A DNA stretch of 64,000 nt, from NCBI GenBank assembly GCA_011523655.1, contig WTGH01000067.1, positions 1-64,000 on the forward strand. Reading direction: 5' to 3'. The position numbers and the translations under genes were made by a program. Within the stretch, counting starts at the first letter, position 1; every line of letters begins with the position of its first letter. Shown piece by piece: positions 1 to 64,000 of this stretch. The stretch comes from Rhodospirillaceae bacterium (lineage in GTDB: Bacteria > Pseudomonadota > Alphaproteobacteria > Bin65). The notes under the pieces were generated by a model. The model searched no databases. It was not told the DNA's origin and saw only the letters and a list, made by a program, of their open reading frames with translations.

Positions 1-245
1 TTCGGTCAATCGGCAATCTGGCGTCTTGCGCCGTCAGGCGCCGCCCTGATTTTGAAAAAATCTGCATTCGTTTTGATGACGGATGCGTATTCTGCCCCAA
101 GAGACTCCATACTAATACATTGTAAATAAATGGGAAATGGCGATTTTGAAAAAACTTGATCCGGGGCGGCAAAATTGAGAATTCACGAGCGCTCTCGATA
201 CGCGGCAGTCGCCCGCGTCTGCCAGACGATCCTTGCGCCCTGCCC
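1..245. other. Intergenic region at the window edge
   Basis: No gene is supported here. The stretch is much more AT-rich than the rest of the window. A 12-base element, GATTTTGAAAAA, occurs twice (about 48-59 and 141-152). Both copies lie beyond the 3' end of the minus-strand hydrolase gene that stops at 246. I see no clear promoter or terminator. The upstream neighbour may lie outside the window. Confidence 0.4.
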
Positions 246-1529
246 TTATTCCGCCACCTGCCGGATCTCGGTCTCGATCAGGTTCCTGCGCTCGAGGGTC
301 TGGTGGACCGGGCACTTGTCGGCGATTTCGCGCAGGCGGGCGCGCTGGGCGTCGTCGATATCGCCCCGGACCTCGATGGAGCGGCCGAGCCGGTCGATCT
401 TGCCGGCCTTGGTCTCGCAGTCCGCGCAGTCCTTGGCATGAACCTTGTCGTGGCGGACCCGCGTCGCGACCCGCTCGACCGGCCAGCCCTTGCGGTCGGC
501 GTACATCCTGAGTGTCATGGTCGTGCAGGCGCCGAGCGCGGCGGCGAGATAGCCGTAGGGCGTCGGCCCGGTACCGGTGCCGCCGAAGGCTTCCGGCTCG
601 TCCGCCCGCAGCCGGTGTTCGCCGTCGTCGACGATCTGGGCGAATTTGCCGGCCCCCGCCTCGTAGACGATCAGTTCGCCGGGTTCGGGCTGCAGGCGCC
701 GGTGTTCCGCCGCCTCCGGCTTCGGCAGGTAGCGGGCCGCCCAGGACGCCAGCACGTCGGCGACATAGGCCGCGTCGGCGCGCCGGGTCAGCAGATGGTC
801 GGCGTCGTCGAGCGACACGAAGCTCTTGGGATGCTTTGCCGCCTGGAAGATCGCCCCGGCATTCCCGATGCCGACCGTCGCGTCGAGCGGCGCGTGGAAC
901 ACGATCAGCGCCTTCTTCAGGGCAGCGATGCGTTCCGCCAGCCGCTGGCCCGCAATATCCTCGAGAAACTGCCGCCGGATCGTGAATGTGCGGCCGGCGA
1001 GCCGGACCTCGGCCTCCCCGTCCGCCTCGATCCTCTCGATGTCGGCCCGGAAATTGTGCGCGACATGGGCCGGATCGGCGGGCGCGCCGACCGTGGCGAC
1101 CGCCCGGGCCTCGGGAATGTCCCCCGCCGCCGCCAGCACCGCCGCGCCGCCGAGGGAATGGCCGACCAGCAGGTCCGGCGCCCGGCGGTTGGCGCGCAGC
1201 CAGTCCGCCGCCCGGACCAGGTCCTGCACGTTGGACGAGAAATCGGTGTTGGCGAAATCGCCGCCGCTCGCGCCGAGACCGGTAAAATCGAACCGGAGGA
1301 CGGCAAACCCGCGTTCGGCGAGGCCGGCGCTGATCCGCGTGGCCGCAAAGACATCCTTCGAACAGGTGAAACAGTGCGCAAACAGCGCATGGGCCCGCGG
1401 TTCGCCCTCCGGCAGGTCGAGCCGCGCCGCCAGCCTGGCGTTCTGCGAGCCTTCGAACTCGATCCGTTCGGTCTTGCCTGCCCCGGTCGTGCTTGCCCTG
1501 GTCGTGCCTGTCCCGGTCTTGTCCGTCAT
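246..1529 (-). CDS. Alpha/beta hydrolase fused to an OsmC-family peroxidase-like domain
   Basis: A 427-residue two-domain protein. The first ~255 residues are an alpha/beta hydrolase: the oxyanion region is followed by the nucleophile elbow GHSLGG, with acidic and His residues further on (DDADHLL). The last ~150 residues resemble OsmC/YhfA proteins ([20 protein letters not shown] and a second conserved Cys in KDCADCE), a family that reduces organic hydroperoxides through a two-cysteine centre. This fusion is a known architecture in proteobacteria; its substrate is not established. The ATG at 1529 was chosen because the frame upstream lacks hydrolase similarity. The protein opens with a low-complexity T/G-rich stretch. 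Transcribed away from the Nudix gene at 1624, so the two share a short divergent promoter region. Confidence 0.85.
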
Positions 1530-1623
1530 GGTCTGACACCTTGCGCCTTGCCGCTGCCGATAGACGGCATATGGTTGCCCGCCCGGCGACCGCCGCAGCT
1601 TTTTTCGCAAGCAGGGTTTCACA

Positions 1624-2256
1624 TTGCTGTCAGGACGACACATCCGGCCCGGCCGGAAAGCCGAGCTTCTGGCGCGGGAAACCGGCTGGCACGGCTATTT
1701 CCGCCTCGACCTGCTGACCCTGCGCCATACCCGCCACGACGGCTCGATGAGCCCGGCGCTGGAGCGCGAGATGTTCGAACGCGGCCATGCGGCCGGCGTG
1801 CTGCCCTACGATCCCGCGCGCGACGAGGTTCTCCTGATCGAGCAGTTCCGGCCCGGCCCGCTCGCCGCCGGAGATCCCGATCCGTGGCAGATCGAGATCG
1901 TCGCCGGAATGATCGACAAGGACGGCGAAACCGCGGAGGACGTCGTGCGGCGCGAGGCGATGGAGGAAGCCGGGATCGAAATCGGCAGCCTGGAGCCGAT
2001 CGCCGAGATCTACACGACGCCCGGCGCGTGCACCGAGCGGATCGCCCTGTTCTGCGGCCGCTGCGACCTCGCCGGCGCGGGCGGCATCTTCGGCCTTGCC
2101 GGCGAAGACGAAGATATCCGGGCCTTCCCGTGCAGCATGGCCGAGATTCGCGCAGCGCTGGACGGCCGCGCGATCCGCAACGCCATCACCGTCGTCGCCC
2201 TGCAATGGCTGTGCCTGAACCGCGAGCGGCTGCGTGCGGCATGGCAGAGCCGATAG
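1624..2256 (+). CDS. nudF: Nudix hydrolase, ADP-ribose pyrophosphatase (NudF-like)
   Basis: A 210-residue protein of the size of ADP-ribose pyrophosphatases, which hydrolyse ADP-ribose to AMP and ribose 5-phosphate. The Nudix box is visible around residues 99-122: GMIDKDGETAEDVV followed by RREAMEEAGI, which carries the metal-binding REXXEE core. The spacing between the leading Gly and the first Glu is one residue longer than the textbook G-X5-E. The N-terminal half with HAAGVLPYDP and LIEQFRPG is typical of the NudF/TrgB subgroup. The start is a TTG at 1624; no better in-frame ATG precedes the conserved region. Divergent from the hydrolase-OsmC gene. Confidence 0.85.
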   Translation: MLSGRHIRPGRKAELLARETGWHGYFRLDLLTLRHTRHDGSMSPALEREMFERGHAAGVLPYDPARDEVLLIEQFRPGPLAAGDPDPWQIEIVAGMIDKDGETAEDVVRREAMEEAGIEIGSLEPIAEIYTTPGACTERIALFCGRCDLAGAGGIFGLAGEDEDIRAFPCSMAEIRAALDGRAIRNAITVVALQWLCLNRERLRAAWQSR

Positions 2257-2294
2257 CGCGATCCGGGCGCCCCTTCGACTTCGCTCAGGGCAGG

Positions 2295-2405
2295 CCCTTC
2301 GATACGCCCCGGCCGGGGGCCGGGGCTACTCAGGGTGAGGGGGAAGGGGAGCGAACGCAATACACACCCTCATCCCGAGTAGGCGCGCCAGCGCCGTATC
2401 GAGGG
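2295..2405. repeat. Long imperfect inverted repeat in the gap before cysK
   Basis: The left arm (CCCTTCGATACG at 2295-2306, then CTACTCAGGGTGAGGG near 2326-2341) is matched in reverse complement by CCCTCATCCCGAGTAG and CGTATCGAGGGG (about 2367-2405). A further CCCTTCGACTTCGCTCAGGG precedes it at 2271-2290. It resembles the dispersed palindromic intergenic elements common in high-GC proteobacteria. It could act as a transcript-end structure after the Nudix gene. It is distinct in sequence from the repeat family at 15.6, 17.1 and 62.0 kb. Confidence 0.6.
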
Positions 2406-2517
2406 GCGCTTCGCCGGCAAGGGGAGCAGGTCCGGCTGCGGACGGAAACCGTGACAGTGGCGAGAAATCCGGGCTAGGGTGCCGCATTCCTCGGACCTTC
2501 GGGAGTGCGCCCGCGCA

Positions 2518-3522
2518 ATGACCATCAACGACGGCTTTGTCGGCACTATCGGCAACACGCCGCTCATCAGACTGAAGGGGCCGTCGGAAGCGACCGGCTG
2601 CACCATCCTGGGCAAGGCCGAGTTCCTCAACCCCGGCCAGTCCGTCAAGGACCGCGCCGCCCTCGCCATCATCGAGGACGCCGAGCGCTCCGGCGCGCTC
2701 AGGCCCGGCGGCACGATCGTCGAGGGCACGGCGGGCAACACCGGCATCGGCCTCGCCCTGGTCGGCAACGCGCGCGGCTACCGCACGGTGATCGTCATTC
2801 CGGACAACCAGTCCCAGGAGAAGAAGGACATGCTGCGCCTGTGCGGCGCGGAACTGGTCGAGGTGCCGCCCGCGCCCTACCGGGACCCGAACAACTATGT
2901 GAAGGTGTCGGGCCGGATGGCCGAGAAGCTCGCCGAAACCGAGCCGAACGGCGCCATCTGGGCCAACCAGTTCGACAATGTCGCCAACCGCGACGGCCAC
3001 TACCGCACCACCGGGCCGGAAATCTGGGACCATACCGATGGCAGGGTCGACGGCTTCATCTGCGCCGTCGGCTCCGGCGGCACGCTGGCCGGCGTGGCGA
3101 TGGCGCTGCGCGAGCGCAGGAAAGACGTGCAGATCGGCCTGGCCGACCCGATGGGCGCGGCGCTGTGGCACTATTACGTCCACGGCGAGCTGAAGGCCGA
3201 GGGCGCCTCGATCACAGAGGGCATCGGCCAGGGCCGGATCACCGCCAATATCGAGGGGCTGGAGATCGACCACGCCTACCGGATCGACGACCGCGAGGCC
3301 CTGCCCTACTGCTTCGACCTGCTGCAGCAGGAGGGCCTGTGCCTCGGCGGCAGCAGCGGCATCAACGTCGCCGGCGCGGTCCGCCTCGCCGAGGACATGG
3401 GGCCGGGCCACACCATCGTCACCGTGCTGTGCGACTACGGCAACCGCTACCAGAGCAAGATGTTCAACCCGGCCTTCCTGCGCGAAAAGGACCTGCCCGT
3501 GCCGGCATGGCTGGAGGGATAG
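2518..3522 (+). CDS. Cysteine synthase / O-acetylserine sulfhydrylase family, PLP-dependent
   Basis: A 334-residue fold-type II PLP enzyme. GNTPLIRL (about 12-19), the PLP lysine in NPGQSVKDRAA (Lys44), the phosphate-binding GTAGNTG loop and GSGGT are all present. The family makes cysteine from O-acetylserine and sulfide. The C-terminal GLCLGGSSGINVAGAVRLA is typical of the CysK/CBS group. ATG 2518 begins the recognisable family N-terminus; an in-frame upstream start at 2479 adds a segment without similarity. Eight bases separate it from the downstream sulfurtransferase, so the two probably form a sulfur-metabolism operon. It could instead be a cystathionine beta-synthase-type enzyme; the sequence does not separate these. 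Confidence 0.85.
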   Translation: MTINDGFVGTIGNTPLIRLKGPSEATGCTILGKAEFLNPGQSVKDRAALAIIEDAERSGALRPGGTIVEGTAGNTGIGLALVGNARGYRTVIVIPDNQSQEKKDMLRLCGAELVEVPPAPYRDPNNYVKVSGRMAEKLAETEPNGAIWANQFDNVANRDGHYRTTGPEIWDHTDGRVDGFICAVGSGGTLAGVAMALRERRKDVQIGLADPMGAALWHYYVHGELKAEGASITEGIGQGRITANIEGLEIDHAYRIDDREALPYCFDLLQQEGLCLGGSSGINVAGAVRLAEDMGPGHTIVTVLCDYGNRYQSKMFNPAFLREKDLPVPAWLEG

Positions 3523-3530
3523 ACACGCGC

Positions 3531-4388
3531 ATGACCTACGCCAATCCCACCGCCCTCGTCTCGACGGACTGGCTCGCCGCGCATCTGGATGCGCCGGACG
3601 TGCGCGTCGTCGACGCCTCCTGGTACCTGCCGGCGATGAACCGGGACGCGAAGGCCGAATACGCCAACGCCCACATCCCCGGCGCGGTCTATTTCGATAT
3701 CGACGAGATTGCGGACACCGACTCGCCCTACCCTCATACCCTGCCGAGCCCCGAGAAGTTTTCGTCGCGGGTGCGCAAGCTGGGCCTCGGCGACGGCAAC
3801 CGCATCGTGGTCTACGACGGCGCCGGGATTTTCAGCGCGCCGCGGGTCTGGTGGATGTTCCGCCGCTTCGGCCATGGCGACGTCGCGGTGCTCGACGGCG
3901 GCTTCCCGAAATGGCTGAAGGAGGGCCGTCCGACCGAGGCGCTGCCGCCCATGCCCCAGGAGCGGCATTTCACGCCGCGCGTCGATCACACGATGGCGCG
4001 GGACCTGCCGCGGATGCGCCGGATCGTGGCGGAGAGCCGCCGCCAAATCGCCGACGCGCGCTCCTTCGACCGGTTTACCGGCGAGGCGAAGGAACCGCGG
4101 CCGGGCCTGCCGTCCGGCCACATTCCCGGCAGCCTGAGCCTGCCGTTTCAGAAATTGCAGGACGCCGAGAGCGGTACGATGTTGCCGGCCGACGGGCTGA
4201 AGGCGGCGTTCGAGGATGCCGGGATCGATCTCGCACAGCCGGTGGTCGCGACCTGCGGCTCGGGCGTTTCGGCCTGCACGCTGGCGCTCGGCCTCCATCT
4301 GCTCGGCCACCGGGACGTCGCGGTTTACGACGGCTCCTGGAGCGAATGGGCGGCGCAGCCGGACGCGCCGGTCGCCACCGGCCCCTGA
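3531..4388 (+). CDS. sseA: 3-mercaptopyruvate sulfurtransferase (tandem rhodanese)
   Basis: A 285-residue protein with two rhodanese domains. The N-terminal one (about 10-135) is structural. The C-terminal one (about 165-280) holds the catalytic cysteine, Cys242, in the loop CGSGVSAC. A CGSGV-type loop is characteristic of mercaptopyruvate sulfurtransferases, whereas thiosulfate sulfurtransferases usually carry CRKGVT. The enzyme moves sulfur from 3-mercaptopyruvate to thiol or cyanide acceptors. ATG 3531 lies 8 bases past the cysteine synthase stop, which supports co-transcription and a shared role in cysteine sulfur handling. Confidence 0.88.
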   Translation: MTYANPTALVSTDWLAAHLDAPDVRVVDASWYLPAMNRDAKAEYANAHIPGAVYFDIDEIADTDSPYPHTLPSPEKFSSRVRKLGLGDGNRIVVYDGAGIFSAPRVWWMFRRFGHGDVAVLDGGFPKWLKEGRPTEALPPMPQERHFTPRVDHTMARDLPRMRRIVAESRRQIADARSFDRFTGEAKEPRPGLPSGHIPGSLSLPFQKLQDAESGTMLPADGLKAAFEDAGIDLAQPVVATCGSGVSACTLALGLHLLGHRDVAVYDGSWSEWAAQPDAPVATGP

Positions 4389-4413
4389 TCCGCCGACCTC
4401 CGATCCTCCGACG

Positions 4414-5445
4414 ATGGCCGACGCGCTCGTCCTTGCCCGCATCCGGCCCGCCACCGACGACGATTTCGACACCATCGCCGACCTGTGGCGCAAAGCCGGG
4501 CTGACCCGACCGTGGAACGACCCGGCCGCCGACATCAAACGCTGCCGCGAAACGCCGACTGCCAAACTCTTCGTCGCAGAACTCGGCGATACCATCGTCG
4601 GCAGCGTCATGGCCGGCCATGACGGGCACCGGGGCTGGGTCTACTATCTGGCAGTCGATCCGGAGGTCCAGCGCAATGGCCTCGGCCGGCGCCTGATGCA
4701 CCGGGCCGAAGCATGGCTCAAACGGGCCGGCGCGCCGAAGGTCCAGCTGATGGTGCGCACGGACAATGCGCCGGTCCGCGCCTTCTACGACGCCCTCGGC
4801 TATGCCGAATCCGGGGTCGCGACCTTCGAGAAATGGTTCGACGATGACGCGGCGGCGAAGAAGGCCGCGGCCCGAGGCAACCCGGAAGCGACGCTCGAAG
4901 TCACAATCACCTGGCTGGAAATGAAGAAGAGGCCGACCCGCCCGTCCTTCGCGCGGCCGAAGGGCGTGGCGCTCATGCGCGCGGGCGATCCGGGCGTCGC
5001 CTTCTACCGCTATCTCTACGACCGGGTCGGTGCGGACTGGCTGTGGTACGCCCGGCGCAAGCTGGACGACGCGGCGCTCGACGCCATCGTCTCCGACGAG
5101 CGGGTCGACCTCTATGTGCTCTACCGCACCGGCGCGCCGGCCGGCTTCGCGGAACTCGACCGGCGCCGGGACGGCGAGATCGAGCTGGCCTATTTCGGCT
5201 TGGTGCCGGAGGCGATCGGCCGGGGCCTCGGCGTCTGGCTGCTGCACGAGATCATCGACATCGCCTGGTCCCACGAGCCGGAGCGGCTCTGGCTCAACAC
5301 CTGCACCCACGACCATCCGCGCGCCCTGCCCCTCTACCAGCGCGCCGGCTTCGTCCCCTACCGCCAGGAGACGCAAACCATCCCCGATCCAAGGGCGGCG
5401 GGGTTGATTGCGTACCCGGCCGGCAGCCGGGCCGATTTGCGTTGA
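4414..5445 (+). CDS. Tandem GNAT-family acetyltransferase
   Basis: A 343-residue protein made of two acetyl-CoA-dependent N-acetyltransferase (GNAT) domains. The first (about 5-150) resembles YpeA/RimI-type enzymes, with VDPEVQRNGLGRRLM as the acetyl-CoA pyrophosphate loop. The second (about 185-330) carries GLVPEAIGRGLGVWLL followed by NTCTHDHPRALPLYQRAGF, the pattern of a separate family normally found as a single-domain protein. Both loops look intact, so both halves could be active. ATG 4414 is 26 bases after the sulfurtransferase stop. Substrates are not predictable from sequence. Confidence 0.8.
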   Translation: MADALVLARIRPATDDDFDTIADLWRKAGLTRPWNDPAADIKRCRETPTAKLFVAELGDTIVGSVMAGHDGHRGWVYYLAVDPEVQRNGLGRRLMHRAEAWLKRAGAPKVQLMVRTDNAPVRAFYDALGYAESGVATFEKWFDDDAAAKKAAARGNPEATLEVTITWLEMKKRPTRPSFARPKGVALMRAGDPGVAFYRYLYDRVGADWLWYARRKLDDAALDAIVSDERVDLYVLYRTGAPAGFAELDRRRDGEIELAYFGLVPEAIGRGLGVWLLHEIIDIAWSHEPERLWLNTCTHDHPRALPLYQRAGFVPYRQETQTIPDPRAAGLIAYPAGSRADLR

Positions 5446-5453
5446 TCCGACGG

Positions 5454-5470
5454 AGCCGGCCGCGCCGGCT
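5454..5470 (+). terminator. Short GC hairpin after the GNAT gene
   Basis: AGCCGGC and GCCGGCT pair perfectly around a CGC loop, 9 bases after the GNAT stop codon. There is no T-run, so intrinsic termination is uncertain. A second small inverted repeat, CCCC-AATGCT-GGGG, follows near 5506-5519. Confidence 0.35.
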
Positions 5471-5639
5471 TCCCCGAAATCCTCCGGGAATCGTTTCTGA
5501 ATCTCCCCAATGCTGGGGAAGCGCCTCGTCAATGAGGGCGTCTATCTTCGGACGCTTGCGGCAATGCTGCCGGGGTTGTCCCCCCAAGGTGGCCGCCTGC
5601 CGCTCCTGAACGGGGTCGCAAATCAGTGATGCGCTTTGA

Positions 5640-6872
5640 ATGCGCCGGGTGGGCCGGCGCAGGCAGAAATGCGAAAGGGAACGGACTCGCCCCGGAGACG
5701 TGGCCGGGGTGACGGTCGGCCGGACAGACGACCCGTTCGAACGGACGGTCGAAACGCTTCTGGACGCCGCTTTCGACGACGCACGCTGGGGCGATGCCTT
5801 CCGGGCGATCGACCGGCTGTGCGCGCTCAACGGCGGCCAGTTCACGGCCCTGGCGGCAAACGGCGACGGCGACCCCGAGGCGGTGTTCGCGGCGTGCTAT
5901 ATCGACGGCGATCCGCACCAGGAAATCGTCGCGGACTGGGCCGCGAACTATTCGTCGTTTAGCGAGAATGTGCCGCGGATTGGCAGGCTGCCGGCCTGGC
6001 GGCTGACCCACAACGAGGAGCTGTTCACGCCGGCCGAGAAACGGTCGTCCCTCATGTACAACGAATTCCAGCCGAAATACGACTGCCGGGACCAGATGGC
6101 GGTGGTGGTGGAGCGGCGATCCGGGGGCCGCCCCGAAGACGGCTGCCTGTTCTGGACCATGGCGAACGGCGAGGCCGGCTGGGAGCCGGACAAGCTGAAG
6201 CGGATCCGCGCCCTGCTGCCCCATATCCGCCAGGCGGTCCGGATCCGGCGAGAGCTGGCGGCGACGGAGGCGCATGGCTACGCCGATGCGACCGCCTTGC
6301 TGGAGAACGCGACGCCGGGCGCGATATTTCTGGACCGCCGGGGAAATATCGTCTCGGCCAACCGCACGGCACAGCGCATGCTGCGCGACCGGAACGGCAT
6401 CCACGAATGGCGGGGCGAATTGCGCGCCGCTGCGCCGCGTGACGACGCGCGGCTCCGCAGACTGGTGACCGGAGCCCTGCCGCGGATCGGGGGCATTCCG
6501 GCCGGCGGGACCATGTCGGCACAGCGACCGTCCGGTCTGCCGCTCATCCTTCATGTCCATCCCGTCACGCCCGGCCGGGCCGATTTCGGTGCGGAACGGG
6601 TGGCGGCGCTGGTGCTGGTCCGCGATCCGGACGCAGGCCGGCTCGACCCGCAGGCGGTCGGCGATGCGCTCGGCCTGACGCCTGCCGAGAGCCGCGTTGC
6701 CGTCCTGCTGGGGACGGGCAGGAACGTTCGCGACATCGCGCGCGAACTCGGCCGGTCGGAGAATACGGTGCGCTGGACCCTGAAGAACGTCCTCTCGAAG
6801 ACGAATTCGGCCCGCCAGGCCGATCTGGTCCGGCTCCTGCTTCAGTTGCCGCCGGGCGATCGGGGCCCGTAG
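5640..6872 (+). CDS. LuxR-type helix-turn-helix transcriptional regulator
   Basis: About 410 residues. The C-terminal ~65 residues form a LuxR/GerE DNA-binding domain: LGLTPAESRVAVLLGTGRNV, then DIARELGRSENTVRWTLKNV. The middle (about 215-290) looks PAS-like (TPGAIFLDRRGNIVSANRTA), and the N-terminal ~180 residues are an unrecognised sensor region. No acyl-homoserine-lactone binding domain or receiver Asp is evident. ATG 5640 gives a basic extension and has no obvious ribosome site; GTG 5709, with GGAG 10 bases upstream, is a likely alternative start. Target genes are unknown, and no partner gene is adjacent. Confidence 0.75.
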   Translation: MRRVGRRRQKCERERTRPGDVAGVTVGRTDDPFERTVETLLDAAFDDARWGDAFRAIDRLCALNGGQFTALAANGDGDPEAVFAACYIDGDPHQEIVADWAANYSSFSENVPRIGRLPAWRLTHNEELFTPAEKRSSLMYNEFQPKYDCRDQMAVVVERRSGGRPEDGCLFWTMANGEAGWEPDKLKRIRALLPHIRQAVRIRRELAATEAHGYADATALLENATPGAIFLDRRGNIVSANRTAQRMLRDRNGIHEWRGELRAAAPRDDARLRRLVTGALPRIGGIPAGGTMSAQRPSGLPLILHVHPVTPGRADFGAERVAALVLVRDPDAGRLDPQAVGDALGLTPAESRVAVLLGTGRNVRDIARELGRSENTVRWTLKNVLSKTNSARQADLVRLLLQLPPGDRGP

Positions 6873-6927
6873 GCCCGGCCGGATCGCTCAGACTGGCGGC
6901 CGCGGGCGGCGTTCCCTCGCGAAACAC

Positions 6928-7671
6928 TCAAAACCGGTAGGTAACGCCCAGCATCACCACGGGATAGAACTTGAAATTGTCCAACTGCCCCTTGAGGTCC
7001 GCGTGCTCTTTTTCGAGGTCGGCGCTCAGAGCGGCCGAAGCGGCCATGTCGCCACACTCCCCCCGAACCGTCGGCCGGCCGCTTTCGGAAACGCTGAAGT
7101 TGCACGAAGAACCATTGTCGTCCACGCGGCCCGAAACCGAAAGCCTGGGCGCGCCCTGATAGATCGCGCCGGCATCGGCGAAGAAGGAGAAACCGCCTCC
7201 ATCCGCCCTTCCGCTCGTCCATCCTATTCCGAGATAGGGTGCCACGGCATTGAAGCCCAACTCCGCTTTCAAGTTGCCTTCGTAGTCGTCGGTGTCGCCG
7301 GCGCCGAATTCGCTTGTACGGGAGGCGAACGTAAACTTGTTCCCGTTGTACAGCACGCCGGCCGTGACCCTGAAACCGTTCTCGAACGGATGCCAGTCGC
7401 CCAGCAATCCGAGAGACAGAAGCTGCACGTCGACGGAATACTGGTTGCCGGCGCTGGATTCTTTTCTGTCGAAACTGAAATAGTTGGCCACGGCCCGGGC
7501 CGAGAAGGCGGGAGAGATGTCGTATCCGAGCGAAAACCCGGCACCCAGCGTGCTCGCGTGAGCCCCTGCGAAGATCGAATCGTCCTGCGCCCTGGCGGTG
7601 GCAGGCTGGATTGAAACGGCAAACAGGAAAGCGGCACAGGCGGCAAGGGCCGCGGTCGTTCGGTTTGGCAC
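6928..7671 (-). CDS. Outer-membrane beta-barrel-like protein with signal peptide
   Basis: A 247-residue exported protein. The N-terminus is a signal peptide with a hydrophobic core (ALAACAAFLFAVSI) and a probable cleavage after ATARAQ. The rest alternates polar and hydrophobic residues with many Gly and aromatics and ends in YRF, the terminal aromatic signature of outer-membrane barrels. It resembles OmpW/opacity-type small barrels in style only; the ligand is unknown. GTG 7671 was chosen because GGAG sits 7 bases upstream and the signal peptide begins there. The ATG at 7740 would add 23 residues ahead of the signal peptide. Confidence 0.65.
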   Translation of the reverse strand: MPNRTTAALAACAAFLFAVSIQPATARAQDDSIFAGAHASTLGAGFSLGYDISPAFSARAVANYFSFDRKESSAGNQYSVDVQLLSLGLLGDWHPFENGFRVTAGVLYNGNKFTFASRTSEFGAGDTDDYEGNLKAELGFNAVAPYLGIGWTSGRADGGGFSFFADAGAIYQGAPRLSVSGRVDDNGSSCNFSVSESGRPTVRGECGDMAASAALSADLEKEHADLKGQLDNFKFYPVVMLGVTYRF

Positions 7672-7741
7672 GGCCCGACTCCGGTTTTCTGGCGGTGAAA
7701 GCGCCTTATCCGGACTGCCGCGTTTCCTGTCCCCACCCAAA

Positions 7742-8092
7742 TGGGCGGTTTCGGCCGAAATTTTCCCCGGCCGGATTGTCTCCTCCGTTGAGTCGCGGTT
7801 CGGTTTGAAGTGCGGGCCGGCGGCTGCTCAAGGCCGCGTTGCCGCCGTACCCAGGCCGGGTAAAAGCGTTCACGACATCGCGCGTACGCGGCTGAGCGGT
7901 GCGCGCGACGAAAGGCTTGTTTGCGGTGACGCTGACAACGCCCGCCGCTGTTTTCGACAAGACACCAAAGCGAAAATAACGCCGGTTTCCCGGGTCCGGT
8001 CCATGCGCCGGTCCAGAAAATTGCGGCGCTTCGGGCCGTAGGGGAAGGTTTGAAACCCTCGCCTACAGTCGGTCGGCACTGTCTGCACCCGC
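7742..8092. other. Intergenic region between the barrel gene and the aap operon
   Basis: About 350 bases with no supportable gene. It should hold the promoter of the minus-strand barrel gene on its left side. On its right side it holds the end of the aap transcript, including the imperfect hairpin listed at 8038-8066. Nothing else is recognisable. Confidence 0.5.
8038..8066 (-). terminator. Imperfect hairpin downstream of aapP
   Basis: The sequence reads GTAGGGGAAGGTTT then GAAACCCTCGCCTAC, giving about 12 of 15 paired positions. It lies 27-55 bases past the aapP stop, at the place expected for the end of the aap transcript. No T-run follows on the minus strand, so it may be a repeat or an RNA-stabilising structure. 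Confidence 0.35.
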
Positions 8093-8899
8093 CTACTTGT
8101 CGAGTATCTGGCTGAGGAACAGCTTGGTACGGTCGGATTGCGGGTTGTTGAAGAACTCGGACGGGGTGTTCTGCTCGACGATCTGGCCCTGGTCCATGAA
8201 GATCACCCGGTCGGCGACCTGGGAGGCGAAGCCCATCTCGTGGGTCACGACCAGCATGGTCATGCCTGATTCGGCGAGATCGACCATCACGTCGAGCACC
8301 TCCTTGATCATCTCCGGGTCGAGGGCCGAGGTCGGCTCGTCGAACAGCATGATGTTGGGCTGCATGCACAGCGACCGGGCGATCGCGACGCGCTGCTGCT
8401 GGCCGCCGGAGAGCTGGCCCGGATATTTGTCGACCTGCTCCGGGATCTTGACCCGTTCGAGATAGCGGTGCGCCAGCGCCTCGGCCTCGTCGCGCGGCGT
8501 CTTGCGCACCCAGATCGGCGCGATGCACAGGTTTTCCAGCACGGTGAGGTGCGGGAACAGGTTGAACTGCTGGAACACCATGCCGACCTCACGCCGGATG
8601 GTGTCGATATTCTTGAGGTCGTGGGTCAGCTCCGTGCCGTCGATGACGATCCGGCCCTCCTGATGGTCCTCCAGCCGGTTGATGCAGCGGATCAGGGTCG
8701 ACTTGCCGGAGCCCGACGGCCCGCAGATGACGATCTTTTCCTGGCGTTCGACGATCAGGTCGATGTCGCGCAGCACATGGAACGAGCCGAACCATTTGTT
8801 GAGCCCTTCGATCGTGATGATCCGCCTGTATTCCTGCGTCGGATCGCCGGCCGCGGCGGGTGCTGCGTCGGGGGTCGCGTCGGGGGTCGCGTCGGCCAT
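8093..8899 (-). CDS. aapP: General L-amino acid ABC transporter, ATP-binding protein
   Basis: A 268-residue ABC ATPase of the polar amino-acid uptake family, the cytoplasmic motor for AapQM. Walker A is GPSGSGKST (60-68), the Q-loop is [10 protein letters not shown], the ABC signature LSGGQQQR, and Walker [14 protein letters not shown]-like ([13 protein letters not shown]), with the H-loop VTHEM. The first ~20 residues are a low-complexity repeat ([12 protein letters not shown]) ahead of the conserved domain, so translation could also begin later. Three bases separate it from aapM, and it closes a four-gene operon. Confidence 0.92.
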
Positions 8900-8902
8900 A
8901 CG

Positions 8903-10015
8903 TCAGTACCTCCGTTCGGTGTCGAGGCGCTTTTCCAGATGGATCGAATAGCGCGACATGGAGAAACAGGCGACGAAGAAGAACAGGGCGATGAAGACGT
9001 AGGCCTCGGTCGACAGGCCCTGCCAGTCGGGGTGCGCCACCATCGCGTTGCCGATGCCGAGGATATCGAACAGGCCGATGATAATGACCAGCGTGGTGTC
9101 CTTGAACAGGCCGATGAAGGTGTTGACGATGCCCGGGATCGAGATCTTGAGCGCCTGAGGCAGGACGATCAGCCCCATGGACTGCCAGTAGCGCAGCCCG
9201 AGCGCCTGGGCCGCTTCGTACTGGCCGCGCGGAATGGCTTGCAGCCCGCCGCGGATCACCTCGGCCATGTAGGCCGAGGCGAAGGCAGTCACCATCACGA
9301 TGACCCGGATCAGCGAATCGACCGTCACGTCGGGCGGCAGGAAGATCGGCAGGATGATGTTCGAGACGAAGAGCAGGGTGATCAGCGGCACGCCGCGCAC
9401 GATCTCAATGAAGCCGATGCACAGCATGCGGATGATCGGCAGGCGCGAGCGGCGGCCGAGCGCCAGCAGGATGCCGATCGGCAGCGACAGCACGATGCCG
9501 GCCAGCCCGACCGTCAGGTTCAGCATGAAGCCGCCGAACTGGTCGGTCGGCACGCCTTCGAGCCCGATGCCGCCGACCAGCAGGAAGCTCGCGACCACCG
9601 GATAGGCGAGCGAGAACCAGCGCAGCTGGCGCGCGAAGGGCACGCCCTCGAACAGCAGCGGCGCCAGCGCTGGGATCAGCAGGAGAACGGCGACATCGAC
9701 CCGCCAGGTCTGTTCGGCCGTGTAGAAACCGTAGAGAAACTGGTCGATGCGCTGGTCGACCCAGGCCCAGCACGCGCCGCTGCTCTTGCAGGCGAAACGG
9801 TTGTCGCCGGCGATATCGGCGTTGACGAACGCCCAGTCGATCAGGGCCGGAACGATCAGCCACAGCAGATAGAGCGCGATCAGCGTGAACGCTGCGTTGA
9901 TCCAGCTCGAGAACAGGTTGGTGCGCAGCCACCCGATGACGCCGACCGTCGTCACCGGCGCCGCGCGCTCGGGCACCATGTCGGCCTGGCTGCGATGGAA
10001 GGGCTGCACCGTCAT
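8903..10015 (-). CDS. aapM: General L-amino acid ABC transporter permease
   Basis: A 370-residue inner-membrane permease with several strongly hydrophobic segments and the EAA loop that contacts the ATPase (QYEAAQALGLRYWQSMGLIV). It resembles AapM of rhizobia, one of two permeases in the broad-specificity amino-acid transporter. Its start overlaps the aapQ stop by 4 bases, which implies translational coupling. The long periplasmic loop (roughly residues 60-110, with NRFACKSSGACWAW) is typical of this subfamily. Confidence 0.92.
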   Translation of the reverse strand: MTVQPFHRSQADMVPERAAPVTTVGVIGWLRTNLFSSWINAAFTLIALYLLWLIVPALIDWAFVNADIAGDNRFACKSSGACWAWVDQRIDQFLYGFYTAEQTWRVDVAVLLLIPALAPLLFEGVPFARQLRWFSLAYPVVASFLLVGGIGLEGVPTDQFGGFMLNLTVGLAGIVLSLPIGILLALGRRSRLPIIRMLCIGFIEIVRGVPLITLLFVSNIILPIFLPPDVTVDSLIRVIVMVTAFASAYMAEVIRGGLQAIPRGQYEAAQALGLRYWQSMGLIVLPQALKISIPGIVNTFIGLFKDTTLVIIIGLFDILGIGNAMVAHPDWQGLSTEAYVFIALFFFVACFSMSRYSIHLEKRLDTERRY

Positions 10016-11202
10016 CGCTCAACCAGCGCAATTTTCCTGTTGTACCAGTTCATGAACATCGAGGTGAGCAGGCTCAGGCCGAGATAGACCACCATCCAGA
10101 TGCCCACGACCTCGAGCGCCTGCCCCGACTGGTTGAGGATCGTGCCGCCGATCGATACCAGATCCTGGTAGCCGATCGCGATCGCCAGCGAGGAATTCTT
10201 GGTGAGATTGAGATACTGGCTGGTCAGCGGCGGGATGATGACCCTGAGCGCCTGCGGGATCACGACCAGCCGCATGGTCTGGCCGGGCCGCAGCCCCAGG
10301 GCGCCCGCCGCTTCCGTCTGGCCCTTGCTGACCGACAGGATTCCGGCGCGCACGATTTCCGAGATGAAGGCGCCGGTGTAGGTCGACAGCGCGATCCACA
10401 GCGCGACCAGTTCCGGCGTCACGTTGAAGCCGCCGCGGAAGTTGAACCGGGTCGGCTCGGGCACGTCCCAGGCGAGCGGCGAGCCGGCGGACAGATAGAC
10501 CAGAACCGGCAGGCCGGCGATCAGCGCCAGCCCGGCCCAGCCGACGGGAAAGCGCTGACCGGATATTTCCTGGCGCCGCCGCGCCCAGCGCGCGACGAAA
10601 ACCGCCGCAACGATCCCGGCCAGGGCGGCCCCGGCGACCCATTCGAAGCCGGGTTCGAACAGCGGCGCCGGCAGGCGCACGCCGCGGTTGCTGAGAAAGA
10701 CGGAATCGCCGATCGACAGGCTATCCCGCACCTTGGGCAGGCCGCTGAGCAGGACCCACCAGAAGATGATCTGCAGCAGCAGCGGCACGTTGCGGGTGAT
10801 CTCGACATAGGCGCCGACCATCCGGCTCAGCAGGAAATTGGGCGACAGGCGCAGGATCCCGGCGACGAAGCCGATCGCCGTCGCGGCGACGATTCCCATC
10901 GCCGAGACGAGCACCGTGTTGAGCATGCCGACGATCAGCGCGCGGCCGAAGGTCGAGGTCGAGCTGTATTCGATCAGGCGCTGATTGATGTCGAAGAAGG
11001 CCTGGTCGAACAGGAAGCCGAACCCCGAGGCGAGCCCGGCGCGCTGCAGGTTGGCGATCGTGTTGGAAACGATGAAGGCGACGACCAGCGCCAGGCCGAG
11101 GACGACCAGAAGCTGGTAGATCAGGCCGCGCGTACGCTCGTCGGACCAAAGGCGCTGCCATCCGGGACGGCCGGTCAGCCGGGCGGATGCGTTCTGGGCC
11201 AT
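10012..11202 (-). CDS. aapQ: General L-amino acid ABC transporter permease
   Basis: A 396-residue membrane permease, the partner of AapM. The EAA motif is visible as TEAAGALGLRPGQTMRLVVI near the C-terminus. Hydrophobic segments occur from about residue 28 and across the C-terminal 250 residues, with a large soluble insertion between the first and later helices that is characteristic of AapQ. It is separated from aapJ by 100 bases that contain a strong hairpin (11251-11288), so it may be expressed at a lower level than the binding protein. Confidence 0.92.
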   Translation of the reverse strand: MAQNASARLTGRPGWQRLWSDERTRGLIYQLLVVLGLALVVAFIVSNTIANLQRAGLASGFGFLFDQAFFDINQRLIEYSSTSTFGRALIVGMLNTVLVSAMGIVAATAIGFVAGILRLSPNFLLSRMVGAYVEITRNVPLLLQIIFWWVLLSGLPKVRDSLSIGDSVFLSNRGVRLPAPLFEPGFEWVAGAALAGIVAAVFVARWARRRQEISGQRFPVGWAGLALIAGLPVLVYLSAGSPLAWDVPEPTRFNFRGGFNVTPELVALWIALSTYTGAFISEIVRAGILSVSKGQTEAAGALGLRPGQTMRLVVIPQALRVIIPPLTSQYLNLTKNSSLAIAIGYQDLVSIGGTILNQSGQALEVVGIWMVVYLGLSLLTSMFMNWYNRKIALVER

Positions 11203-11250
11203 GTCAGCTGCCGGTGCCTTTGTGCCGCGGGATCGGGGGACGGAAGCAAA

Positions 11251-11288
11251 CGGGGTGTCCGGGCCGCGCGGCCGGCCCGGACACCCCG
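11251..11288 (-). terminator. Strong hairpin between aapJ and aapQ (likely attenuating terminator)
   Basis: A perfect 15-bp stem (11251-11265 with 11274-11288) encloses an 8-base loop. It starts 15 bases past the aapJ stop. On the minus strand the stem is followed by TTTGCTTCC, a weak U-tract. In binding-protein-dependent transporters such intercistronic hairpins commonly keep the binding-protein message abundant and lower read-through to the permeases. That role here is inferred from position and structure. Confidence 0.7.
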
Positions 11289-11302
11289 GCTGATTTCAGC
11301 GA

Positions 11303-12325
11303 TCAGCGCATCGGCGGTGAGTAGAGGATTCCGCCGTTCGTATAGAGCGCGTTCAGGCCCCGTGCGAGGCCGAGCGGCGTCTTGGTGCCGAGATACCGGT
11401 CGAAGATCTCGGCGTAGTTGCCTTCCGCCTTGATCACGTCGACCGCCCAGGTCTTGCGCAGACCCAGCATGGCGCCGAGCGAGCCCTCGGTCCCGAGCAT
11501 CCGGTTGACCTCGGGATTGTCGGTGGCTTTCGCGGCCAGCTTGTCGACGTTGGCTGAGGTGACGCCGTATTCCTCGGCGTTGATCAGCACGTTGAGCGTC
11601 CAGCGCGCGATGTCGGCCCACTGGTCGTCGCCCTGGCGCACCAGCGGCCCCAGCGGCTCCTTCGAGATGATCTCGGGGAACACCATGTGGTCGCTCGGCT
11701 TCGCGAACGTGGTCTTGGTCGCGGCCAGGCCCGAGGCGTCGGTCGTGTAGACGTCGCACCGCTCGGCGACATAGGCCTTGCGGGCTTCCTCGTTGGTCTC
11801 GATCGGAACCGGCTCATACTTGATCTTGTTGACCCGGAAGAAGTCCGCCAGGTTGAGCTCGGTCGTCGTGCCGGTCTGGATGCAGACCGAGGCGCCGTCG
11901 AGCTCCTTGGCCGACTTCACGCCCAGCGCCTTGCGGCCGATGAAGCCCTGGCCGTCATAGTAGCTGACGCCGATGAAGGTGAAGCCGAGATCGACGTCGC
12001 GCGAGAAGGTCCACGTCGTGTTGCGCGACAGCACGTCGATTTCCCCGGCGGCAAGCGCGGGGAACCGGTTCTTGCCGGTCAGGTTGACGTATTTCACCTT
12101 GTCGGGATCGCCAAAGACGGCCGCCGACAGGGCGCGGCAGTAGGCGACGTCGAAGCCGGTCCACTTGCCCTTGTCGTCGGTGTAGGCGAAACCGGGCAGG
12201 CCGGTGTTGATGCCGCATTTGAGCACGCCGGCCTTCTTGATGTCGTCGAGAGTCGCAGCCTGGGCCGCGCCCGCGATGAGACATGCCGCTGCTGCGGAAA
12301 CGGCGGTTTTGAGAATTGTTTTCAT
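11303..12325 (-). CDS. aapJ: General L-amino acid ABC transporter, periplasmic binding protein
   Basis: A 340-residue solute-binding protein. The N-terminal signal peptide (residues 1-23, MKTILKTAVSAAAACLIAGA) ends at AQA. The mature protein starts in the family style TLDDIKKAGVLKCGINTGLP and contains the conserved SRNTTWTFSRD segment. It captures amino acids in the periplasm for AapQMP. GGGAG lies 5 bases before the ATG. It is the first gene of the minus-strand operon and is divergent from the lyase gene at 12583. Confidence 0.93.
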   Translation of the reverse strand: MKTILKTAVSAAAACLIAGAAQAATLDDIKKAGVLKCGINTGLPGFAYTDDKGKWTGFDVAYCRALSAAVFGDPDKVKYVNLTGKNRFPALAAGEIDVLSRNTTWTFSRDVDLGFTFIGVSYYDGQGFIGRKALGVKSAKELDGASVCIQTGTTTELNLADFFRVNKIKYEPVPIETNEEARKAYVAERCDVYTTDASGLAATKTTFAKPSDHMVFPEIISKEPLGPLVRQGDDQWADIARWTLNVLINAEEYGVTSANVDKLAAKATDNPEVNRMLGTEGSLGAMLGLRKTWAVDVIKAEGNYAEIFDRYLGTKTPLGLARGLNALYTNGGILYSPPMR

Positions 12326-12559
12326 CGTAGCTCCCTGGGTTTGCTGATGGCGGATCGAGCGGCTTGCGTTTCGCTTCGAACCTGTGGGCCGAGTTTGCCC
12401 TAACCGGCCCGGATTTGCACTTCACACTTTTGCGCCACGCGGCCAAATGCCGACGCGCACCCGGACCTGAAATACCTATAGAACATGCCTCGGCGCTCTT
12501 TGCAAGCGGGCTGCCATCGCAATTTCGTTACAATGTTTATTTATATCAAAGGGTTAACT

Positions 12560-12586
12560 ATGCGGTTTCACTGGGGTCGGCCATGA
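12560..12586 (+). CDS. Possible 8-residue leader ORF upstream of the lyase gene
   Basis: ATG 12560 opens MRFHWGRP and stops at TGA 12584-12586, which overlaps the next gene's ATG as ATGA. AAAGGG lies 6 bases before this ATG, a better ribosome site than the one ahead of the lyase start. That arrangement would couple lyase translation to the leader. It is very short and could be chance. The preceding ~80 bases are AT-rich and probably contain divergent promoters for this gene and aapJ. Confidence 0.3.
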   Translation: MRFHWGRP

Positions 12587-13749
12587 AGACAGAAACCAGG
12601 ATCGTCAGCGCCGGCCGCCATCCGGAGCAGCATTTCGGCGCGGTCAACCCGCCGGTCTACCGCGCTTCCACGATCGTCCGCCGGTCGCTGGCCGAATGGC
12701 GGGACGTCCGTAACCGCATCTTCGACGATGTGGTCTACGGCCGCTTCGGCACGCCGACGACCAAGGCGTTCGAGGAGGCGGTCGCCGCGCTGGAGAATGC
12801 CGACCGGGCCGTCGCCGTGTCGTCCGGCATGGCCGCCTGCGCCGCCGCCATCCTCTCGGTCGTCAAGGGTGGCGACCATATGCTGGTGCCGGACAACGCC
12901 TATCAGCCCGTGCGCAAGCTGGCCGAAAATTTCCTCAAGCCCTTCGGCGTCGGAGCGACCTACTACGACCCGGCGATCGGCGCCGGCATCGCCGACCTGA
13001 TCCGCGACGACACAAGCCTGATCTGGCTCGAGGCGCCGGGCTCGCAGACCATGGAGATGCAGGACATTCCCGCGATCGCCGCAGTCGCCCGGGAGCGCGG
13101 CGTCACGACGGGGATCGACAATACCTGGGCGACGCCTTTCTTCTTCAAGCCCCTGGATTTCGGCGTCGACCTCTCGGTGAATGCCGCCACGAAATATCTG
13201 GTCGGCCATTCGGACGCCATGCTGGGCGTCGTCAGCATGCGCGCCGAGCTGTTCGAGAAAGTGAAGATTACCGCAAATTCCGTGGGCAGTTGCCCGGGTT
13301 CCGAGGAGTGCTATCTCGGCCTGCGCGGGCTGCGCACCCTGGCGGTGCGCCTGAAGCAGCACGAAGCGAACGCCCTGCGGGTCGCGCAATGGTTCCAGCA
13401 GCGGCCGGAAGTGAACCGCGTGCTCTACCCGGCCCTGCCGGACGATCCGGGCCATGCCCTCTGGAAGCGCGACTTTTCCGGCGCGTCCGGCCTGTTCTCG
13501 GTGATCCTCGAGCCGGCCAGCGAAGCCCAGATCGCCGCCATGGTCGACCATCTGGAACATTTCGGCCTCGGCGCGAGCTGGGGCGGCTACGAAAGCCTGG
13601 TCCTGCCCTTCGACCCGACGGGCTACCGCACCGTTACCGAATGGCGCGCCGCCGGCCCCTGCCTGCGCTTCCATATCGGGCTGGAAAACCCCGACGACCT
13701 GATCGCCGACCTGGAGGCCGGGTTCGACCGGCTGCGCGCGGCCGGGTAG
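12583..13749 (+). CDS. metC: Cystathionine beta-lyase-like PLP enzyme (Cys/Met metabolism family)
   Basis: A 388-residue fold-type I enzyme of the Cys/Met metabolism group. Key features are YGRFGTPTT (about 52-60), SSGMAA (80-85), the Asp ahead of NTWATP, and the PLP lysine Lys204 in NAATKYLVGHSD. The closest recognisable group is cystathionine beta-lyase, which splits cystathionine to homocysteine, pyruvate and ammonia. Gamma-synthases and other lyases share these motifs, so specificity is inferred. The start is the ATG overlapping the leader ORF stop. It may be regulated with amino-acid supply, given the divergent aap operon. Confidence 0.82.
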   Translation: MKTETRIVSAGRHPEQHFGAVNPPVYRASTIVRRSLAEWRDVRNRIFDDVVYGRFGTPTTKAFEEAVAALENADRAVAVSSGMAACAAAILSVVKGGDHMLVPDNAYQPVRKLAENFLKPFGVGATYYDPAIGAGIADLIRDDTSLIWLEAPGSQTMEMQDIPAIAAVARERGVTTGIDNTWATPFFFKPLDFGVDLSVNAATKYLVGHSDAMLGVVSMRAELFEKVKITANSVGSCPGSEECYLGLRGLRTLAVRLKQHEANALRVAQWFQQRPEVNRVLYPALPDDPGHALWKRDFSGASGLFSVILEPASEAQIAAMVDHLEHFGLGASWGGYESLVLPFDPTGYRTVTEWRAAGPCLRFHIGLENPDDLIADLEAGFDRLRAAG

Positions 13750-13810
13750 GTCCGGGCCGCCCCGCAGCCGCGTGTGGACAGTGCAGTGCGTCCCCGTTAG
13801 GATTGCCTTC

Positions 13811-14101
13811 ATGGATTCCGATCTTGCCGGTTTCATCGCGCTCGGGGCATTGATCATCGGCCTGTTCGCCTGGCTGCGGCAGGACATCCGCGCCCTGCGC
13901 GACGAGATGAACGGCAAGATCGACGCCCTGCGCGACGAGATGAACGCCAAGATCGACGCCCTGCGCGACGAGGTGGGCGAACTGCGCGAACGGGTGGCGC
14001 GCATCGAGGGCCTGCTGGAGGCCATGTTCATGCGCCGCGACCTGACGCCCCTGCCCGAACCGCCCCCATCCCGGACGCCGGACAAGTCCGAGGCCGCCTG
14101 A
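13811..14101 (+). CDS. Small membrane-anchored coiled-coil protein
   Basis: 96 residues: one N-terminal transmembrane segment (about residues 5-22, [16 protein letters not shown]), then a charged coiled coil built on an 11-residue repeat, [33 protein letters not shown], and a Pro-rich tail. At DNA level two 33-base units (13901-13933 and 13934-13966) differ at one position, so the coil could lengthen or shorten by repeat slippage. Similar short proteins are widespread in proteobacteria without an assigned function. Confidence 0.6.
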
Positions 14102-14276
14102 ACCGGCCCGGCGGCGCGGCACTGCAACGCATCGTTGGAACGTCTTCGCCGGACCTGCGCCGCCCGGCCCCTTTTCCGGCCGGCCGGGCAATCCTAAACT
14201 CTCCGCGCACCGAGCCGGTTGCGCCGCCCCGAACGGGCGCGTCCCTCTGGCCCGCCCTCACGAAGCCGAGCCCGCC

Positions 14277-15500
14277 ATGAACATCGCCCTGCCGCCGCGC
14301 CAGATCGCCAAGGTTCCGCAGAACACCCATCCGCCCTTCCAGTGGGACGATCCCTTCCTGCTCGACAGCCAGCTCACCGAGGACGAGCGGATGGTGCAGC
14401 AGACGGCGCGGCAGTATTGCCGGGAAAAGCTCCAGCCGCGGGTGCTGGAGGCGTTCCGCCACGAGCGCTTCGACCGGGAGATCATGACCGAGTTCGGCGC
14501 ACTCGGCCTGCTCGGCGCCACCCTGCCGGAGCGCTACGGCTGCGCCGGCATGAGCTATGTCGTCTACGGCCTGGTTGCGCGCGAGGTCGAGCGGGTCGAC
14601 AGTGGCTACCGCTCGGCGATGAGCGTCCAGTCCTCGCTGGTCATGCACCCGATCCACGCATACGGCACCGAAGAACAGCGCATGAAATACCTGCCGAAGC
14701 TGGCGACCGGCGAATGGGTCGGCTGTTTCGGCCTGACCGAGCCGGACCATGGCTCGGACCCCGGCTCGATGAAGACCCGCGCCGTCGAGACGGCGGACGG
14801 CTGGCGCCTCACCGGCTCCAAGATGTGGATCACCAACTCGCCGATCGCCGATGTCTTCGTCGTCTGGGCCAAGACCGACGACGGCGCGATCCGCGGCTTT
14901 ATCCTCGAAAAGGGCATGGACGGCCTGTCGGCGCCGAAGATCGAGGGCAAGTTCTCGCTGCGCGCCTCGCTCACCGGCGAGATCGTCATGGACGATGTCG
15001 AGGTGCCGCACGAAAACCTGCTGCCCAACGTCGCCGGGCTCGCCGGCCCGTTCGGCTGCCTCAACCGGGCGCGTTACGGCATCGCCTGGGGTGCGATGGG
15101 CGCAGCGGAGTTCTGCTGGCACGCCGCCCGGCAGTATACGCTGGACCGCAAGCAGTTCGGCCGTCCGCTCGCCGCGACCCAGCTGGTCCAGAAGAAGCTT
15201 GCCGACATGCAGACCGAGATCGCCATCGGCCTCCAGGCCGCCCTGCGCGTCGGCCGCATGTTCGACGACGGCAGCCTGTCGCCGGAAGCGATCTCGCTGG
15301 TCAAGCGCAACAATTGCGGCAAGGCGCTGGACATCGCCCGCACGGCCCGCGACATGCACGGCGCCAACGGCATCGCCGACGAGTTCGGCGTCATCCGCCA
15401 TGTGATGAACCTGGAGACGGTCAACACCTACGAAGGCACCCACGACGTCCACGCCCTGATCCTCGGCCGGGCGCAGACGGGCATTCAGGCGTTTTCGTAG
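14277..15500 (+). CDS. gcdH: Glutaryl-CoA dehydrogenase (acyl-CoA dehydrogenase family)
   Basis: A 407-residue flavoprotein that oxidises and decarboxylates glutaryl-CoA to crotonyl-CoA in lysine, tryptophan and aromatic-acid degradation. The acyl-CoA dehydrogenase signatures [17 protein letters not shown] and [14 protein letters not shown] are present. The catalytic base is Glu386 in [18 protein letters not shown], the context typical of glutaryl-CoA dehydrogenases. Its length and the N-terminal segment [19 protein letters not shown] fit this subfamily. ATG 14277 begins the conserved region. It stands alone, with an intergenic palindromic repeat downstream. Confidence 0.92.
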
Positions 15501-15606
15501 GGCGGCGCGCCCGCGCTTCCCTCCGTCATTCCGGCGCGGGCGGTCGCCGCGCCCCTGCTCCAACCCGTCGTCCCGACCGGAGCGGCCGTCGCTGCCCTTC
15601 CCGACC

Positions 15607-15727
15607 CGTCATTTCGACTGAGCGCAGCGAGCGGAGAAATCTTTCAGCCGCGGTGCTACGGACCTTGCATCCAAGTTGAAAGATATCTCCGCTTCGCGGC
15701 CTTGCGGCCGCTCCGGTCGATATGACC
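15607..15727. repeat. Dispersed palindromic repeat, copy A
   Basis: A ~120-base nested inverted repeat. The outer arms are GTCATTTCGAC and GTCGATATGAC; the inner arms are GGAGAAATCTTTC and GAAAGATATCTCC. The core GGACCTTGCA lies between them. It is the same family as the copies at about 17050-17187 and 61986-62077. It sits between gcdH and the terminase-like gene and could end transcripts from either side. Confidence 0.75.
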
Positions 15728-15760
15728 GGTCGGATTGATTGGAATTAATGAACATTATGC

Positions 15761-15788
15761 TTGCAATTCTCGTCTATTTTCCTATATC
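15761..15788 (+). promoter_or_regulatory. Putative sigma-70 promoter of the terminase-like gene
   Basis: TTGCAA, a 16-base spacer, then TATATC, 38 bases before the ATG at 15826, inside an AT-rich island. The CGTCT...TATAT stretch closely resembles the promoter of the transposase at 62094-62122, and both genes share the leader CAAAAGGACGA ahead of the start. Confidence 0.45.
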
Positions 15789-15825
15789 TTCAAAAAGAAC
15801 ATTTATCGAACAAAAGGACGACACC

Positions 15826-17016
15826 ATGATCGAGTCCCCCGCCCATACCGCGTCCGTAGCGGAAACCGCCGCTCCGCCGCCCCTCACCCAGCGGCAGGAG
15901 GAGTTCTGCCGCCACTACGCCGCGGCCGGCAATGCCGCCGGGGCGGCGCGGGATGCCGGCTATGCCGCAGGCTCGGCGCGCCAGACCGGGCACGAGCTGC
16001 TGGAGCGGCCCGCTATCGCCGCGCGGGTGCGGGCCATCCGGGCGGCGTGGCAGGGGGTCGAGCGCGAGGAGGCGCAGATCCTGCTCGGCCGGCTCGAGCA
16101 GGCCTGGGACGCGGCGGTGGAGAAGGGCTCGGCGTCGCTCATGCTCCGGGTCATCAAATTGCAGGCCGACCTGTCCGGCCTCGACCGGCGCAGCGCCCAC
16201 CGGCGCACCGGCCTGTGGCCGCTGCCCATAGACGTGCCGGGAGAAGAGGTTGGGGAGAGGCCGGTTGACGGGGCCGAGGGCCCCATCGCCGAAGCGGTGC
16301 GCCGGGGCCGGCACCGGACCGAGCGGGCGCTTGCCGCCCACCGGGCGAGCCGCAGGGCCCTGGAGCGGCGCCCGGATTTCGACGAGGCGGCCTGGCTGGC
16401 GACGGCCCAGCGCCTGCACGCCACGGTCGAGGAGCGCCGGCCCCGCACTCCGGTTCGGATGAACCGCAGGCCCGCGCCCGCCATGACGAATCGTGACATT
16501 TCCTTACACGGGACCTTGCATCCCGCCGCGGATGCGCCGATGCCGGACAGCGTGGCGGACAGCCCACCGGGCGCCCCGGTCCCGACAAATCCTGACATAT
16601 CCTTACACCGGGCCGGCCTGCTGCCGACGGAGGCGGAGAGCGGCGCCCGCGGGCCGGCCAGCGTACCCGTCGTGCCCGACAGGCCATTCTTCCCGTTCTT
16701 CACGGACGAGCACAAGGCCGACGACGGCGGAAGCGCCGAGGAGGCCAGGGCGGCCGCGGCGGCCGATCGGCAGGACCGGGACGCGGATCCCGAAGAACGC
16801 TGGACCGGGGACATGCCGGGCGCCGTCGGCATCCTGCCGCCCGCCGGGGAGCCCTGCGCCATCGAGCGGCGCGCCGCCGAAGAGGAACAGGACTATCTCA
16901 AGGAGCTCGCCCGCACCCGTCCGCACCTGGAGAACCGGACCGCCGGGATGTATCTCGCCGAATTCGACTGGGTGCGCCCCTGCCGCGGGGAGGAACCGGA
17001 CCATGACAAATCCTGA
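15826..17016 (+). CDS. Terminase small subunit-like protein with long disordered tail
   Basis: 396 residues. Residues ~19-75 resemble the DNA-binding N-terminus of phage terminase small subunits: LTQRQEEFCRHYAAAGNAAG, then AARDAGYA and RPAIAARVRAIR. The following ~300 residues are charged, Pro/Ala-rich and probably disordered. TNRDISLHG and TNPDISLHR occur in the tail; they are the in-frame readings of the TGACA arrays described separately. AAGGA lies 8 bases before the chosen ATG. No large terminase, portal or capsid gene is near, so this is either a prophage remnant or a domesticated DNA-binding protein. It is flanked on both sides by the same palindromic repeat. Confidence 0.65.
   Translation: MIESPAHTASVAETAAPPPLTQRQEEFCRHYAAAGNAAGAARDAGYAAGSARQTGHELLERPAIAARVRAIRAAWQGVEREEAQILLGRLEQAWDAAVEKGSASLMLRVIKLQADLSGLDRRSAHRRTGLWPLPIDVPGEEVGERPVDGAEGPIAEAVRRGRHRTERALAAHRASRRALERRPDFDEAAWLATAQRLHATVEERRPRTPVRMNRRPAPAMTNRDISLHGTLHPAADAPMPDSVADSPPGAPVPTNPDISLHRAGLLPTEAESGARGPASVPVVPDRPFFPFFTDEHKADDGGSAEEARAAAAADRQDRDADPEERWTGDMPGAVGILPPAGEPCAIERRAAEEEQDYLKELARTRPHLENRTAGMYLAEFDWVRPCRGEEPDHDKS
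16484..16508. repeat. TGACA array 1, 10-bp phased
   Basis: TGACG, TGACA and TTACA begin at 16484, 16494 and 16504, exactly 10 bases apart, within the terminase-like coding region. The site reads in frame as TNRDISLHG. Confidence 0.6.
16583..16607. repeat. TGACA array 2, 10-bp phased
   Basis: CGACA, TGACA and TTACA begin at 16583, 16593 and 16603, again at 10-base steps. It nearly matches array 1 over its length and reads in frame as TNPDISLHR. Confidence 0.6.
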
Positions 17017-17038
17017 CATATCCTGACAATTCATGACA
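17004..17038. repeat. TGACA array 3, 10-bp phased, at the stop codon
   Basis: Four TGACA units start at 17004, 17014, 17024 and 17034, exactly 10 bases apart. The second contains the TGA stop of the terminase-like gene. Here the TNPDIS peptide is only in a different frame (ATG 17003), so the DNA sequence, not the peptide, is what recurs. Confidence 0.65.
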
Positions 17039-17048
17039 CCCGCACCAT

Positions 17049-17187
17049 CCATTCCCGTCATTTCGACCGAACGAAGTGAGTGGAGAAATCTTTCCGGTTC
17101 AGCGCTTTGGACGTTGCACCGCGCGGGAAAGATATCTCCGCTCCGCCCCGGCCGGGGGGCCGGGGCTCCGGTCGATATGACGGGGCG
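17049..17187. repeat. Dispersed palindromic repeat, copy B
   Basis: The same family as copy A: outer arms CGTCATTTCGACCG and CGGTCGATATGACG, inner arms GGAGAAATCTTTCC and GGAAAGATATCTCC, and core CGCTTTGGACGTTGCA. It follows the terminase-like gene at once. The remaining ~165 bases to the HAD gene hold no supportable gene. Confidence 0.75.
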
Positions 17188-17354
17188 GGAAACGGAGGAC
17201 AGGCCGCTCCGGCCGGAATGACGGGGAGGGAATAGAGGAAAACGGCGCCGGGCTGGAGGCGGCGTACGAAACCCTCCATACGCTACGGTCTTTGGCGCGG
17301 AGTGTTCAGGATTGAACGGTCGTATAAAAACGGCAACCGGCCGGCAGCCGGGCC

Positions 17355-18029
17355 TCAGCGCACCGGGAAGCCCACCGCGGCTTCCAGTTCGGCCAGCGCG
17401 GTATCGGGGTCTGCGACCTTGATCGTGGTCATGCCCATTTCGCGTGCAGGTTTAAGATTGATGCCCAAATCATCGAGATAAACCGCGTTTTCCGGAATTA
17501 CACCAAGCGCGTCGCAGGCCATCCGGTAGATGCACGGATCGGGCTTGCGCAGGCCGGCCCTGCTGCTCTCGATCACATGGTCGAACAGGGCGAAGACCCG
17601 GGCGACCTCGGCGGCGAGCGCGGCGCCGCCCCCGCCGTCCCCCTCATCCCCGTCGCCGAGAACCATGGTCGGGCCTTCGCCGGCGGCGACGTTGTTGGTG
17701 ATGCAGCCGACCTTGAGCCGCGCCTTGCAGGCCTTGAGCGCGGCCACCATTTCGGGGCGCAACCGCCTGGCCAGCAAGGCAATGACCTCCCGACCGCCGA
17801 CCGGATGGCCGAGCGCGGCGCTTTCGGCGCGGAAGGCGGCGTCGAATTCGTCCAGGCCGATGGCGCTGCGCTCGAACCGGGCCCAGGCGTTGTCCAGATG
17901 GTTTTGTGCGTTGACGGTTCGCAAAAAATCCCGCGGCAGGCCGCGTTCCGCCTCGAAGCGGTTGAAGGCGACGAACGGGCTGTCGGTCAGCACCCCGCCG
18001 AAATCCCAGATCACCGCCTGAATTGCCAT
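17355..18029 (-). CDS. HAD-superfamily hydrolase
   Basis: 224 residues, class IA HAD fold (subgroup related to epoxide-hydrolase N-domains and ACAD10). Motif I is WDFGGVLTD, with Gly where the second Asp of DxDxT usually stands, as is common in this subgroup. Motif II is the Thr in CITNN, motif III Lys in RKPDP, motif IV DD in YLDDLG. An acidic Gly-rich insert (GDGDEGDGGGG) lies after motif II. It is probably a phosphatase for a small metabolite; the substrate is unknown. 75 bases downstream of the transketolase-like start region is not shared, since both are minus strand and this gene lies downstream of it. Confidence 0.8.
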   Translation of the reverse strand: MAIQAVIWDFGGVLTDSPFVAFNRFEAERGLPRDFLRTVNAQNHLDNAWARFERSAIGLDEFDAAFRAESAALGHPVGGREVIALLARRLRPEMVAALKACKARLKVGCITNNVAAGEGPTMVLGDGDEGDGGGGAALAAEVARVFALFDHVIESSRAGLRKPDPCIYRMACDALGVIPENAVYLDDLGINLKPAREMGMTTIKVADPDTALAELEAAVGFPVR

Positions 18030-18104
18030 GGACGCCTTCCCTGCTGCGGCCCTCTCGCCGGCCCTGTCGCCAGCCCTGACGCCGGAACGCAGGGAGGCGT
18101 AGCG

Positions 18105-20582
18105 TCAGCCGGCCAGCCGTTCCAGACCGATTTTGGCGCAGGCGTCGAGGATGGCGTCGGTATCGATGCGGTGGGCGCGGTAGAGGTCGGGAATGTCCGC
18201 CGATTGCCCGAAATGCTCGACGCCGAGGCTGTGGGTGCGGTGGCCGTAGACCGCGCCGAGCCAGCTCAGGGTCGCCGGGTGGCCGTCCAGCACCGTGACC
18301 AGCCCGGCATCCGGCGCCAGAGGCGCGAGAAGATTCTCGATATGGGACAGGGCATTAGGCGGCGAACTTCCGGTCATCGGCGCGGCGGACTGGCGCGCGC
18401 GCTGGGCCGCGGCCCAGCCGGCGTTCAGCCGGTCGGCGGACGTGACCGCCAGCAGGCCGGCGCCGGGGATGTCCTCGGCGAGCGCCTCCCAGGCGGCCAT
18501 GGCCTCCGGGGCGACCGCGCCGGTGTAGACGAGGGCCAACTCCGCCCCGCCGGCCGGCGCTTTCAGCCAATAGGCGCCGTCGACGATGTTCCGCCGCAGC
18601 GCATCGTCGACCGCCCGGTCCGGCTGGGCAAGCGCCCGGGTCGAGAGGCGCAGGTAGACGCTGCCGCCCTGGGCGTCGCGCAGCCAACGCCGGCCGCGGT
18701 CGACCGAACCGTCCCGTTGCAGGTAATCGAAGGACCAGGCCATCAAAACCGCCAGTTCGTCGGCGAATGCCGGCTCGAACGCGGCCAGACCGTCCTGCGC
18801 CATGCCGATCAGCGGCGTGCCGACGGACTGATGGGCGCCGCCTTCGGGCGCCAGCGTCACGCCCGAGGGCGTCGCGACCAACAGGAAACGGGCGCCCTGG
18901 TAGCAGGCATAGTTCAGCGCATCGAGGCCGCGCTGGATGAAGGGGTCGTAGAGCGTGCCGATCGGCAGCAGGCGCGCCCCGAAGGTTTCGTGGGACAGGC
19001 CGAGCGCCGCCAGCAGGATGAACAGGTTGTTTTCGGCAATGCCGAGCTCGATATGCTGGCCTTCGGTCGACTGGCGCCATTGCTGGGCGCTGACGACCTT
19101 CTCGTCCCGGAAGGTGTCGCCCCGGTCGCGCCGGTCGAAGATGCCGCGCCGGTTCACCCAGGCGCCGAGATTGGTCGAGACCGTGACGTCCGGCGAGGTC
19201 GTAACGATGCAGTCCGCCAGCGGTTCGTCGCCCCGCGCCAGGCCGTCGAGGATCCGGCCGAATGCCGCCTGGGTCGACAATGCGCCGCCCTGCCCGGCCG
19301 GCTTCGGGATTTCGATATCCGGCACCGGAACCGGCGGTGCGGATGTGCGCCTCGGGTAGCGCGCTGCGAACGGAACCGAATCGAAAAAGGCGCGAAGGTC
19401 TTCGGGATCGACGTCGAGCCCGGCGAACCGGTCCCATTCCTCGCCCGGCGCGATACCGGATTCTTCCCTGAATCCAAAGATTTGCGCCTCGTTCATCAAC
19501 CCGGCATGATTGTCCTTGTGGCCTTCGAACGGCAGGCCGAAACCCTTGATGGTGTAGGCGATGAAGCAGGTCGGACGGTCGTCGCCGACGGCGCGGAACA
19601 TCGACCGCACGGTCGCCATGTCATGGCCGGCCAGATTGGTCATCAGCCGCTGCAGGCCGGCGTCGTCCAGTTCGCCGAGCAATGCCCGGATGCCGCGCTC
19701 GTCGCCCAGGTCGGCCAACAGATGCTCGCGCCATCCCTTCGTGCGGCCGTCGTCCGGCGCGCCGCGGGCCAGCGCGCCGCCCTTGTAGCACAGCGCCGCA
19801 TAGAGCGAGTTCGGGCAGCTGTCGATCCACGCGCGCAGGGCGCCGCCGCCGGGCCGCCGGAACGCCGCTTCCAGCAACGAGCCGTATTTCGCCGTCACGA
19901 CGCGCCAGCCCATCGCTTCGAACAGCTGGTCGAAGCGGCTGTAGAGCTGGTCGGTGATGGTCGAATCGAGGCTCTGGCGGTTGTAATCGATCACCCACCA
20001 GACGTTGCGGATATCGTGCTTCCAGCCTTCGAGCAGCGCTTCGTAGACATTGCCCTCGTCCAGTTCGGCGTCGCCGACGACCGAGACCATGCGCCCGCGC
20101 GGCTGCCCGGCCGGGAGCCGGTCCTTGACGTGCAGATAGTCCTGGACCAGGGCGGCGAAGCTCGTCATCGCCGCACCGAGGCCGACCGAACCGGTCGAAA
20201 AGTCGACGTCGTCGGCGTCCTTGGTGCGCGAAGGATAGGATTGCGCACCGCCCAACGCCCTGAAATTCTTCAGGTTTTCGAGACTCTGCCGGTCCAGCAG
20301 ATACTGGATGGCGTGAAAGACCGGGCTGGCGTGCGGCTTGACCGCGACCCGGTCCTCGGGCCGGAGAATATCGAAATAGAGCGCGGTCAGGATGGTCGCG
20401 ACCGATGCGCTGGAGGCCTGGTGGCCGCCGACCTTCAGCCCGTCCCGGTTCGGCCGGATGTGGTTCGCGTGATGGATCGTCCAGCTCGACAGCCACAACA
20501 CCTTGCGCTCGAGCGCGCGCAGCAGGCGCAGCGGGTCGGGCGCGGCCGTTGCCGCCGGCATCGGATCGGGTACAGACACCAT
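18105..20582 (-). CDS. Large transketolase-family thiamine-diphosphate enzyme (AceE-like)
   Basis: 825 residues in the order of transketolase and homodimeric pyruvate dehydrogenase E1: a ThDP-binding N-domain, a central pyrimidine-binding domain and a C-domain. GGHQASSAS (about 52-60) and the ThDP/Mg motif GDAELDEGNVYEALLEGW through VIDYNRQSLD are clear. The catalytic Glu is likely in GQHIELGIAENN. It is longer than transketolase (~660) and near AceE (~890). The substrate may be a 2-keto acid or a ketose phosphate; no lipoyl E2/E3 genes are nearby. GGAG sits 7 bases before the ATG. The gene is followed by the HAD hydrolase on the same strand. Confidence 0.72.
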   Translation of the reverse strand: MVSVPDPMPAATAAPDPLRLLRALERKVLWLSSWTIHHANHIRPNRDGLKVGGHQASSASVATILTALYFDILRPEDRVAVKPHASPVFHAIQYLLDRQSLENLKNFRALGGAQSYPSRTKDADDVDFSTGSVGLGAAMTSFAALVQDYLHVKDRLPAGQPRGRMVSVVGDAELDEGNVYEALLEGWKHDIRNVWWVIDYNRQSLDSTITDQLYSRFDQLFEAMGWRVVTAKYGSLLEAAFRRPGGGALRAWIDSCPNSLYAALCYKGGALARGAPDDGRTKGWREHLLADLGDERGIRALLGELDDAGLQRLMTNLAGHDMATVRSMFRAVGDDRPTCFIAYTIKGFGLPFEGHKDNHAGLMNEAQIFGFREESGIAPGEEWDRFAGLDVDPEDLRAFFDSVPFAARYPRRTSAPPVPVPDIEIPKPAGQGGALSTQAAFGRILDGLARGDEPLADCIVTTSPDVTVSTNLGAWVNRRGIFDRRDRGDTFRDEKVVSAQQWRQSTEGQHIELGIAENNLFILLAALGLSHETFGARLLPIGTLYDPFIQRGLDALNYACYQGARFLLVATPSGVTLAPEGGAHQSVGTPLIGMAQDGLAAFEPAFADELAVLMAWSFDYLQRDGSVDRGRRWLRDAQGGSVYLRLSTRALAQPDRAVDDALRRNIVDGAYWLKAPAGGAELALVYTGAVAPEAMAAWEALAEDIPGAGLLAVTSADRLNAGWAAAQRARQSAAPMTGSSPPNALSHIENLLAPLAPDAGLVTVLDGHPATLSWLGAVYGHRTHSLGVEHFGQSADIPDLYRAHRIDTDAILDACAKIGLERLAG

Positions 20583-20968
20583 CGCAATGCTCCGTTCCCC
20601 GAACGGTACGGATTCCGGACGGCGGCCAGTCTATGCCGATTCGGGCCGGGCTGCAGAAAGAAATCGTGGCCGCGCGCCGGCCGGCGGCAACGCCGTGCCG
20701 ATACGCCGGCGCGTGCAAGTGCCGCTCCCGTAGTGAAGATACGAATTGGAGTAACGCCCAAATAGCGTTGAAGACGGCGCCAGGAATGCCGGAAAACGAA
20801 ACACCACGTTCGAAAAAGCTGAATGAAGCGCGGGGATCGATTCCGAAACCTGGAGAAGTCAAGTCCCGGGAAGGACTTGACCCTGTATTTCGCTGTTTTG
20901 CATACAATATACCGCCGACAAAAGCGGCCGGACCCGCGGACCGGCGCGGCGGCTTGCGGCGCGGCGCC
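20583..20968. other. Intergenic region upstream of the transketolase-like gene
   Basis: About 385 bases without a supportable gene, between the nnrD gene end and the transketolase-like start, both on the minus strand. It holds the inverted repeat at 20858-20881, AT-rich DNA around 20883-20912 (CATACAATATA), and probably the promoter for the transketolase-like gene. Confidence 0.5.
20858..20881. repeat. Perfect inverted repeat GTCAAGTCC / GGACTTGAC
   Basis: Nine-base arms at 20858-20866 and 20873-20881 pair perfectly around the loop CGGGAA. It may be an operator, a terminator for the nnrD transcript, or a REP-type element. An AT-rich tract follows on its right. Confidence 0.55.
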
Positions 20969-22558
20969 CTATCGGGACCGTTCCCGGCCGAATGCGGCGG
21001 ACGCGGCTTCCGGCAGCCGGTCCGGAAGATCGTCGGCCAAAAGGCCGGGCCCGTACAGCCGGGCGGCCTCGGCATGGCACCACACCGCGGCGCAGGCCGC
21101 CTCGAACGGCGGCATCCCCTGGGCGCGCAGGCCCGCGACAACGCCGGCCAGGACGTCGCCGGTTCCCGCCGTTGCGAGGCTCGGCAAGGCGTTGGCGTTG
21201 ATCGCGACCCGTCCGTCCGGTGCTGCGATCACCGTGTCGTAGCCCTTGTGAACGACCGTCGCACCGGCTCTTTCGGCGACGCGGCGCGTCCGCTCCACCT
21301 TGCCGGCGCCGGCATCGTCCGGCCCGGCGATCCGGGCAAATTCGCCGCTATGGGGCGTCAGGACCGTTCCTGCGCTCACCGGTCCGGATTCGCCGCCCAT
21401 AGTGGATACAACGGCGGATATTGCATCGGCATCCAGTATACAATCCGGCGGCAACCGGGCGATCTCGACCAGTTTTCGCTGCCGTCCGGCAGTGCGGCCG
21501 AACCCCTGACCGGCAAGTATTACTTGCACCTTCCGATCGCGGCAGAATTGCCCCAGATATTCGATTCCGCCCAGTTCCCGCCGCAGAAAGGCTGCCGGGA
21601 GCTGCGCATCGAAGAATGGCCGGACCGCCGCATCGTCGTCGGAAAACCAGCCGACCGTCACCATGCCGGCGCCGGACCGCACGGCCGCGCGCGCCGCCAG
21701 CACAGACGCCCCGGGCATTTCCCCGGCAACGACCAAGACATGGCCGCGGGTATATTTGTGGTCCCCTGGCGACGGCGGCCGCACAGCGTTTCGCCACAGG
21801 GCGGGCGCATTGACGACGACATTCGGCGCGATCGCGTCCAGCACGCCATCCGCAATGCCGATGTCGTGGACCGCCAGGGCGCCGCACATCTCCCCGCCCG
21901 GCAGCAGAAAGTGGCCCGGTTTGGCGCGGAAGAAGGTGACGGTAAGGTCGGCCGGCGCGACCGGCCCGCGGCAGGCGCCGCTGTCGCCGTCCACGCCGCT
22001 CGGCACATCGACGGCAACGACCGGCACGCCGCCGCGTTGGCGCCGTTCTGCCGTCCGGACGAGCAGTTCTGCCGCCGTGCCGGATACCGTCCGGGTCAGG
22101 CCGGCGCCGAACAGGGCATCGACGATCAGCCCGGCCCGGTCGAGGCCTTCGAGGCCTTCGAGGCCTTCCGCTGCCCATTCGGAGGTTTCGGCAGAAATCC
22201 CGCCGGCACCGGCCGCCTCGGTCCACCGCTCGAAGGCGGTCCGGGCGTCGCCGCCCAGCCGTTCCGGACGCGGCGCATGAAACACCGAGACGGGCCATCC
22301 CGCTTCGAGCAAAAGACGTGCAATTACAAAGCCGTCGCCGCCGTTGTTGCCCGGCCCGCACAGGACTGCGGCCGGCCGGGGCCGCCAGCGCAGGCGGATT
22401 TCGCGCGCAACCGCCGCCCCGGCCGCCTCCATCAGGTCGATGCCCGGCGTGCCGGCTGCAATCGCCGCACGGTCGGCGGCGGCCATCTGCGCCGTCGTGA
22501 GCAGGCAATGGGCGTGCCTGGCGTTACCTGCCTTGGCGTTTGCTGTCATCGTCCGCAT
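20969..22558 (-). CDS. nnrD-nnrE (fused): Bifunctional NAD(P)H-hydrate epimerase / ADP-dependent dehydratase
   Basis: 529 residues that repair hydrated NAD(P)H. The N-terminal ~215 residues are the epimerase (YjeF_N), with CGPGNNGGDGFVIARLL and VDVPSGVDGDSG. The C-terminal ~290 residues are the ATP/ADP-dependent dehydratase (ribokinase-like), with the catalytic-loop region LPSLATAGTGDVLAGVVAGL. A 9-base unit (CGAGGCCTT, three times at 22141-22167) encodes EGLEGLEGL in the linker of the first domain, a possible slippage site. Starts at 22558 and 22549 (MTANAK) are both possible; neither has a strong ribosome site. Confidence 0.88.
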   Translation of the reverse strand: MRTMTANAKAGNARHAHCLLTTAQMAAADRAAIAAGTPGIDLMEAAGAAVAREIRLRWRPRPAAVLCGPGNNGGDGFVIARLLLEAGWPVSVFHAPRPERLGGDARTAFERWTEAAGAGGISAETSEWAAEGLEGLEGLDRAGLIVDALFGAGLTRTVSGTAAELLVRTAERRQRGGVPVVAVDVPSGVDGDSGACRGPVAPADLTVTFFRAKPGHFLLPGGEMCGALAVHDIGIADGVLDAIAPNVVVNAPALWRNAVRPPSPGDHKYTRGHVLVVAGEMPGASVLAARAAVRSGAGMVTVGWFSDDDAAVRPFFDAQLPAAFLRRELGGIEYLGQFCRDRKVQVILAGQGFGRTAGRQRKLVEIARLPPDCILDADAISAVVSTMGGESGPVSAGTVLTPHSGEFARIAGPDDAGAGKVERTRRVAERAGATVVHKGYDTVIAAPDGRVAINANALPSLATAGTGDVLAGVVAGLRAQGMPPFEAACAAVWCHAEAARLYGPGLLADDLPDRLPEAASAAFGRERSR

Positions 22559-22665
22559 CTTCGCGACAGAGGCGTGAATCGCACGATTCCGGGGCTGCCG
22601 GAGCCGCGCGCCTCCGCCCGTTCCCGACCGGCAGAAAAGCGCCTAGGGTGGCCCGGCACAATCCG

Positions 22666-22701
22666 CAAATCGCCCCACAAATCTCCCCACAGATCTCCGG
22701 G
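22666..22701. repeat. 12-base tandem repeat
   Basis: CAAATCGCCCCA, CAAATCTCCCCA and CAGATCTCCGGG follow one another; the first two differ at one base and the third is more divergent. It lies in the gap between nnrD and the small ORF at 22737. Confidence 0.5.
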
Positions 22702-22736
22702 GCCGGGAACCCGCCCGGAAAGCAGCAGCCGCAACC

Positions 22737-22895
22737 ATGCCCGACAAACCACCGCCCGCAGCCGATGGCGCCGAACCTCCCGACCGCGACGTCCCGGCCC
22801 GGCCCGGCCTGTCCGGCCGGGTCTGGATTCCCCTGCTCGCCGCCGCCCTCGTCCTCCTCCTTCTGGCCGTCGACCGGGCGCCGGTCTCTTCCTGA
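22737..22895 (+). CDS. Small single-pass membrane protein (hypothetical)
   Basis: 52 residues: a Pro/Asp/Ala-rich N-terminus, then one hydrophobic helix (WIPLLAAALVLLLLAV, about 30-45) and a short tail. It is too short for homology reasoning and its ribosome site is weak. The hydrophobic helix following a polar proline-rich head is the main argument that it is real. It is followed by 170 bases before the cox small subunit. Confidence 0.4.
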   Translation: MPDKPPPAADGAEPPDRDVPARPGLSGRVWIPLLAAALVLLLLAVDRAPVSS

Positions 22896-23065
22896 CCGGG
22901 GCAGGCTTTGCCGCGGCGTTTCCCGCCATTCGCGGCTTGACGCTACCCGCCCCCGCAATAGACTAATGCCAGTGGTCCACGGCGGTCGACGGGGCAGGCG
23001 CCGGAAAGCGCCTGTCCGCACCCCGCGGTGAAATCTGTGAAACGTGTTTCTGGGAGAAGCGCTTC

Positions 23066-23536
23066 ATGACTGTATCTGTCTCGTTGACGGTTAACGGCGA
23101 GGCCGTTTCCGCCGACGTCGAGCCGCGCACCCTGCTGGTGCAGATGCTGCGCGAACAGCTGGGTCTCACCGGCACCCATGTCGGCTGCGACACCAGCCAG
23201 TGCGGCGCTTGCGTCGTCCATGTCGACGGCGAATCGGTCAAGGCCTGCACGTTGCTGGCGGTCCAGGCCGAAGGCGCGGAGGTCAAGACGATCGAGGGCG
23301 TCGCCGACGGCGACACGCTGCACCCGATGCAGCAGGCGTTCCACGAAAACCACGGCTTGCAGTGCGGTTTCTGCACGCCGGGCATGATCATGAGCGCGCT
23401 CGACCTTGTGAAGAACAACCCGGATCCCAGCGAACGGGACATCCGCGAGTGGCTGGAAGGCAATCTGTGCCGCTGTACCGGCTACCACAATATCGTCAAG
23501 TCCATCGACGCCGGCGCCCGGGCGATGCGCGGCTAG
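23066..23536 (+). CDS. coxS: Aerobic CO dehydrogenase-like small subunit, two [2Fe-2S] clusters
   Basis: 156 residues, the electron-transfer subunit of the molybdenum hydroxylase family. The plant-type [2Fe-2S] cysteines are in [16 protein letters not shown], and the second cluster in CGFCTPGM and CRCTGYH. It passes electrons from the molybdenum subunit to the FAD subunit. First gene of a plus-strand cluster, in the order S-L-M. Confidence 0.9.
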
Positions 23537-23623
23537 CGCCCGCCGGATCGTTCCAGACGCGAACCGACGCAATCCGGATCGTCCCAGAATGGACAGGACC
23601 AATTCGAGCGCAGTGAGGAATTC

Positions 23624-25981
23624 ATGACCGAGCAAGGCATCGGCGCTGCAGTCGCGCGCCGCGAAGATCGCCGTTTCGTGACCGGTCAGGGTCACTATAC
23701 CGACGATATCAACCGCAGGGGGCAGACCCACGCCTATTTCGTGCGTTCGCCCCATGCCCATGCGACGCTTAACGGCGTCAACACCGATGCCGCCCGGGCG
23801 ATGCCCGGCGTGCGCGGCATCTTCGTCGGCGAAGACATGGCCGATGTCGGACCGCTGATCTGCGGCTGGGCCATCACCGATGTGAACGGCGAGCCGCACA
23901 AGGCGCCGCCGCACCCGGCGCTGGCTGTCGGCAAGGTGAACTATGTCGGCGACGCCGTCGCCGTCGTGATCGCCGATACCCTGGAGCAGGCCAAGGATGC
24001 CGGCGCGGCCGTCGAAGTCGACTATGGCCTGCTGGACGCCGTTGCCGACCCGGCCCGGTCCATGGCTGCCGGCCAGCCGCAGATCCACGAAGAGGCGCCG
24101 GACAACCTCTGCTATGAATGGGCGCTCGGCGACAAGGCCGCCATCGATGCCGTGTTCGACGGTGCGGCCCATGTGACGTCGCTGGAATTCTCCAACAACC
24201 GCCTGGTGCCCAACGCCATGGAGCCGCGGGCCTGCGTGGCCGAATACGATGACGGCACCGGCGAATACACCCTCTTCATCGCGTCCCAGAACCCGCATGT
24301 CCACCGGCTGGTGATGTCGGCGTTCCACGGCCTCGCCCCGGAGCACAAGCTGCGCGTGGTGGCGCCCGACGTCGGCGGCGGTTTCGGCTCCAAGATCTTC
24401 ATCTACGCCGAAGAAGTCGTGGCAACCTGGGCTTCCGCCCGGATCGGCAGGCCGATCAAGTGGACGGCGGAACGCAGCGAGAGCTTCATTGCGGACGCCC
24501 ATGGCCGCGATCACGTCACCAAGGCGGAGCTGGCGCTCGACTCCGGCGGCAAGTTCCTCGCCATGCGGGTCGAAACCATCGCCAATATGGGGGCCTATCT
24601 CTCGACCTTCTCCTCGGCGGTGCCGAGCTATCTCTACGGCACGCTGCTGGCCGGCCAGTACACGACCGGCGGCATCTACTGCAATGTCAAGACGGTCTTT
24701 ACCAACACCGCGCCGGTCGATGCCTATCGCGGCGCCGGGCGGCCGGAAGCCGCCTATGTCGTCGAACGGCTGGTCGAGACGGCGGCGAACGAGACCGGCC
24801 GGGACCCGGCCGAGCTGCGCCGGATCAACTTCGTGCCCGGCGACGCCTTCCCCTACGAGACGCCGGTCATCATGCAGTACGATTGCGGCGATTTCGCCGG
24901 TTCGATGGACCAGGCGCTGGATCTTGCCGGCTACGGCGGTTTCCAGGCCCGCAAGGCGGAATCGAAAGCCAACGGCAAGCTGCGCGGCGTCGGCTTCTCC
25001 TCCTATATCGAGGCGTGCGGCGTTGCGCCATCGGCGGCTGTCGGGTCTCTAGGCGCCGGTGTGGGTCTCTGGGAATCGGCGAGTATCCGTTTCAATCCAA
25101 CGGGTAACGTCCAGTTGCTCACAGGCTGCCACACCCACGGTCAGGGCCACGAAACGGCCTATGCCCAGATCGTCGCGGACAAGCTCGGCGTGCCCTACGA
25201 CCAGGTCGACGTCATTCACGGCGATACCGCCAAGACGCCGTTCGGCATGGGCACCTACGGTTCCCGTTCGGCCGCCGTCGGCGGCTCGGCCATTGTGAAG
25301 GCCGCGGACAAGATCATCGAGAAAGGACGGAAGATCGCCGCCCACGCCCTTGAGGCGTCGGAGGACGATATCGAGTTCACCGGCGGCAACTTCACGGTCA
25401 AGGGCACCGACAAGGCGATGAACATCGCCGAGGTCGCCTTCACCGCCTATGTGCCGCACAACTATCCGGAGGGCCTGGAGCCGGGGCTGGAAGAATCGGC
25501 GTTCTACGATCCGCTCAACTTCTCCTTCCCGGCCGGCACGCATATCTGCGAAGTCGAGATCGATCCGGAAACCGGCTCGGTCGCGATCGACAAATACGCT
25601 GCCGTTGACGATTTCGGCGTGGTGATCAACCCGCTGATCGTCGAGGGCCAGGTCCATGGCGGGATCGGCCAGGGAATCGGCCAGGCCGTGCTGGAGCATG
25701 CGGTTTACGACAGTGCCGGCCAGCTGATCAGCGGTTCCTACATGGACTACACCATGCCCCGCGCCGACGACGTGCCGAACTACGATGTCGGCTTCAACGG
25801 CGTACCGTCCCCGCTCAACCCCCTCGGCGTGAAGGGTTGCGGCGAGGCCGGGGCCATCGCGGCGCCAGCGGCGGTCATGAACGCGGTGCACGACGCGCTG
25901 CGCGATGTCGGCGTCGGCCATATCGAAATGCCGGCAACCCCGTTGCGCGTCTGGCAGGCCATTCAGGACGCAGCGGCATAG
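23624..25981 (+). CDS. coxL: Form II CoxL-like molybdopterin-binding large subunit
   Basis: 785 residues, the catalytic subunit of a xanthine-oxidase-family molybdoenzyme. The active-site loop reads AYRGAGR (367-373), the form II signature, not AYRCSFR of proven form I CO dehydrogenases, so no Cys for a Cu-S-Mo centre is at that position. The Mo-site Glu is Glu741 in [11 protein letters not shown], and GGGFGSK (about 249-255) is the cofactor loop. CO oxidation should therefore not be assumed; form II enzymes may hydroxylate other small molecules. It assembles with the small and FAD subunits encoded on each side. Confidence 0.88.
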
Positions 25982-26054
25982 ACGCGGCGGGACAGGCTGA
26001 ATTCATCGAATCGGAACGGACCGGGCCCGCACCCGGGCAGGAAGGAACCAATCC

Positions 26055-26849
26055 ATGTACAATTTCGAGTACAAGAAGGCCGGCAGCGTCGATGAAGCGG
26101 CCGGCATTGTCGGCGCAGACGACGAGGCAAAGCTGCTCGCCGGCGGGATGACGTATATCCCGACGCTCAAGCAGAGGCTCGCCGCACCGACGACCGTCGT
26201 CGACCTGAACGGCGTCGGCGGCCTGGACGGTATTGCGGTCGACGGCAACGGCGTGACCGTCGGCGCCCTGGCCCGGCATGCCGCGGTCGCTGCATCCGCG
26301 GACGTGGCGGCGGCCATCCCGGCCCTGGCCGACCTGGCGAGCCACATCGGCGACCCGCAGGTGCGCAACCGCGGGACGATCGGCGGCTCGATCGCCAACA
26401 ACGATCCGGCCGCGGATTATCCGGCCGCCCTTGTCGGCCTCGGCGCCACCGTGCAGACCAACAAGCGGAACATCGCGGCGGACGACTTCTTCACCGGCCT
26501 GTTCGAGACGGCGCTGGGGCAGGACGAGATCGTCACGTCGGTTTCGTTCCCGAGGGCCGGCAAGGCCGCCTACATGAAGTTCCCGAACCCGGCCTCGCGC
26601 TACGCCATCGTCGGCGTCTTCGTCGCTCAGGCGGCAGACGGCGTCCGGGTTGCGGTGACCGGCGCCGGCCCGTGCGTGTTCCGGGTTGCGGAGATGGAAG
26701 CCGCCCTCGCCGCGAACTGGTCGGCCGATGCAGTGGCGGGCATCGGCATCTCCGCCGACGGCCTCAACGAGGACATCCACGCCAGCGCCGAATACCGTGC
26801 CCATCTCGTCACGGTGATGGCCAAGCGCGCCGTGGCGAAGGCGGGATAG
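26055..26849 (+). CDS. coxM: CO dehydrogenase-like FAD-binding medium subunit
   Basis: 264 residues, the flavoprotein subunit passing electrons to the quinone pool or another acceptor. The FAD-binding segments are LLAGGMTYIP (about 32-41) and NRGTIGGSIANNDPAADYPA (about 109-128). The C-terminal ~100 residues match the CODH flavoprotein C-domain. It is 73 bases after coxL in the same orientation. Confidence 0.9.
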   Translation: MYNFEYKKAGSVDEAAGIVGADDEAKLLAGGMTYIPTLKQRLAAPTTVVDLNGVGGLDGIAVDGNGVTVGALARHAAVAASADVAAAIPALADLASHIGDPQVRNRGTIGGSIANNDPAADYPAALVGLGATVQTNKRNIAADDFFTGLFETALGQDEIVTSVSFPRAGKAAYMKFPNPASRYAIVGVFVAQAADGVRVAVTGAGPCVFRVAEMEAALAANWSADAVAGIGISADGLNEDIHASAEYRAHLVTVMAKRAVAKAG

Positions 26850-26866
26850 CCTGCCTTTGCCCGCAG

Positions 26867-26892
26867 CACCCTCCCCATTCACGGGGAGGGTG
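26867..26892 (+). terminator. Hairpin after coxM
   Basis: CACCCTCCCC pairs with GGGGAGGGTG around ATTCAC, a perfect 10-bp stem, 17 bases past the coxM stop. A purine-rich AAAC follows instead of a T-run. It may reduce transcription into the accessory genes; the ~245 bases from here to the MoxR gene hold no supportable gene. Confidence 0.5.
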
Positions 26893-27137
26893 AAACGGCT
26901 GCTCTTACTTCTTGTTTTTCGGGAGAAAACACCGTATCGGGCATGCGTTGACCGAACGGTACGGACCTTGATCGGCGGCTCAAGTGCCGGAGACAGGCTC
27001 GTTACCGACGGAGGCAGGAGTCGTAACCTCCGCGCCGAAGTGTGCGCCGCTCGAACATCTCCCGTCTCTGCCGAACGAATGCTCAAATTTCGTGGCAGCA
27101 AGACGGGCTGCCGACCGTGTTCCGTTCTGGAATGAGC

Positions 27138-28085
27138 ATGTCAAAAATAACCGCCCTGCCCGAATCCGTCGATGCGACCGAGAGATTGCTCGCCGCCGGC
27201 GCCTATGTCGCCGATCGGTCGCTGGCGACGGCCCTCTATCTGGCGCTGAAGCTCGGCCGGCCGCTGTTCCTCGAAGGCGAGGCCGGCGTCGGCAAGACGG
27301 AAATCGCCAAGGTGCTGGCAGGGTGCCTCGGCCGCGACCTGATCCGGCTGCAATGTTACGAAGGGCTGGACGTTTCGAGCGCGGTCTATGAGTGGAACTA
27401 TGCCCGGCAGATGATCGAGATCCGGCTGGCCGAAGCGACCGGGGATGCCGGCGGCCGGACCGGACGGGCGGCCCTCACCCGGGACGTGTTTTCCGAGGAA
27501 TTCCTGATCAAGCGCCCCCTGCTCCAGGCGTTGGAGCCACGAGAGAGCGGTCCGCCGGTGCTGCTGATCGACGAACTGGACCGCACCGACGAACCCTTCG
27601 AGGCCTTCCTGCTGGAGGTTCTGTCGGATTTCCAGATCACCGTGCCGGAAATCGGCGTCTTCGGCGCCGATACGCCGCCCGTCGTCGTCATTACCTCGAA
27701 CCGGACGCGGGAAATCCACGACGCCCTGAAGCGGCGCTGCTTCTACTATTGGGTCGACTACCCCGACGCCGAGCGCGAACTGGAAATCCTCGGCAAGAAG
27801 GCGCCAGAAGCCGGCGAGGCGCTACGCCGGGATGTCGTGGCCTTCATTCAGAAATTGCGCGATGTCGACCTGTTCAAGCTGCCCGGCGTCGCCGAATCCA
27901 TCGACTGGGCCCAGGCCTTGGCCCAGCTCGACGTCGTCGCCCTGGAGCCGGATACGCTCAACGCCACTCTCGGCACGCTGCTCAAATACCAGGACGATAT
28001 CGAGCGCATCCGCGGCAGCGAAGCCATGCGCATCCTCGACGAAATTCGCACCGAAGCCTCCCTCAACCGGGTGCGCGGGTCCTAG
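27138..28085 (+). CDS. coxD: MoxR-family AAA+ ATPase (CoxD-like)
   Basis: 315 residues. Walker A is GEAGVGKTE (about 51-59), Walker B LLIDELDRTD, and the sensor region is VITSNRTREIHDALKRRCFYYW. In cox clusters CoxD helps mature the Mo/Cu active site, acting with the VWA protein CoxE. ATG 27138 was preferred because GGA lies 6 bases upstream; ATG 27132 would add two residues. It is 27 bases before the coxE-like gene. Confidence 0.88.
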   Translation: MSKITALPESVDATERLLAAGAYVADRSLATALYLALKLGRPLFLEGEAGVGKTEIAKVLAGCLGRDLIRLQCYEGLDVSSAVYEWNYARQMIEIRLAEATGDAGGRTGRAALTRDVFSEEFLIKRPLLQALEPRESGPPVLLIDELDRTDEPFEAFLLEVLSDFQITVPEIGVFGADTPPVVVITSNRTREIHDALKRRCFYYWVDYPDAERELEILGKKAPEAGEALRRDVVAFIQKLRDVDLFKLPGVAESIDWAQALAQLDVVALEPDTLNATLGTLLKYQDDIERIRGSEAMRILDEIRTEASLNRVRGS

Positions 28086-28112
28086 GACAGCGAGACCGGA
28101 CCGGGCGCCGCC

Positions 28113-29369
28113 ATGCCGTTCGACACCCCGCCCGACCCGGAACGGTCCCGCCACGGCGGCGACCCGGGCGGCCGCCTGCCGGAAAATATCATGCACTTCG
28201 CCCGCGTGCTGCGCGCCGCCGGCCTGCCGGTCGGCCCCGGCCAGGTGATCCGGGCGGTCGAGGCGGCCGAGGCGGTCGGTATCGGCACCCGCGACGACTT
28301 CTACTGGACGCTCCACGCGGTCTTCGTGAACCGCCGCGACCAGCGCGACCTGTTCGACCAGGCCTTCCACGTCTTCTGGCGCAATCCGCGGCTGCTGGAA
28401 CGGTTGATGTCCGTCATCCTGCCGACAACGGAAGCGCCGGCGGACGAGGAACGGGAGGAGATGTCGCGGCGGCTCGCGGAGGCGCTGAAGGGCCTGGCGG
28501 AAGCGGCGGGACAGGCGCCGGAGCAGGAGCGCGTCGAACTGGACGCCGTGATGACCTGGACCGACCGCGAGGTCCTGAAGAGCCGCGATTTCGAGAAGAT
28601 GTCGCAAGCCGAAATCGATGCCGCGAAACGGGCACTGGCCCGGATGCGCCTGCCGGTGGAGCGGGTGGCGACCCGGCGCTACCGGTCCGACCCGGCCGGT
28701 CCGCGTATCGACATGCGCCGGATATTGCGGCGCAGCGTGCGCAGCGGCGGAGACACCATCCTGCTCGCGCGCAGACGGCGCAAGACACGGCGGCCGCCGC
28801 TCGTGGTCCTGTGCGATATCTCCGGATCGATGAGCCGCTATTCGCGCATGCTGCTGCACTTCCTGCACGCCGTCACCAACGACCGGGACCGCGTGCACAC
28901 CTTCCTGTTCGGCACGAGGTTGACCAACGTCACACGGTATCTGCGCTACAAGGATGTCGACGAAGCGCTCGACAAGATCGGCCAGGTCGCCGAGGACTGG
29001 GACGGCGGCACGCGCATCGGCCAGACACTCGGCGAATTCAATCGACTGTGGTCGCGCCGGACTCTCGGTCAGGGCGCCATGGTGCTCCTGATTACGGACG
29101 GGCTGGACCGGGACGGCGGCGCCGGGTTGGAGCGGGAAATGGATCGGCTGCACCGCAGTTGCCGCCGGCTGATCTGGCTCAATCCCCTGCTGCGCTACGA
29201 GGGGTTCGAGCCCAAGTCGGCCGGTATCCGGGCCATGTTGCCCCATGTTGACGACTTCCGTACCGTGCACAATCTGGAGAGCCTGGAGCAGCTGAGCGCG
29301 GCGTTCGCCCAGCCCGGAGCCCGGCAGGACAGGAGCGTGACCCGATGGCTGCCGATGCTGAGACCCTGA
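28113..29369 (+). CDS. coxE: VWA-domain protein (CoxE-like)
   Basis: 418 residues. The C-terminal half is a von Willebrand A domain with the MIDAS motif DISGSMSRYS and the later Thr/Asp positions in GGTRIG and LLITDGLDRD. The N-terminal half has ARVLRAAGLPVGPGQV, typical of CoxE/VWA-containing partners of MoxR ATPases. It is predicted to act with CoxD on molybdoenzyme maturation. It overlaps the next gene by 25 bases. Confidence 0.88.
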   Translation: MPFDTPPDPERSRHGGDPGGRLPENIMHFARVLRAAGLPVGPGQVIRAVEAAEAVGIGTRDDFYWTLHAVFVNRRDQRDLFDQAFHVFWRNPRLLERLMSVILPTTEAPADEEREEMSRRLAEALKGLAEAAGQAPEQERVELDAVMTWTDREVLKSRDFEKMSQAEIDAAKRALARMRLPVERVATRRYRSDPAGPRIDMRRILRRSVRSGGDTILLARRRRKTRRPPLVVLCDISGSMSRYSRMLLHFLHAVTNDRDRVHTFLFGTRLTNVTRYLRYKDVDEALDKIGQVAEDWDGGTRIGQTLGEFNRLWSRRTLGQGAMVLLITDGLDRDGGAGLEREMDRLHRSCRRLIWLNPLLRYEGFEPKSAGIRAMLPHVDDFRTVHNLESLEQLSAAFAQPGARQDRSVTRWLPMLRP

Positions 29370-29689
29370 CGCTGTCGAGCGACGAGGTGTTGCGCCGGGC
29401 GGCGTCGTGGCGGGATGCCGGCAAGGACGTGGCCATCGCCACGGTCGTCAACACCTGGGGTTCGTCGCCCCGTCCGGTCGGCAGCCAGCTCGCAGTGAGC
29501 GGAGCGCAGGAAATGATCGGTTCCGTTTCCGGCGGCTGCATCGAAGGCGCGGTGGTCGCCGAGGCGCAGGACGTCATCCGCAGCGGCGCGCCCCGGCTGC
29601 TCGAATTCGGCGTTGCGGACGAGGACGCCTGGGCGGTCGGCCTGGCCTGCGGCGGCCGGGTCGAAGTGTTTGTCGAACGGCTCGACTAG
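29345..29689 (+). CDS. XdhC/CoxI-family N-terminal domain protein
   Basis: 114 residues matching the XdhC_CoxI domain: VVNTWGSSPRPVGSQLAVS and the conserved SVSGGCIEGAVV with its Cys. XdhC proteins bind molybdenum cofactor and support its sulfuration before insertion into molybdoenzymes. It ends in TAG, immediately followed in the same frame by the ATG of the Rossmann-domain gene. In most organisms both domains are in one XdhC protein; here the two halves are separate cistrons, as in several other cox clusters. Confidence 0.85.
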   Translation: MAADAETLTLSSDEVLRRAASWRDAGKDVAIATVVNTWGSSPRPVGSQLAVSGAQEMIGSVSGGCIEGAVVAEAQDVIRSGAPRLLEFGVADEDAWAVGLACGGRVEVFVERLD

Positions 29690-30400
29690 ATGGACCGGAA
29701 CCTGATCGACAGGCTCGCGGCCGCGAAGGCCGGGCACCGCCCGGTTGTCGTTGCGACGGATCTCGCGTCCGGCGAAAAGACCTGGATCGAGGGCGGAACG
29801 GCCGCCGGGCCGGTGCGCGTCGACGAAACCCTGCTCGCCGCCGCCAACACCGCGCAGCGCGACGACAGGAGCCGGACGATCGAGACAAACGACGGCCGCC
29901 GCCTCTTCCTGCACGTCTTCAACCCGCCGCTGCGGCTCCTGATCGTCGGCGCCGTCCATATCGCGCAGTCGCTGGCGCCGATCGCCGCGCTTGCCGGCTA
30001 TGCCGTGACGGTTATCGATCCCCGGGGATCATTCGCCACCGCAGACCGGTTTCCGAGCGTTGTCCTGACCGACGATTGGCCCGACGAGGCCCTGGCGGCC
30101 CTGAAGCCCGACGCGCGCACCGCGATCGTCACCCTCACCCACGACCCGAAGCTCGACGATCCTGCCCTGCACAGCGCCTTGCGATCCGATTGTTTCTATA
30201 TCGGCTCCCTGGGCTCGCGCCGGACCCATGCCTCGCGGGTCCAGCGGCTGCAGCAGGCGGGTTTCGGCAGCGATGAGATCGCCCGTATCCGCGGGCCGAT
30301 CGGCCTCGACATCGGCGCAACGTCGCCGGCAGAGATAGCCCTCGCGATTATGGGCGAAATTACGGCGACGCTTCGCAGACCGCAGGCGAAAGCCGCCTGA
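29690..30400 (+). CDS. XdhC Rossmann-domain protein
   Basis: 236 residues matching the NAD-binding half of XdhC (XdhC_C). It has FNPPLRLLIVGAVHIAQSLA (about 78-97), IDPRGSFATADRF, the conserved DPKLDDPAL, and IGSLGSRRTHASR. In the GAVH position many homologues have GAGH. It is presumed to work with the preceding 114-residue half in loading the molybdenum cofactor. Its start directly abuts the previous TAG, so translation is probably coupled. Confidence 0.85.
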   Translation: MDRNLIDRLAAAKAGHRPVVVATDLASGEKTWIEGGTAAGPVRVDETLLAAANTAQRDDRSRTIETNDGRRLFLHVFNPPLRLLIVGAVHIAQSLAPIAALAGYAVTVIDPRGSFATADRFPSVVLTDDWPDEALAALKPDARTAIVTLTHDPKLDDPALHSALRSDCFYIGSLGSRRTHASRVQRLQQAGFGSDEIARIRGPIGLDIGATSPAEIALAIMGEITATLRRPQAKAA

Positions 30401-30408
30401 CCGGAACG

Positions 30409-32274
30409 ATGGATTTCGGTTCCGTTCCGATACAGGAGGCCGAAGGCGCCATTCTCGCCCACGCCGTCAGGACGGCGGCCGGCCGCCTCGCCAAGGGCCG
30501 GCGGCTGACGAAAGACGACCTCGCCGCCATTGCGGGCGCCGGCTTCGACAGAATCGCGGTCGCCCGCCTGGATCCGGACGATCTGGACGAAAACGATGCC
30601 GCCGCGCGCATAGCCGCCGCTCTCGCCTCGGCCAGCCTGCGCGCCGGGCCGGCCGCGAACGGCCGCTGCAACCTGTATGCCCGATACGCCGGCCTGGCCC
30701 TGGTCGATGCCGCCGGCGTCAGTGCGGCCAACCGGATCGCGGAATCGCTCACCCTGGCGACTCTACCGGCATTATCGCCAGTGGTTCGCGACCAGCTCGT
30801 CGCAACCGTCAAGATCATCACCTTCGGCGCTCCGGCCGGGAACGTCGAACGGGTGGCCGATGCTGCGGCGGGCACGGTATCGATCGCCGCCTACCGCGCC
30901 CAGACCGCGGCGCTGATCCAGACCCGGCTGCCCCACACAAGCGCGGCCCTGCTGGCGAAGACCGAGCGTTCGACCCGCGAACGCCTCGCCCGGATCGGTG
31001 CGGCCGTGACCCATGTCCGAACGACGGAACACCGCGAAGACGCACTTGCCGATGCGCTTGCGCAGGCAGCCGCGGCTGCGGACCTGATTGCCGTGATCGG
31101 CGCATCGGCCATCGCGGACCGGCGCGACGTCGTCCCCGCAGCCATCGTTGCAGCCGGCGGAACCGTCAAGCATTTCGGTCTGCCGGTCGATCCCGGCAAT
31201 CTGACCCTGCTGGCCCGGCTGGGAAAGGCCACCGTCGTAGCCATGCCGGGTTCGGCCCGTTCGCCCCGGGAACAGGGCTCCGACTGGCTGCTCGAACGGC
31301 TCGCCGCCGGCCTGCCCGTCGATGCCGAGACCATCGCCGGTTTCGGCGTCGGCGGCCTGCTCAAGGAAATCCGCTCCCGGCCCATGCTGCGCGACCGCGA
31401 GCCGCCGGGCGCGCAGAAACCCGAACCGGTCGTCGACGCCATCCTGCTGGCAGCCGGGCAATCGACGCGGATGGGCGCACGCAACAAGCTGCTGGAGCCG
31501 GTCGGCGGCGAGCCGATGATCCGGCGCGTGGCGGCAGCGGTCCGCAGCGCCGCAATCCGCCGCCTGATCGTCGTGACCGGCCACGAAGCAGGCCGGGTGC
31601 GCGATGCGCTCTCGGGCCTGAATTGCGCTTTCGCCGACAACCCGGACTATCCGTCCGGCATGGGCTCGTCGGTCGCCGCCGGCGCCCGGGCGGCATTCGA
31701 GACGCCCGATCCGCCGGACGCCGCCATCGTTTGCCTTGGCGACATGCCGGACATCGCGCCGGCGACGCTGGACGCGTTGATCGCCAACTACGATCCGCGG
31801 GACGGCCGCACCATCGTTGCCGCCGCCAGCGGCGGGCAACGCGGGAATCCGGTGCTGTGGGACCGGCGCTTCGCCGACGACCTGGCGAGCCTGGGCGGCG
31901 ACACCGGCGGGCGAGACATCCTGCAGGAGCATGCCGGCCAGGTCGTGACCGTGGAAATGGACGACGACGCCGTACTGCGCGACGTCGATACGCCGGTAGC
32001 GCTCGAAGCCTATCGGGAAAGAACGGGCGGCGATCCGGCCGGCTGTGCCGCCCGGGCCCCAATACCGAAACTCAATTGGCGACCAGCACGAAGTCGTACT
32101 CGACCTTCTGGTAGGGCGCCGAGACGCCGTAGGCGCTGGCCTCCTCCGCATCGGCGGTCTCGTCGAAATCGACCCGTAGCGAATCGCGCACGGCGAACAC
32201 GGCGTCGCGGTCGATCCAGTCATCGTCGCCGGGGAACAGCTCCGTCACCAGCGGGAGATAGCCGTCGGCGTTGA
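30409..32274 (+). CDS. Molybdopterin-binding domain fused to MobA/MocA-like nucleotidyltransferase
   Basis: The N-terminal ~340 residues are a MoaB/MoeA-type molybdopterin-binding region (ending with GVGGLLKEIRSRPMLRD). Residues ~344-540 are a MocA-like NTP transferase: ILLAAGQSTRMGARNKLLEP, then CLGDMP and DVDTPVALEAY. This fusion is known from molybdoenzyme clusters and probably makes the cytosine-dinucleotide cofactor form used by CoxL-type enzymes. The normal domain end is near 32030, yet the frame stays open to 32274, giving ~75 Arg-rich extra residues that overlap the convergent dioxygenase gene by 203 bases. A lost stop or a small assembly error is possible. Confidence 0.82.
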   Translation: MDFGSVPIQEAEGAILAHAVRTAAGRLAKGRRLTKDDLAAIAGAGFDRIAVARLDPDDLDENDAAARIAAALASASLRAGPAANGRCNLYARYAGLALVDAAGVSAANRIAESLTLATLPALSPVVRDQLVATVKIITFGAPAGNVERVADAAAGTVSIAAYRAQTAALIQTRLPHTSAALLAKTERSTRERLARIGAAVTHVRTTEHREDALADALAQAAAAADLIAVIGASAIADRRDVVPAAIVAAGGTVKHFGLPVDPGNLTLLARLGKATVVAMPGSARSPREQGSDWLLERLAAGLPVDAETIAGFGVGGLLKEIRSRPMLRDREPPGAQKPEPVVDAILLAAGQSTRMGARNKLLEPVGGEPMIRRVAAAVRSAAIRRLIVVTGHEAGRVRDALSGLNCAFADNPDYPSGMGSSVAAGARAAFETPDPPDAAIVCLGDMPDIAPATLDALIANYDPRDGRTIVAAASGGQRGNPVLWDRRFADDLASLGGDTGGRDILQEHAGQVVTVEMDDDAVLRDVDTPVALEAYRERTGGDPAGCAARAPIPKLNWRPARSRTRPSGRAPRRRRRWPPPHRRSRRNRPVANRARRTRRRGRSSHRRRGTAPSPAGDSRRR

Positions 32275-32935
32275 TCCAGATATGGTAGTGCGCCGGCCGC
32301 CAGGCGGTGCGCGAGGTGGAGCGCAGGATCTCGCCGGCCGGTCCGTCGTCCGGCACCGTGTAGGACACCGGTTTCACCGTGCGCACGCCATACCGGCCGT
32401 CCGCTCCGGTGAACTGGTGGCAGCGCAGGTTGGGCACCGCCCCCTCGTGGGTCTCCTGCACGTCGTACAGGCCGTTCGACTGGGTCTGCCAGAAATCGAG
32501 GCGCGCGCCTTCGACCGGTTCGGACTGTTCGTTGAGCACGCGGCCGGTCAGCACCACCTCCGTGCCGGGATCGTCGCCGGCGAGATTGCCTTTGAGCGGG
32601 ACTTCCGGCGCGCCGCCGACGAAGAACGGGCCGAGCGCGCTGTATTCCGTCCCGCTGGTCACGCCCCGGCCCTTGATCATGTCGACCAGCGACGACAGGC
32701 CGAGAATATCGGAGGTCAGAATAAACTCGTTGCGCTCCGGCGTCGAAATCTTGCCGGCGTCGTAGAGATACTGGATGCCCCGCATCCACTCGCCCTGCTG
32801 CAAGCCCACGTCCCGGGCAAAGGCGTGCATATGCTTGACCAGGCTGGTCATGATCTCCTTGAGCCGCGGGTCCTCGGTCCCTTCCATGGTCTGGAGCACG
32901 GCTTCGGTGATGTTGTCTTCCTGCAGATTGCGCAT
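32072..32935 (-). CDS. Intradiol ring-cleavage dioxygenase (catechol / hydroxyquinol 1,2-dioxygenase type)
   Basis: 287 residues. The N-terminal dioxygenase helical domain (about 20-100) is followed by the catalytic beta domain. The ferric ligands are visible as Tyr157 (NGLYDV), Tyr192 (PVSYTVPDDGP), His216 and His218 (RPAHYHIWI). Enzymes of this family open catechol or hydroxyquinol between the hydroxyls. The catechol versus hydroxyquinol choice is not decided by motif. ATG 32935 follows AGGGAAAG. It lies downstream of the malonyl-CoA synthetase on the same strand; no muconate-pathway genes are nearby. Confidence 0.85.
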   Translation of the reverse strand: MRNLQEDNITEAVLQTMEGTEDPRLKEIMTSLVKHMHAFARDVGLQQGEWMRGIQYLYDAGKISTPERNEFILTSDILGLSSLVDMIKGRGVTSGTEYSALGPFFVGGAPEVPLKGNLAGDDPGTEVVLTGRVLNEQSEPVEGARLDFWQTQSNGLYDVQETHEGAVPNLRCHQFTGADGRYGVRTVKPVSYTVPDDGPAGEILRSTSRTAWRPAHYHIWINADGYLPLVTELFPGDDDWIDRDAVFAVRDSLRVDFDETADAEEASAYGVSAPYQKVEYDFVLVAN

Positions 32936-32982
32936 CGGTCTTTCCCTGCCTTTGCGTTTCCTCGTTCGGCCTATAGAGACGC

Positions 32983-32999
32983 GACGGCCGCGGGCCGTC
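32983..32999 (-). terminator. Short hairpin between matB and the dioxygenase
   Basis: GACGGCC and GGCCGTC pair perfectly around GCG in the 78-base gap. No T-run follows, so termination is uncertain. Confidence 0.3.
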
Positions 33000-33013
33000 A
33001 ATGCCCGGCCCGG

Positions 33014-34528
33014 TTATCCGGTGTAGATGTTCGTATACCGGTCGCGCAGGGCATTCTTCTGGACCTTGCCCATGGCGTTGCGCGGTAATTCGTCGACGAT
33101 GAAGAGCCGCTTCGGCTGCTTGAACCTGGCCAGTGTGTCCGCCAGGCCGGCCAGGAGCGCTTCCGGATCCAGTTCGGCCGACCCGTCGGGCACCACCGCT
33201 CCGGTCACGCCCTCGCCGAAGTCCGGGTGGGCAATGCCGAACACCGCGGATTCCCGAACGCCCGGCAGCGCGTCGAGGCATTGCTCGACCTCTTTGGGAT
33301 AGACGTTCAAACCGCCGGAAATTATCAGGTCCTTCGCCCGGCCGACGATGGAGACCCGGCCGGTTTCATCGATCGTCGCCATGTCGCCGGAAACGAAAAA
33401 TCCGTCGGGACGGAATTCCTCCGCGGTCTTGTCCGGCAGGCGCCAGTAACCGGAAAACACGTTCGGGCCGGTCATCTCCAGCACGCCGACGCCGCCCCGC
33501 GGCACCTCGCGGCCGGCCTCGTCGGCGATACGGACGGACACGCCCGGAAGCGCAAAGCCGACGGTGCCGGCGACGCGCTCTCCGTCGAGCGGATTGCTGC
33601 ACGCCATGCCGACTTCCGTCATGCCGTAGCGCTCCAGAATCCGTTTGCCGGTCCGCGCCTCAAAGGCGGCGAAGGTTTCCTCCAGCAGGGGCGCCGAACC
33701 GGAAATGAACAGGCGGACGTTGCGGGCGGCCTCTGCCGTGAATTCGGGCGTATCGAGCAGGCGGGTATAGTAGGTCGGCACGCCCATCATGACCGTTGCA
33801 TCGGACAGCCGGGCAATCGCCCTTTCCGCGGCGAATCCGTGCTGGAAAATAACCCGAGCCCCGCTTAGCAACGCGCAGTGCAGCGCCACGAAAAGGCCGT
33901 GGACGTGATAGATCGGCAGGGCGTGCAGCAGCACATCGCCGCCCGTGAAGCCCCAATAATCCCGCAGAACCAAGGCATTGGACGCCAGGTTGCCGTGGGT
34001 CAGCATCGCACCCTTGGGCCGGCCGGTCGTGCCGGAGGTGTAGAGGATCGCTGCGAGATCGTCGGCACTGCGCGCCGCAACGTCAGCTGCGGCCGGCGCC
34101 GTCCCGGCGGCGTCGAGAAGCGAGCCCGAACCGTCGCCCAGGGTCACGACCGCGCCGACACCGGTCTTACGCGCCAGCGCTTCGGCCGTCTCGCTATCCG
34201 AATGCCGGCACACGAAGACGGCCGCTTCGGCGTCTGACAGAAAATAGGCGACTTCCTGCGCGGTATAAGCGGTGTTGACGGGGACAAAGACCAGCCCCGC
34301 GCGCAGGCAGGCCAGGTAGAGCATCACGGCGTCCGGCGACTTGTCGACCTGGGCAACGACGCGGTCGCCCGCCATCGCGCCATGTGCGGCGAGCGCCGTG
34401 GCAATCCGGGCCGCCCGCCTGTCGATGTCGCGATACAGCAGTGGCGGCCCGCTCTCGACGTCCAGGAACACGGCGGCGGGATCTGCCGGAAACTGCGCCG
34501 CGATCAGCGCGTAGAGATTGTCGGACAT
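33014..34528 (-). CDS. matB: Malonyl-CoA synthetase (acyl-adenylate-forming)
   Basis: About 504 residues of the ANL superfamily. ILYTSGTTGRPKGAMLTHGN is the P-loop, RYGMTEVG the A5 motif, and Gly-Asp-Met (SGDMA) and GRAKDLIISGG the hinge region, with the catalytic lysine near the C-terminus in MGKVQKN. Family similarity is to MatB, which joins malonate and CoA. ATG 34528 (MSDNLY) was chosen; ATG 34537 would add three residues. No malonate transporter or decarboxylase gene is adjacent. Confidence 0.83.
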   Translation of the reverse strand: MSDNLYALIAAQFPADPAAVFLDVESGPPLLYRDIDRRAARIATALAAHGAMAGDRVVAQVDKSPDAVMLYLACLRAGLVFVPVNTAYTAQEVAYFLSDAEAAVFVCRHSDSETAEALARKTGVGAVVTLGDGSGSLLDAAGTAPAAADVAARSADDLAAILYTSGTTGRPKGAMLTHGNLASNALVLRDYWGFTGGDVLLHALPIYHVHGLFVALHCALLSGARVIFQHGFAAERAIARLSDATVMMGVPTYYTRLLDTPEFTAEAARNVRLFISGSAPLLEETFAAFEARTGKRILERYGMTEVGMACSNPLDGERVAGTVGFALPGVSVRIADEAGREVPRGGVGVLEMTGPNVFSGYWRLPDKTAEEFRPDGFFVSGDMATIDETGRVSIVGRAKDLIISGGLNVYPKEVEQCLDALPGVRESAVFGIAHPDFGEGVTGAVVPDGSAELDPEALLAGLADTLARFKQPKRLFIVDELPRNAMGKVQKNALRDRYTNIYTG

Positions 34529-34618
34529 GTTTTCCATAAGCGGCCAGGCGTTTGACGCATTCAGTCCTGCCGCAGCGGTCCGCTCAAGCGGGCAAATCGC
34601 CCGTCCCGCCCGCCGCCG

Positions 34619-35509
34619 TCATTCGCTCTTCCGTTCCAGACGCTGCCGGATACGGGCTGCAAAGTCGGGCCGGTCGGCAACCAGCGGCAGCAGTTTGCGC
34701 CAGTAATTCTTACCCTCGGCTTCGCGCCCCAGATCGAAAGCGTGGCGGCCAAGATAGTACAGCGCAAGCGGGTGACGCGGCTCCAGGGCATGCAGCCGTT
34801 CGAAGAGTTCGAGCAATTGCGGGTCGACCGGATCGTCCGGATCGCGCAGGCGGAGGACGGCCATCGTGTAGAGCGTCAGGACGCGGACATTGTCCGGCGC
34901 CAGGGCGACGGCCCGGCCGTAGGCATCGGCGGACTTGTCCAGCTCGCCGAGCACACTGAGGGCCCGGCCGAGGCGCAGCCAGCCGGCAAGATCGCCGGGG
35001 TTCTCTTCCAGCCGTTCGGCCAATCCGGCAACCATGCCGCGGATCATCTCCTGCCGCTCCTCCGGGGTCATCCGCTCGGCGGCGCGCACGTCTTCGGCGC
35101 TCGGGCCGCGCGGCCTCTCCTGCACCGTCAGCATGCTGCGATCGGCGAGCTCGGGACGGCCGAGCACGGCGTAGAGAGCCAGGCTCAGCGCCGGCACTGC
35201 CGCCGCCAGCAGCAGGACGGTCGGGCGCGACAGTGTTTGCATCGTGCCGGAACTTTCCGCTTCCCTCCGGCCCTCGGCGGCCAGCGCGCGCCGGCGGATT
35301 TCATTGCGCGCCGCCTCGGCCTCCGCTGCCTCGATCGTGCCGCGCGCCAGGTCCCGGTCGAGTTCGCGAAGCTGATCGCGATAGACCTCCAGGTCGTGTT
35401 CCGCCGCGCCGGCGACCGGCGCAGTTTCAGACCCGCCGCGCGGATAGAGGCGCCACAGGATGGCCGCGCCGGCCGCGATGCCCAGAAGCGCAGCGATCAG
35501 CCAGATCAC
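34619..35509 (-). CDS. ccmI: Cytochrome c maturation protein CcmI
   Basis: 296 residues. An N-terminal helix (MIWLIAALLGIAAGAAIL) is followed by a soluble linker, a second hydrophobic segment (about 93-112), and a periplasmic TPR-like region (AGWLRLGRALSVLGELDKSA). CcmI chaperones apocytochrome c to the CcmF/H heme ligation complex. Its ATG overlaps the ccmH stop by 4 bases. Last gene of the ccmDEFGHI operon. Confidence 0.9.
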   Translation of the reverse strand: MIWLIAALLGIAAGAAILWRLYPRGGSETAPVAGAAEHDLEVYRDQLRELDRDLARGTIEAAEAEAARNEIRRRALAAEGRREAESSGTMQTLSRPTVLLLAAAVPALSLALYAVLGRPELADRSMLTVQERPRGPSAEDVRAAERMTPEERQEMIRGMVAGLAERLEENPGDLAGWLRLGRALSVLGELDKSADAYGRAVALAPDNVRVLTLYTMAVLRLRDPDDPVDPQLLELFERLHALEPRHPLALYYLGRHAFDLGREAEGKNYWRKLLPLVADRPDFAARIRQRLERKSE

Positions 35510-35991
35510 TTCTCATCTCCGCGGTCCCGGAGCAGCGCATCGGCGCGGGCGGCCTCTTCCGCCGGGAGGCCCGCGGCTTCCGTCGCTCCTCGCGGTCGGC
35601 GCAATCGCCAGAGCAGGAACAGGAGCGCGGCCAGAAGCGCCACCGCCGGCCCGAACCAAAGCAGCCAGGTCCGCTCGTCGACCGGCGGGCGCAGCAGGAC
35701 GAAATCGCCGTAGCGTGCATGGACATAGGCGATGACTTCGCGGTCGCTGTCTCCCGCCGTCAACCGCTTGCGCACCAGCCGGCGCAGGTCGCGCGCCAGC
35801 GGCGCATCCGAATCGTCGATCGACTGGTTCTGGCAGACCAGGCAGCGCAGCTCGCGGCCGATGTCCCGGGCGCGGCCTTCCAGCTTCGCATCCTCCAGCG
35901 CCTCCCCCGGCCCGATGGCCGGCGCGGGCGCTATCGGTGCGGCGATCGCAACGAACAGCGCGAGCAGAATCGGGGCAGCGTACCGCCTCAT
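35506..35991 (-). CDS. ccmH: Cytochrome c maturation protein CcmH
   Basis: 161 residues with a signal-like N-terminus, the redox motif LRCLVCQNQS (Cys-X2-Cys) that reduces apocytochrome c cysteines, and a C-terminal membrane helix (LLWFGPAVALLAALLFLLW). The start overlaps the ccmG stop by 4 bases (ATGA). Confidence 0.92.
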   Translation of the reverse strand: MRRYAAPILLALFVAIAAPIAPAPAIGPGEALEDAKLEGRARDIGRELRCLVCQNQSIDDSDAPLARDLRRLVRKRLTAGDSDREVIAYVHARYGDFVLLRPPVDERTWLLWFGPAVALLAALLFLLWRLRRPRGATEAAGLPAEEAARADALLRDRGDEK

Positions 35992-36542
35992 TTCCTCAAT
36001 GCCTCGATCGCCGGCAGGATTTTCTCTTCCAGCACCTGCTTCGTTATCGGACCGACCTGCTTGAACCGGATTCGGCCTGCACGATCGATCAGATAGGTTT
36101 CCGGCACGCCGTAAAGGCCGAATTCCGGCGCGATCTCCCCGTCGCGATCGACGCCGATGCGCGCATAGGGATTGCCGTGCCGGGCCAGCCAGCGCGCCGC
36201 GTCCGCCGGTTTGTCCTTGTAGTTGATGCCGGCAAGGGTCACGCCGGGCACTTTCGACAAGACGGTAATCTGGGGGTGCTCGATCAGGCAGGGCGCGCAC
36301 CAGCTGGCAAAGAAGTTCAGGACAGTGATGCGCCCCTTGAACGACGCGCTTTCAATGCCCTGCCGGATGATCTTGCCGCCATGTTCGAGGCCGGGCGCGG
36401 AGAATGCCGGCGCCGGTTTGTCGATCAGCGCCGACGGCAGGAGGCTCGGGTCGCGCCCGCTCTGCAAATAGAAGGCGGCGGCGGCGGCGATGGCGGCGAA
36501 CACCGCAAGCGGCGCCAGATACAGCAGCCGGCGGGACCGCAT
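35988..36542 (-). CDS. ccmG: Thiol:disulfide interchange protein CcmG/DsbE
   Basis: 184 residues. An N-terminal membrane anchor (LLYLAPLAVFAAIAAAAAFY) is followed by a thioredoxin-like domain with the active site FFASWCAPCLIEHP and the cis-Pro loop GVPETYLID. It passes electrons to CcmH and apocytochrome c in the periplasm. Six bases separate it from ccmF. Confidence 0.93.
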   Translation of the reverse strand: MRSRRLLYLAPLAVFAAIAAAAAFYLQSGRDPSLLPSALIDKPAPAFSAPGLEHGGKIIRQGIESASFKGRITVLNFFASWCAPCLIEHPQITVLSKVPGVTLAGINYKDKPADAARWLARHGNPYARIGVDRDGEIAPEFGLYGVPETYLIDRAGRIRFKQVGPITKQVLEEKILPAIEALRK

Positions 36543-36548
36543 GGCGGT

Positions 36549-38534
36549 TCAGGCTTCCGCCGGACGCGCTGCAGCCGGCCGGGCCGAGCGCCGCGGTGCG
36601 CCAACCCGGTGGCGCCGGTCGGTCAGCGAAACCATACCGCCGAGGAACATCAGCACGGCGCCGATCCAGATCCAGGGCACCAGCGGATTGTGATAGAGCC
36701 GCACGGCATGCCCGCCCCTTTCGTCGGGGTCGCCGAGGACGATGTAAAGGTCGGCGAACCAGGTCGTGCGGATGGCGGCTTCGGTGGTCGGCGTGCGCTG
36801 CGGCAGGTAGACTCGTTTTTCGGGCGATAGCGTTGCGATAGCGACACCGCCCTCGGATACGGTGAACTGCCCCCGGCGGGCCAGATAGTTGCCGGCCCTG
36901 ACCTCGCGGACGCCTGCGAAAGCGACCGTGTAGCCGGCCACCTCAACGCTGTCGCCCGGTCTCATGACCCGGACGATCTCGGTCTGCCAGACGCTCGATG
37001 CCGTGATTCCGGCGACGACCACGCCAGCGGCCGCGTGGGCGAGCGTCATGCCCCAGGCCGAGCGCGGCATGGCTGCGGCGCGGCGCAGGCTTTCGCCGAA
37101 CGGCGCGCGGAAAAGGCGAACCCGGCCGGCAAGCTCGAGGACGGATGCGCCGATCGCCCAGACCGCAAGGCCGATGCCCAGCGCCGCCGCAAAGCTGTGC
37201 CGGTCTTCCAGAAAGACGACGACGGCCGCCGCGCCGATCGTGACAGCGACGATCAGTTTCAGCCGGTCCAGCGCACCGGCCAGGTCGGCCCGTTTCCAGG
37301 GCAGGAAAGGCGCAACCCCCATCGCCAGGATCAGCGGCGCCATCAGCGGTACGAAAGTGGCGTTGAAATAGGGCGGCCCGACGCTGATCTTGCCGAGGCC
37401 GAGCGCATCGACGATCAGCGGATAGAGGGTACCGAACAGGACCGTCAGCGCCGCTACCGTCATCAGCAGGTTATTGACGATCAGCGCGCCCTCGCGGGAG
37501 ATCGGCCGGAACAGGCCGCCGGCCCTGAGCGACGGTGCGCGCCAGGCATAGAGGACCAGCGCGCCGCCGATGGTGACGGCCAGGATGGCGAGAATGAACA
37601 GGCCGCGCTCGGGGTCGGTCGCGAAGGTGTGGACCGAGGTGAGCACACCGGATCGGACCAGGAACGTGCCCAGCAGGCTGAGCGAAAAGGTGAGGATAGC
37701 CAGCAGGATAGACCAGCTTTTTAAGGCATCCCGCTTTTCTGCGACGATGGCGCTGTGCAGCAGGGCTGTGCCGACCAGCCAGGGCATGAAGGACGCGTTC
37801 TCTACCGGGTCCCAGAACCAGAACCCGCCCCAGCCCAGCTCGTAATAGGCCCACCAGCTGCCGAGCGCGATGCCGAGAGTGAGAAAGCTCCAGGCGGCGA
37901 GCGCCCAGGGCCGCACCCACCGGCCCCAGGCGGCATCCACCCTGCCCTCCAGCAAGGCGGCCACGGCAAAGGCGAAGGTGACGGAGAAACCGACATAGCC
38001 CAGGTAGAGCAGCGGCGGATGGAAGGCGAGGCCCGGATCCTGCAGGATCGGATTGAGGCCCCGCCCGTCCGGCGGCATCGGATTCACCCTGTCGAACGGG
38101 TTCGAGGTCAGCAGGACGAAAGCGAGAAAGGCCAGGCCGATCATGCCCTGGACCGCGATCACCCGGGCGCGCAGGCCGGGCGCGACATTGCCGCCGAACC
38201 ACGCGACACAGGCGCCGAACAGGCTGAGGATCAGGCACCAGAGCACCATCGAGCCTTCGTGATTCCCCCAGACTCCGGTGATTTTGTAGAGCAGCGGCTT
38301 GGCGCTGTGGGAGTTCTGGACCACGTTGGCGACCGAGAAATCAGACGTCACGAAGGCCCAGGTCAACGCGCAGAAGGCGATCAGGACGAAAACGAACTGG
38401 CCGGTCGCCAGCGTGCCGCCGAGCGCCATCAGCGGGCCGTGACGTCGGCTCGCGCCGGCCATCGGCAAGACGGACTGGCCGAAAGCCAGGATTGCGGCGA
38501 CGATCAGGGCGAAATGGCCGATCTCCGCGCTCAT
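36549..38534 (-). CDS. ccmF: Heme lyase subunit CcmF
   Basis: 661 residues, a polytopic membrane protein of the heme-handling family. The Trp-rich signature is in GSWWAYYELGWGGFWFWDPV, and conserved His residues include those in VWGNHEGSMVLW. It ligates heme to apocytochrome c with CcmH. ATG 38534 begins the family N-terminus (MSAEIGHFAL); an in-frame upstream start would overlap ccmE. Confidence 0.95.
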   Translation of the reverse strand: MSAEIGHFALIVAAILAFGQSVLPMAGASRRHGPLMALGGTLATGQFVFVLIAFCALTWAFVTSDFSVANVVQNSHSAKPLLYKITGVWGNHEGSMVLWCLILSLFGACVAWFGGNVAPGLRARVIAVQGMIGLAFLAFVLLTSNPFDRVNPMPPDGRGLNPILQDPGLAFHPPLLYLGYVGFSVTFAFAVAALLEGRVDAAWGRWVRPWALAAWSFLTLGIALGSWWAYYELGWGGFWFWDPVENASFMPWLVGTALLHSAIVAEKRDALKSWSILLAILTFSLSLLGTFLVRSGVLTSVHTFATDPERGLFILAILAVTIGGALVLYAWRAPSLRAGGLFRPISREGALIVNNLLMTVAALTVLFGTLYPLIVDALGLGKISVGPPYFNATFVPLMAPLILAMGVAPFLPWKRADLAGALDRLKLIVAVTIGAAAVVVFLEDRHSFAAALGIGLAVWAIGASVLELAGRVRLFRAPFGESLRRAAAMPRSAWGMTLAHAAAGVVVAGITASSVWQTEIVRVMRPGDSVEVAGYTVAFAGVREVRAGNYLARRGQFTVSEGGVAIATLSPEKRVYLPQRTPTTEAAIRTTWFADLYIVLGDPDERGGHAVRLYHNPLVPWIWIGAVLMFLGGMVSLTDRRHRVGAPRRSARPAAARPAEA

Positions 38535-38550
38535 GATGCCGGCCTCCCGG

Positions 38551-39021
38551 TCAGGACTTGGCTTCGGCGCACGGTTTGCCGCCACCGTCGGCGTGCCATT
38601 GCCCCTGTTCCTTCAGTTGATCGGCGAGGTCTTTCGGCATGTAGTTTTCGTCATGCTTGGCGAGGATCGTATCGGCCCGGAAAATGCCGGTCGGCTCCAG
38701 CCGGCCGATCGCCACGACCCCCTGCCCTTCCCGGAACAGGTCCGGCAATACGCCCTTATAGACGACCGGCAGGCTGCTGACGCAGTCAGTGACCCGGAAG
38801 GAGACGCTCACCCCGTCTTCCAGCGTCTTGCGGCTGCCTGCCTCAACGAGCCCGCCCAGGCGAAACTGCTGTCCTGCCGGCACATTTTTCGCTTCGACCC
38901 GGGACGGCGTGTAGAAAAAGGTAACGCCGTCGTCGAGGGCGACCAGAACCAGCGCGACCGCGACACCGAGCAGGGCGAGGCCGACAGAAAGAAAAGCCAT
39001 GCGCCGCCGCTTAGGTCGCAA
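38551..39021 (-). CDS. ccmE: Heme chaperone CcmE
   Basis: 156 residues. A basic N-terminus (RPKRRR) precedes one membrane helix and the OB-fold heme-carrying domain with the covalent heme histidine in ILAKHDENYMP. TTG 39021 was chosen because it gives the RPKRRR leader found in other CcmE proteins; it overlaps the ccmD end by 11 bases. ATG 39000 is the alternative. Confidence 0.88.
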   Translation of the reverse strand: MRPKRRRMAFLSVGLALLGVAVALVLVALDDGVTFFYTPSRVEAKNVPAGQQFRLGGLVEAGSRKTLEDGVSVSFRVTDCVSSLPVVYKGVLPDLFREGQGVVAIGRLEPTGIFRADTILAKHDENYMPKDLADQLKEQGQWHADGGGKPCAEAKS

Positions 39022-39241
39022 TCCCGGCCTCCGGTTCGCCTTCCTCCGGTTCGCCGTCCTCCACTGCGCCTTCGGGTGAAGCCGAACGCTGCTCAAGCGC
39101 CGCCGCCGCGGCTTCCTCGCGCCGCAGGCTCCGCGAGGCGTGCCAGGCCAGTCCGACCATGACCGCCGCAGTCAGGATGAGCGCCGGCCAGACATAGGCT
39201 GCATAGCCGCCCATGGCGAAGAATTCGGCGATCTTGTCCAA
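39011..39241 (-). CDS. ccmD: Heme exporter accessory protein CcmD
   Basis: 76 residues, small membrane protein typical of CcmD: FFAMGGYAAYVWPALILTAAV, then LRREE after the helix, with an acidic Glu/Pro-rich tail longer than usual. It links CcmE to the CcmABC export complex. The ccmABC genes usually found beside it are not in this stretch, so they must be elsewhere. Confidence 0.82.
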   Translation of the reverse strand: MDKIAEFFAMGGYAAYVWPALILTAAVMVGLAWHASRSLRREEAAAAALEQRSASPEGAVEDGEPEEGEPEAGIAT

Positions 39242-39374
39242 CCGTTGCCTCCGGCATCGCTATCCGGCACTGCGCAGCGCCGGCGCCCCCTTTTCGGGCT
39301 GACGATGGAGATAACAACAGGATGATTTCGCGGCAGCGCGCCAATCACCGCATAACGGGCGGCCGCGCATACGG

Positions 39375-41804
39375 CTAACCGCGCATGCGTGCGCCGGCCG
39401 GGTCGAACAGCGGTTCTTCGAGAATCCGGGCGGCGCACCGCTCGCCGAGAATTTCGACTTCCAGACGGCCAGGATTTTCCGCCACATCCCGCGGCAGATA
39501 ACCGAGCGCCACCGACTGCTGCGCCACATGGGCGTAGCCGCCGGACGTCACCCGGCCGACGACGGCGCCGTCGTGCCAGATCGGTTCGTCGCGAAACGGA
39601 TCGGCGTCCGATACGTCGACCGCCATGGCGACGAGCCGCCGCGCGCCGCCCTCTTCCTTTTCCCTGAGCGCCGCGTCGCGGCCGATGAAATCGTTCTTCG
39701 CAATATCGACAAAGCGGCCGAGGCCGGCTTCGTAGGGGCCGTAGACCGGCCGGTATTCGAAAGCCCAGGCGCCGAAACTCTTTTCCAGCCTCAGGCTGTC
39801 CAGCGCCCGGAGACCGAAGGGCTTGAGGCCGAGCGGCGCGCCGGCTTCCATGAGCAGGTCGTACACCGCAATCTGGTATTCCGGCGCTATCCAGATTTCA
39901 TAGCCCAAATCGCCGGTATACGAGATCCGGCCGACCAGCGCCGGCGCGGGGCCGATGTCCATGGCGCGGATATCGAGAAAGCGGAAGGCTTCGGCCGAAA
40001 TGTCGGCATCCGTTACGGCCTGCAACAGATCGCGCGCCGCCGGCCCGGCGATCATCAGGCCGACACGGTCGAGGCCGAGCGCGCGCACCGCGACCGAACC
40101 GTCGTCCGGCAAATGCGCTTCGAACCAGCGCATATGGTATTTCTCCGCCGGGCCCGAACCGACGACGTAGAATTCCTCGTCGCCCGTCTTGGCGACGGTA
40201 AAGTCGCCGATCAGCTTGCCCTTCGGGTTCAGCATCGGGCTCAGGACGACCCGCCCCGGCCGCGGCGTCCGGTTGGCCAGAATTTGCGACAGCCAGATTT
40301 CCGCGCCCGGACCGGTCACCGAATATTTCGCGAAGCCGGACGACTCGTAGACGCCGACGCCGTTGCGCACCGCTGCGGCCTCGCGCCCGACATTGGCAAA
40401 ATCGTTGGAACGCCGGAAGCTGACGATGTCTTCCGCCAGTTCGCCTTCGTCGGCGAACCAGAGCGGGTATTCCAGTCCGTAGGCCGCGCCGAACACCGCG
40501 CCCCGCGCCTTGAAGCGGTCGTAGAGCGGCGTGGTGCGCAGCGGCCGGCCGGCCGGCAGTTCCTCATTCGGAAACGGCACGTTGAATCGCCGGCTGTAGT
40601 TTTCCCGCACCTTGGCGTTGGTATAGGCAAGCGTTGCCCAGTCGCCGAAGCGCGCGACGTCCATGCCGAATACGTCGAAACCGGGATCGCCCTCCGTCAT
40701 CCAGTTGGCGAGCGTCAGCCCGACCCCGCCGCCCTGGCTGAATCCGGCCATCACGGCGCAGGCGCACCAGTAGTTCTGCAGGCCGCGGACTGGCCCGACC
40801 AGCGGGTTGCCGTCCGGCGCGAAGGTGAACGGGCCGTTGACGATCTGCTTGATGCCGGCGCGGCCGTAGGGCGGAAAATGCCTGAAGCCGATTTCCAGCG
40901 ACGGCGTGATCCGGTCGAGGTCGGGCGACAGCAGTTCGTGGCCGAAGTCCCAGGGCGTCGTCTTCGGCGACCAGGGCTTGCCGGCGCGCTCGTAGGTGCC
41001 GATCAGCATGCCCTTGCCTTCCTGGCGGGTGTAGATCTCGCCGCCGAAATCGAGGGCGTGCATCATCTGGCCGCCGGTCGATTCGTTAAAAGCGGTAACT
41101 TCCGGAATTTCGTCGGTCAGCAGATACATATGCTCCATGGCGAGCACCGGCAGTTCCACGCCGACCATGCGGCCGACCTCGCGCGCCCACAAGCCGCCGG
41201 CATTGACGACGTGCTCGGCATGGACCGTGCCCTTCTCGGTCACGACGTCCCAGCTGCCGTCCGGTCTCGGCTGCAAATCCTCGACCTTGGTCTGAAGATA
41301 GATCTCCGCGCCGCCGATCCGCGCCGATTTCGCGTAGGCCTGGGTCACGCCCGACGGATCGACATGGCCTTCCACGGGGTCGTACAGGCCGCCGACGAAG
41401 CAGGCGGGATCGATCAGCGGAAACAGCTCACGGGCTTCCTGTGGCGTCACCAGTTCGGTATCGAGGTTCATGTAGCGGCCGATCGCGCGGGCGGTCTTCA
41501 ACCAGTCCATGCGATCCGGCGTGTCGGCCAGTATGACGCCGCCGGTCAGGTGGACGCCGCAGGACTGGCCGGAGATTTCCTCGATCTCCCGGTACAGGTC
41601 GATCGTGTAGCGCTGGAGCGCCGAGACGTCCGGATCGCCGTTCAGCGTGTGCATGCCGCCGGCGGCGTGCCAGGTCGAGCCGCTGGTCAGCTCGGAGCGC
41701 TCGAACAGGGCGACGTCCTTCCAGCCGGCTTTGGTCAGATGGTAAAGCACGCTGGCGCCGACCACGCCGCCGCCGATTACTGCCGCCTGCACATGCGATT
41801 TCAT
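39375..41804 (-). CDS. Dimethylglycine/sarcosine dehydrogenase-like flavoprotein with GcvT-like domain
   Basis: 809 residues. The N-terminal FAD domain begins AAVIGGGVVGASVLYHLTKA; SGSTWHAAGG holds His46, the residue that binds FAD covalently in dimethylglycine and sarcosine dehydrogenases. From about residue 420 to the end it is a GcvT/aminomethyltransferase-like domain, which takes the released methyl group to tetrahydrofolate. The exact N-methyl substrate is unknown. It lies 47 bases behind the MttB-family gene on the same strand, forming a two-gene module. Confidence 0.86.
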   Translation of the reverse strand: MKSHVQAAVIGGGVVGASVLYHLTKAGWKDVALFERSELTSGSTWHAAGGMHTLNGDPDVSALQRYTIDLYREIEEISGQSCGVHLTGGVILADTPDRMDWLKTARAIGRYMNLDTELVTPQEARELFPLIDPACFVGGLYDPVEGHVDPSGVTQAYAKSARIGGAEIYLQTKVEDLQPRPDGSWDVVTEKGTVHAEHVVNAGGLWAREVGRMVGVELPVLAMEHMYLLTDEIPEVTAFNESTGGQMMHALDFGGEIYTRQEGKGMLIGTYERAGKPWSPKTTPWDFGHELLSPDLDRITPSLEIGFRHFPPYGRAGIKQIVNGPFTFAPDGNPLVGPVRGLQNYWCACAVMAGFSQGGGVGLTLANWMTEGDPGFDVFGMDVARFGDWATLAYTNAKVRENYSRRFNVPFPNEELPAGRPLRTTPLYDRFKARGAVFGAAYGLEYPLWFADEGELAEDIVSFRRSNDFANVGREAAAVRNGVGVYESSGFAKYSVTGPGAEIWLSQILANRTPRPGRVVLSPMLNPKGKLIGDFTVAKTGDEEFYVVGSGPAEKYHMRWFEAHLPDDGSVAVRALGLDRVGLMIAGPAARDLLQAVTDADISAEAFRFLDIRAMDIGPAPALVGRISYTGDLGYEIWIAPEYQIAVYDLLMEAGAPLGLKPFGLRALDSLRLEKSFGAWAFEYRPVYGPYEAGLGRFVDIAKNDFIGRDAALREKEEGGARRLVAMAVDVSDADPFRDEPIWHDGAVVGRVTSGGYAHVAQQSVALGYLPRDVAENPGRLEVEILGERCAARILEEPLFDPAGARMRG

Positions 41805-41851
41805 CCGTTCGCTCCGGTTTGCCGCCGGCGCCGGCCGGGCGGCGGTTTCTG

Positions 41852-43402
41852 CTAAAAGTCGGTCGGGACGCCGCCTTCGTCCTTGCGCCGGGCGACGAAG
41901 GCATCGAGTTCTTCGCGGACCGCCGGGTCCATCGGCGGCGCTTCGTACAGCGCCAGCTTTTCCTTGTAGAGCCGGTGCAGATGGTCGGCCGCGGTCGGCG
42001 AGCCGGCGCCTGACCAGGCCTCGTAGTTGCGCCAGTCGGAGACCATCGGGGCAAAGAAGGCGGTCTTGTAGCGCGATTGGGTGTGCTCGGCGCCGAAATA
42101 GTGGCCGCCGGGCCCGACTTCGCGCATGGCGTCGAGCGCCAGTTCGGCCTCGTCGACCCGGAAGGGCTCCAGAAAAGAGGCCACCATGTCCAACAGGTCG
42201 GCATCCAGCACCATCTTCTCGAACGAGGCCTGGAGGCCGCCTTCCATCCAGCCGGCGGCGTGCTTGAACAGATGGGCGCCGCCCATCACCGCGCCCCAGA
42301 GCGAGAACACGCTCTCATAGGCGGCCTGAGCGTCGACCGCGTTGGCCGCGTTGACGTTGGACGAGCGGTACGGCACCCGGTAGCGCCGCGCGAACTGGCC
42401 GCCGACCAGCGCGGATTTCATATATTCCGGCGTCCCGAAGGCCGGCGCGCCGCTGCGCATATCGACGTTCGAGGTAAAGCCGCCATAGAGGAACGGCGCG
42501 CCGGGGCTGTTCAACTGGTGGATCGCCAGACCGGCCAGGAATTCCGCATTCTGCTGTGCCACGGCGCCGGCCAGCGTCACCGGCGCCATCGCGCCCGCCA
42601 GGGTGAAGGGCGTCATCACGACCGGCTGGCCGCGGTCGCCCATGCGCAGGATGCCTTCGACCATCGGCATGTCGAGCCGCAGCGGCGAACTGGAATTGAT
42701 CACCGTGATGACCGAGGGTTCGCGCTCCAGCGTTTCATGATCGACGCCCCGCGCGAGGCGCGACAGCTCGATGCCGTCCAGCACCCGCTCCCGGCCCAGG
42801 CTGTAGGCGTGGATCGGTTTGTCGGTCATGGTCAACGCGGCGTGCAGCGCATCGAGATGGCGCACGCTCGGGTGAATGTCGGTCGGCTCGACCGGGTAGC
42901 CGCCCCACATGTGGATCGCCGGCAGCACCTGCCCCAGGCGCAGGAACTGCTTGTAATCCTCGAAATTGCCGACCCGGCGGCCGCCTTCAAAATCGGCCGC
43001 GTTGGGCGTGCTACTCACTGCGCCGAAAACCAGCCGGTCGCCGCCGAAGGTGAGGGTGCGCTCCGGGTTGCGGCAAAAGAATTTGAATGTCTCCGGCGGT
43101 TTGCCGATCTGCGCCTCGACAAGATCGGACGGGAAGCGGACGCGGTTGCCGTCCGGCGCCACATCCGCGCCTGCGTCCTTGAGGATCGCCTTCGCCTCGT
43201 CGTGCAGCAGGTCGATGCCGATTTCCTGGAGCACGGTCAGCGCCGTCCGGTGGATCGCTTCGAGTTCGTCTTCCGAGACCGCGGGCACCGGATCGAACAG
43301 CCGGCGCGGTTGCGGCCGGATTGTGGGCTCCCGGGCTTCAGCCGGAACCGCATCGCCGCCGCGCCGGCGTCTGCCGCTGCGGCCGCGTCTTTCGGAGGGC
43401 AT
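41852..43402 (-). CDS. MttB-family methyltransferase, non-pyrrolysine (copy 1)
   Basis: 516 residues of the trimethylamine methyltransferase (MttB/COG5598) family. There is no in-frame amber codon, so this is the non-pyrrolysine branch, which includes glycine-betaine methyltransferase MtgB. Conserved blocks include TPFTLAGAMAPVTLAGAVAQ, GGFTSNVDMRSGAPAFGTPE and HAAGWMEGGLQASFEKM. Such enzymes move a methyl group from a quaternary amine to a corrinoid protein, but no corrinoid-protein gene is in the window. AAAGGA precedes ATG 43402. It starts an operon with the flavoprotein and is divergent from the selenoprotein gene. Confidence 0.85.
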   Translation of the reverse strand: MPSERRGRSGRRRRGGDAVPAEAREPTIRPQPRRLFDPVPAVSEDELEAIHRTALTVLQEIGIDLLHDEAKAILKDAGADVAPDGNRVRFPSDLVEAQIGKPPETFKFFCRNPERTLTFGGDRLVFGAVSSTPNAADFEGGRRVGNFEDYKQFLRLGQVLPAIHMWGGYPVEPTDIHPSVRHLDALHAALTMTDKPIHAYSLGRERVLDGIELSRLARGVDHETLEREPSVITVINSSSPLRLDMPMVEGILRMGDRGQPVVMTPFTLAGAMAPVTLAGAVAQQNAEFLAGLAIHQLNSPGAPFLYGGFTSNVDMRSGAPAFGTPEYMKSALVGGQFARRYRVPYRSSNVNAANAVDAQAAYESVFSLWGAVMGGAHLFKHAAGWMEGGLQASFEKMVLDADLLDMVASFLEPFRVDEAELALDAMREVGPGGHYFGAEHTQSRYKTAFFAPMVSDWRNYEAWSGAGSPTAADHLHRLYKEKLALYEAPPMDPAVREELDAFVARRKDEGGVPTDF

Positions 43403-43621
43403 CGGTTTCCTTTCGTTTCTCGTCCCCCGTTGGCCGAACAACGGGTGGCGCGCCGGATTAGACCAAATTTCCGCTGCGGTCATGCCGAAAGTGCAGGGTC
43501 GCCGCGCGGGCTTGCCCCGAGAGGGTTTGGAGGGAGGGTTTGGAGAAAGGGTTGCCGCTTGCCGGCGGTTCGGCGTCCCGCTACCTTGCCGCCATCGCAG
43601 CCACACTGAGGAGGGTTGCCG

Positions 43622-44752
43622 ATGAGCAGCCTGAATTTCGACGCCGCGCCCCTGCCAATCAGAGCCGACATCGCGGAAGCGTTGCCGCAGGTCTGGGCCC
43701 GGATCGGCGAGCCGGGAACCTGGCTGACCGCGCAGGAACGGGTCGCCGTCGCTGCAGAAAGCAGGAACGCACGGTATTGCCGCCTGTGCGCCGAGCGCAA
43801 GGAGGCGCTCTCGCCCTATGCCGTGCAAGGCGAACACGATTCTCTCGGCGACCTGCCCGACGACAAGGTCGAACTTGTCCACCGGATGATGACCGATCCG
43901 GCGCGCATCGCCGCTCACTGGTTCGAGGCGCTGAAGGATGGCGGCCTGCCCGAGACCGAGTATGTCGAGATCGTCGGCGTGATCGCCTGCACCGTCGCCA
44001 TCGACACCTTCTGCCGCGGAATCGGCATGGCGCCGCCGCCCTTGCCGGAACCGCAGGACGGCGCGCCGTCGCACGAAACGGTTGGCGAGGAACACCTCAA
44101 CCGCGGACTTGCCTTTGCACCGACCCTGGACCCGTTCGTCGACGGTCCGCTCCAGAAGGAGTTCTTCCCGGCCGGCCCGCCGACCGCCGCGCATATCCGG
44201 CGGGCGCTCTCCTCCGTGCCCGATACGCAGCGGGATTTCTGGCGCATCGCCAACGTGCTCTACATGAACGGGCTGCAGATGCGCGATTTCTCGACCGAGT
44301 ACCGCGCCATCACCCATGCGCAGATCGAGCTGGTTGCCGGCCGGGTCTCGGCCATCAACCAGTGCGTCTACTGAACCACCAGCCATGTGGCCCTGCTCCG
44401 TGCGAGCGGCGAATATACTGGCGACGACTACGATCTGAGCGCGGTTCTGGGAGATTCCGGCGAGGATACCGGCATACCGCACGCCGATGTCCTGATCCAA
44501 CTGGCCGAAACGGCAATCGAATTTGACGACGAAGCGACGGCAGCGACCCGCGAAGCGGTGATCGAACGGATGGGCGAAGCCGCCCTGGTCGATGCCGCGG
44601 CAATCGCGGCCAACTTCAACGCCATCGACCGGGTCGCCGACGCGATCGGTATTCCGCTCGAGGAAGAGAAGGCCGCGATTTCCGCCGATTTCCGCGCCGA
44701 ACTTGGGATCGACGAATTCGGCCGGGCGAGCCTGCCGGCAGCGGCGGAGTAA
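43622..44752 (+). CDS. AhpD/CMD-family selenoprotein with in-frame UGA (Sec251)
   Basis: One frame from ATG 43622 (GAGGAGG 7 bases upstream) to the TAA at 44750-44752, read through a single TGA at 44372-44374: 376 residues with selenocysteine at 251. Context is AINQCVY-U-TTSHVALLR. It fits the AhpD motif E-X11-C-X2-C-X3-H as Glu236, Cys248, Sec251, His255, so Sec replaces the second catalytic Cys. The N-terminal half is a second CMD-like repeat with YCRLC (Cys53, Cys56) but no matching His. AhpD-family enzymes act as peroxidases or disulfide reductases; the substrate here is unknown. The selenium genes are adjacent. Annotation software will probably split it into two ORFs (250 and ~121 residues). 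The alternative is a pseudogene with a Cys-to-stop change. Confidence 0.85.
44372..44374 (+). other. UGA recoded as selenocysteine
   Basis: This TGA falls where AhpD homologues have the second Cys of CxxC. The frame continues for 125 more codons that keep the family pattern and then ends in TAA. No other stop interrupts it. Confidence 0.82.
44393..44409 (+). promoter_or_regulatory. Candidate bacterial SECIS hairpin
   Basis: CTGCTC (44393-44398) pairs with GAGCGG (44404-44409), with one G-T pair, around the loop CGTGC. The loop begins 24 bases after the UGA and has a G at its second position. Bacterial SECIS elements are expected within about 16-37 bases of the UGA with a G among the first two loop bases, so it fits. 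SelB would bind it. Folding was done by eye. Confidence 0.6.
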
Positions 44753-44770
44753 GACGTCCCCCTTCATCCG

Positions 44771-44801
44771 GCCCGGGTCGAAACACGGTTTCGGCCCGGG
44801 C
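44771..44801. terminator. Bidirectional terminator between the selenoprotein gene and selD
   Basis: A 14-bp stem (44771-44784 with 44788-44801, one G-T pair) around ACG, in the 53-base gap between two converging genes. CAATCCTATT follows on the plus side. The position strongly suggests shared transcript ends. Confidence 0.65.
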
Positions 44802-44805
44802 AATC

Positions 44806-47022
44806 CTATTCGAGCCGAATAGCGGGCTTTTCCGCCTCTCTTTCGGTCGCGTGGCCGATGTCGGCGGCATCCGGATATCCGGCCTGCCGCAGCGCCTCGA
44901 CGCACGCTTCCGCACTGTCCGCCGGCACGGCTGCGAGCAGACCGCCGGCGGTCTGCGGATCGGCGAGAAAATGCGGCACAACGCCTTCGCATGCCGCAAC
45001 CAGAATCGCCCGGTTGGCCGGATGGAGCGTGCTGGCATGGCCGGCGGCAAGCAGGCCGGCGGCGCCGGGCAGCAGCGGCAGCGCGGCCTCGTCGAGCACG
45101 ACGTCGCAACCCGACGCTTCGAGCATTTCCAACAGGTGTCCGCCCAGGCCGAACCCGGTTACGTCGGTGCAAGCCCGCGCGCCCTGCCGCTGCAAGACAG
45201 CGACCGCAGCATCATTGCTCGCCAACATGCTCCTGAGCGCCGCTTCGACATCGCGGCCTCTGGCGGCGCGCGCCATTTCGGCCGCCAGCAAGACACCTGT
45301 CCCCAGCGCCTTTGTGAGGATCAGCCGGTCGCCCGGCCGCGCGCCGCCCTTGCGCCACGGCGCACCGTCGCAAACCGCTCCGTTGATCGTCAGTCCTACC
45401 GCCATTTCGGCGCCTTCGGCGGTATGCCCGCCGATCAGGACCGCGCCTGCCTCTCCGAGACCGCGCAGCACGCCGCGCAGCAGCTGCTCCAGGTCGCGTT
45501 CCACGATGCCGGGCGCCGCGAACGGCAGCGTGACCGAGACCAGCGCGGAGACCGGCGCGCCGCCCATGGCGTGGATATCGCCCATGCAATGGTTGGCGGC
45601 GATCCGGCCGAACAGGTACGGATCGTCGATAAAGGCGCGAAACTGGTCGACGGTCTGGTACAGAGATCCCTCCGCCGGCGCAGCGACCGGCGCAGCGTCG
45701 TCCGGATCGTCCAGCGCCAGCGTCCGGGAGGTTTCCGGATCGGCGCGAAGCCGGTCGAGCACAGCGCTCAGGATCGCCTGGGGCACCTTGGCGCCGCAGC
45801 CGCCGCAGCGCATGGCTTCTGCCGCCGGATCTGCCGCCGGCGCGCCGGTCATGGCAGGCAGGTCCGCGCCGTAGCGCGCCATCCAGCGCCGATCGATCCG
45901 GTCCTTCCAGCGCCAGACCCAGCCGCCCTCCGACGCCAGGACGCTCTTCGACGCCACCGCCCTCTGGTCGCCCAGCGAAATCAGGGCCAAAACGCGGCGC
46001 TGCGGCCGGAACGGCTGCAGCGATTCTCCGCGGGCAGCGCGGCGCAGATTTTCGGCGAGCACCGGTCCCTGGCGGACGGCGTAGACTCCCGATTTCGGCA
46101 GAGCGGCCGAATAGAAGGCGGCGCAGTCGCCGGCGGCGAACACCGCATCGTCGGATACGGATTGCAGGGTCGGACCGACCTTCAGGAAGCCGCGGCCGTC
46201 GGTTGCGAAACCGGTTTCGCCCACCCAGGGCGCTGCGCCGCCCTGGGTGACGAGGATCGCCGCGTCGTGCTCGAAGGCCCGGCCCGACGCACACAACACG
46301 CGGCCGGGTTCGACCGCGACCGCCGTTTCGCCGGTTTCGACGGCGATGCCCTTCCGGCGTAACGCAGCCAGCACGCGGCGGCGGACGCCCGCGGCATGTC
46401 CCGGCATGATTTCCGGGGTCAGCGACAGGATCGTGAACAGGGGACTACCCGGGCGATTTTTTTCTTTATTTTCCGACTGTTCCAGAAGTTTGCGCATACG
46501 GTGCTGCAATGCCATCGTCGCTTCGACGCCGCCGACGCCCGCGCCGATGACGACAATGCGGACCATCCCGTCCTGCCGCACCGCCAGCGCCTCGACCTCG
46601 GCCCAACGCCTCAGGAAAGCCGGGACCGGTTTCAGAGGAATCGCGTGTTCTGCGCCTTCGATCCCGCCGGATTCCGGGACCGAGCCGATGTCGATGCTCA
46701 ACAGGTCGTAGGAGAGCGGCGGCCGGCCGACGAGCAGCACCCGGCGCGCCGCACGGTCTATTCCCGTGGCCCGGTCGACGATCAGCCGGGCACCGGCGAA
46801 ACGGCACAGCTGGCGCAGATCGATATTGCAGTCGTCGAAGCCGTAATGCCCGGCCAGATAGCCTGGCAGCATCCCCGAATAGGGCGTATCGACCGGCGTC
46901 GAGACCAGGGTGAGGCGCACGCCGGGCTCCGGCTTCATGCCGAACTGGCGCACGACCTCGACATGGGCGTGGCCGCCGCCGACCAGCACGATATCGGTCT
47001 CGATGGGGAATGCCGGGAGCAC
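44806..47022 (-). CDS. selD: Selenide, water dikinase fused to NADH dehydrogenase-like domain
   Basis: 738 residues. The N-terminal ~385 residues are an FAD/NAD-binding oxidoreductase like type II NADH dehydrogenases (IVLVGGGHAHVEVVR, VVIGAGVGGVEATMAL, AAGDCAAF). From about 400 the protein is SelD, which makes selenophosphate from selenide and ATP. The catalytic pair is Cys409 and Lys412 in CGGCGAKVP, so SelD itself uses Cys, not Sec. The fusion is a known SelD architecture; the flavin domain may deliver reduced selenium. An AT-rich stretch (46457-46477) encodes ENKEKNR inside the first domain. The tRNA-Sec gene is 32 bases upstream on the same strand. Confidence 0.92.
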   Translation of the reverse strand: MLPAFPIETDIVLVGGGHAHVEVVRQFGMKPEPGVRLTLVSTPVDTPYSGMLPGYLAGHYGFDDCNIDLRQLCRFAGARLIVDRATGIDRAARRVLLVGRPPLSYDLLSIDIGSVPESGGIEGAEHAIPLKPVPAFLRRWAEVEALAVRQDGMVRIVVIGAGVGGVEATMALQHRMRKLLEQSENKEKNRPGSPLFTILSLTPEIMPGHAAGVRRRVLAALRRKGIAVETGETAVAVEPGRVLCASGRAFEHDAAILVTQGGAAPWVGETGFATDGRGFLKVGPTLQSVSDDAVFAAGDCAAFYSAALPKSGVYAVRQGPVLAENLRRAARGESLQPFRPQRRVLALISLGDQRAVASKSVLASEGGWVWRWKDRIDRRWMARYGADLPAMTGAPAADPAAEAMRCGGCGAKVPQAILSAVLDRLRADPETSRTLALDDPDDAAPVAAPAEGSLYQTVDQFRAFIDDPYLFGRIAANHCMGDIHAMGGAPVSALVSVTLPFAAPGIVERDLEQLLRGVLRGLGEAGAVLIGGHTAEGAEMAVGLTINGAVCDGAPWRKGGARPGDRLILTKALGTGVLLAAEMARAARGRDVEAALRSMLASNDAAVAVLQRQGARACTDVTGFGLGGHLLEMLEASGCDVVLDEAALPLLPGAAGLLAAGHASTLHPANRAILVAACEGVVPHFLADPQTAGGLLAAVPADSAEACVEALRQAGYPDAADIGHATEREAEKPAIRLE

Positions 47023-47054
47023 CGCTTCAGGCCGCGGTTCCGGGCGGGAGAGGT

Positions 47055-47151
47055 TGGCGGAAGAGGGTGGGAGTCGAACCCACCAGACACGCGCTGGCGC
47101 GTCTCAACGGGTTTGAAGCCCGCGCGGCCCACCGGGCGCCGATCCTCCTCC
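47055..47151 (-). tRNA. selC: tRNA-Sec (anticodon UCA)
   Basis: 97 bases with CCA encoded. An 8-bp acceptor stem (GGAGGAGG pairing with CCTCTTCC, one G-T), discriminator G, anticodon loop CTTCAAA with UCA (47114-47116 on the plus strand read as TGA), a long variable arm (GACGCGCCAGCGCGTGTC) and a T arm GGTGGGTTCGACTCCCACC identify selenocysteine tRNA. It lies between selB and selD in one orientation. Confidence 0.95.
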
Positions 47152-47231
47152 GCCGGTCCGCCAATGGGTCGGGCAGTGCTAGCACGGAACGGCCGCAACC
47201 GGAAACGCCCGCATCCGATCCCATCCGCCGA

Positions 47232-49166
47232 TCAGCCACGGGCGGCGTCCCCGAAGACCTCGACGGCAGGCCGGCGGATCACGCGCTCGTTGCCCGCCCG
47301 CCGGGTGAAGCCCGCCCGGTCGAAATATTCCAGCATCTCGACGCTCAGGTTACGGCCCAGCCCGGACCAGTCACGGAAATCGGCCACGGTGAACCGGTCG
47401 CCGCCGGACGAGGCGAGCCCCGTTTCGGCCGCATTTGCCAATGTTTCCAGTGCTTCCGGAGTCAGGAAGCGGTTCTTCGAGACCTGCATGACCAGCCCGG
47501 CCGCCTGGGCCCGCTTGAAGAAGCGCGCTGCTTCGTTCCCGGCGATGCCAAGCGCTTCGGAGACCTCCCACACCGTGCGTGGCCGGCCCGACGCCGTGAG
47601 CGCCGGTTCGATCCGGGACCAGAGCCTTGCGTCGCGCGGTTCGAGTTCGATCCGCCGTCCGGCGAGGACGATGCGTTCGCCGCGCCGCTCGGCGATCCCG
47701 TCGCGTATCAGCCGGTCGAGCGCCGCATCGATGCACGCGGCAAGCGGACGGCCGGGCAACAGCCGGGGCAGCGCCGCGGCAGGCAGGCCGGACTCGCTGT
47801 TCCGCCCCTCCGCACGTCCGGTCAGCGCCGCCCGGATCGCTTCGGCAAGACCGGCGAGATGGCGGTCCAGGATGGCCGCGTGCCGTTCGCCGCTGCCGAC
47901 GCGCACCAGTCCCGGCGCCTCGAGTCCGGCCAGTTCCATTTTGGTCTGGTTTCGGTTGCGGGCGAAAGCGGTGAGATCGACGCCGCCGGCAGCAATATCC
48001 AGTTGCGCCGCCAGGGCTTCGGCATGGTTCGGGCGGCGCTGCGCCCGGACCATAGCGAGGCGCTGCGGCGTCGCCCGGCCGCGCTGCGGACCGTGGCAGT
48101 CCAGCACCGTGCCGCCGCCGATCGTGCGTCTCGCAGACTGGTCGCGCAGGATGACCGCGTCACCCCGGCAGACGCAAATCCCGCGGTCGAGCACGAGCTG
48201 CGCAAGCGCCCGCTCGCCCGGCGCCAGCTTACCCGCTTCGAGCAGCGCGACCCGGCCGGGAATATCGGCCGTTCCGGCATGGACATGAACCGGCGTCCAG
48301 TGGCGCAGCGGCCGGGCTTCCGAAGCGAGCAGCCGCAGGTCGATGTCGAGCCGGCGGCTGACCGATCGCAGGCCGGGCGCAACCAGCCATTGTCCGCGGC
48401 CGATTGCAGCCCGGTCGACATCCGCGCCGGCCAGGTTGACCGCGCAGCGGTCGCCGGCCCGGGCCTCGGCGGCCGGCGCATCCTGCACCTTGAGGCCGCG
48501 CACCCGCACTCCGATCCCCTTCGGGCCGGCGGGACTGACCGCCAGCCGGTCACCCGCCTTGAGGATCCCGGACTGCACCAGGCCGGTCACGACCAGACCG
48601 GCCCCGCCGACGATGAAGCTGCGATCGATGGCCATGCGGAAGCCGCCGCATGCCGGTTTTTCGACAGCCCGGAGAGCTCCGATCGCCTCGGTAAGGCGGT
48701 CGATTCCCGCACCGTTCGTCGAGGACACCGCCACGACCGGCGCTTCGGCCAGGCCGGTCGGCTGCAACAGGGCGCGGGTCTCGGCGACAACCTCGTCCAG
48801 CCAATCCGCTTCAACAAGGTCGGTCTTGGTGATCGCGACGATGCCGGTGCGCACGCCGACCAGATCGAGAATTGCCAGATGTTCCCGGGTCTGGGGCATC
48901 GGCCCGTCGTCGGCGGCGACGACCAGCAGAGCGGCGTCGATGGCGGTCACGCCGGCGAGCATATTGCGGATGAACTTCTCGTGGCCGGGCACATCGACGA
49001 AACCCGTCGTCTCGCCGGGCCGCAGCGCATCGGTGTAGGCAAAACCGAGATCGATGGTCAGACCGCGCCGTTTCTCCTCCGGCAGGCGGTCGGTATCGAT
49101 TCCGGTGAGGCGTTTCAGCAGGCTGGTCTTGCCATGATCCACATGGCCGGCGGTCGCGATAATCAT
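47232..49166 (-). CDS. selB: Selenocysteine-specific elongation factor SelB
   Basis: 644 residues. The N-terminal GTPase has the P-loop GHVDHGKT (7-14), the switch region DVPGHEKFIRNM and the guanine-specificity motif TKTD; EF-Tu-like domains follow. The C-terminal ~250 residues are winged-helix repeats that bind the SECIS hairpin, ending with DFRDWSGLGRNLSVEMLEYF. It brings Sec-tRNA to UGA. ATG 49166 gives the family start MIIATAGHVDHG and a 4-base ATGA overlap with selA; an ATG at 49181 would add five residues. Confidence 0.95.
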   Translation of the reverse strand: MIIATAGHVDHGKTSLLKRLTGIDTDRLPEEKRRGLTIDLGFAYTDALRPGETTGFVDVPGHEKFIRNMLAGVTAIDAALLVVAADDGPMPQTREHLAILDLVGVRTGIVAITKTDLVEADWLDEVVAETRALLQPTGLAEAPVVAVSSTNGAGIDRLTEAIGALRAVEKPACGGFRMAIDRSFIVGGAGLVVTGLVQSGILKAGDRLAVSPAGPKGIGVRVRGLKVQDAPAAEARAGDRCAVNLAGADVDRAAIGRGQWLVAPGLRSVSRRLDIDLRLLASEARPLRHWTPVHVHAGTADIPGRVALLEAGKLAPGERALAQLVLDRGICVCRGDAVILRDQSARRTIGGGTVLDCHGPQRGRATPQRLAMVRAQRRPNHAEALAAQLDIAAGGVDLTAFARNRNQTKMELAGLEAPGLVRVGSGERHAAILDRHLAGLAEAIRAALTGRAEGRNSESGLPAAALPRLLPGRPLAACIDAALDRLIRDGIAERRGERIVLAGRRIELEPRDARLWSRIEPALTASGRPRTVWEVSEALGIAGNEAARFFKRAQAAGLVMQVSKNRFLTPEALETLANAAETGLASSGGDRFTVADFRDWSGLGRNLSVEMLEYFDRAGFTRRAGNERVIRRPAVEVFGDAARG

Positions 49167-50608
49167 GGCGGGCACGGCCATGCGAGGCTGTCGATCTGCC
49201 CCAGCAGCGTCTCCGGCTTCTCCAGGCAGCGCATGTCGAGCCAGAAGGCGCCCTCCCCGACCCGGCCGATCGCCGGCACCGGCAGGGCGCGGAACGCCGC
49301 TGCGAGGTCGCGGAGCATCCGGCCCGCGGCCCTCTTACCCATTTGCGGGCGTCCGGCTTGCGGCGTCAGGCGCACGGCAACGCTGGGCAGCGCCTCGGCC
49401 GGCAAGGCGCCGCTGCCGATCTGGCTGAAGCAATCGATGGCCTCGACCTGCCAGCCATCCGGCGCGACAGGCTCCAGATGTACGGCGACACGTTCGGCGA
49501 CAACGCGGATATCCGGCAGCGGCCGGGCGAGCCAGCGCAACGTCGGGACGGTCTCCGCAAGCTGTTCGGGCTGACTGTAAAGGGCGAGGGTCGCGTCGAG
49601 CGCCGCGATCCTCAGCTTGTCGAGCCGGAACGCCCGGTGCATCGGGTTTTTCTTTATTCGGGCAACCAGATCCGCACGGCCGGCGATCACCCCGGCCTGG
49701 GGCCCGCCGAGCAGCTTGTCGCCGCTGAAGGTCACCAGATCGGCGCCGCTGGCCAGCGCTTCCTGCACCGTGGGTTCGTGCGGCAGGCCGAAGCGATCGA
49801 GATCGACCAGCGTGCCGCTGCCCAGATCGATGCAGAAGGGTATGCCGCAGCGCCGGCACAGGGCGGCCAACTCCTTTTCCGGCACCGCCTTCGTGAAGCC
49901 GATCACGGCGTAATTGCTGGTATGCGCCTTCAGGACGAGGGCCGGACGGGCCGCCATCGCCTCTTCATAGTCCTTCAGATGTGTCCGGTTGGTCGCGCCC
50001 ACCTCGACCAGCCGGGCGCCGGCGCGGCGCATGATGTCGGGCAGGCGGAAGGACCCGCCGATCTCGACCAGTTCGCCGCGCGAGACCGGCACGGCGCGCC
50101 GGTTGGCCAGCGTGTTCAGCACCAGCATGACAGCAGCGGCGTTGTTGTTGACAGCCGTGGCCGCCTCGGCGCCGGTCAGGGAGCGGATACGGGCTTCGAG
50201 GCGGCCGCCGCGGTCGCCGCGCTTCCCCGCCGCCAGATCGTATTCCAGATCGACCGGCTGTCGCGCCGCCCGGGTCATCGCCTCGATCGCAGCTTCCGGC
50301 AGCGCCGAACGGCCGAGATTGGTGTGGACGACCGTGCCGGTCAGGTTGAGCACCGGCCTGAGCGACGGGGCCATTGCCGCGGCGACATGGGCAACGACAC
50401 GGTCCGCCAGCCCGTCCGCATCGATGCGGCCCCCGGCGAGCAGGCGGCTTCGCGCCTCGTCAAGCACCGTGCGCGCCGCCTCGACCACGCAACTGCGACC
50501 GACCCGGTCGGGCAGGTCCGCCAGCCGCACATCCTGCAACAGCCGGTCCACACTCGGCAGGCCGGCGGGCACGGTAATCGGATCGGCACTGGCGTCGGTC
50601 TGCGTCAT
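49163..50608 (-). CDS. selA: L-seryl-tRNA(Sec) selenium transferase
   Basis: 481 residues, a PLP enzyme converting seryl-tRNA(Sec) to selenocysteyl-tRNA(Sec) with selenophosphate. The PLP lysine is Lys298 in FSGDKLLGGPQAGVI; NLTGTVVHTNLGRS (about 88-101) and AHTSNYAVIGFT are family landmarks. ATG 50608 was chosen because the longer frame adds 60 residues without similarity. It begins the selA-selB-selC-selD run on the minus strand. Confidence 0.95.
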   Translation of the reverse strand: MTQTDASADPITVPAGLPSVDRLLQDVRLADLPDRVGRSCVVEAARTVLDEARSRLLAGGRIDADGLADRVVAHVAAAMAPSLRPVLNLTGTVVHTNLGRSALPEAAIEAMTRAARQPVDLEYDLAAGKRGDRGGRLEARIRSLTGAEAATAVNNNAAAVMLVLNTLANRRAVPVSRGELVEIGGSFRLPDIMRRAGARLVEVGATNRTHLKDYEEAMAARPALVLKAHTSNYAVIGFTKAVPEKELAALCRRCGIPFCIDLGSGTLVDLDRFGLPHEPTVQEALASGADLVTFSGDKLLGGPQAGVIAGRADLVARIKKNPMHRAFRLDKLRIAALDATLALYSQPEQLAETVPTLRWLARPLPDIRVVAERVAVHLEPVAPDGWQVEAIDCFSQIGSGALPAEALPSVAVRLTPQAGRPQMGKRAAGRMLRDLAAAFRALPVPAIGRVGEGAFWLDMRCLEKPETLLGQIDSLAWPCPP

Positions 50609-50730
50609 GAGCGGCGGCTTTAGCACGGTTTTCCGGCGATAGGCAGATGGATCGGGACAGCCAGGCTGCGCTACCGGCGGCGTTTCCGGCATGCTAAGGT
50701 GGTTCTGTCGTTTCCTGCGGTGAGCGAATC

Positions 50731-51066
50731 GTGCCCCGTTCCGTCCTGGCCTTGTCCTGCGCAATGCTCGTGCTGCTGCTTCCGGCAACGGCGCTCGCCG
50801 ACGCCATCGACGGGCATTGGTGCCACGAGGACGGGCGCCGGATGACCATCGACGGGCCGGCCATCGTGACGCCCGGCGGCACGGCGATGACCGGCGACTA
50901 TGACCGGCACGGTTTCGTCTACGTTATCCCACCGGGCGAGCCGGGCGCCGGCAAGCGGGTCACCATGCAACTGATCGACGAGTATACGGTGATCCTGCGC
51001 ACCGGCCCCGACTCAGCGAAGAGCGTCGAGCAGGTCTGGAAACGCTGCGCGAAACCGATGGCGTAG
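50731..51066 (+). CDS. Small exported protein, function unknown
   Basis: 111 residues. A GTG start leads to a signal peptide (SVLALSCAMLVLLLPATALA, cleavage after ADA or ALA). The mature part has two Cys (HWCHEDG and WKRCAKPMA) likely to form a disulfide, and a compact beta-rich pattern (GDYDRHGFVYVIPPGE). No assigned family was recognised. It is divergent from selA and convergent with the MttB copy 2 gene. Confidence 0.6.
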   Translation: MPRSVLALSCAMLVLLLPATALADAIDGHWCHEDGRRMTIDGPAIVTPGGTAMTGDYDRHGFVYVIPPGEPGAGKRVTMQLIDEYTVILRTGPDSAKSVEQVWKRCAKPMA

Positions 51067-51077
51067 CCGAGCCCGCT

Positions 51078-52655
51078 TCAGGCCGCCGCTTTCATGCTGC
51101 GGCGCGGCAGGACGATATTGAATCGCTCGCGGATCGCCGCGTCGACCGGCTCCGGGATGTGGTCCGGATATACGGTTGCCAGAATGCGCCGCTTTTCGGC
51201 GAGCGCCTTCTCGACCAGGTCCGGCTTGCCTTGTTCGAGCCATTCCTTCGGGCTGCTGCGGTCGCCGACCTCGGGATAGACATATTCGGACTGCATCAGC
51301 GACAGGGTCTGCGGATGGCCGAGATAATGGCCCGGCCCCTCGAGGCAGACGCTTCGGATCACCTCGAGCGACAGGGTCTCGTCGGTGACCTCGATGCCGC
51401 GGACGCAGCGCAGGCACTGGCCGATCATGTCGTTGTCGATCAGCAGGCTCTCGTGACAGAAGCTCAGCAGCGAGGCGTGCATACCGACACTCTCGTAGAC
51501 CAGGTTGAGGCCGGATAGCCCCGCCATGACATTGGCGACGCCGCGCTCGTAGCCGGCCTGCATGTCCGGCGCCTTGCTGTCGGACATGGCGCAGGCCGAT
51601 CCGCCGGGCAGGTCGTAGAAACGCGCCATCTGCCCGCAGGCGGCGGTGAGCAGCGCCTGTTCGCCCGAGCCGCCGGACATGGCGCCGGTGCGCAGGTCAG
51701 AGACGAAGGGCCAGGTCCCGAAAATCGCCGTGTGGCCCGGCTTCATCGCGTTGACATAGACCAGCCCGGCCAGGCATTCGGCGACCGCCTGGGTCACCGC
51801 ACCGGCGAGCGCGGCCGGCGCCGTCGCCCCGGCCTGCCCGGCCGAGAGCAGCAGGACCGGCATCCCGCCCCGGATCACGGTCTCCATGACCCGGCAGGAT
51901 TCGGTGGCGAATTTCAGCGGCGGGACGACGAAGCAGTTGCTGTTCGAAACGAATGGCCGCGCCCGCCAGGCCGCCTCCGACCCGGCGACCATGTGGAGCA
52001 TGTCCAGCCCCATCTGCGTCCGCTCCGGCGAGGTGAAGGAGGTGCCGATATGCTTGGTCGTCCCGGCGACCGAAGCGTAGAGGGTGTTGACGTCGAGATC
52101 GGTCGGGTCCTCGGTGTCGCGCGTCGTGAGCGGCCGCTGGAAAAAGTGGATATTGTCCAGCACCTCGACCATGCGGGCGGCGTCGAAGAGATCCTGCACC
52201 GTCGGATCGCGGTTCACGCGCGCCTCGACGTCGTAGACATGGACCGCCGCGCCCGCGGTGCCGTAGTGGACGCGGCTGCCCCCCGGGCGGATATCGTGCT
52301 TCGGATCCTGGCCGTGCAGGGTGATGTCCCGCGCCGCCTTCGCCAACATGTCCTCGACCAGCGCCGGCGGGAAACGCAGCCGTCCGTCGTCGCCCTGAAC
52401 GGCGCCGGCCGACGTCATCATTTCGACGCCGCTCTCCGGCGCGTCGGCGAGGCCGATCTCCTCGAGGATGTGCAGCGCCGCCCGGTGGATCCGTTCGACC
52501 TCGGCGTCGGTCAGCGCCTTGTAGCGCCCGCCTTCCAGGCCCGCCCGGACCGGCCGGATATCTTCCGCCAGCGGGGCGGCCCGCAGGGCCCGCCGGGCTT
52601 CCCGGCCGCCGGCCCGGCGCCCTGCCCGCTCTTTTGCGTTCCGATCGCGAGACAT
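51078..52655 (-). CDS. MttB-family methyltransferase, non-pyrrolysine (copy 2, divergent)
   Basis: 525 residues, the most divergent of the three MttB-family proteins here. It shares the overall pattern: VERIHRAALHILEEIGLADA, LTTRDTEDPTDLDVNTLYAS, SAGQAGATAPAALAGAVTQA and MSGGSGEQALLTAACGQMAR. ATG 52655 is preceded by GGGGAGG at a 6-base spacing; a GTG at 52694 overlapping the upstream stop is less likely. Last gene of a five-gene minus-strand operon that starts at 60574. There is no in-frame amber codon. Confidence 0.85.
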   Translation of the reverse strand: MSRDRNAKERAGRRAGGREARRALRAAPLAEDIRPVRAGLEGGRYKALTDAEVERIHRAALHILEEIGLADAPESGVEMMTSAGAVQGDDGRLRFPPALVEDMLAKAARDITLHGQDPKHDIRPGGSRVHYGTAGAAVHVYDVEARVNRDPTVQDLFDAARMVEVLDNIHFFQRPLTTRDTEDPTDLDVNTLYASVAGTTKHIGTSFTSPERTQMGLDMLHMVAGSEAAWRARPFVSNSNCFVVPPLKFATESCRVMETVIRGGMPVLLLSAGQAGATAPAALAGAVTQAVAECLAGLVYVNAMKPGHTAIFGTWPFVSDLRTGAMSGGSGEQALLTAACGQMARFYDLPGGSACAMSDSKAPDMQAGYERGVANVMAGLSGLNLVYESVGMHASLLSFCHESLLIDNDMIGQCLRCVRGIEVTDETLSLEVIRSVCLEGPGHYLGHPQTLSLMQSEYVYPEVGDRSSPKEWLEQGKPDLVEKALAEKRRILATVYPDHIPEPVDAAIRERFNIVLPRRSMKAAA

Positions 52656-52690
52656 GGTTTGCCTCCCCGCAGCCTGGCGGCCGGCGCCGC

Positions 52691-55153
52691 TCACATGCGC
52701 ACCCGCTCCGCAGCCGGGTCGTACATCGGCTTGAGCGAAACATCGGCGGCGACGCGCGCGCCGGCAATCTCGATTTCGTAGCCGGACGCGAGTTGCGCCT
52801 CGGCGCTTTCACCGTCCGGGCACGGCACATAGCCGAGGCCGACCGCGCCGCCCAGCGCGTGGCCGTAGTTCCCGGACGTCAGGTAGCCGACCATCTCGCC
52901 GTCGCGCACGATCGGCTCGTTATGGAACAGCAGAGGCTCCGGATCGCGCAGCCGGAATTGCAGCAGGCGCCGGGACAGGCCCTCGTCGCGTTTGCGCAGG
53001 ACCGCGTCCCGGCCGAGAAAGTCCGGCTTGCGGGTGCGCACGGCGAAGCCGAGTCCGGCCTCCAGCACGTGATCCTCGTCGGTGATGTCGTGGCCGAAAT
53101 GGCGGAAGGCCTTTTCGATCCGGCAGCTGTCCATCATGTGCAGGCCGCACAGTTTCAGGCCGTGGGGCGCCCCCGCCTCTTCCAGCGTCTCGAAGACATG
53201 GGCGGCCATGTCCGTCGAAACGTAGAGCTCCCATCCGAGTTCGCCGACATAGGAGACCCGGTGGGCGCGGGCGAGGCCCATGCCGATCTCGATCTCGCGC
53301 ACCGTGCCGAACGGAAAGGCCTCGTTCGACAGGTCGGCCGGCGAACAGGCGTTCAGCACGGCGCGCGCTTTCGGCCCCATCACGCACAATACCGCCTCGC
53401 CCGCCGTGACATCGGTGACGACGATATGGGCGCCCTCCGGCGTGTGGCGGCGCAGCCAGGCGAGGTCGCGCTGTAAGGTCGCCGCCGGCGTGACGACCAG
53501 GAAAGCCGTATCGGACAGGCGCGCGACCGTCAGGTCCGCCTCGATCCCGCCGCGGTTGTTGAGCCACTGGGTGTAGACCAGCCGCCCCGGTTCCACCGCA
53601 ACATCGTTAGCGCAAATCCTGTTGAGCACCGCTTCGGCGTCCCGGCCCTCGACCCGCAGCTTGCCGAAGGACGTCATGTCGAACAGGCCGACGCCCTCGC
53701 GGACCGCCATATGCTCGGCGCGGGAATGGTCGAACCAGTTCTGGCGCTGCCAGCTGTAGCGGTATTCCGGCGTGACGCCGTCCGGGGCGAACCAGTTGGC
53801 GCGCTCCCAGCCGGCGGTTTCTCCGAAGCAGGCGCCGCGCGCCTTCAGATGCCCGTGAATCGGCGAGCGGCGGACGCCGCGGGCGCTGGCCGGCTGGCGG
53901 TAGGGGAAATGGTCGGCATAGAGCAGGCCGAGGGTTTCGCTCACCCGGCGTTTCAGATAGTGGCGGTTTTTCTGGAACGGCTGGACCCGCCGGATATCGA
54001 CTTCCCACAGATCGAACGGCGCTTCGCCGTCGGCGATCCACTGGGCCAGCGCCATCCCGGCGCCGCCGGACGAGACGATGCCGATGGAGTTGTAGCCGGC
54101 GGCGACCCAGTAGCCGCGCAACTTCGGCGCCTCGCCCAGATAGTAGCGGTCGTCCGGCGTGAAGCTCTCGGGACCGTTGAAGAAGGTGTGGATGCCGGCC
54201 TCGCCGAGCAGCGGCATGCGCGCGACCGCCTGCGCCAGGATCGGCTCGAAATGGTCGAAATCCTCGGGCAGCTGGTCGAAGCAGAAGTCCTCCGGGATGC
54301 CGTCCATGCCCCAGGGCTTGGCGACCGGCTCGAAGGCGCCGAGCAGCATCTTGCCGGCGTCTTCCTTGTAATAGGCGCATTCGTCCGGCACGCGCAGCAC
54401 CGGCAGGGCACCGAGGTCCGGGATCGGCTCGGTCACGATGTAGAAATGCTCGCAGGCGTGGAGCGGGACCGTCACGCCGCTCATCGCACCCAGTTCGCGC
54501 GCCCACATGCCGGCGCAGTTGATCACGATGTCGGCGGCGATCTCGCCCCGTTCCGAATCGTTTTCACCGTCGCGCTGCCACGACACGCCGGTGACACGGC
54601 CGTTCGCCTGCGAAACGCCGGTGACCTTTACCCCTTCGGCCAGCAGGGCGCCGTTCTGCCGGGCGCCTTTGGCGAGTGCGAGCGCAATGTTCGCCGGGTC
54701 GCACTGGCCGTCGAGCGGCAGGTGAACGGCGCCGGTCATGTCCGACACGTTCAGATGGGGATAGAGCGCCCTGGTTTCCGAAGGCGTGATTTCCATCACG
54801 TCGACATCGAAGGCGCGCGCCAGCGAAGCCTGGCGGTAGATTTCCTCCCTGCGCTCGTCGGTCAGCGCCACGGTGATCGACCCGTTCTGGCGCATCCCGG
54901 TCGCGATGCCGGTCTCTTCTTCGAGCCGGACGTAGAGATCGGCCGAATATTTCGCCAGCCGCGTCAGATTAAGGCTGGCCCGAAGCTGGCCGATCAGGCC
55001 GGCGGCGTGCCAGGTCGTGCCGCAGGTCAGCTGCCTGCGCTCCAGCAGGACCACGTCTTTCCAGCCCAGCTTTGCAAGATGGTAGGCGACCGAACAGCCG
55101 GAAACGCCGCCGCCAATGATGACGGCCCGGGCCTGCCGCGGCAGCGCCGCCAT
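52691..55153 (-). CDS. Dimethylglycine/sarcosine dehydrogenase-like flavoprotein with GcvT-like domain
   Basis: 820 residues in the same two-domain order as the 39.4-kb copy: FAD domain (AVIIGGGVSGCSVAYHLAKL), the covalent-flavin site CGTTWHAAGL with His49, and a GcvT-like C-terminal half from about residue 430 (SYVGELGWELYVSTDM). Its start is 3 bases after the previous gene's stop, indicating tight coupling with the sister flavoprotein at 55157. Confidence 0.88.
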   Translation of the reverse strand: MAALPRQARAVIIGGGVSGCSVAYHLAKLGWKDVVLLERRQLTCGTTWHAAGLIGQLRASLNLTRLAKYSADLYVRLEEETGIATGMRQNGSITVALTDERREEIYRQASLARAFDVDVMEITPSETRALYPHLNVSDMTGAVHLPLDGQCDPANIALALAKGARQNGALLAEGVKVTGVSQANGRVTGVSWQRDGENDSERGEIAADIVINCAGMWARELGAMSGVTVPLHACEHFYIVTEPIPDLGALPVLRVPDECAYYKEDAGKMLLGAFEPVAKPWGMDGIPEDFCFDQLPEDFDHFEPILAQAVARMPLLGEAGIHTFFNGPESFTPDDRYYLGEAPKLRGYWVAAGYNSIGIVSSGGAGMALAQWIADGEAPFDLWEVDIRRVQPFQKNRHYLKRRVSETLGLLYADHFPYRQPASARGVRRSPIHGHLKARGACFGETAGWERANWFAPDGVTPEYRYSWQRQNWFDHSRAEHMAVREGVGLFDMTSFGKLRVEGRDAEAVLNRICANDVAVEPGRLVYTQWLNNRGGIEADLTVARLSDTAFLVVTPAATLQRDLAWLRRHTPEGAHIVVTDVTAGEAVLCVMGPKARAVLNACSPADLSNEAFPFGTVREIEIGMGLARAHRVSYVGELGWELYVSTDMAAHVFETLEEAGAPHGLKLCGLHMMDSCRIEKAFRHFGHDITDEDHVLEAGLGFAVRTRKPDFLGRDAVLRKRDEGLSRRLLQFRLRDPEPLLFHNEPIVRDGEMVGYLTSGNYGHALGGAVGLGYVPCPDGESAEAQLASGYEIEIAGARVAADVSLKPMYDPAAERVRM

Positions 55154-55156
55154 CGC

Positions 55157-57604
55157 CTAGGCCCTCATCCGGGCGTTGTCCGGATCGTAGAGCGGCCGGT
55201 CGGCCTGCACTTCGGCGCGGCGGCGTTCGCCGAAAATCTCGACGTCCAGTTCCGTGCCCTCGACCGCCAGATCGGCGCGCGCCATACCGAGCGCGATCGA
55301 CTTGCCGACGCGGTGGCCCCAGCCGCCGGAGGTGGTCTCACCGACCTTCTCGTCGCCGTGCCACAGGGTCGACATGTAGGGAGCGTCGCAGGCGCCGGCA
55401 TCGACCACCAGCGTGACGAAGCGCTTGGCCGGGCCGGCCTGGCGTTCGATCTCCATGGCCGGCTTGCCGACAAAGCTTTCCTTGCTCCAGCGCACGAAAC
55501 GGTCGAGCCCGCCTTCAAGGACGGTGTAGTCGGTCGACAGGTCGCCCTTCCAGGCCCGGTAGCCCTTTTCCAGCCGCAGGCTGTTCAGCGCGTACATGCC
55601 GAACGGTTTCAGGCCGTGCGGCCGGCCGGCTTCCATGACTGCGTCGAATACCGGCCCGGAATCCTCTGTTTTCGTGTGAACTTCCCAACCCAGTTCGCCG
55701 GCGTAGGACACGCGCAACAGCAGGACCGGCCGGCCAACGATTTCGGTGAACTGCCAGGTCAGCCAGGGCAGGCCCAGATCGGCGTTGCACAGGCCGGACA
55801 GGATGTCCCTCGTTTTCGGACCGGTCAGGATCTGGCAATCGTAATCCTCGGTCCGGTTCTCGATGGAAATGTCCGAGCCCCCGGGCAGGTGCTTTTTCAG
55901 CCATTCCAGGTCGTGCCATTCCGCGGCCGCTGCGGTAATCAGGAGCACCCTGTCTTCAGCCCGCCGCACCAGCGACATCTCGGTGACGATGCGGCCCCGG
56001 TCGTCCGGGAAATAGCCGAGCCCGATCCGCCCGACCGACGGCATTCGTCCGGCGATCAGCCCGTCGAGCCATGCCACCGCGTCCGCGCCGGTTACGAGAT
56101 AGCGGGAGAAGCCGCACAGGTTGAGAATGCCGGCGGCATCGCGCACCGCCTCGCATTCCTCGCGGATGCGCGGGAACCAGGGGCCGTCGCGCTCCCAGGT
56201 CTGCGTCGCCTCTTCCGAAATGTCGTCGCCCGGCTGCGCGAACCAGTTGGCCCGCTCCCAGCCGCCGTAGGCGCCGAACCGGGCGCCAAACGCTTTCAGC
56301 CGTTCGTGGATCGGCGACAGGCGCTTGTCGCGGCCGGCCGGCCATTCGTGCTGCGGGAAATGCATGGCATATTCGTGGCCGTAGACCTCCATGCCCTTCT
56401 TGTTGGTGTGGTCCTGGTCGGCAAAGCTCGTGAAGCGGCGCGGGTCGCAACTCCACATGTCCCATTCCGTGCCGCCGTCGGCGACCCATTCGGCGAGCAC
56501 CTTGCCAGCGCCGCCGGCCTGGGCGATGCCGAAGGTGAAGACGCAGGCCTCATAGGCGTTGGGCACGCCGGGCATCGGTCCGATCAGCGGGTTGCCGTCC
56601 GGCGTGTAGGGGATCGGCCCGTTGATCACCTTGTTGACGCCGGCGGAGCCGAGGATCGGGACCCGTTCCATGGCGTCCTCGATATACCATTCGAGCCGGT
56701 CGAGATCGTCCGGGTAGAGCTGGAAGGAGAAATCCTCCGGCATCGGGTCGTCCGGCGTCGTCCAGTGGGCCCGGCAGTTGCGCTCGTAGGGGCCGAGATT
56801 GAGGCCGAACTTCTCCTGGCGCAGATAGTAGGAACTGTCGACGTCGCGCAGCAGCGGCAGTTTGCAGCCCTGTTCGGTGCTCCAGGCCTCGAGTTCGGGA
56901 ATCGGATCCGTCAGCATATACTGGTGGGACATGCTGACCATCGGCACGAATCGGCCGAACATCGCGCCGATCTCCTGCGCCCGATAGCCGGCGGCGTTGA
57001 CGACGAATTCGCAGCGGATCTCGCCCTGGGGCGTCTCGACGATCCACTCGCCGCCGTCGCGGCGCACCCCCGTGGCCGGGCAGAAGCGGAGGATCCTTGC
57101 GCCGAGGTCGCGCGCGCCCTTGGCCAGCGCCTGGGTCAGCTGGGCCGGATCGATATCGCCGTCATAGGGATCGTACAGGCCGCCGGCCAGATCGTGGGTT
57201 TCCAGAAACGGATAGCGGTCTTTCAGATCGCTTACCGAGACCATGGAAACATCCATACCCTGGTAGCGGCCCATGCCGACGACCCGCTCGAACTCCATCA
57301 TCCGGTTGCGCGAATGGGCCAGGCGCAGCGAGCCGGTGACGTGGTAGTTCATCGGATAGTCGACGCGCGCGCCCAGGTCGCGATACAGCTCCGTCGAATA
57401 GCGCTGCATGTTCATGACCGACCAGCTTGCCGAAAAGGTCGGCACGTTGCCGGCAGCGTGCCAGGTCGAGCCCGAGGTCAGCTCGTTCTTTTCCAGCAGG
57501 ACGCAGTCGGTCCAGCCCTTGAGCGCCAGGTGATAGAGGCTGGAGGCGCCGACGGCGCCGCCGCCGATAACGACGACACGGGCGGTCGTTGGCAGATCGG
57601 CCAT
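55157..57604 (-). CDS. Dimethylglycine/sarcosine dehydrogenase-like flavoprotein with GcvT-like domain
   Basis: 815 residues. FAD domain starts VVVIGGGAVGASSLYHLALK, and SGSTWHAAGN carries the flavin His49. The GcvT-like half includes VSYAGELGWEVHTKTED and GGLDRFVRWSKESFVGKPAM, a lysine in the last block being typical of folate-binding homologues. It is a paralogue, not a duplicate, of the 820-residue protein downstream, suggesting two successive N-demethylation steps. 18 bases follow the previous gene. Confidence 0.88.
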   Translation of the reverse strand: MADLPTTARVVVIGGGAVGASSLYHLALKGWTDCVLLEKNELTSGSTWHAAGNVPTFSASWSVMNMQRYSTELYRDLGARVDYPMNYHVTGSLRLAHSRNRMMEFERVVGMGRYQGMDVSMVSVSDLKDRYPFLETHDLAGGLYDPYDGDIDPAQLTQALAKGARDLGARILRFCPATGVRRDGGEWIVETPQGEIRCEFVVNAAGYRAQEIGAMFGRFVPMVSMSHQYMLTDPIPELEAWSTEQGCKLPLLRDVDSSYYLRQEKFGLNLGPYERNCRAHWTTPDDPMPEDFSFQLYPDDLDRLEWYIEDAMERVPILGSAGVNKVINGPIPYTPDGNPLIGPMPGVPNAYEACVFTFGIAQAGGAGKVLAEWVADGGTEWDMWSCDPRRFTSFADQDHTNKKGMEVYGHEYAMHFPQHEWPAGRDKRLSPIHERLKAFGARFGAYGGWERANWFAQPGDDISEEATQTWERDGPWFPRIREECEAVRDAAGILNLCGFSRYLVTGADAVAWLDGLIAGRMPSVGRIGLGYFPDDRGRIVTEMSLVRRAEDRVLLITAAAAEWHDLEWLKKHLPGGSDISIENRTEDYDCQILTGPKTRDILSGLCNADLGLPWLTWQFTEIVGRPVLLLRVSYAGELGWEVHTKTEDSGPVFDAVMEAGRPHGLKPFGMYALNSLRLEKGYRAWKGDLSTDYTVLEGGLDRFVRWSKESFVGKPAMEIERQAGPAKRFVTLVVDAGACDAPYMSTLWHGDEKVGETTSGGWGHRVGKSIALGMARADLAVEGTELDVEIFGERRRAEVQADRPLYDPDNARMRA

Positions 57605-57622
57605 AGTCGCGTTCCCTCGTCC

Positions 57623-58927
57623 CTATCCCAACACCGAGAAGCTGCTCTCGGGATTGATCTCGCGTCTGCGGGAGAAGAATCCCACATCCAGCGCCCGCCC
57701 GATATAGGGCAGGGTGAATTGCAGCGGGCTGGTATCGTGATCGTTACCGGCTTCGCAATAGTCGATCAGCGCGGCCATCATCTTGCCGGCGATTGCCGCA
57801 TTCTTGAACTGGTTCCCGCTCGATCCGCACGCCATGTAGAAACCCGGCAGCGCGGACTTGTCGTAGATCGGAATCCAGTCGTCCGACACGTCGTACAGGT
57901 CGACGACGCCCTTCATGCGGCTGGGTATGCCAAGCGTCGGCAGCCGCTGGGCGTAGCGGTAGGCCTGGTGCGTCCACTGGTCGGTGAAATTCGTGTCGTA
58001 GTCGTCGGGATCGACCCAGTCGCGCGGATCGCATTCCGGATCCTCGCTGCCGATCAGGATGTTGTTGCCGTGCTCGGGCCGCGAGTAGACGCTGATGTCG
58101 CTGTCGGACATGACGAAGCCGTCAGCCTCGAAATCCATGCCTTCCGGCGCCGGAATATGGACCACTTCCTGTTTCAGCGCCCGGGTGCTGATCGTCATGT
58201 CGCCGGTGACGCCCGCCATCTCGTTGAGCTTGTAGGACGCCGGTCCGCCGACATTGACCACAACCGGCGCGCGGATTTCCGCGCCGTCCGCCAGCCGGAC
58301 GCCCGCCACGCGGCCGCCCTGCTGCAGGATTTCCGTCACGCGCGCATTGAACCGGAAGCCTGCGCCCTTCGCTTCCGCCGCCCGGCGCAGGTTATGCGAC
58401 GCGAGCTGGGGATCGGTGATGTAGCCGGCGGTCGGCCAGAAGACCGCCGCCTTGACCGCGCCGCCGGTCGGTTCGCCGAAGCCGGCGTCGTCCATGCGCT
58501 TGGCCGGCGCATGGCAGGAAAGGTCGAATTGCGGCAGCCGGCGCAAAATGGCCTCGGCGTCCCAATCTTCATACGGAATATCAAGTTCGCCGCAGTATTT
58601 CTTGTGTTTACGAAGAAAATCGTTCGCCTCGACTGCCATGACCAGTGCGCCGCACTGGACGAAACGCGCCAGGCCGGCCTCGTCGGCGACTTCGAGATAG
58701 TCGGCCCAGTCGCGCCAGTAGAAATAGCCTTCGTAGGCGAAGGCGGTGCCGTCCAGCGTCGAATAATGCACCCGGATGATGGCGCAGGAGCCGGCGGTCG
58801 AGCCCATGCCGGCGTCGCCGTTGGCGTCCACCGACACCACCCGGTACCCGGCCTTGGCGAGTTCGAAAGAGGTAGCGGCTCCGATGATTCCGGCGCCGAT
58901 AACGATAACGTCTGCTGTATCGGCCAC
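57623..58927 (-). CDS. FAD-dependent amine oxidase (sarcosine oxidase / DadA-like)
   Basis: 434 residues of the DAO family: VIVIGAGIIGAATSFELAKA is the dinucleotide fold, and NVGGPASYKLNEMAGVTGDM follows later. It lacks the WHAAG covalent-flavin site and has no GcvT-like half, unlike the three long flavoproteins, so it probably acts as an oxidase or as a partner that removes the final methyl or amine group. Second gene of the operon, between MttB copy 3 and the long flavoproteins. Confidence 0.85.
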   Translation of the reverse strand: MADTADVIVIGAGIIGAATSFELAKAGYRVVSVDANGDAGMGSTAGSCAIIRVHYSTLDGTAFAYEGYFYWRDWADYLEVADEAGLARFVQCGALVMAVEANDFLRKHKKYCGELDIPYEDWDAEAILRRLPQFDLSCHAPAKRMDDAGFGEPTGGAVKAAVFWPTAGYITDPQLASHNLRRAAEAKGAGFRFNARVTEILQQGGRVAGVRLADGAEIRAPVVVNVGGPASYKLNEMAGVTGDMTISTRALKQEVVHIPAPEGMDFEADGFVMSDSDISVYSRPEHGNNILIGSEDPECDPRDWVDPDDYDTNFTDQWTHQAYRYAQRLPTLGIPSRMKGVVDLYDVSDDWIPIYDKSALPGFYMACGSSGNQFKNAAIAGKMMAALIDYCEAGNDHDTSPLQFTLPYIGRALDVGFFSRRREINPESSFSVLG

Positions 58928-58966
58928 GTCTCTGTCTCTCCTTCGCTTCCGGCGCTCGGCGCCAGG

Positions 58967-60574
58967 TCATGTGAGCGGCGGCGCGCCGCCTTCGGCGGTG
59001 CGGCGGGCGACGAAACCGTCCAGCGCCTCGCGGACGCTCTCGTCCAGCGCCGGCGGCTCGAATTCCCGCAACACCTGTTTCCAGATCGCGTTCGCCCGTT
59101 CCGGCGTCTGGACCGCACCCTTCTCCGTCCACTGGTTGAAGTTGCTCCAGTCGGAAAGGAAAGGTTCGTAGAACGCCGTTTCGTAGCGCTCCATCGTGTG
59201 CGGCGTGCCGAAGAAATGGCCGCCGCTGCCGACATCGCGCATCGCTTCGAACGCAAGGTCGTCTTCGTCGAAAGCGACGGGCTGCATCAGTTCCGCCATC
59301 TGCTGCAGCATCTCGATATCGACGATGAATTTCTCCATCGAGCCGGTCAGTCCGCCTTCCATCCAGCCGGCGGCATGGGCGACGAAATTCGCACCGCCGA
59401 GCGTCGCGCCCCACAACGCCATCTGGGTCTCGTAGACCGCCTGGGCGTCGACGCAATTCGCCGTGCACGACCCCGAGGAGCGCCACGGCACGCCGACCAG
59501 CCGCGCGAGCTGCCCGCTGGCGAAGGCCGCCCGGACATTCTCCGGCGTGCCGAAGGCCGGCGCCCCGCTCCGCATGGCGACGTTGGAGGTAAATCCGCCG
59601 TAGCAGACCGGCGCCCCGGGGCGGGTCAGCTGGCTGATGACCAGCCCGGCCAGAAACTCGGCATGCTGCTGGACCAGCGCGCCGGGGATGGTGACCGGCG
59701 CCATCGCGCCGGAAAGCGTGAAGGGCGTCAGGAGGATCGGCTGGCCGTTGGCGGCGTAATCCATGATCCCCTGCAGCATCGGCCGGTCGAGCACCAGCGG
59801 CGAATTCGTGTTGATGACGGTATACACGCAAGGTGTGTTCCGGAACGCCTCTTCCGACAGGCCGCGGGCGATCCGCACCATTTCCATGCCGTCGGCCACC
59901 TGGCCCTTGCCGCGGCAGTAGACGAACGGCGCCTTGTTTGAGAGGACGAGTTGCGCGCGGGTGACCTCCAGATGGCGAAACGCGGTGTCGACATCCTGCG
60001 CTTCGACGTTCGGGCCCTGGACGTGCATGACATCGTAATGCTCGCACAGCCGCATGATGTTGGAACTGGCTTCCAGGGTTCCGGGCCGCTTTCCACCGTC
60101 GAGGTCCGAGATATGCGGCGCGCCGCCGACCGCGCACCAGACGACGTGCCGCCCGCCCCACACGGTCGAGGTATCCGGCGTGCCGCCATGCAGGGTCCAT
60201 TCGGCCGGCGCCGCTGCGATCGCCTCGGCGACCAGGTCGCGGCCAAACCGGCAATGCCGGGCATCGTCGTCGATCGAGACGCCGTCCCGCGCCTTGGTGC
60301 GCAGCAGGTCGAGGGCCTCCGGCAGCAAAAGGCGCATGCCGAGCTCTTCCAGCACCTTGAGCGCCGTATCGTGGATGGCGGAGATCCGGTCGTCGGAATA
60401 GATCCGAACCGGCTCGAACGGATTGACCAGCCGGCGGTAATCGACCTTGCGTTCGGGACGCGCCGCTTCCGCCGTGGAACGGTCTCTGGCACGACCCCGG
60501 CGGCGGCGTTCGCGCGTTCCGGCACTCAATTCCGCCCGCGGCGACCGGTCTGTCGAATGAGTCAGGTCCGCCAT
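58967..60574 (-). CDS. MttB-family methyltransferase, non-pyrrolysine (copy 3)
   Basis: 535 residues. It closely matches copy 1 in many blocks (TPFTLSGAMAPVTIPGALVQ, GGFTSNVAMRSGAPAFGTPE, HAAGWMEGGLTGSMEKF), with a basic N-terminal extension. ATG 60574 gives the family N-terminus; there is no clear Shine-Dalgarno site. It leads the operon MttB3-oxidase-flavoprotein-flavoprotein-MttB2 and is divergent from the Rieske oxygenase, so the promoters lie in the 245-base gap. Confidence 0.85.
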   Translation of the reverse strand: MADLTHSTDRSPRAELSAGTRERRRRGRARDRSTAEAARPERKVDYRRLVNPFEPVRIYSDDRISAIHDTALKVLEELGMRLLLPEALDLLRTKARDGVSIDDDARHCRFGRDLVAEAIAAAPAEWTLHGGTPDTSTVWGGRHVVWCAVGGAPHISDLDGGKRPGTLEASSNIMRLCEHYDVMHVQGPNVEAQDVDTAFRHLEVTRAQLVLSNKAPFVYCRGKGQVADGMEMVRIARGLSEEAFRNTPCVYTVINTNSPLVLDRPMLQGIMDYAANGQPILLTPFTLSGAMAPVTIPGALVQQHAEFLAGLVISQLTRPGAPVCYGGFTSNVAMRSGAPAFGTPENVRAAFASGQLARLVGVPWRSSGSCTANCVDAQAVYETQMALWGATLGGANFVAHAAGWMEGGLTGSMEKFIVDIEMLQQMAELMQPVAFDEDDLAFEAMRDVGSGGHFFGTPHTMERYETAFYEPFLSDWSNFNQWTEKGAVQTPERANAIWKQVLREFEPPALDESVREALDGFVARRTAEGGAPPLT

Positions 60575-60819
60575 GGTCGCCCGCCGGGTCGCCTCACCTT
60601 GAAAATTCCGGGGTCGAATTTGCCGGGCGTCCCTAACCCTATGGCGGCGGCAACGCAAGGCGGATTTCGGCAGGCACGGCGAGGCAGGGCAAAGGCGGCT
60701 GCGCGCGCGTCGCAGCTTCGGGAATCGCCGCTTCCGCAATTATTGGCTATAGAAGTCCGACCGTTGCGAAACCCGGGCGGCAGATCGCCTGCAAGCAGGC
60801 GGTGCAGAGAAGGCGCGGC

Positions 60820-61908
60820 ATGGCGAATCCGGCAATAGAACCCCTGGTGGCGAACGCCTGGTATCTCGCGGCCTGGTCGGCGGAATTGCCGGATTTCGAG
60901 CCCGGCCGCCAGCCGATCGCCCGCACGATCATGAACCAGCCGCTCGTGCTGTTCCGCGATGCCGCAGGAACCGCCGCGGCCCTGGAGGACCGGTGCTGCC
61001 ACAGGGCTGCGCCCCTGCATCTCGGTCAGGTCGTGAACGAGGGCCTGCAATGCGGCTATCACGGCATGACCTTCGGCGCGGACGGCGCCTGTACCGTCAA
61101 TCCGGGCGAAGACCCGGCCGGCCACGCGGTCAGGAGCTTTCCGACGGTCGAGCGGCAGCGAATGGTGTGGATCTGGCCGGGCGACCCGGCGCGCGCCGAT
61201 CCGTCGGAGATCGTCGACTATCCGTGGCACGACCTGGCGGAGGAATGGCCGTTCCGCTACGAGCGGTTCGAACTGGACTGCAACTTCATGCTCGTCATGG
61301 ACGCCCTGATGGACCAGACCCATCTCGGCTACGTCCACGCCAAGACGATCGGCGGCACGCCGGAGTTCCATAACGCCGCCGGACAGATCACGACCCGGAC
61401 GGAAAACGGAGTCAGGATCGTCCGCCATGTGCTGGACCATCCCCCGCCGCCGACCTTCACCAAGGGCATGGCATTCACGGGCAACATCGACCGCATCGCC
61501 GAGTTCGACTATGTCGCGCCGGCCTCGGTCCGCCAGTTCACGACGGCGATGGACGTCGACCGTGGCGCGGTCGAGAACCCGGATCAGCCGGGAACCTTCC
61601 GCTTCCGCCTGTTCCATCACGCGACGCCGGCGACGGATACGCGCTGCCACTATTTCTGGTCGGTCGCGAACGGCTACCGCCAGGACGATCCCCAGGCGGC
61701 GCAGGACCTCTACGACGACATCTACCCGACCTTCCTGGAGGACAAGGTGGTCCTGGAGGCGCAGCAGCAGTCGATCCTGCGCGATCCGGACCGTCCGCTG
61801 CGCCTGCGCGACCATGACACCGGCGTCTCCGGCGCCCACCGGGCGCTGGCGGCGTTTGTGAGACGGGCAAAGGGGAAGCGTCCGGCGCCTGCAATCGCCG
61901 CCGAATAG
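60820..61908 (+). CDS. Rieske non-heme iron oxygenase (vanillate demethylase-like)
   Basis: 362 residues. The Rieske [2Fe-2S] ligands are Cys59, His61, Cys78 and His81 (DRCCHRAAPLHLG and LQCGYHG), and the mononuclear iron ligands fall in DALMDQTHLGYVH (His168, His173, Asp165 region). The family includes vanillate O-demethylase and other oxidative demethylases, which need a separate reductase; none is adjacent. Its divergent position to the MttB/flavoprotein operon suggests a first, oxygen-dependent demethylation step, but this is inferred. AGAAGG is 8 bases before the ATG. Confidence 0.86.
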   Translation: MANPAIEPLVANAWYLAAWSAELPDFEPGRQPIARTIMNQPLVLFRDAAGTAAALEDRCCHRAAPLHLGQVVNEGLQCGYHGMTFGADGACTVNPGEDPAGHAVRSFPTVERQRMVWIWPGDPARADPSEIVDYPWHDLAEEWPFRYERFELDCNFMLVMDALMDQTHLGYVHAKTIGGTPEFHNAAGQITTRTENGVRIVRHVLDHPPPPTFTKGMAFTGNIDRIAEFDYVAPASVRQFTTAMDVDRGAVENPDQPGTFRFRLFHHATPATDTRCHYFWSVANGYRQDDPQAAQDLYDDIYPTFLEDKVVLEAQQQSILRDPDRPLRLRDHDTGVSGAHRALAAFVRRAKGKRPAPAIAAE

Positions 61909-61985
61909 CCGTCCGCGGGTCGTGTATCGGTTTGAAAAAACAGAGCATGCGACGGCACGAAAACGCTTGCCTCTCCGCGCGCCTT

Positions 61986-62077
61986 TCCGTCATTTCGACC
62001 GGAGCGGCATAGCCGCGTAGTGGAGAAATCTTTCCGGAACAGTGCTTTGGACCGGGCTCCGCAGGTGAAAGATTTGG
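61986..62077. repeat. Dispersed palindromic repeat, copy C, truncated
   Basis: It matches the left part and core of copies A and B (CGTCATTTCGACCGGAGCGG, GGAGAAATCTTTCCGG, GTGCTTTGGACCGGGC) and reaches GTGAAAGAT, then stops where the others continue with ATCTCCGC and the right outer arm. The missing arm is replaced by the sequence leading into the transposase promoter. Confidence 0.7.
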
Positions 62078-62093
62078 GAATTATAAAGCCTAC

Positions 62094-62122
62094 TTGACAT
62101 TTTGTCGTCTGATCCCTATATT
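62094..62122 (+). promoter_or_regulatory. Sigma-70-type promoter of the transposase
   Basis: TTGACA (62094-62099), a 17-base spacer, TATATT (62117-62122). This is close to the consensus and lies 25 bases before the ATG. Strong for this GC-rich genome. Confidence 0.78.
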
Positions 62123-62147
62123 GAGGTAAGGGCAAAAGGACGATCCG

Positions 62148-63137
62148 ATGACTGGCAAAGCGCCCGGAAAAGCGCATCGCGAAGGGCTTACGCTCGTTGA
62201 GCTGATGGACATGTTTCCGACCGAGGAAGCTGCGACGGCGTGGTTCGAATCGGTGATGTGGCCGGACGGCGAGCGGCATTGCCCGAAATGCGGCTGCACG
62301 GAGACGAGCGAGGTTCCGAACGCGAATCCGATGCCGTACTGGTGCAAGGGCTGCCGGTCCTATTTCAGCGTGCGCACAGGGACGCCTATTGCGCGCTCCA
62401 ACGTGCCTTTGCGCAAGTGGGCCATCGCCATTTACCTCTGCCTGACCAATCTCAAGAGCGTGTCCAGCATGAAGCTGAAACGCGACATCGGCGTGTCGCA
62501 ACCGACCGCTTGGTTCATGCTTCATCGTATCCGCGAAGCGTGGGCCGAAGAAGACGACGACCAGTTCGATGGCCCGGTAGAGGTCGATGAGGTCTACATG
62601 GGCGGCCTTCGGGAGAACATGCCTCTGTCGAAGCGCAAAGCGCTCAAGGAAGCGGGCGCGGGCCGCGGACCGGCCGGCAAGACGGTCGTGGTTGGCGTCA
62701 AAGACCGGGACAGCAACGAAATCCGTGCCGAGGTGGTCGAGCGCACGGACGGCGCGACGCTCAAAGGCTTCATCCGGGAGCACGTCGAGCCGGGCGCGAC
62801 GGTCTATACCGACGAATACGCGCCCTACAAGGGCCTGTCGGGCTTCCGCCACGAATCGGTCAATCACAAGGTTTCCGAATACGTCCGCGGCATGGCGCAC
62901 ACCAATGGAATCGAGTCCTTTTGGGCCATGCTGAAGCGAGCCCATGACGGGACGTTCCACAAGATCAGCCCGAAGCATCTGCAACGCTACGTCTCCGAAT
63001 TCGCCGGGAAGCACAACATCCGCGACTCAGGAACCCTTGCGCAGATGCGTGACACCGTCGCCCGGCTCGTCGGCCGAAACCTCCTCTACCGCGACCTGAT
63101 CGCCGACAACGGGCGCTCGTCGGGCGCGCGGTCGTAA
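62148..63137 (+). mobile_element. IS1595-family (ISXO2-like) transposase
   Basis: 329 residues, intact. A zinc-ribbon (HCPKCGC, WCKGC, residues 45-69) precedes the ISXO2-like transposase domain. The catalytic residues fit Asp147 (VEVDEVYMGG), Asp222 (YTDEYAPY) and Asn253/Glu256 (HTNGIESFW). AAGGA lies before ATG 62148 and a good promoter drives it. No terminal inverted repeats or target duplication could be fixed by eye; the left boundary probably lies near 62078, where the palindromic repeat is cut. Confidence 0.88.
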
Positions 63138-63215
63138 CAGCGCCCGCGCCAGCGTCTCCGGCGTAGCGCCCTTCAAGTCCCGCTCCGGGACAAGGACAGG
63201 GCTTCCTCTGGTCAT
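63027..63215 (-). CDS. Small hypothetical protein antisense to the transposase 3' end
   Basis: 62 residues beginning MTRGSPVLVPERDLKGATPE and ending in an acidic segment (VGDQVAVEEVSADEPGDGV). GGAGGG lies 8 bases before the ATG, which favours real translation. It overlaps the last 111 bases of the transposase on the opposite strand. No known domain was recognised. It may belong to the mobile element or be a host gene that the transposase runs into. Confidence 0.5.
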   Translation of the reverse strand: MTRGSPVLVPERDLKGATPETLARALLRPRARRAPVVGDQVAVEEVSADEPGDGVTHLRKGS

Positions 63216-63443
63216 AGCATGACCCTCCATTCTGGTTGACTCCCCGCGCCGCGCCGGGGCACGCTTTCTCCAGTCAACGTCGCGCGCACCCGCTTTGTCG
63301 GGTCGCCCGCTGAATGCAACAGCCCATTGACCCAGCAGGGGTAGCTCTCCGCCCGGCAAATAGGCGGGACCTCCACCTTGCATGTGATGTTGACAGCGGC
63401 CCGGCGCCCGTCGGGTCGGCGATCGACCACGGGAGGAGTATCC

Positions 63444-63755
63444 ATGCGAAGAACGATAGTTGTGTTGGCCGCAGCAGCGGCGCTGTGGCCAGCAGCTGTA
63501 TTTGCCCAGGATTGCAAGCTCGAACATTGGAAAACGCGCCACAACGCAGTTATGGGCATGTTCATCATTGAGGGGATCACGACCTGCGACAGTGGCAGGA
63601 TCATCATGAAGCTCTTCGACGGCGAGGGCGAAGGAAAAAAATTCATCGGGTTTATCCGGGAGACCATCAGGGATGGGACGTTTCGGGAGATCATTACCGG
63701 CGTAACCGAGAAGCCGCAAAATCTGACGGTTGAGTACACCATCAAGACCCGGTAA
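63444..63755 (+). CDS. Small exported protein, function unknown
   Basis: 103 residues with a clear signal peptide (TIVVLAAAAALWPAAVFA, cleavage at FAQ-D). The mature part has two cysteines (QDCKLEHWK and ITTCDSGRI). GGAGGAG precedes ATG 63444, which sets the start. Nothing identifies a family. It is followed closely by a membrane protein gene. Confidence 0.62.
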   Translation: MRRTIVVLAAAAALWPAAVFAQDCKLEHWKTRHNAVMGMFIIEGITTCDSGRIIMKLFDGEGEGKKFIGFIRETIRDGTFREIITGVTEKPQNLTVEYTIKTR

Positions 63756-63760
63756 CAGCG

Positions 63761-64000
63761 ATGGCAAAGAACACTGAATATCGCGAAGTCCGCGGCAAGA
63801 TGGGCTTGTTCGGCTGGGTGTGGCGCATTCTGCTGCTGCTGTGGCAGGTCGCCATGATCGCGTGGTTCGTGTCGGCTACGGCGGCAGTCGCGCCGATGAT
63901 CGAAAAGGGGAACGATGCACAGAGCGCCGGTGCCGCGCTCGGTCTCGGCCTTGGTTGGATGTTCATTCTGATCTTCTGGGCGGCCGGCACTGTCATTCTG
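63761..64000 (+). CDS. Membrane protein, partial at the window end
   Basis: 80 codons without a stop before the window ends. After a polar start (MAKNTEYREVRGKMGLFGWV) there is a first membrane helix (about 19-42, ILLLLWQVAMIAWFV), a loop, and a second one (GWMFILIFWAAGTVIL). It starts 5 bases after the preceding small gene, so the two are probably co-transcribed. Function unknown. Confidence 0.55.
   Translation, partial: MAKNTEYREVRGKMGLFGWVWRILLLLWQVAMIAWFVSATAAVAPMIEKGNDAQSAGAALGLGLGWMFILIFWAAGTVIL

Follow-up and report, generated by a model that had tools for sequence, protein, structure and literature searches.

The window analysed here, a stretch of 64,000 nucleotides from a Rhodospirillaceae genome, contains a gene of 376 codons (43622..44752, + strand) that is best explained, with a probability of roughly 0.93, as encoding a cytosolic selenoenzyme of the NCBIfam family NF041238. 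The protein would consist of two AhpD-like helical domains, with the UGA at codon 251 read as selenocysteine (Sec) and the C-terminal CxxU as the catalytic site. This explanation is drawn from comparisons of sequences and predicted models, which cover codon conservation, the constraint on a SECIS-like hairpin, the selenium machinery, the fold, and a set of five proton-relay residues; expression and selenium incorporation of the window protein itself are presumed from them. The frame runs from the ATG at 43622 to a TAA ending at 44752 and, in sequence and translation, has a single in-frame TGA (44372..44374, U251). The TGA lies in the motif E236-X11-C248-V-Y-U251-T-T-S-H255, where U stands for the second Cys of E-X11-C-X2-C-X3-H; the CxxU active site, C248-V-Y-U251-T-T-S-H255, occupies 44363..44386 (+). 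A Shine-Dalgarno sequence, AGGAGG, is found at 43609..43614 (+), and the same-genus orthologues have this sequence or a similar purine-rich one at the corresponding position. Gene calling with Table 11 breaks the gene into frames of 252 and 121 aa. A sequence-only reading of the window had described one TGA in a 376-codon frame at E-X11-C-V-Y-[TGA]-T-T-S-H and had expected automated annotation to truncate or split the gene; its coordinates and motif are exact, and the split occurs as expected.

The protein matches NF041238 (AhpD_rel_CFYUT, 'alkylhydroperoxidase-related (seleno)protein') with 460.7 bits, against a curated cut-off of 175 bits, over model positions 1-356 of 357, and it carries the CxxU with an in-frame UGA (CVYU-TTSH). 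A 2026 review lists NF041238, with the motif CxxU, as a selenoprotein family (PMC13188914) and equates it with the 'hypothetical protein 1' found in 2005 by the Sargasso Sea survey (PMC1088965). Therefore, the window gene belongs to a known selenoprotein family, and its product is a further member of a family already catalogued. The earlier statement that Sec-containing AhpD-like proteins had been reported is thus borne out, and the exact family is curated. The window protein shares with the family, as these sources describe it, the full-length match, the CxxU motif, the in-frame UGA, and the SECIS-like hairpin, and there is no essential difference from their description; the two-domain fold and the lack of a Cys form among the genomes sampled are additions to it. 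The present analysis thus adds quantified evidence for the cis element, the finding that no sampled member is a Cys form, and a Sestrin-like double-domain fold. Members of the family are found in Alpha-, Beta-, and Gammaproteobacteria, Myxococcota, and Acidobacteriota. The C-terminal half is also covered by Pfam CMD (PF02627; 27.1 vs. a cut-off of 23) and by the AhpD core model (TIGR00778; 30.3 vs. 27.8). The score against the peroxidase-related enzyme model TIGR01926 (52.3 bits) is below its cut-off of 81.8.

The TGA is fixed among the relatives, far beyond what chance would give. It is present at the Sec codon in all 80 reference-genome loci (80/80), and exactly one TGA is found in every match above the family cut-off in four overlapping genome samples (33/33, 51/51, 16/16, and 39/39). 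The codon is never TAA or TAG, and TGA is kept at it across several phyla. Residue 251 is invariant, as are E236, C248, Y250, and H255, across 62 members. Among seven same-genus orthologues, dN/dS is 0.06-0.16 before the TGA and 0.05-0.22 after it. Two observations had been named beforehand as telling against a selenoprotein, homologues that end at this codon and decay of the downstream frame; no such homologues were seen, and the frame after the TGA shows no decay, with dN/dS of about 0.1 on either side. Global recoding of UGA was ruled out, as TGA serves as a normal stop codon in most of the window's other genes. No Cys homologues were found among above-cut-off matches in the relatives, the class, the phylum, the gammaproteobacterial sample, or Myxococcota. 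For 'hypothetical protein 1', the 2005 report does mention some homologues with Cys (PMC1088965). These were not recovered above the family cut-off in the present samples, and they are probably more distant AhpD-like proteins. No viral copies of the family were found.

The UGA is followed by a SECIS-like hairpin, CUGCUC-CGUGC-GAGCGG (44393..44409, +), which spans nucleotides 22-38 when the U of UGA is taken as the first and has G as the second base of its loop. It is thus a stem-loop just after the UGA with a small apical loop containing G, the criterion for bacterial selenoproteins as it appears in the Sargasso Sea report (PMC1088965). In a set of 77 non-redundant members, which share under 85% identity, the numbers of members that retain each of the six pairs of the stem are 71, 72, 76, 77, 77, and 77. 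Codons +8 to +11 show almost no synonymous variation, and the constraint eases to both sides of them: CTC is used in 77/77 (background frequency 27%), CGT in 66/76 (14%), GCG in 50/50 (44%), and AGC in 71/75 (39%). A sub-branch with AGG for CGT gains one more A-U pair. Against a null of synonymous codons, the energy of the hairpin has a z of -17.7 and an overlapping window -7.6, while the strongest stabilising window outside the hairpin reaches -4.9. Note that the hairpin is visible by the comparative test only, as the window sequence folded alone gives a z of -0.14 against shuffles. A search of the hairpin against Rfam gave no match.

The genome has selA, selB, selC, and selD, i.e., the machinery required of a host of bacterial selenoproteins. 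All of these are found next to the selenoprotein gene on the opposite strand. A fusion gene, ndh-selD (pyridine nucleotide-disulphide oxidoreductase and selenophosphate synthetase; 44806..47022, -), is convergent with the selenoprotein gene, and it is followed by selC, encoding tRNA-Sec (47059..47151, -; RF01852, 72 bits), selB (47232..49181, -), and selA (49163..50608, -). The distance of 53 bases to selD given in the sequence-only reading is correct when measured to the 3' end of ndh-selD. Among 385 alphaproteobacterial genomes, 27 carry the family and 54 carry selB, and all 27 of the family-bearing genomes carry selB (p about 8e-27, a value that overstates the evidence because related genomes share descent, although there is still no exception). 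A family gene is found within 6 kb of selB in 7 of these 27 genomes, which represent four taxonomic families. The claim of a CxxU AhpD/CMD selenoprotein is supported by the family model, the fixed TGA, and the SECIS-like constraint, as well as by purifying selection past the TGA, the strict co-occurrence with selB, and the adjoining sel genes.

Several other features were observed in this neighbourhood. selC is located between selB and ndh-selD and is neither nested in selB nor overlapping with it; nested or overlapping selC is reported for some Alphaproteobacteria, according to the review (Mukai 2021, cited in PMC13188914). The divergent neighbour of the selenoprotein gene (41852..43501, -; start codon uncertain) belongs to the MttB superfamily and, on present evidence, stands outside the selenium system. 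Around the sel operon, the region 39375-58927 includes genes for large FAD oxidoreductases, which by eye resemble dimethylglycine/sarcosine dehydrogenases, and non-Pyl MttB-superfamily genes, a combination that suggests methylated-amine catabolism. A match to Rfam PYLIS_3 at 51488-51587 (-, 38.6 bits) was rejected as a pyrrolysine signal and taken as homologous coding sequence because the host MttB-like gene has no in-frame TAG.

The sequence-only reading had assigned the protein to AhpD/CMD. The family assignment stands, but the predicted structure has two AhpD-like domains and not one. The AlphaFold2 model, built on 62 members, has a pLDDT of 95.1 and a pTM of 0.94. Over the whole chain, the model is most similar to human Sestrin2 (Z 16.9, rmsd 3.4, 237 residues, 10% identity), with model residues 1-345 aligned to residues 75-477 of the chain. 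Single-domain AhpD-like chains match the C-terminal half (residues 161-356; 44102..44689, +) at Z of about 13. When the N-terminal half (43622..44080, +; own model pLDDT 96.1) is compared alone, the first 15 entries are all AhpD-like (Z 6.4-8.2), and the top unrelated chain has Z 3.4; profile comparison of the two halves gives a modest E of 0.0023. The whole-chain match to Sestrin2 and the AhpD-like N-terminal half therefore indicate that the modelled chain comprises two AhpD-like domains in tandem, as Sestrin2 does. The N-terminal half lacks the catalytic E and H. It has a conserved CxxC (C53, 43778-43780, and C56, 43787-43789, +), which is invariant in 41 members of one alignment (A3) and absent from a paralogue on another contig (C17) of the same genome; the N-terminal CxxC is therefore not essential to every member.

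Human Sestrin2 (5t0n, 5dj4) has two AhpD-like domains in a single chain (PMC4674687), and the window protein, as modelled, shares this arrangement and aligns with it end to end. The two differ in that the catalytic Cys125 of Sestrin is in its N-terminal domain, whereas the Sec site of the window protein is in the C-terminal half, and in that Sestrin lacks the second Cys. No Sestrin match was found in Pfam (PA26) at E up to 1, nor one among PDB sequences at E up to 10. Because there is no sequence similarity to Sestrin, the likeness of the model is taken as shared architecture, and no claim is made of homology or of a common origin for the fused form. Single-domain AhpD-like proteins (6k40, 2prr, 2oyo, 3c1l; TIGR01926) resemble the C-terminal half in fold and proton-relay residues, but they have CxxC and one domain where the window protein has CxxU and two. 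M. tuberculosis AhpD (1knc, 1gu9) has the same E-X11-C-X2-C-X3-H, and its attacking second Cys corresponds to Sec here; its chain has one site, forms a trimer, and lacks Sec.

The proton relay of PA0269 is formed by E36, C48, Y50, C51, and H55 (PMC3141380). The corresponding residues of the window protein are E236, C248, Y250, U251, and H255, which make up the AhpD-like/CMD set (E, C, H/Y, C, H). M. tuberculosis AhpD attacks AhpC with its second Cys, Cys133 (PMC6626918). In the proposed mechanism, SelB and tRNA-Sec would decode the UGA at codon 251 under the direction of the hairpin 22-38 nt downstream, and Sec would take the place of the second Cys of AhpD, the exposed residue that makes the attack. 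Its selenolate may then reduce an organic hydroperoxide, a similar oxidised substrate, or a disulphide partner. C248 would resolve U251 as a selenenylsulphide, to be recycled by a dithiol of the lipoyl, thioredoxin, or glutaredoxin type. The N-terminal CxxC could assist in the recycling, and a relay role for it is a guess.

The same selenoprotein could instead be a thiol-disulphide adaptor that serves an AhpC-type peroxiredoxin and not small molecules. M. tuberculosis AhpD acts in this way through its second Cys (PMC6626918), and several AhpC/TSA proteins are encoded in the genome, one of them by a gene with a TGA; such a role nevertheless seems rather improbable, as no ahpC gene lies beside the window copy and the fused double domain is unlike the AhpD trimer. 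Also unlikely is a function other than that of a peroxidase, e.g., reductive dehalogenation, as in Bmp8, or a CMD-like step in the catabolism of small organics. Bmp8, a dehalogenating CMD homologue (PMC7918430), is a debrominase with the same fold (6ohi, 6ohj; Z 12.2-12.4). Close relatives of the window gene come from sponge-derived assemblies, and several paralogues adjoin catabolic genes, named by eye. Organobromines are common in sponges. The fold alone, however, reveals no function, the proton-relay set fits AhpD peroxidases, and the adjoining catabolic genes vary between clades. That the TGA is a true stop, so that the locus is either a pseudogene or a pair of genes and its downstream part decays or is expressed by itself, has a negligible probability and was rejected computationally: separate frames of 252 and 121 aa are what Table-11 calling yields, but the TGA is conserved across phyla and never exchanged for another stop, the hairpin is constrained, the family match and the fold are full-length, and dN/dS stays low on both sides.

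The family is wide and duplicated, seemingly never has Cys, and has genes that are split by Table-11 calling. It may, as a tentative and rather doubtful extension, represent an obligate selenoenzyme class: a bacterial double AhpD with the Sestrin architecture, diversified into up to five copies per genome, in which Sec has not been exchanged for Cys and which would catalyse a reaction poorly supported by thiols. Such a reaction might be, e.g., a reductive dehalogenation or one in which bulky organic hydroperoxides are reduced. A strict requirement for Sec would make the family a good case for what selenium does beyond sulphur, and the Sestrin-like architecture offers a testable idea of its function.

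The genome has four copies of the family. The other three are 34-45% identical to the window copy, and each has a TGA. In the tree, the four copies belong to separate, old clades, with the C17 copy on a long branch. No fixed operon partner was found for the other three copies, whose neighbours are conserved only within the genus. Several paralogues are found beside catabolic genes, e.g., those for Mo-hydroxylase, amidohydrolase, CoA ligase, and thiolase, as judged by eye from their sequences. Next to the C17 copy, which is divergent in sequence, is a gene for a Cys-type CMD protein (CLHCQSH; L037:10255-10794, -), and relatives of this protein also occur close to further members of the family (L043, L044, L114). 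At another locus (L097:8001-10195), two family genes are in tandem, each with its own TGA. As for other selenoproteins, TGA was found within the matched domain in none of the eight molybdopterin oxidoreductases of the genome (e.g., FdhA). A Prx-like (AhpC/TSA) gene on contig C64 (L150:722-1252, +; match C64:13590-13943) has an in-frame TGA in the motif HW-U-PFC (UxxC), lies some 2 kb away from a gene for a molybdopterin oxidoreductase, and is a candidate for the fifth selenoprotein of the genome.
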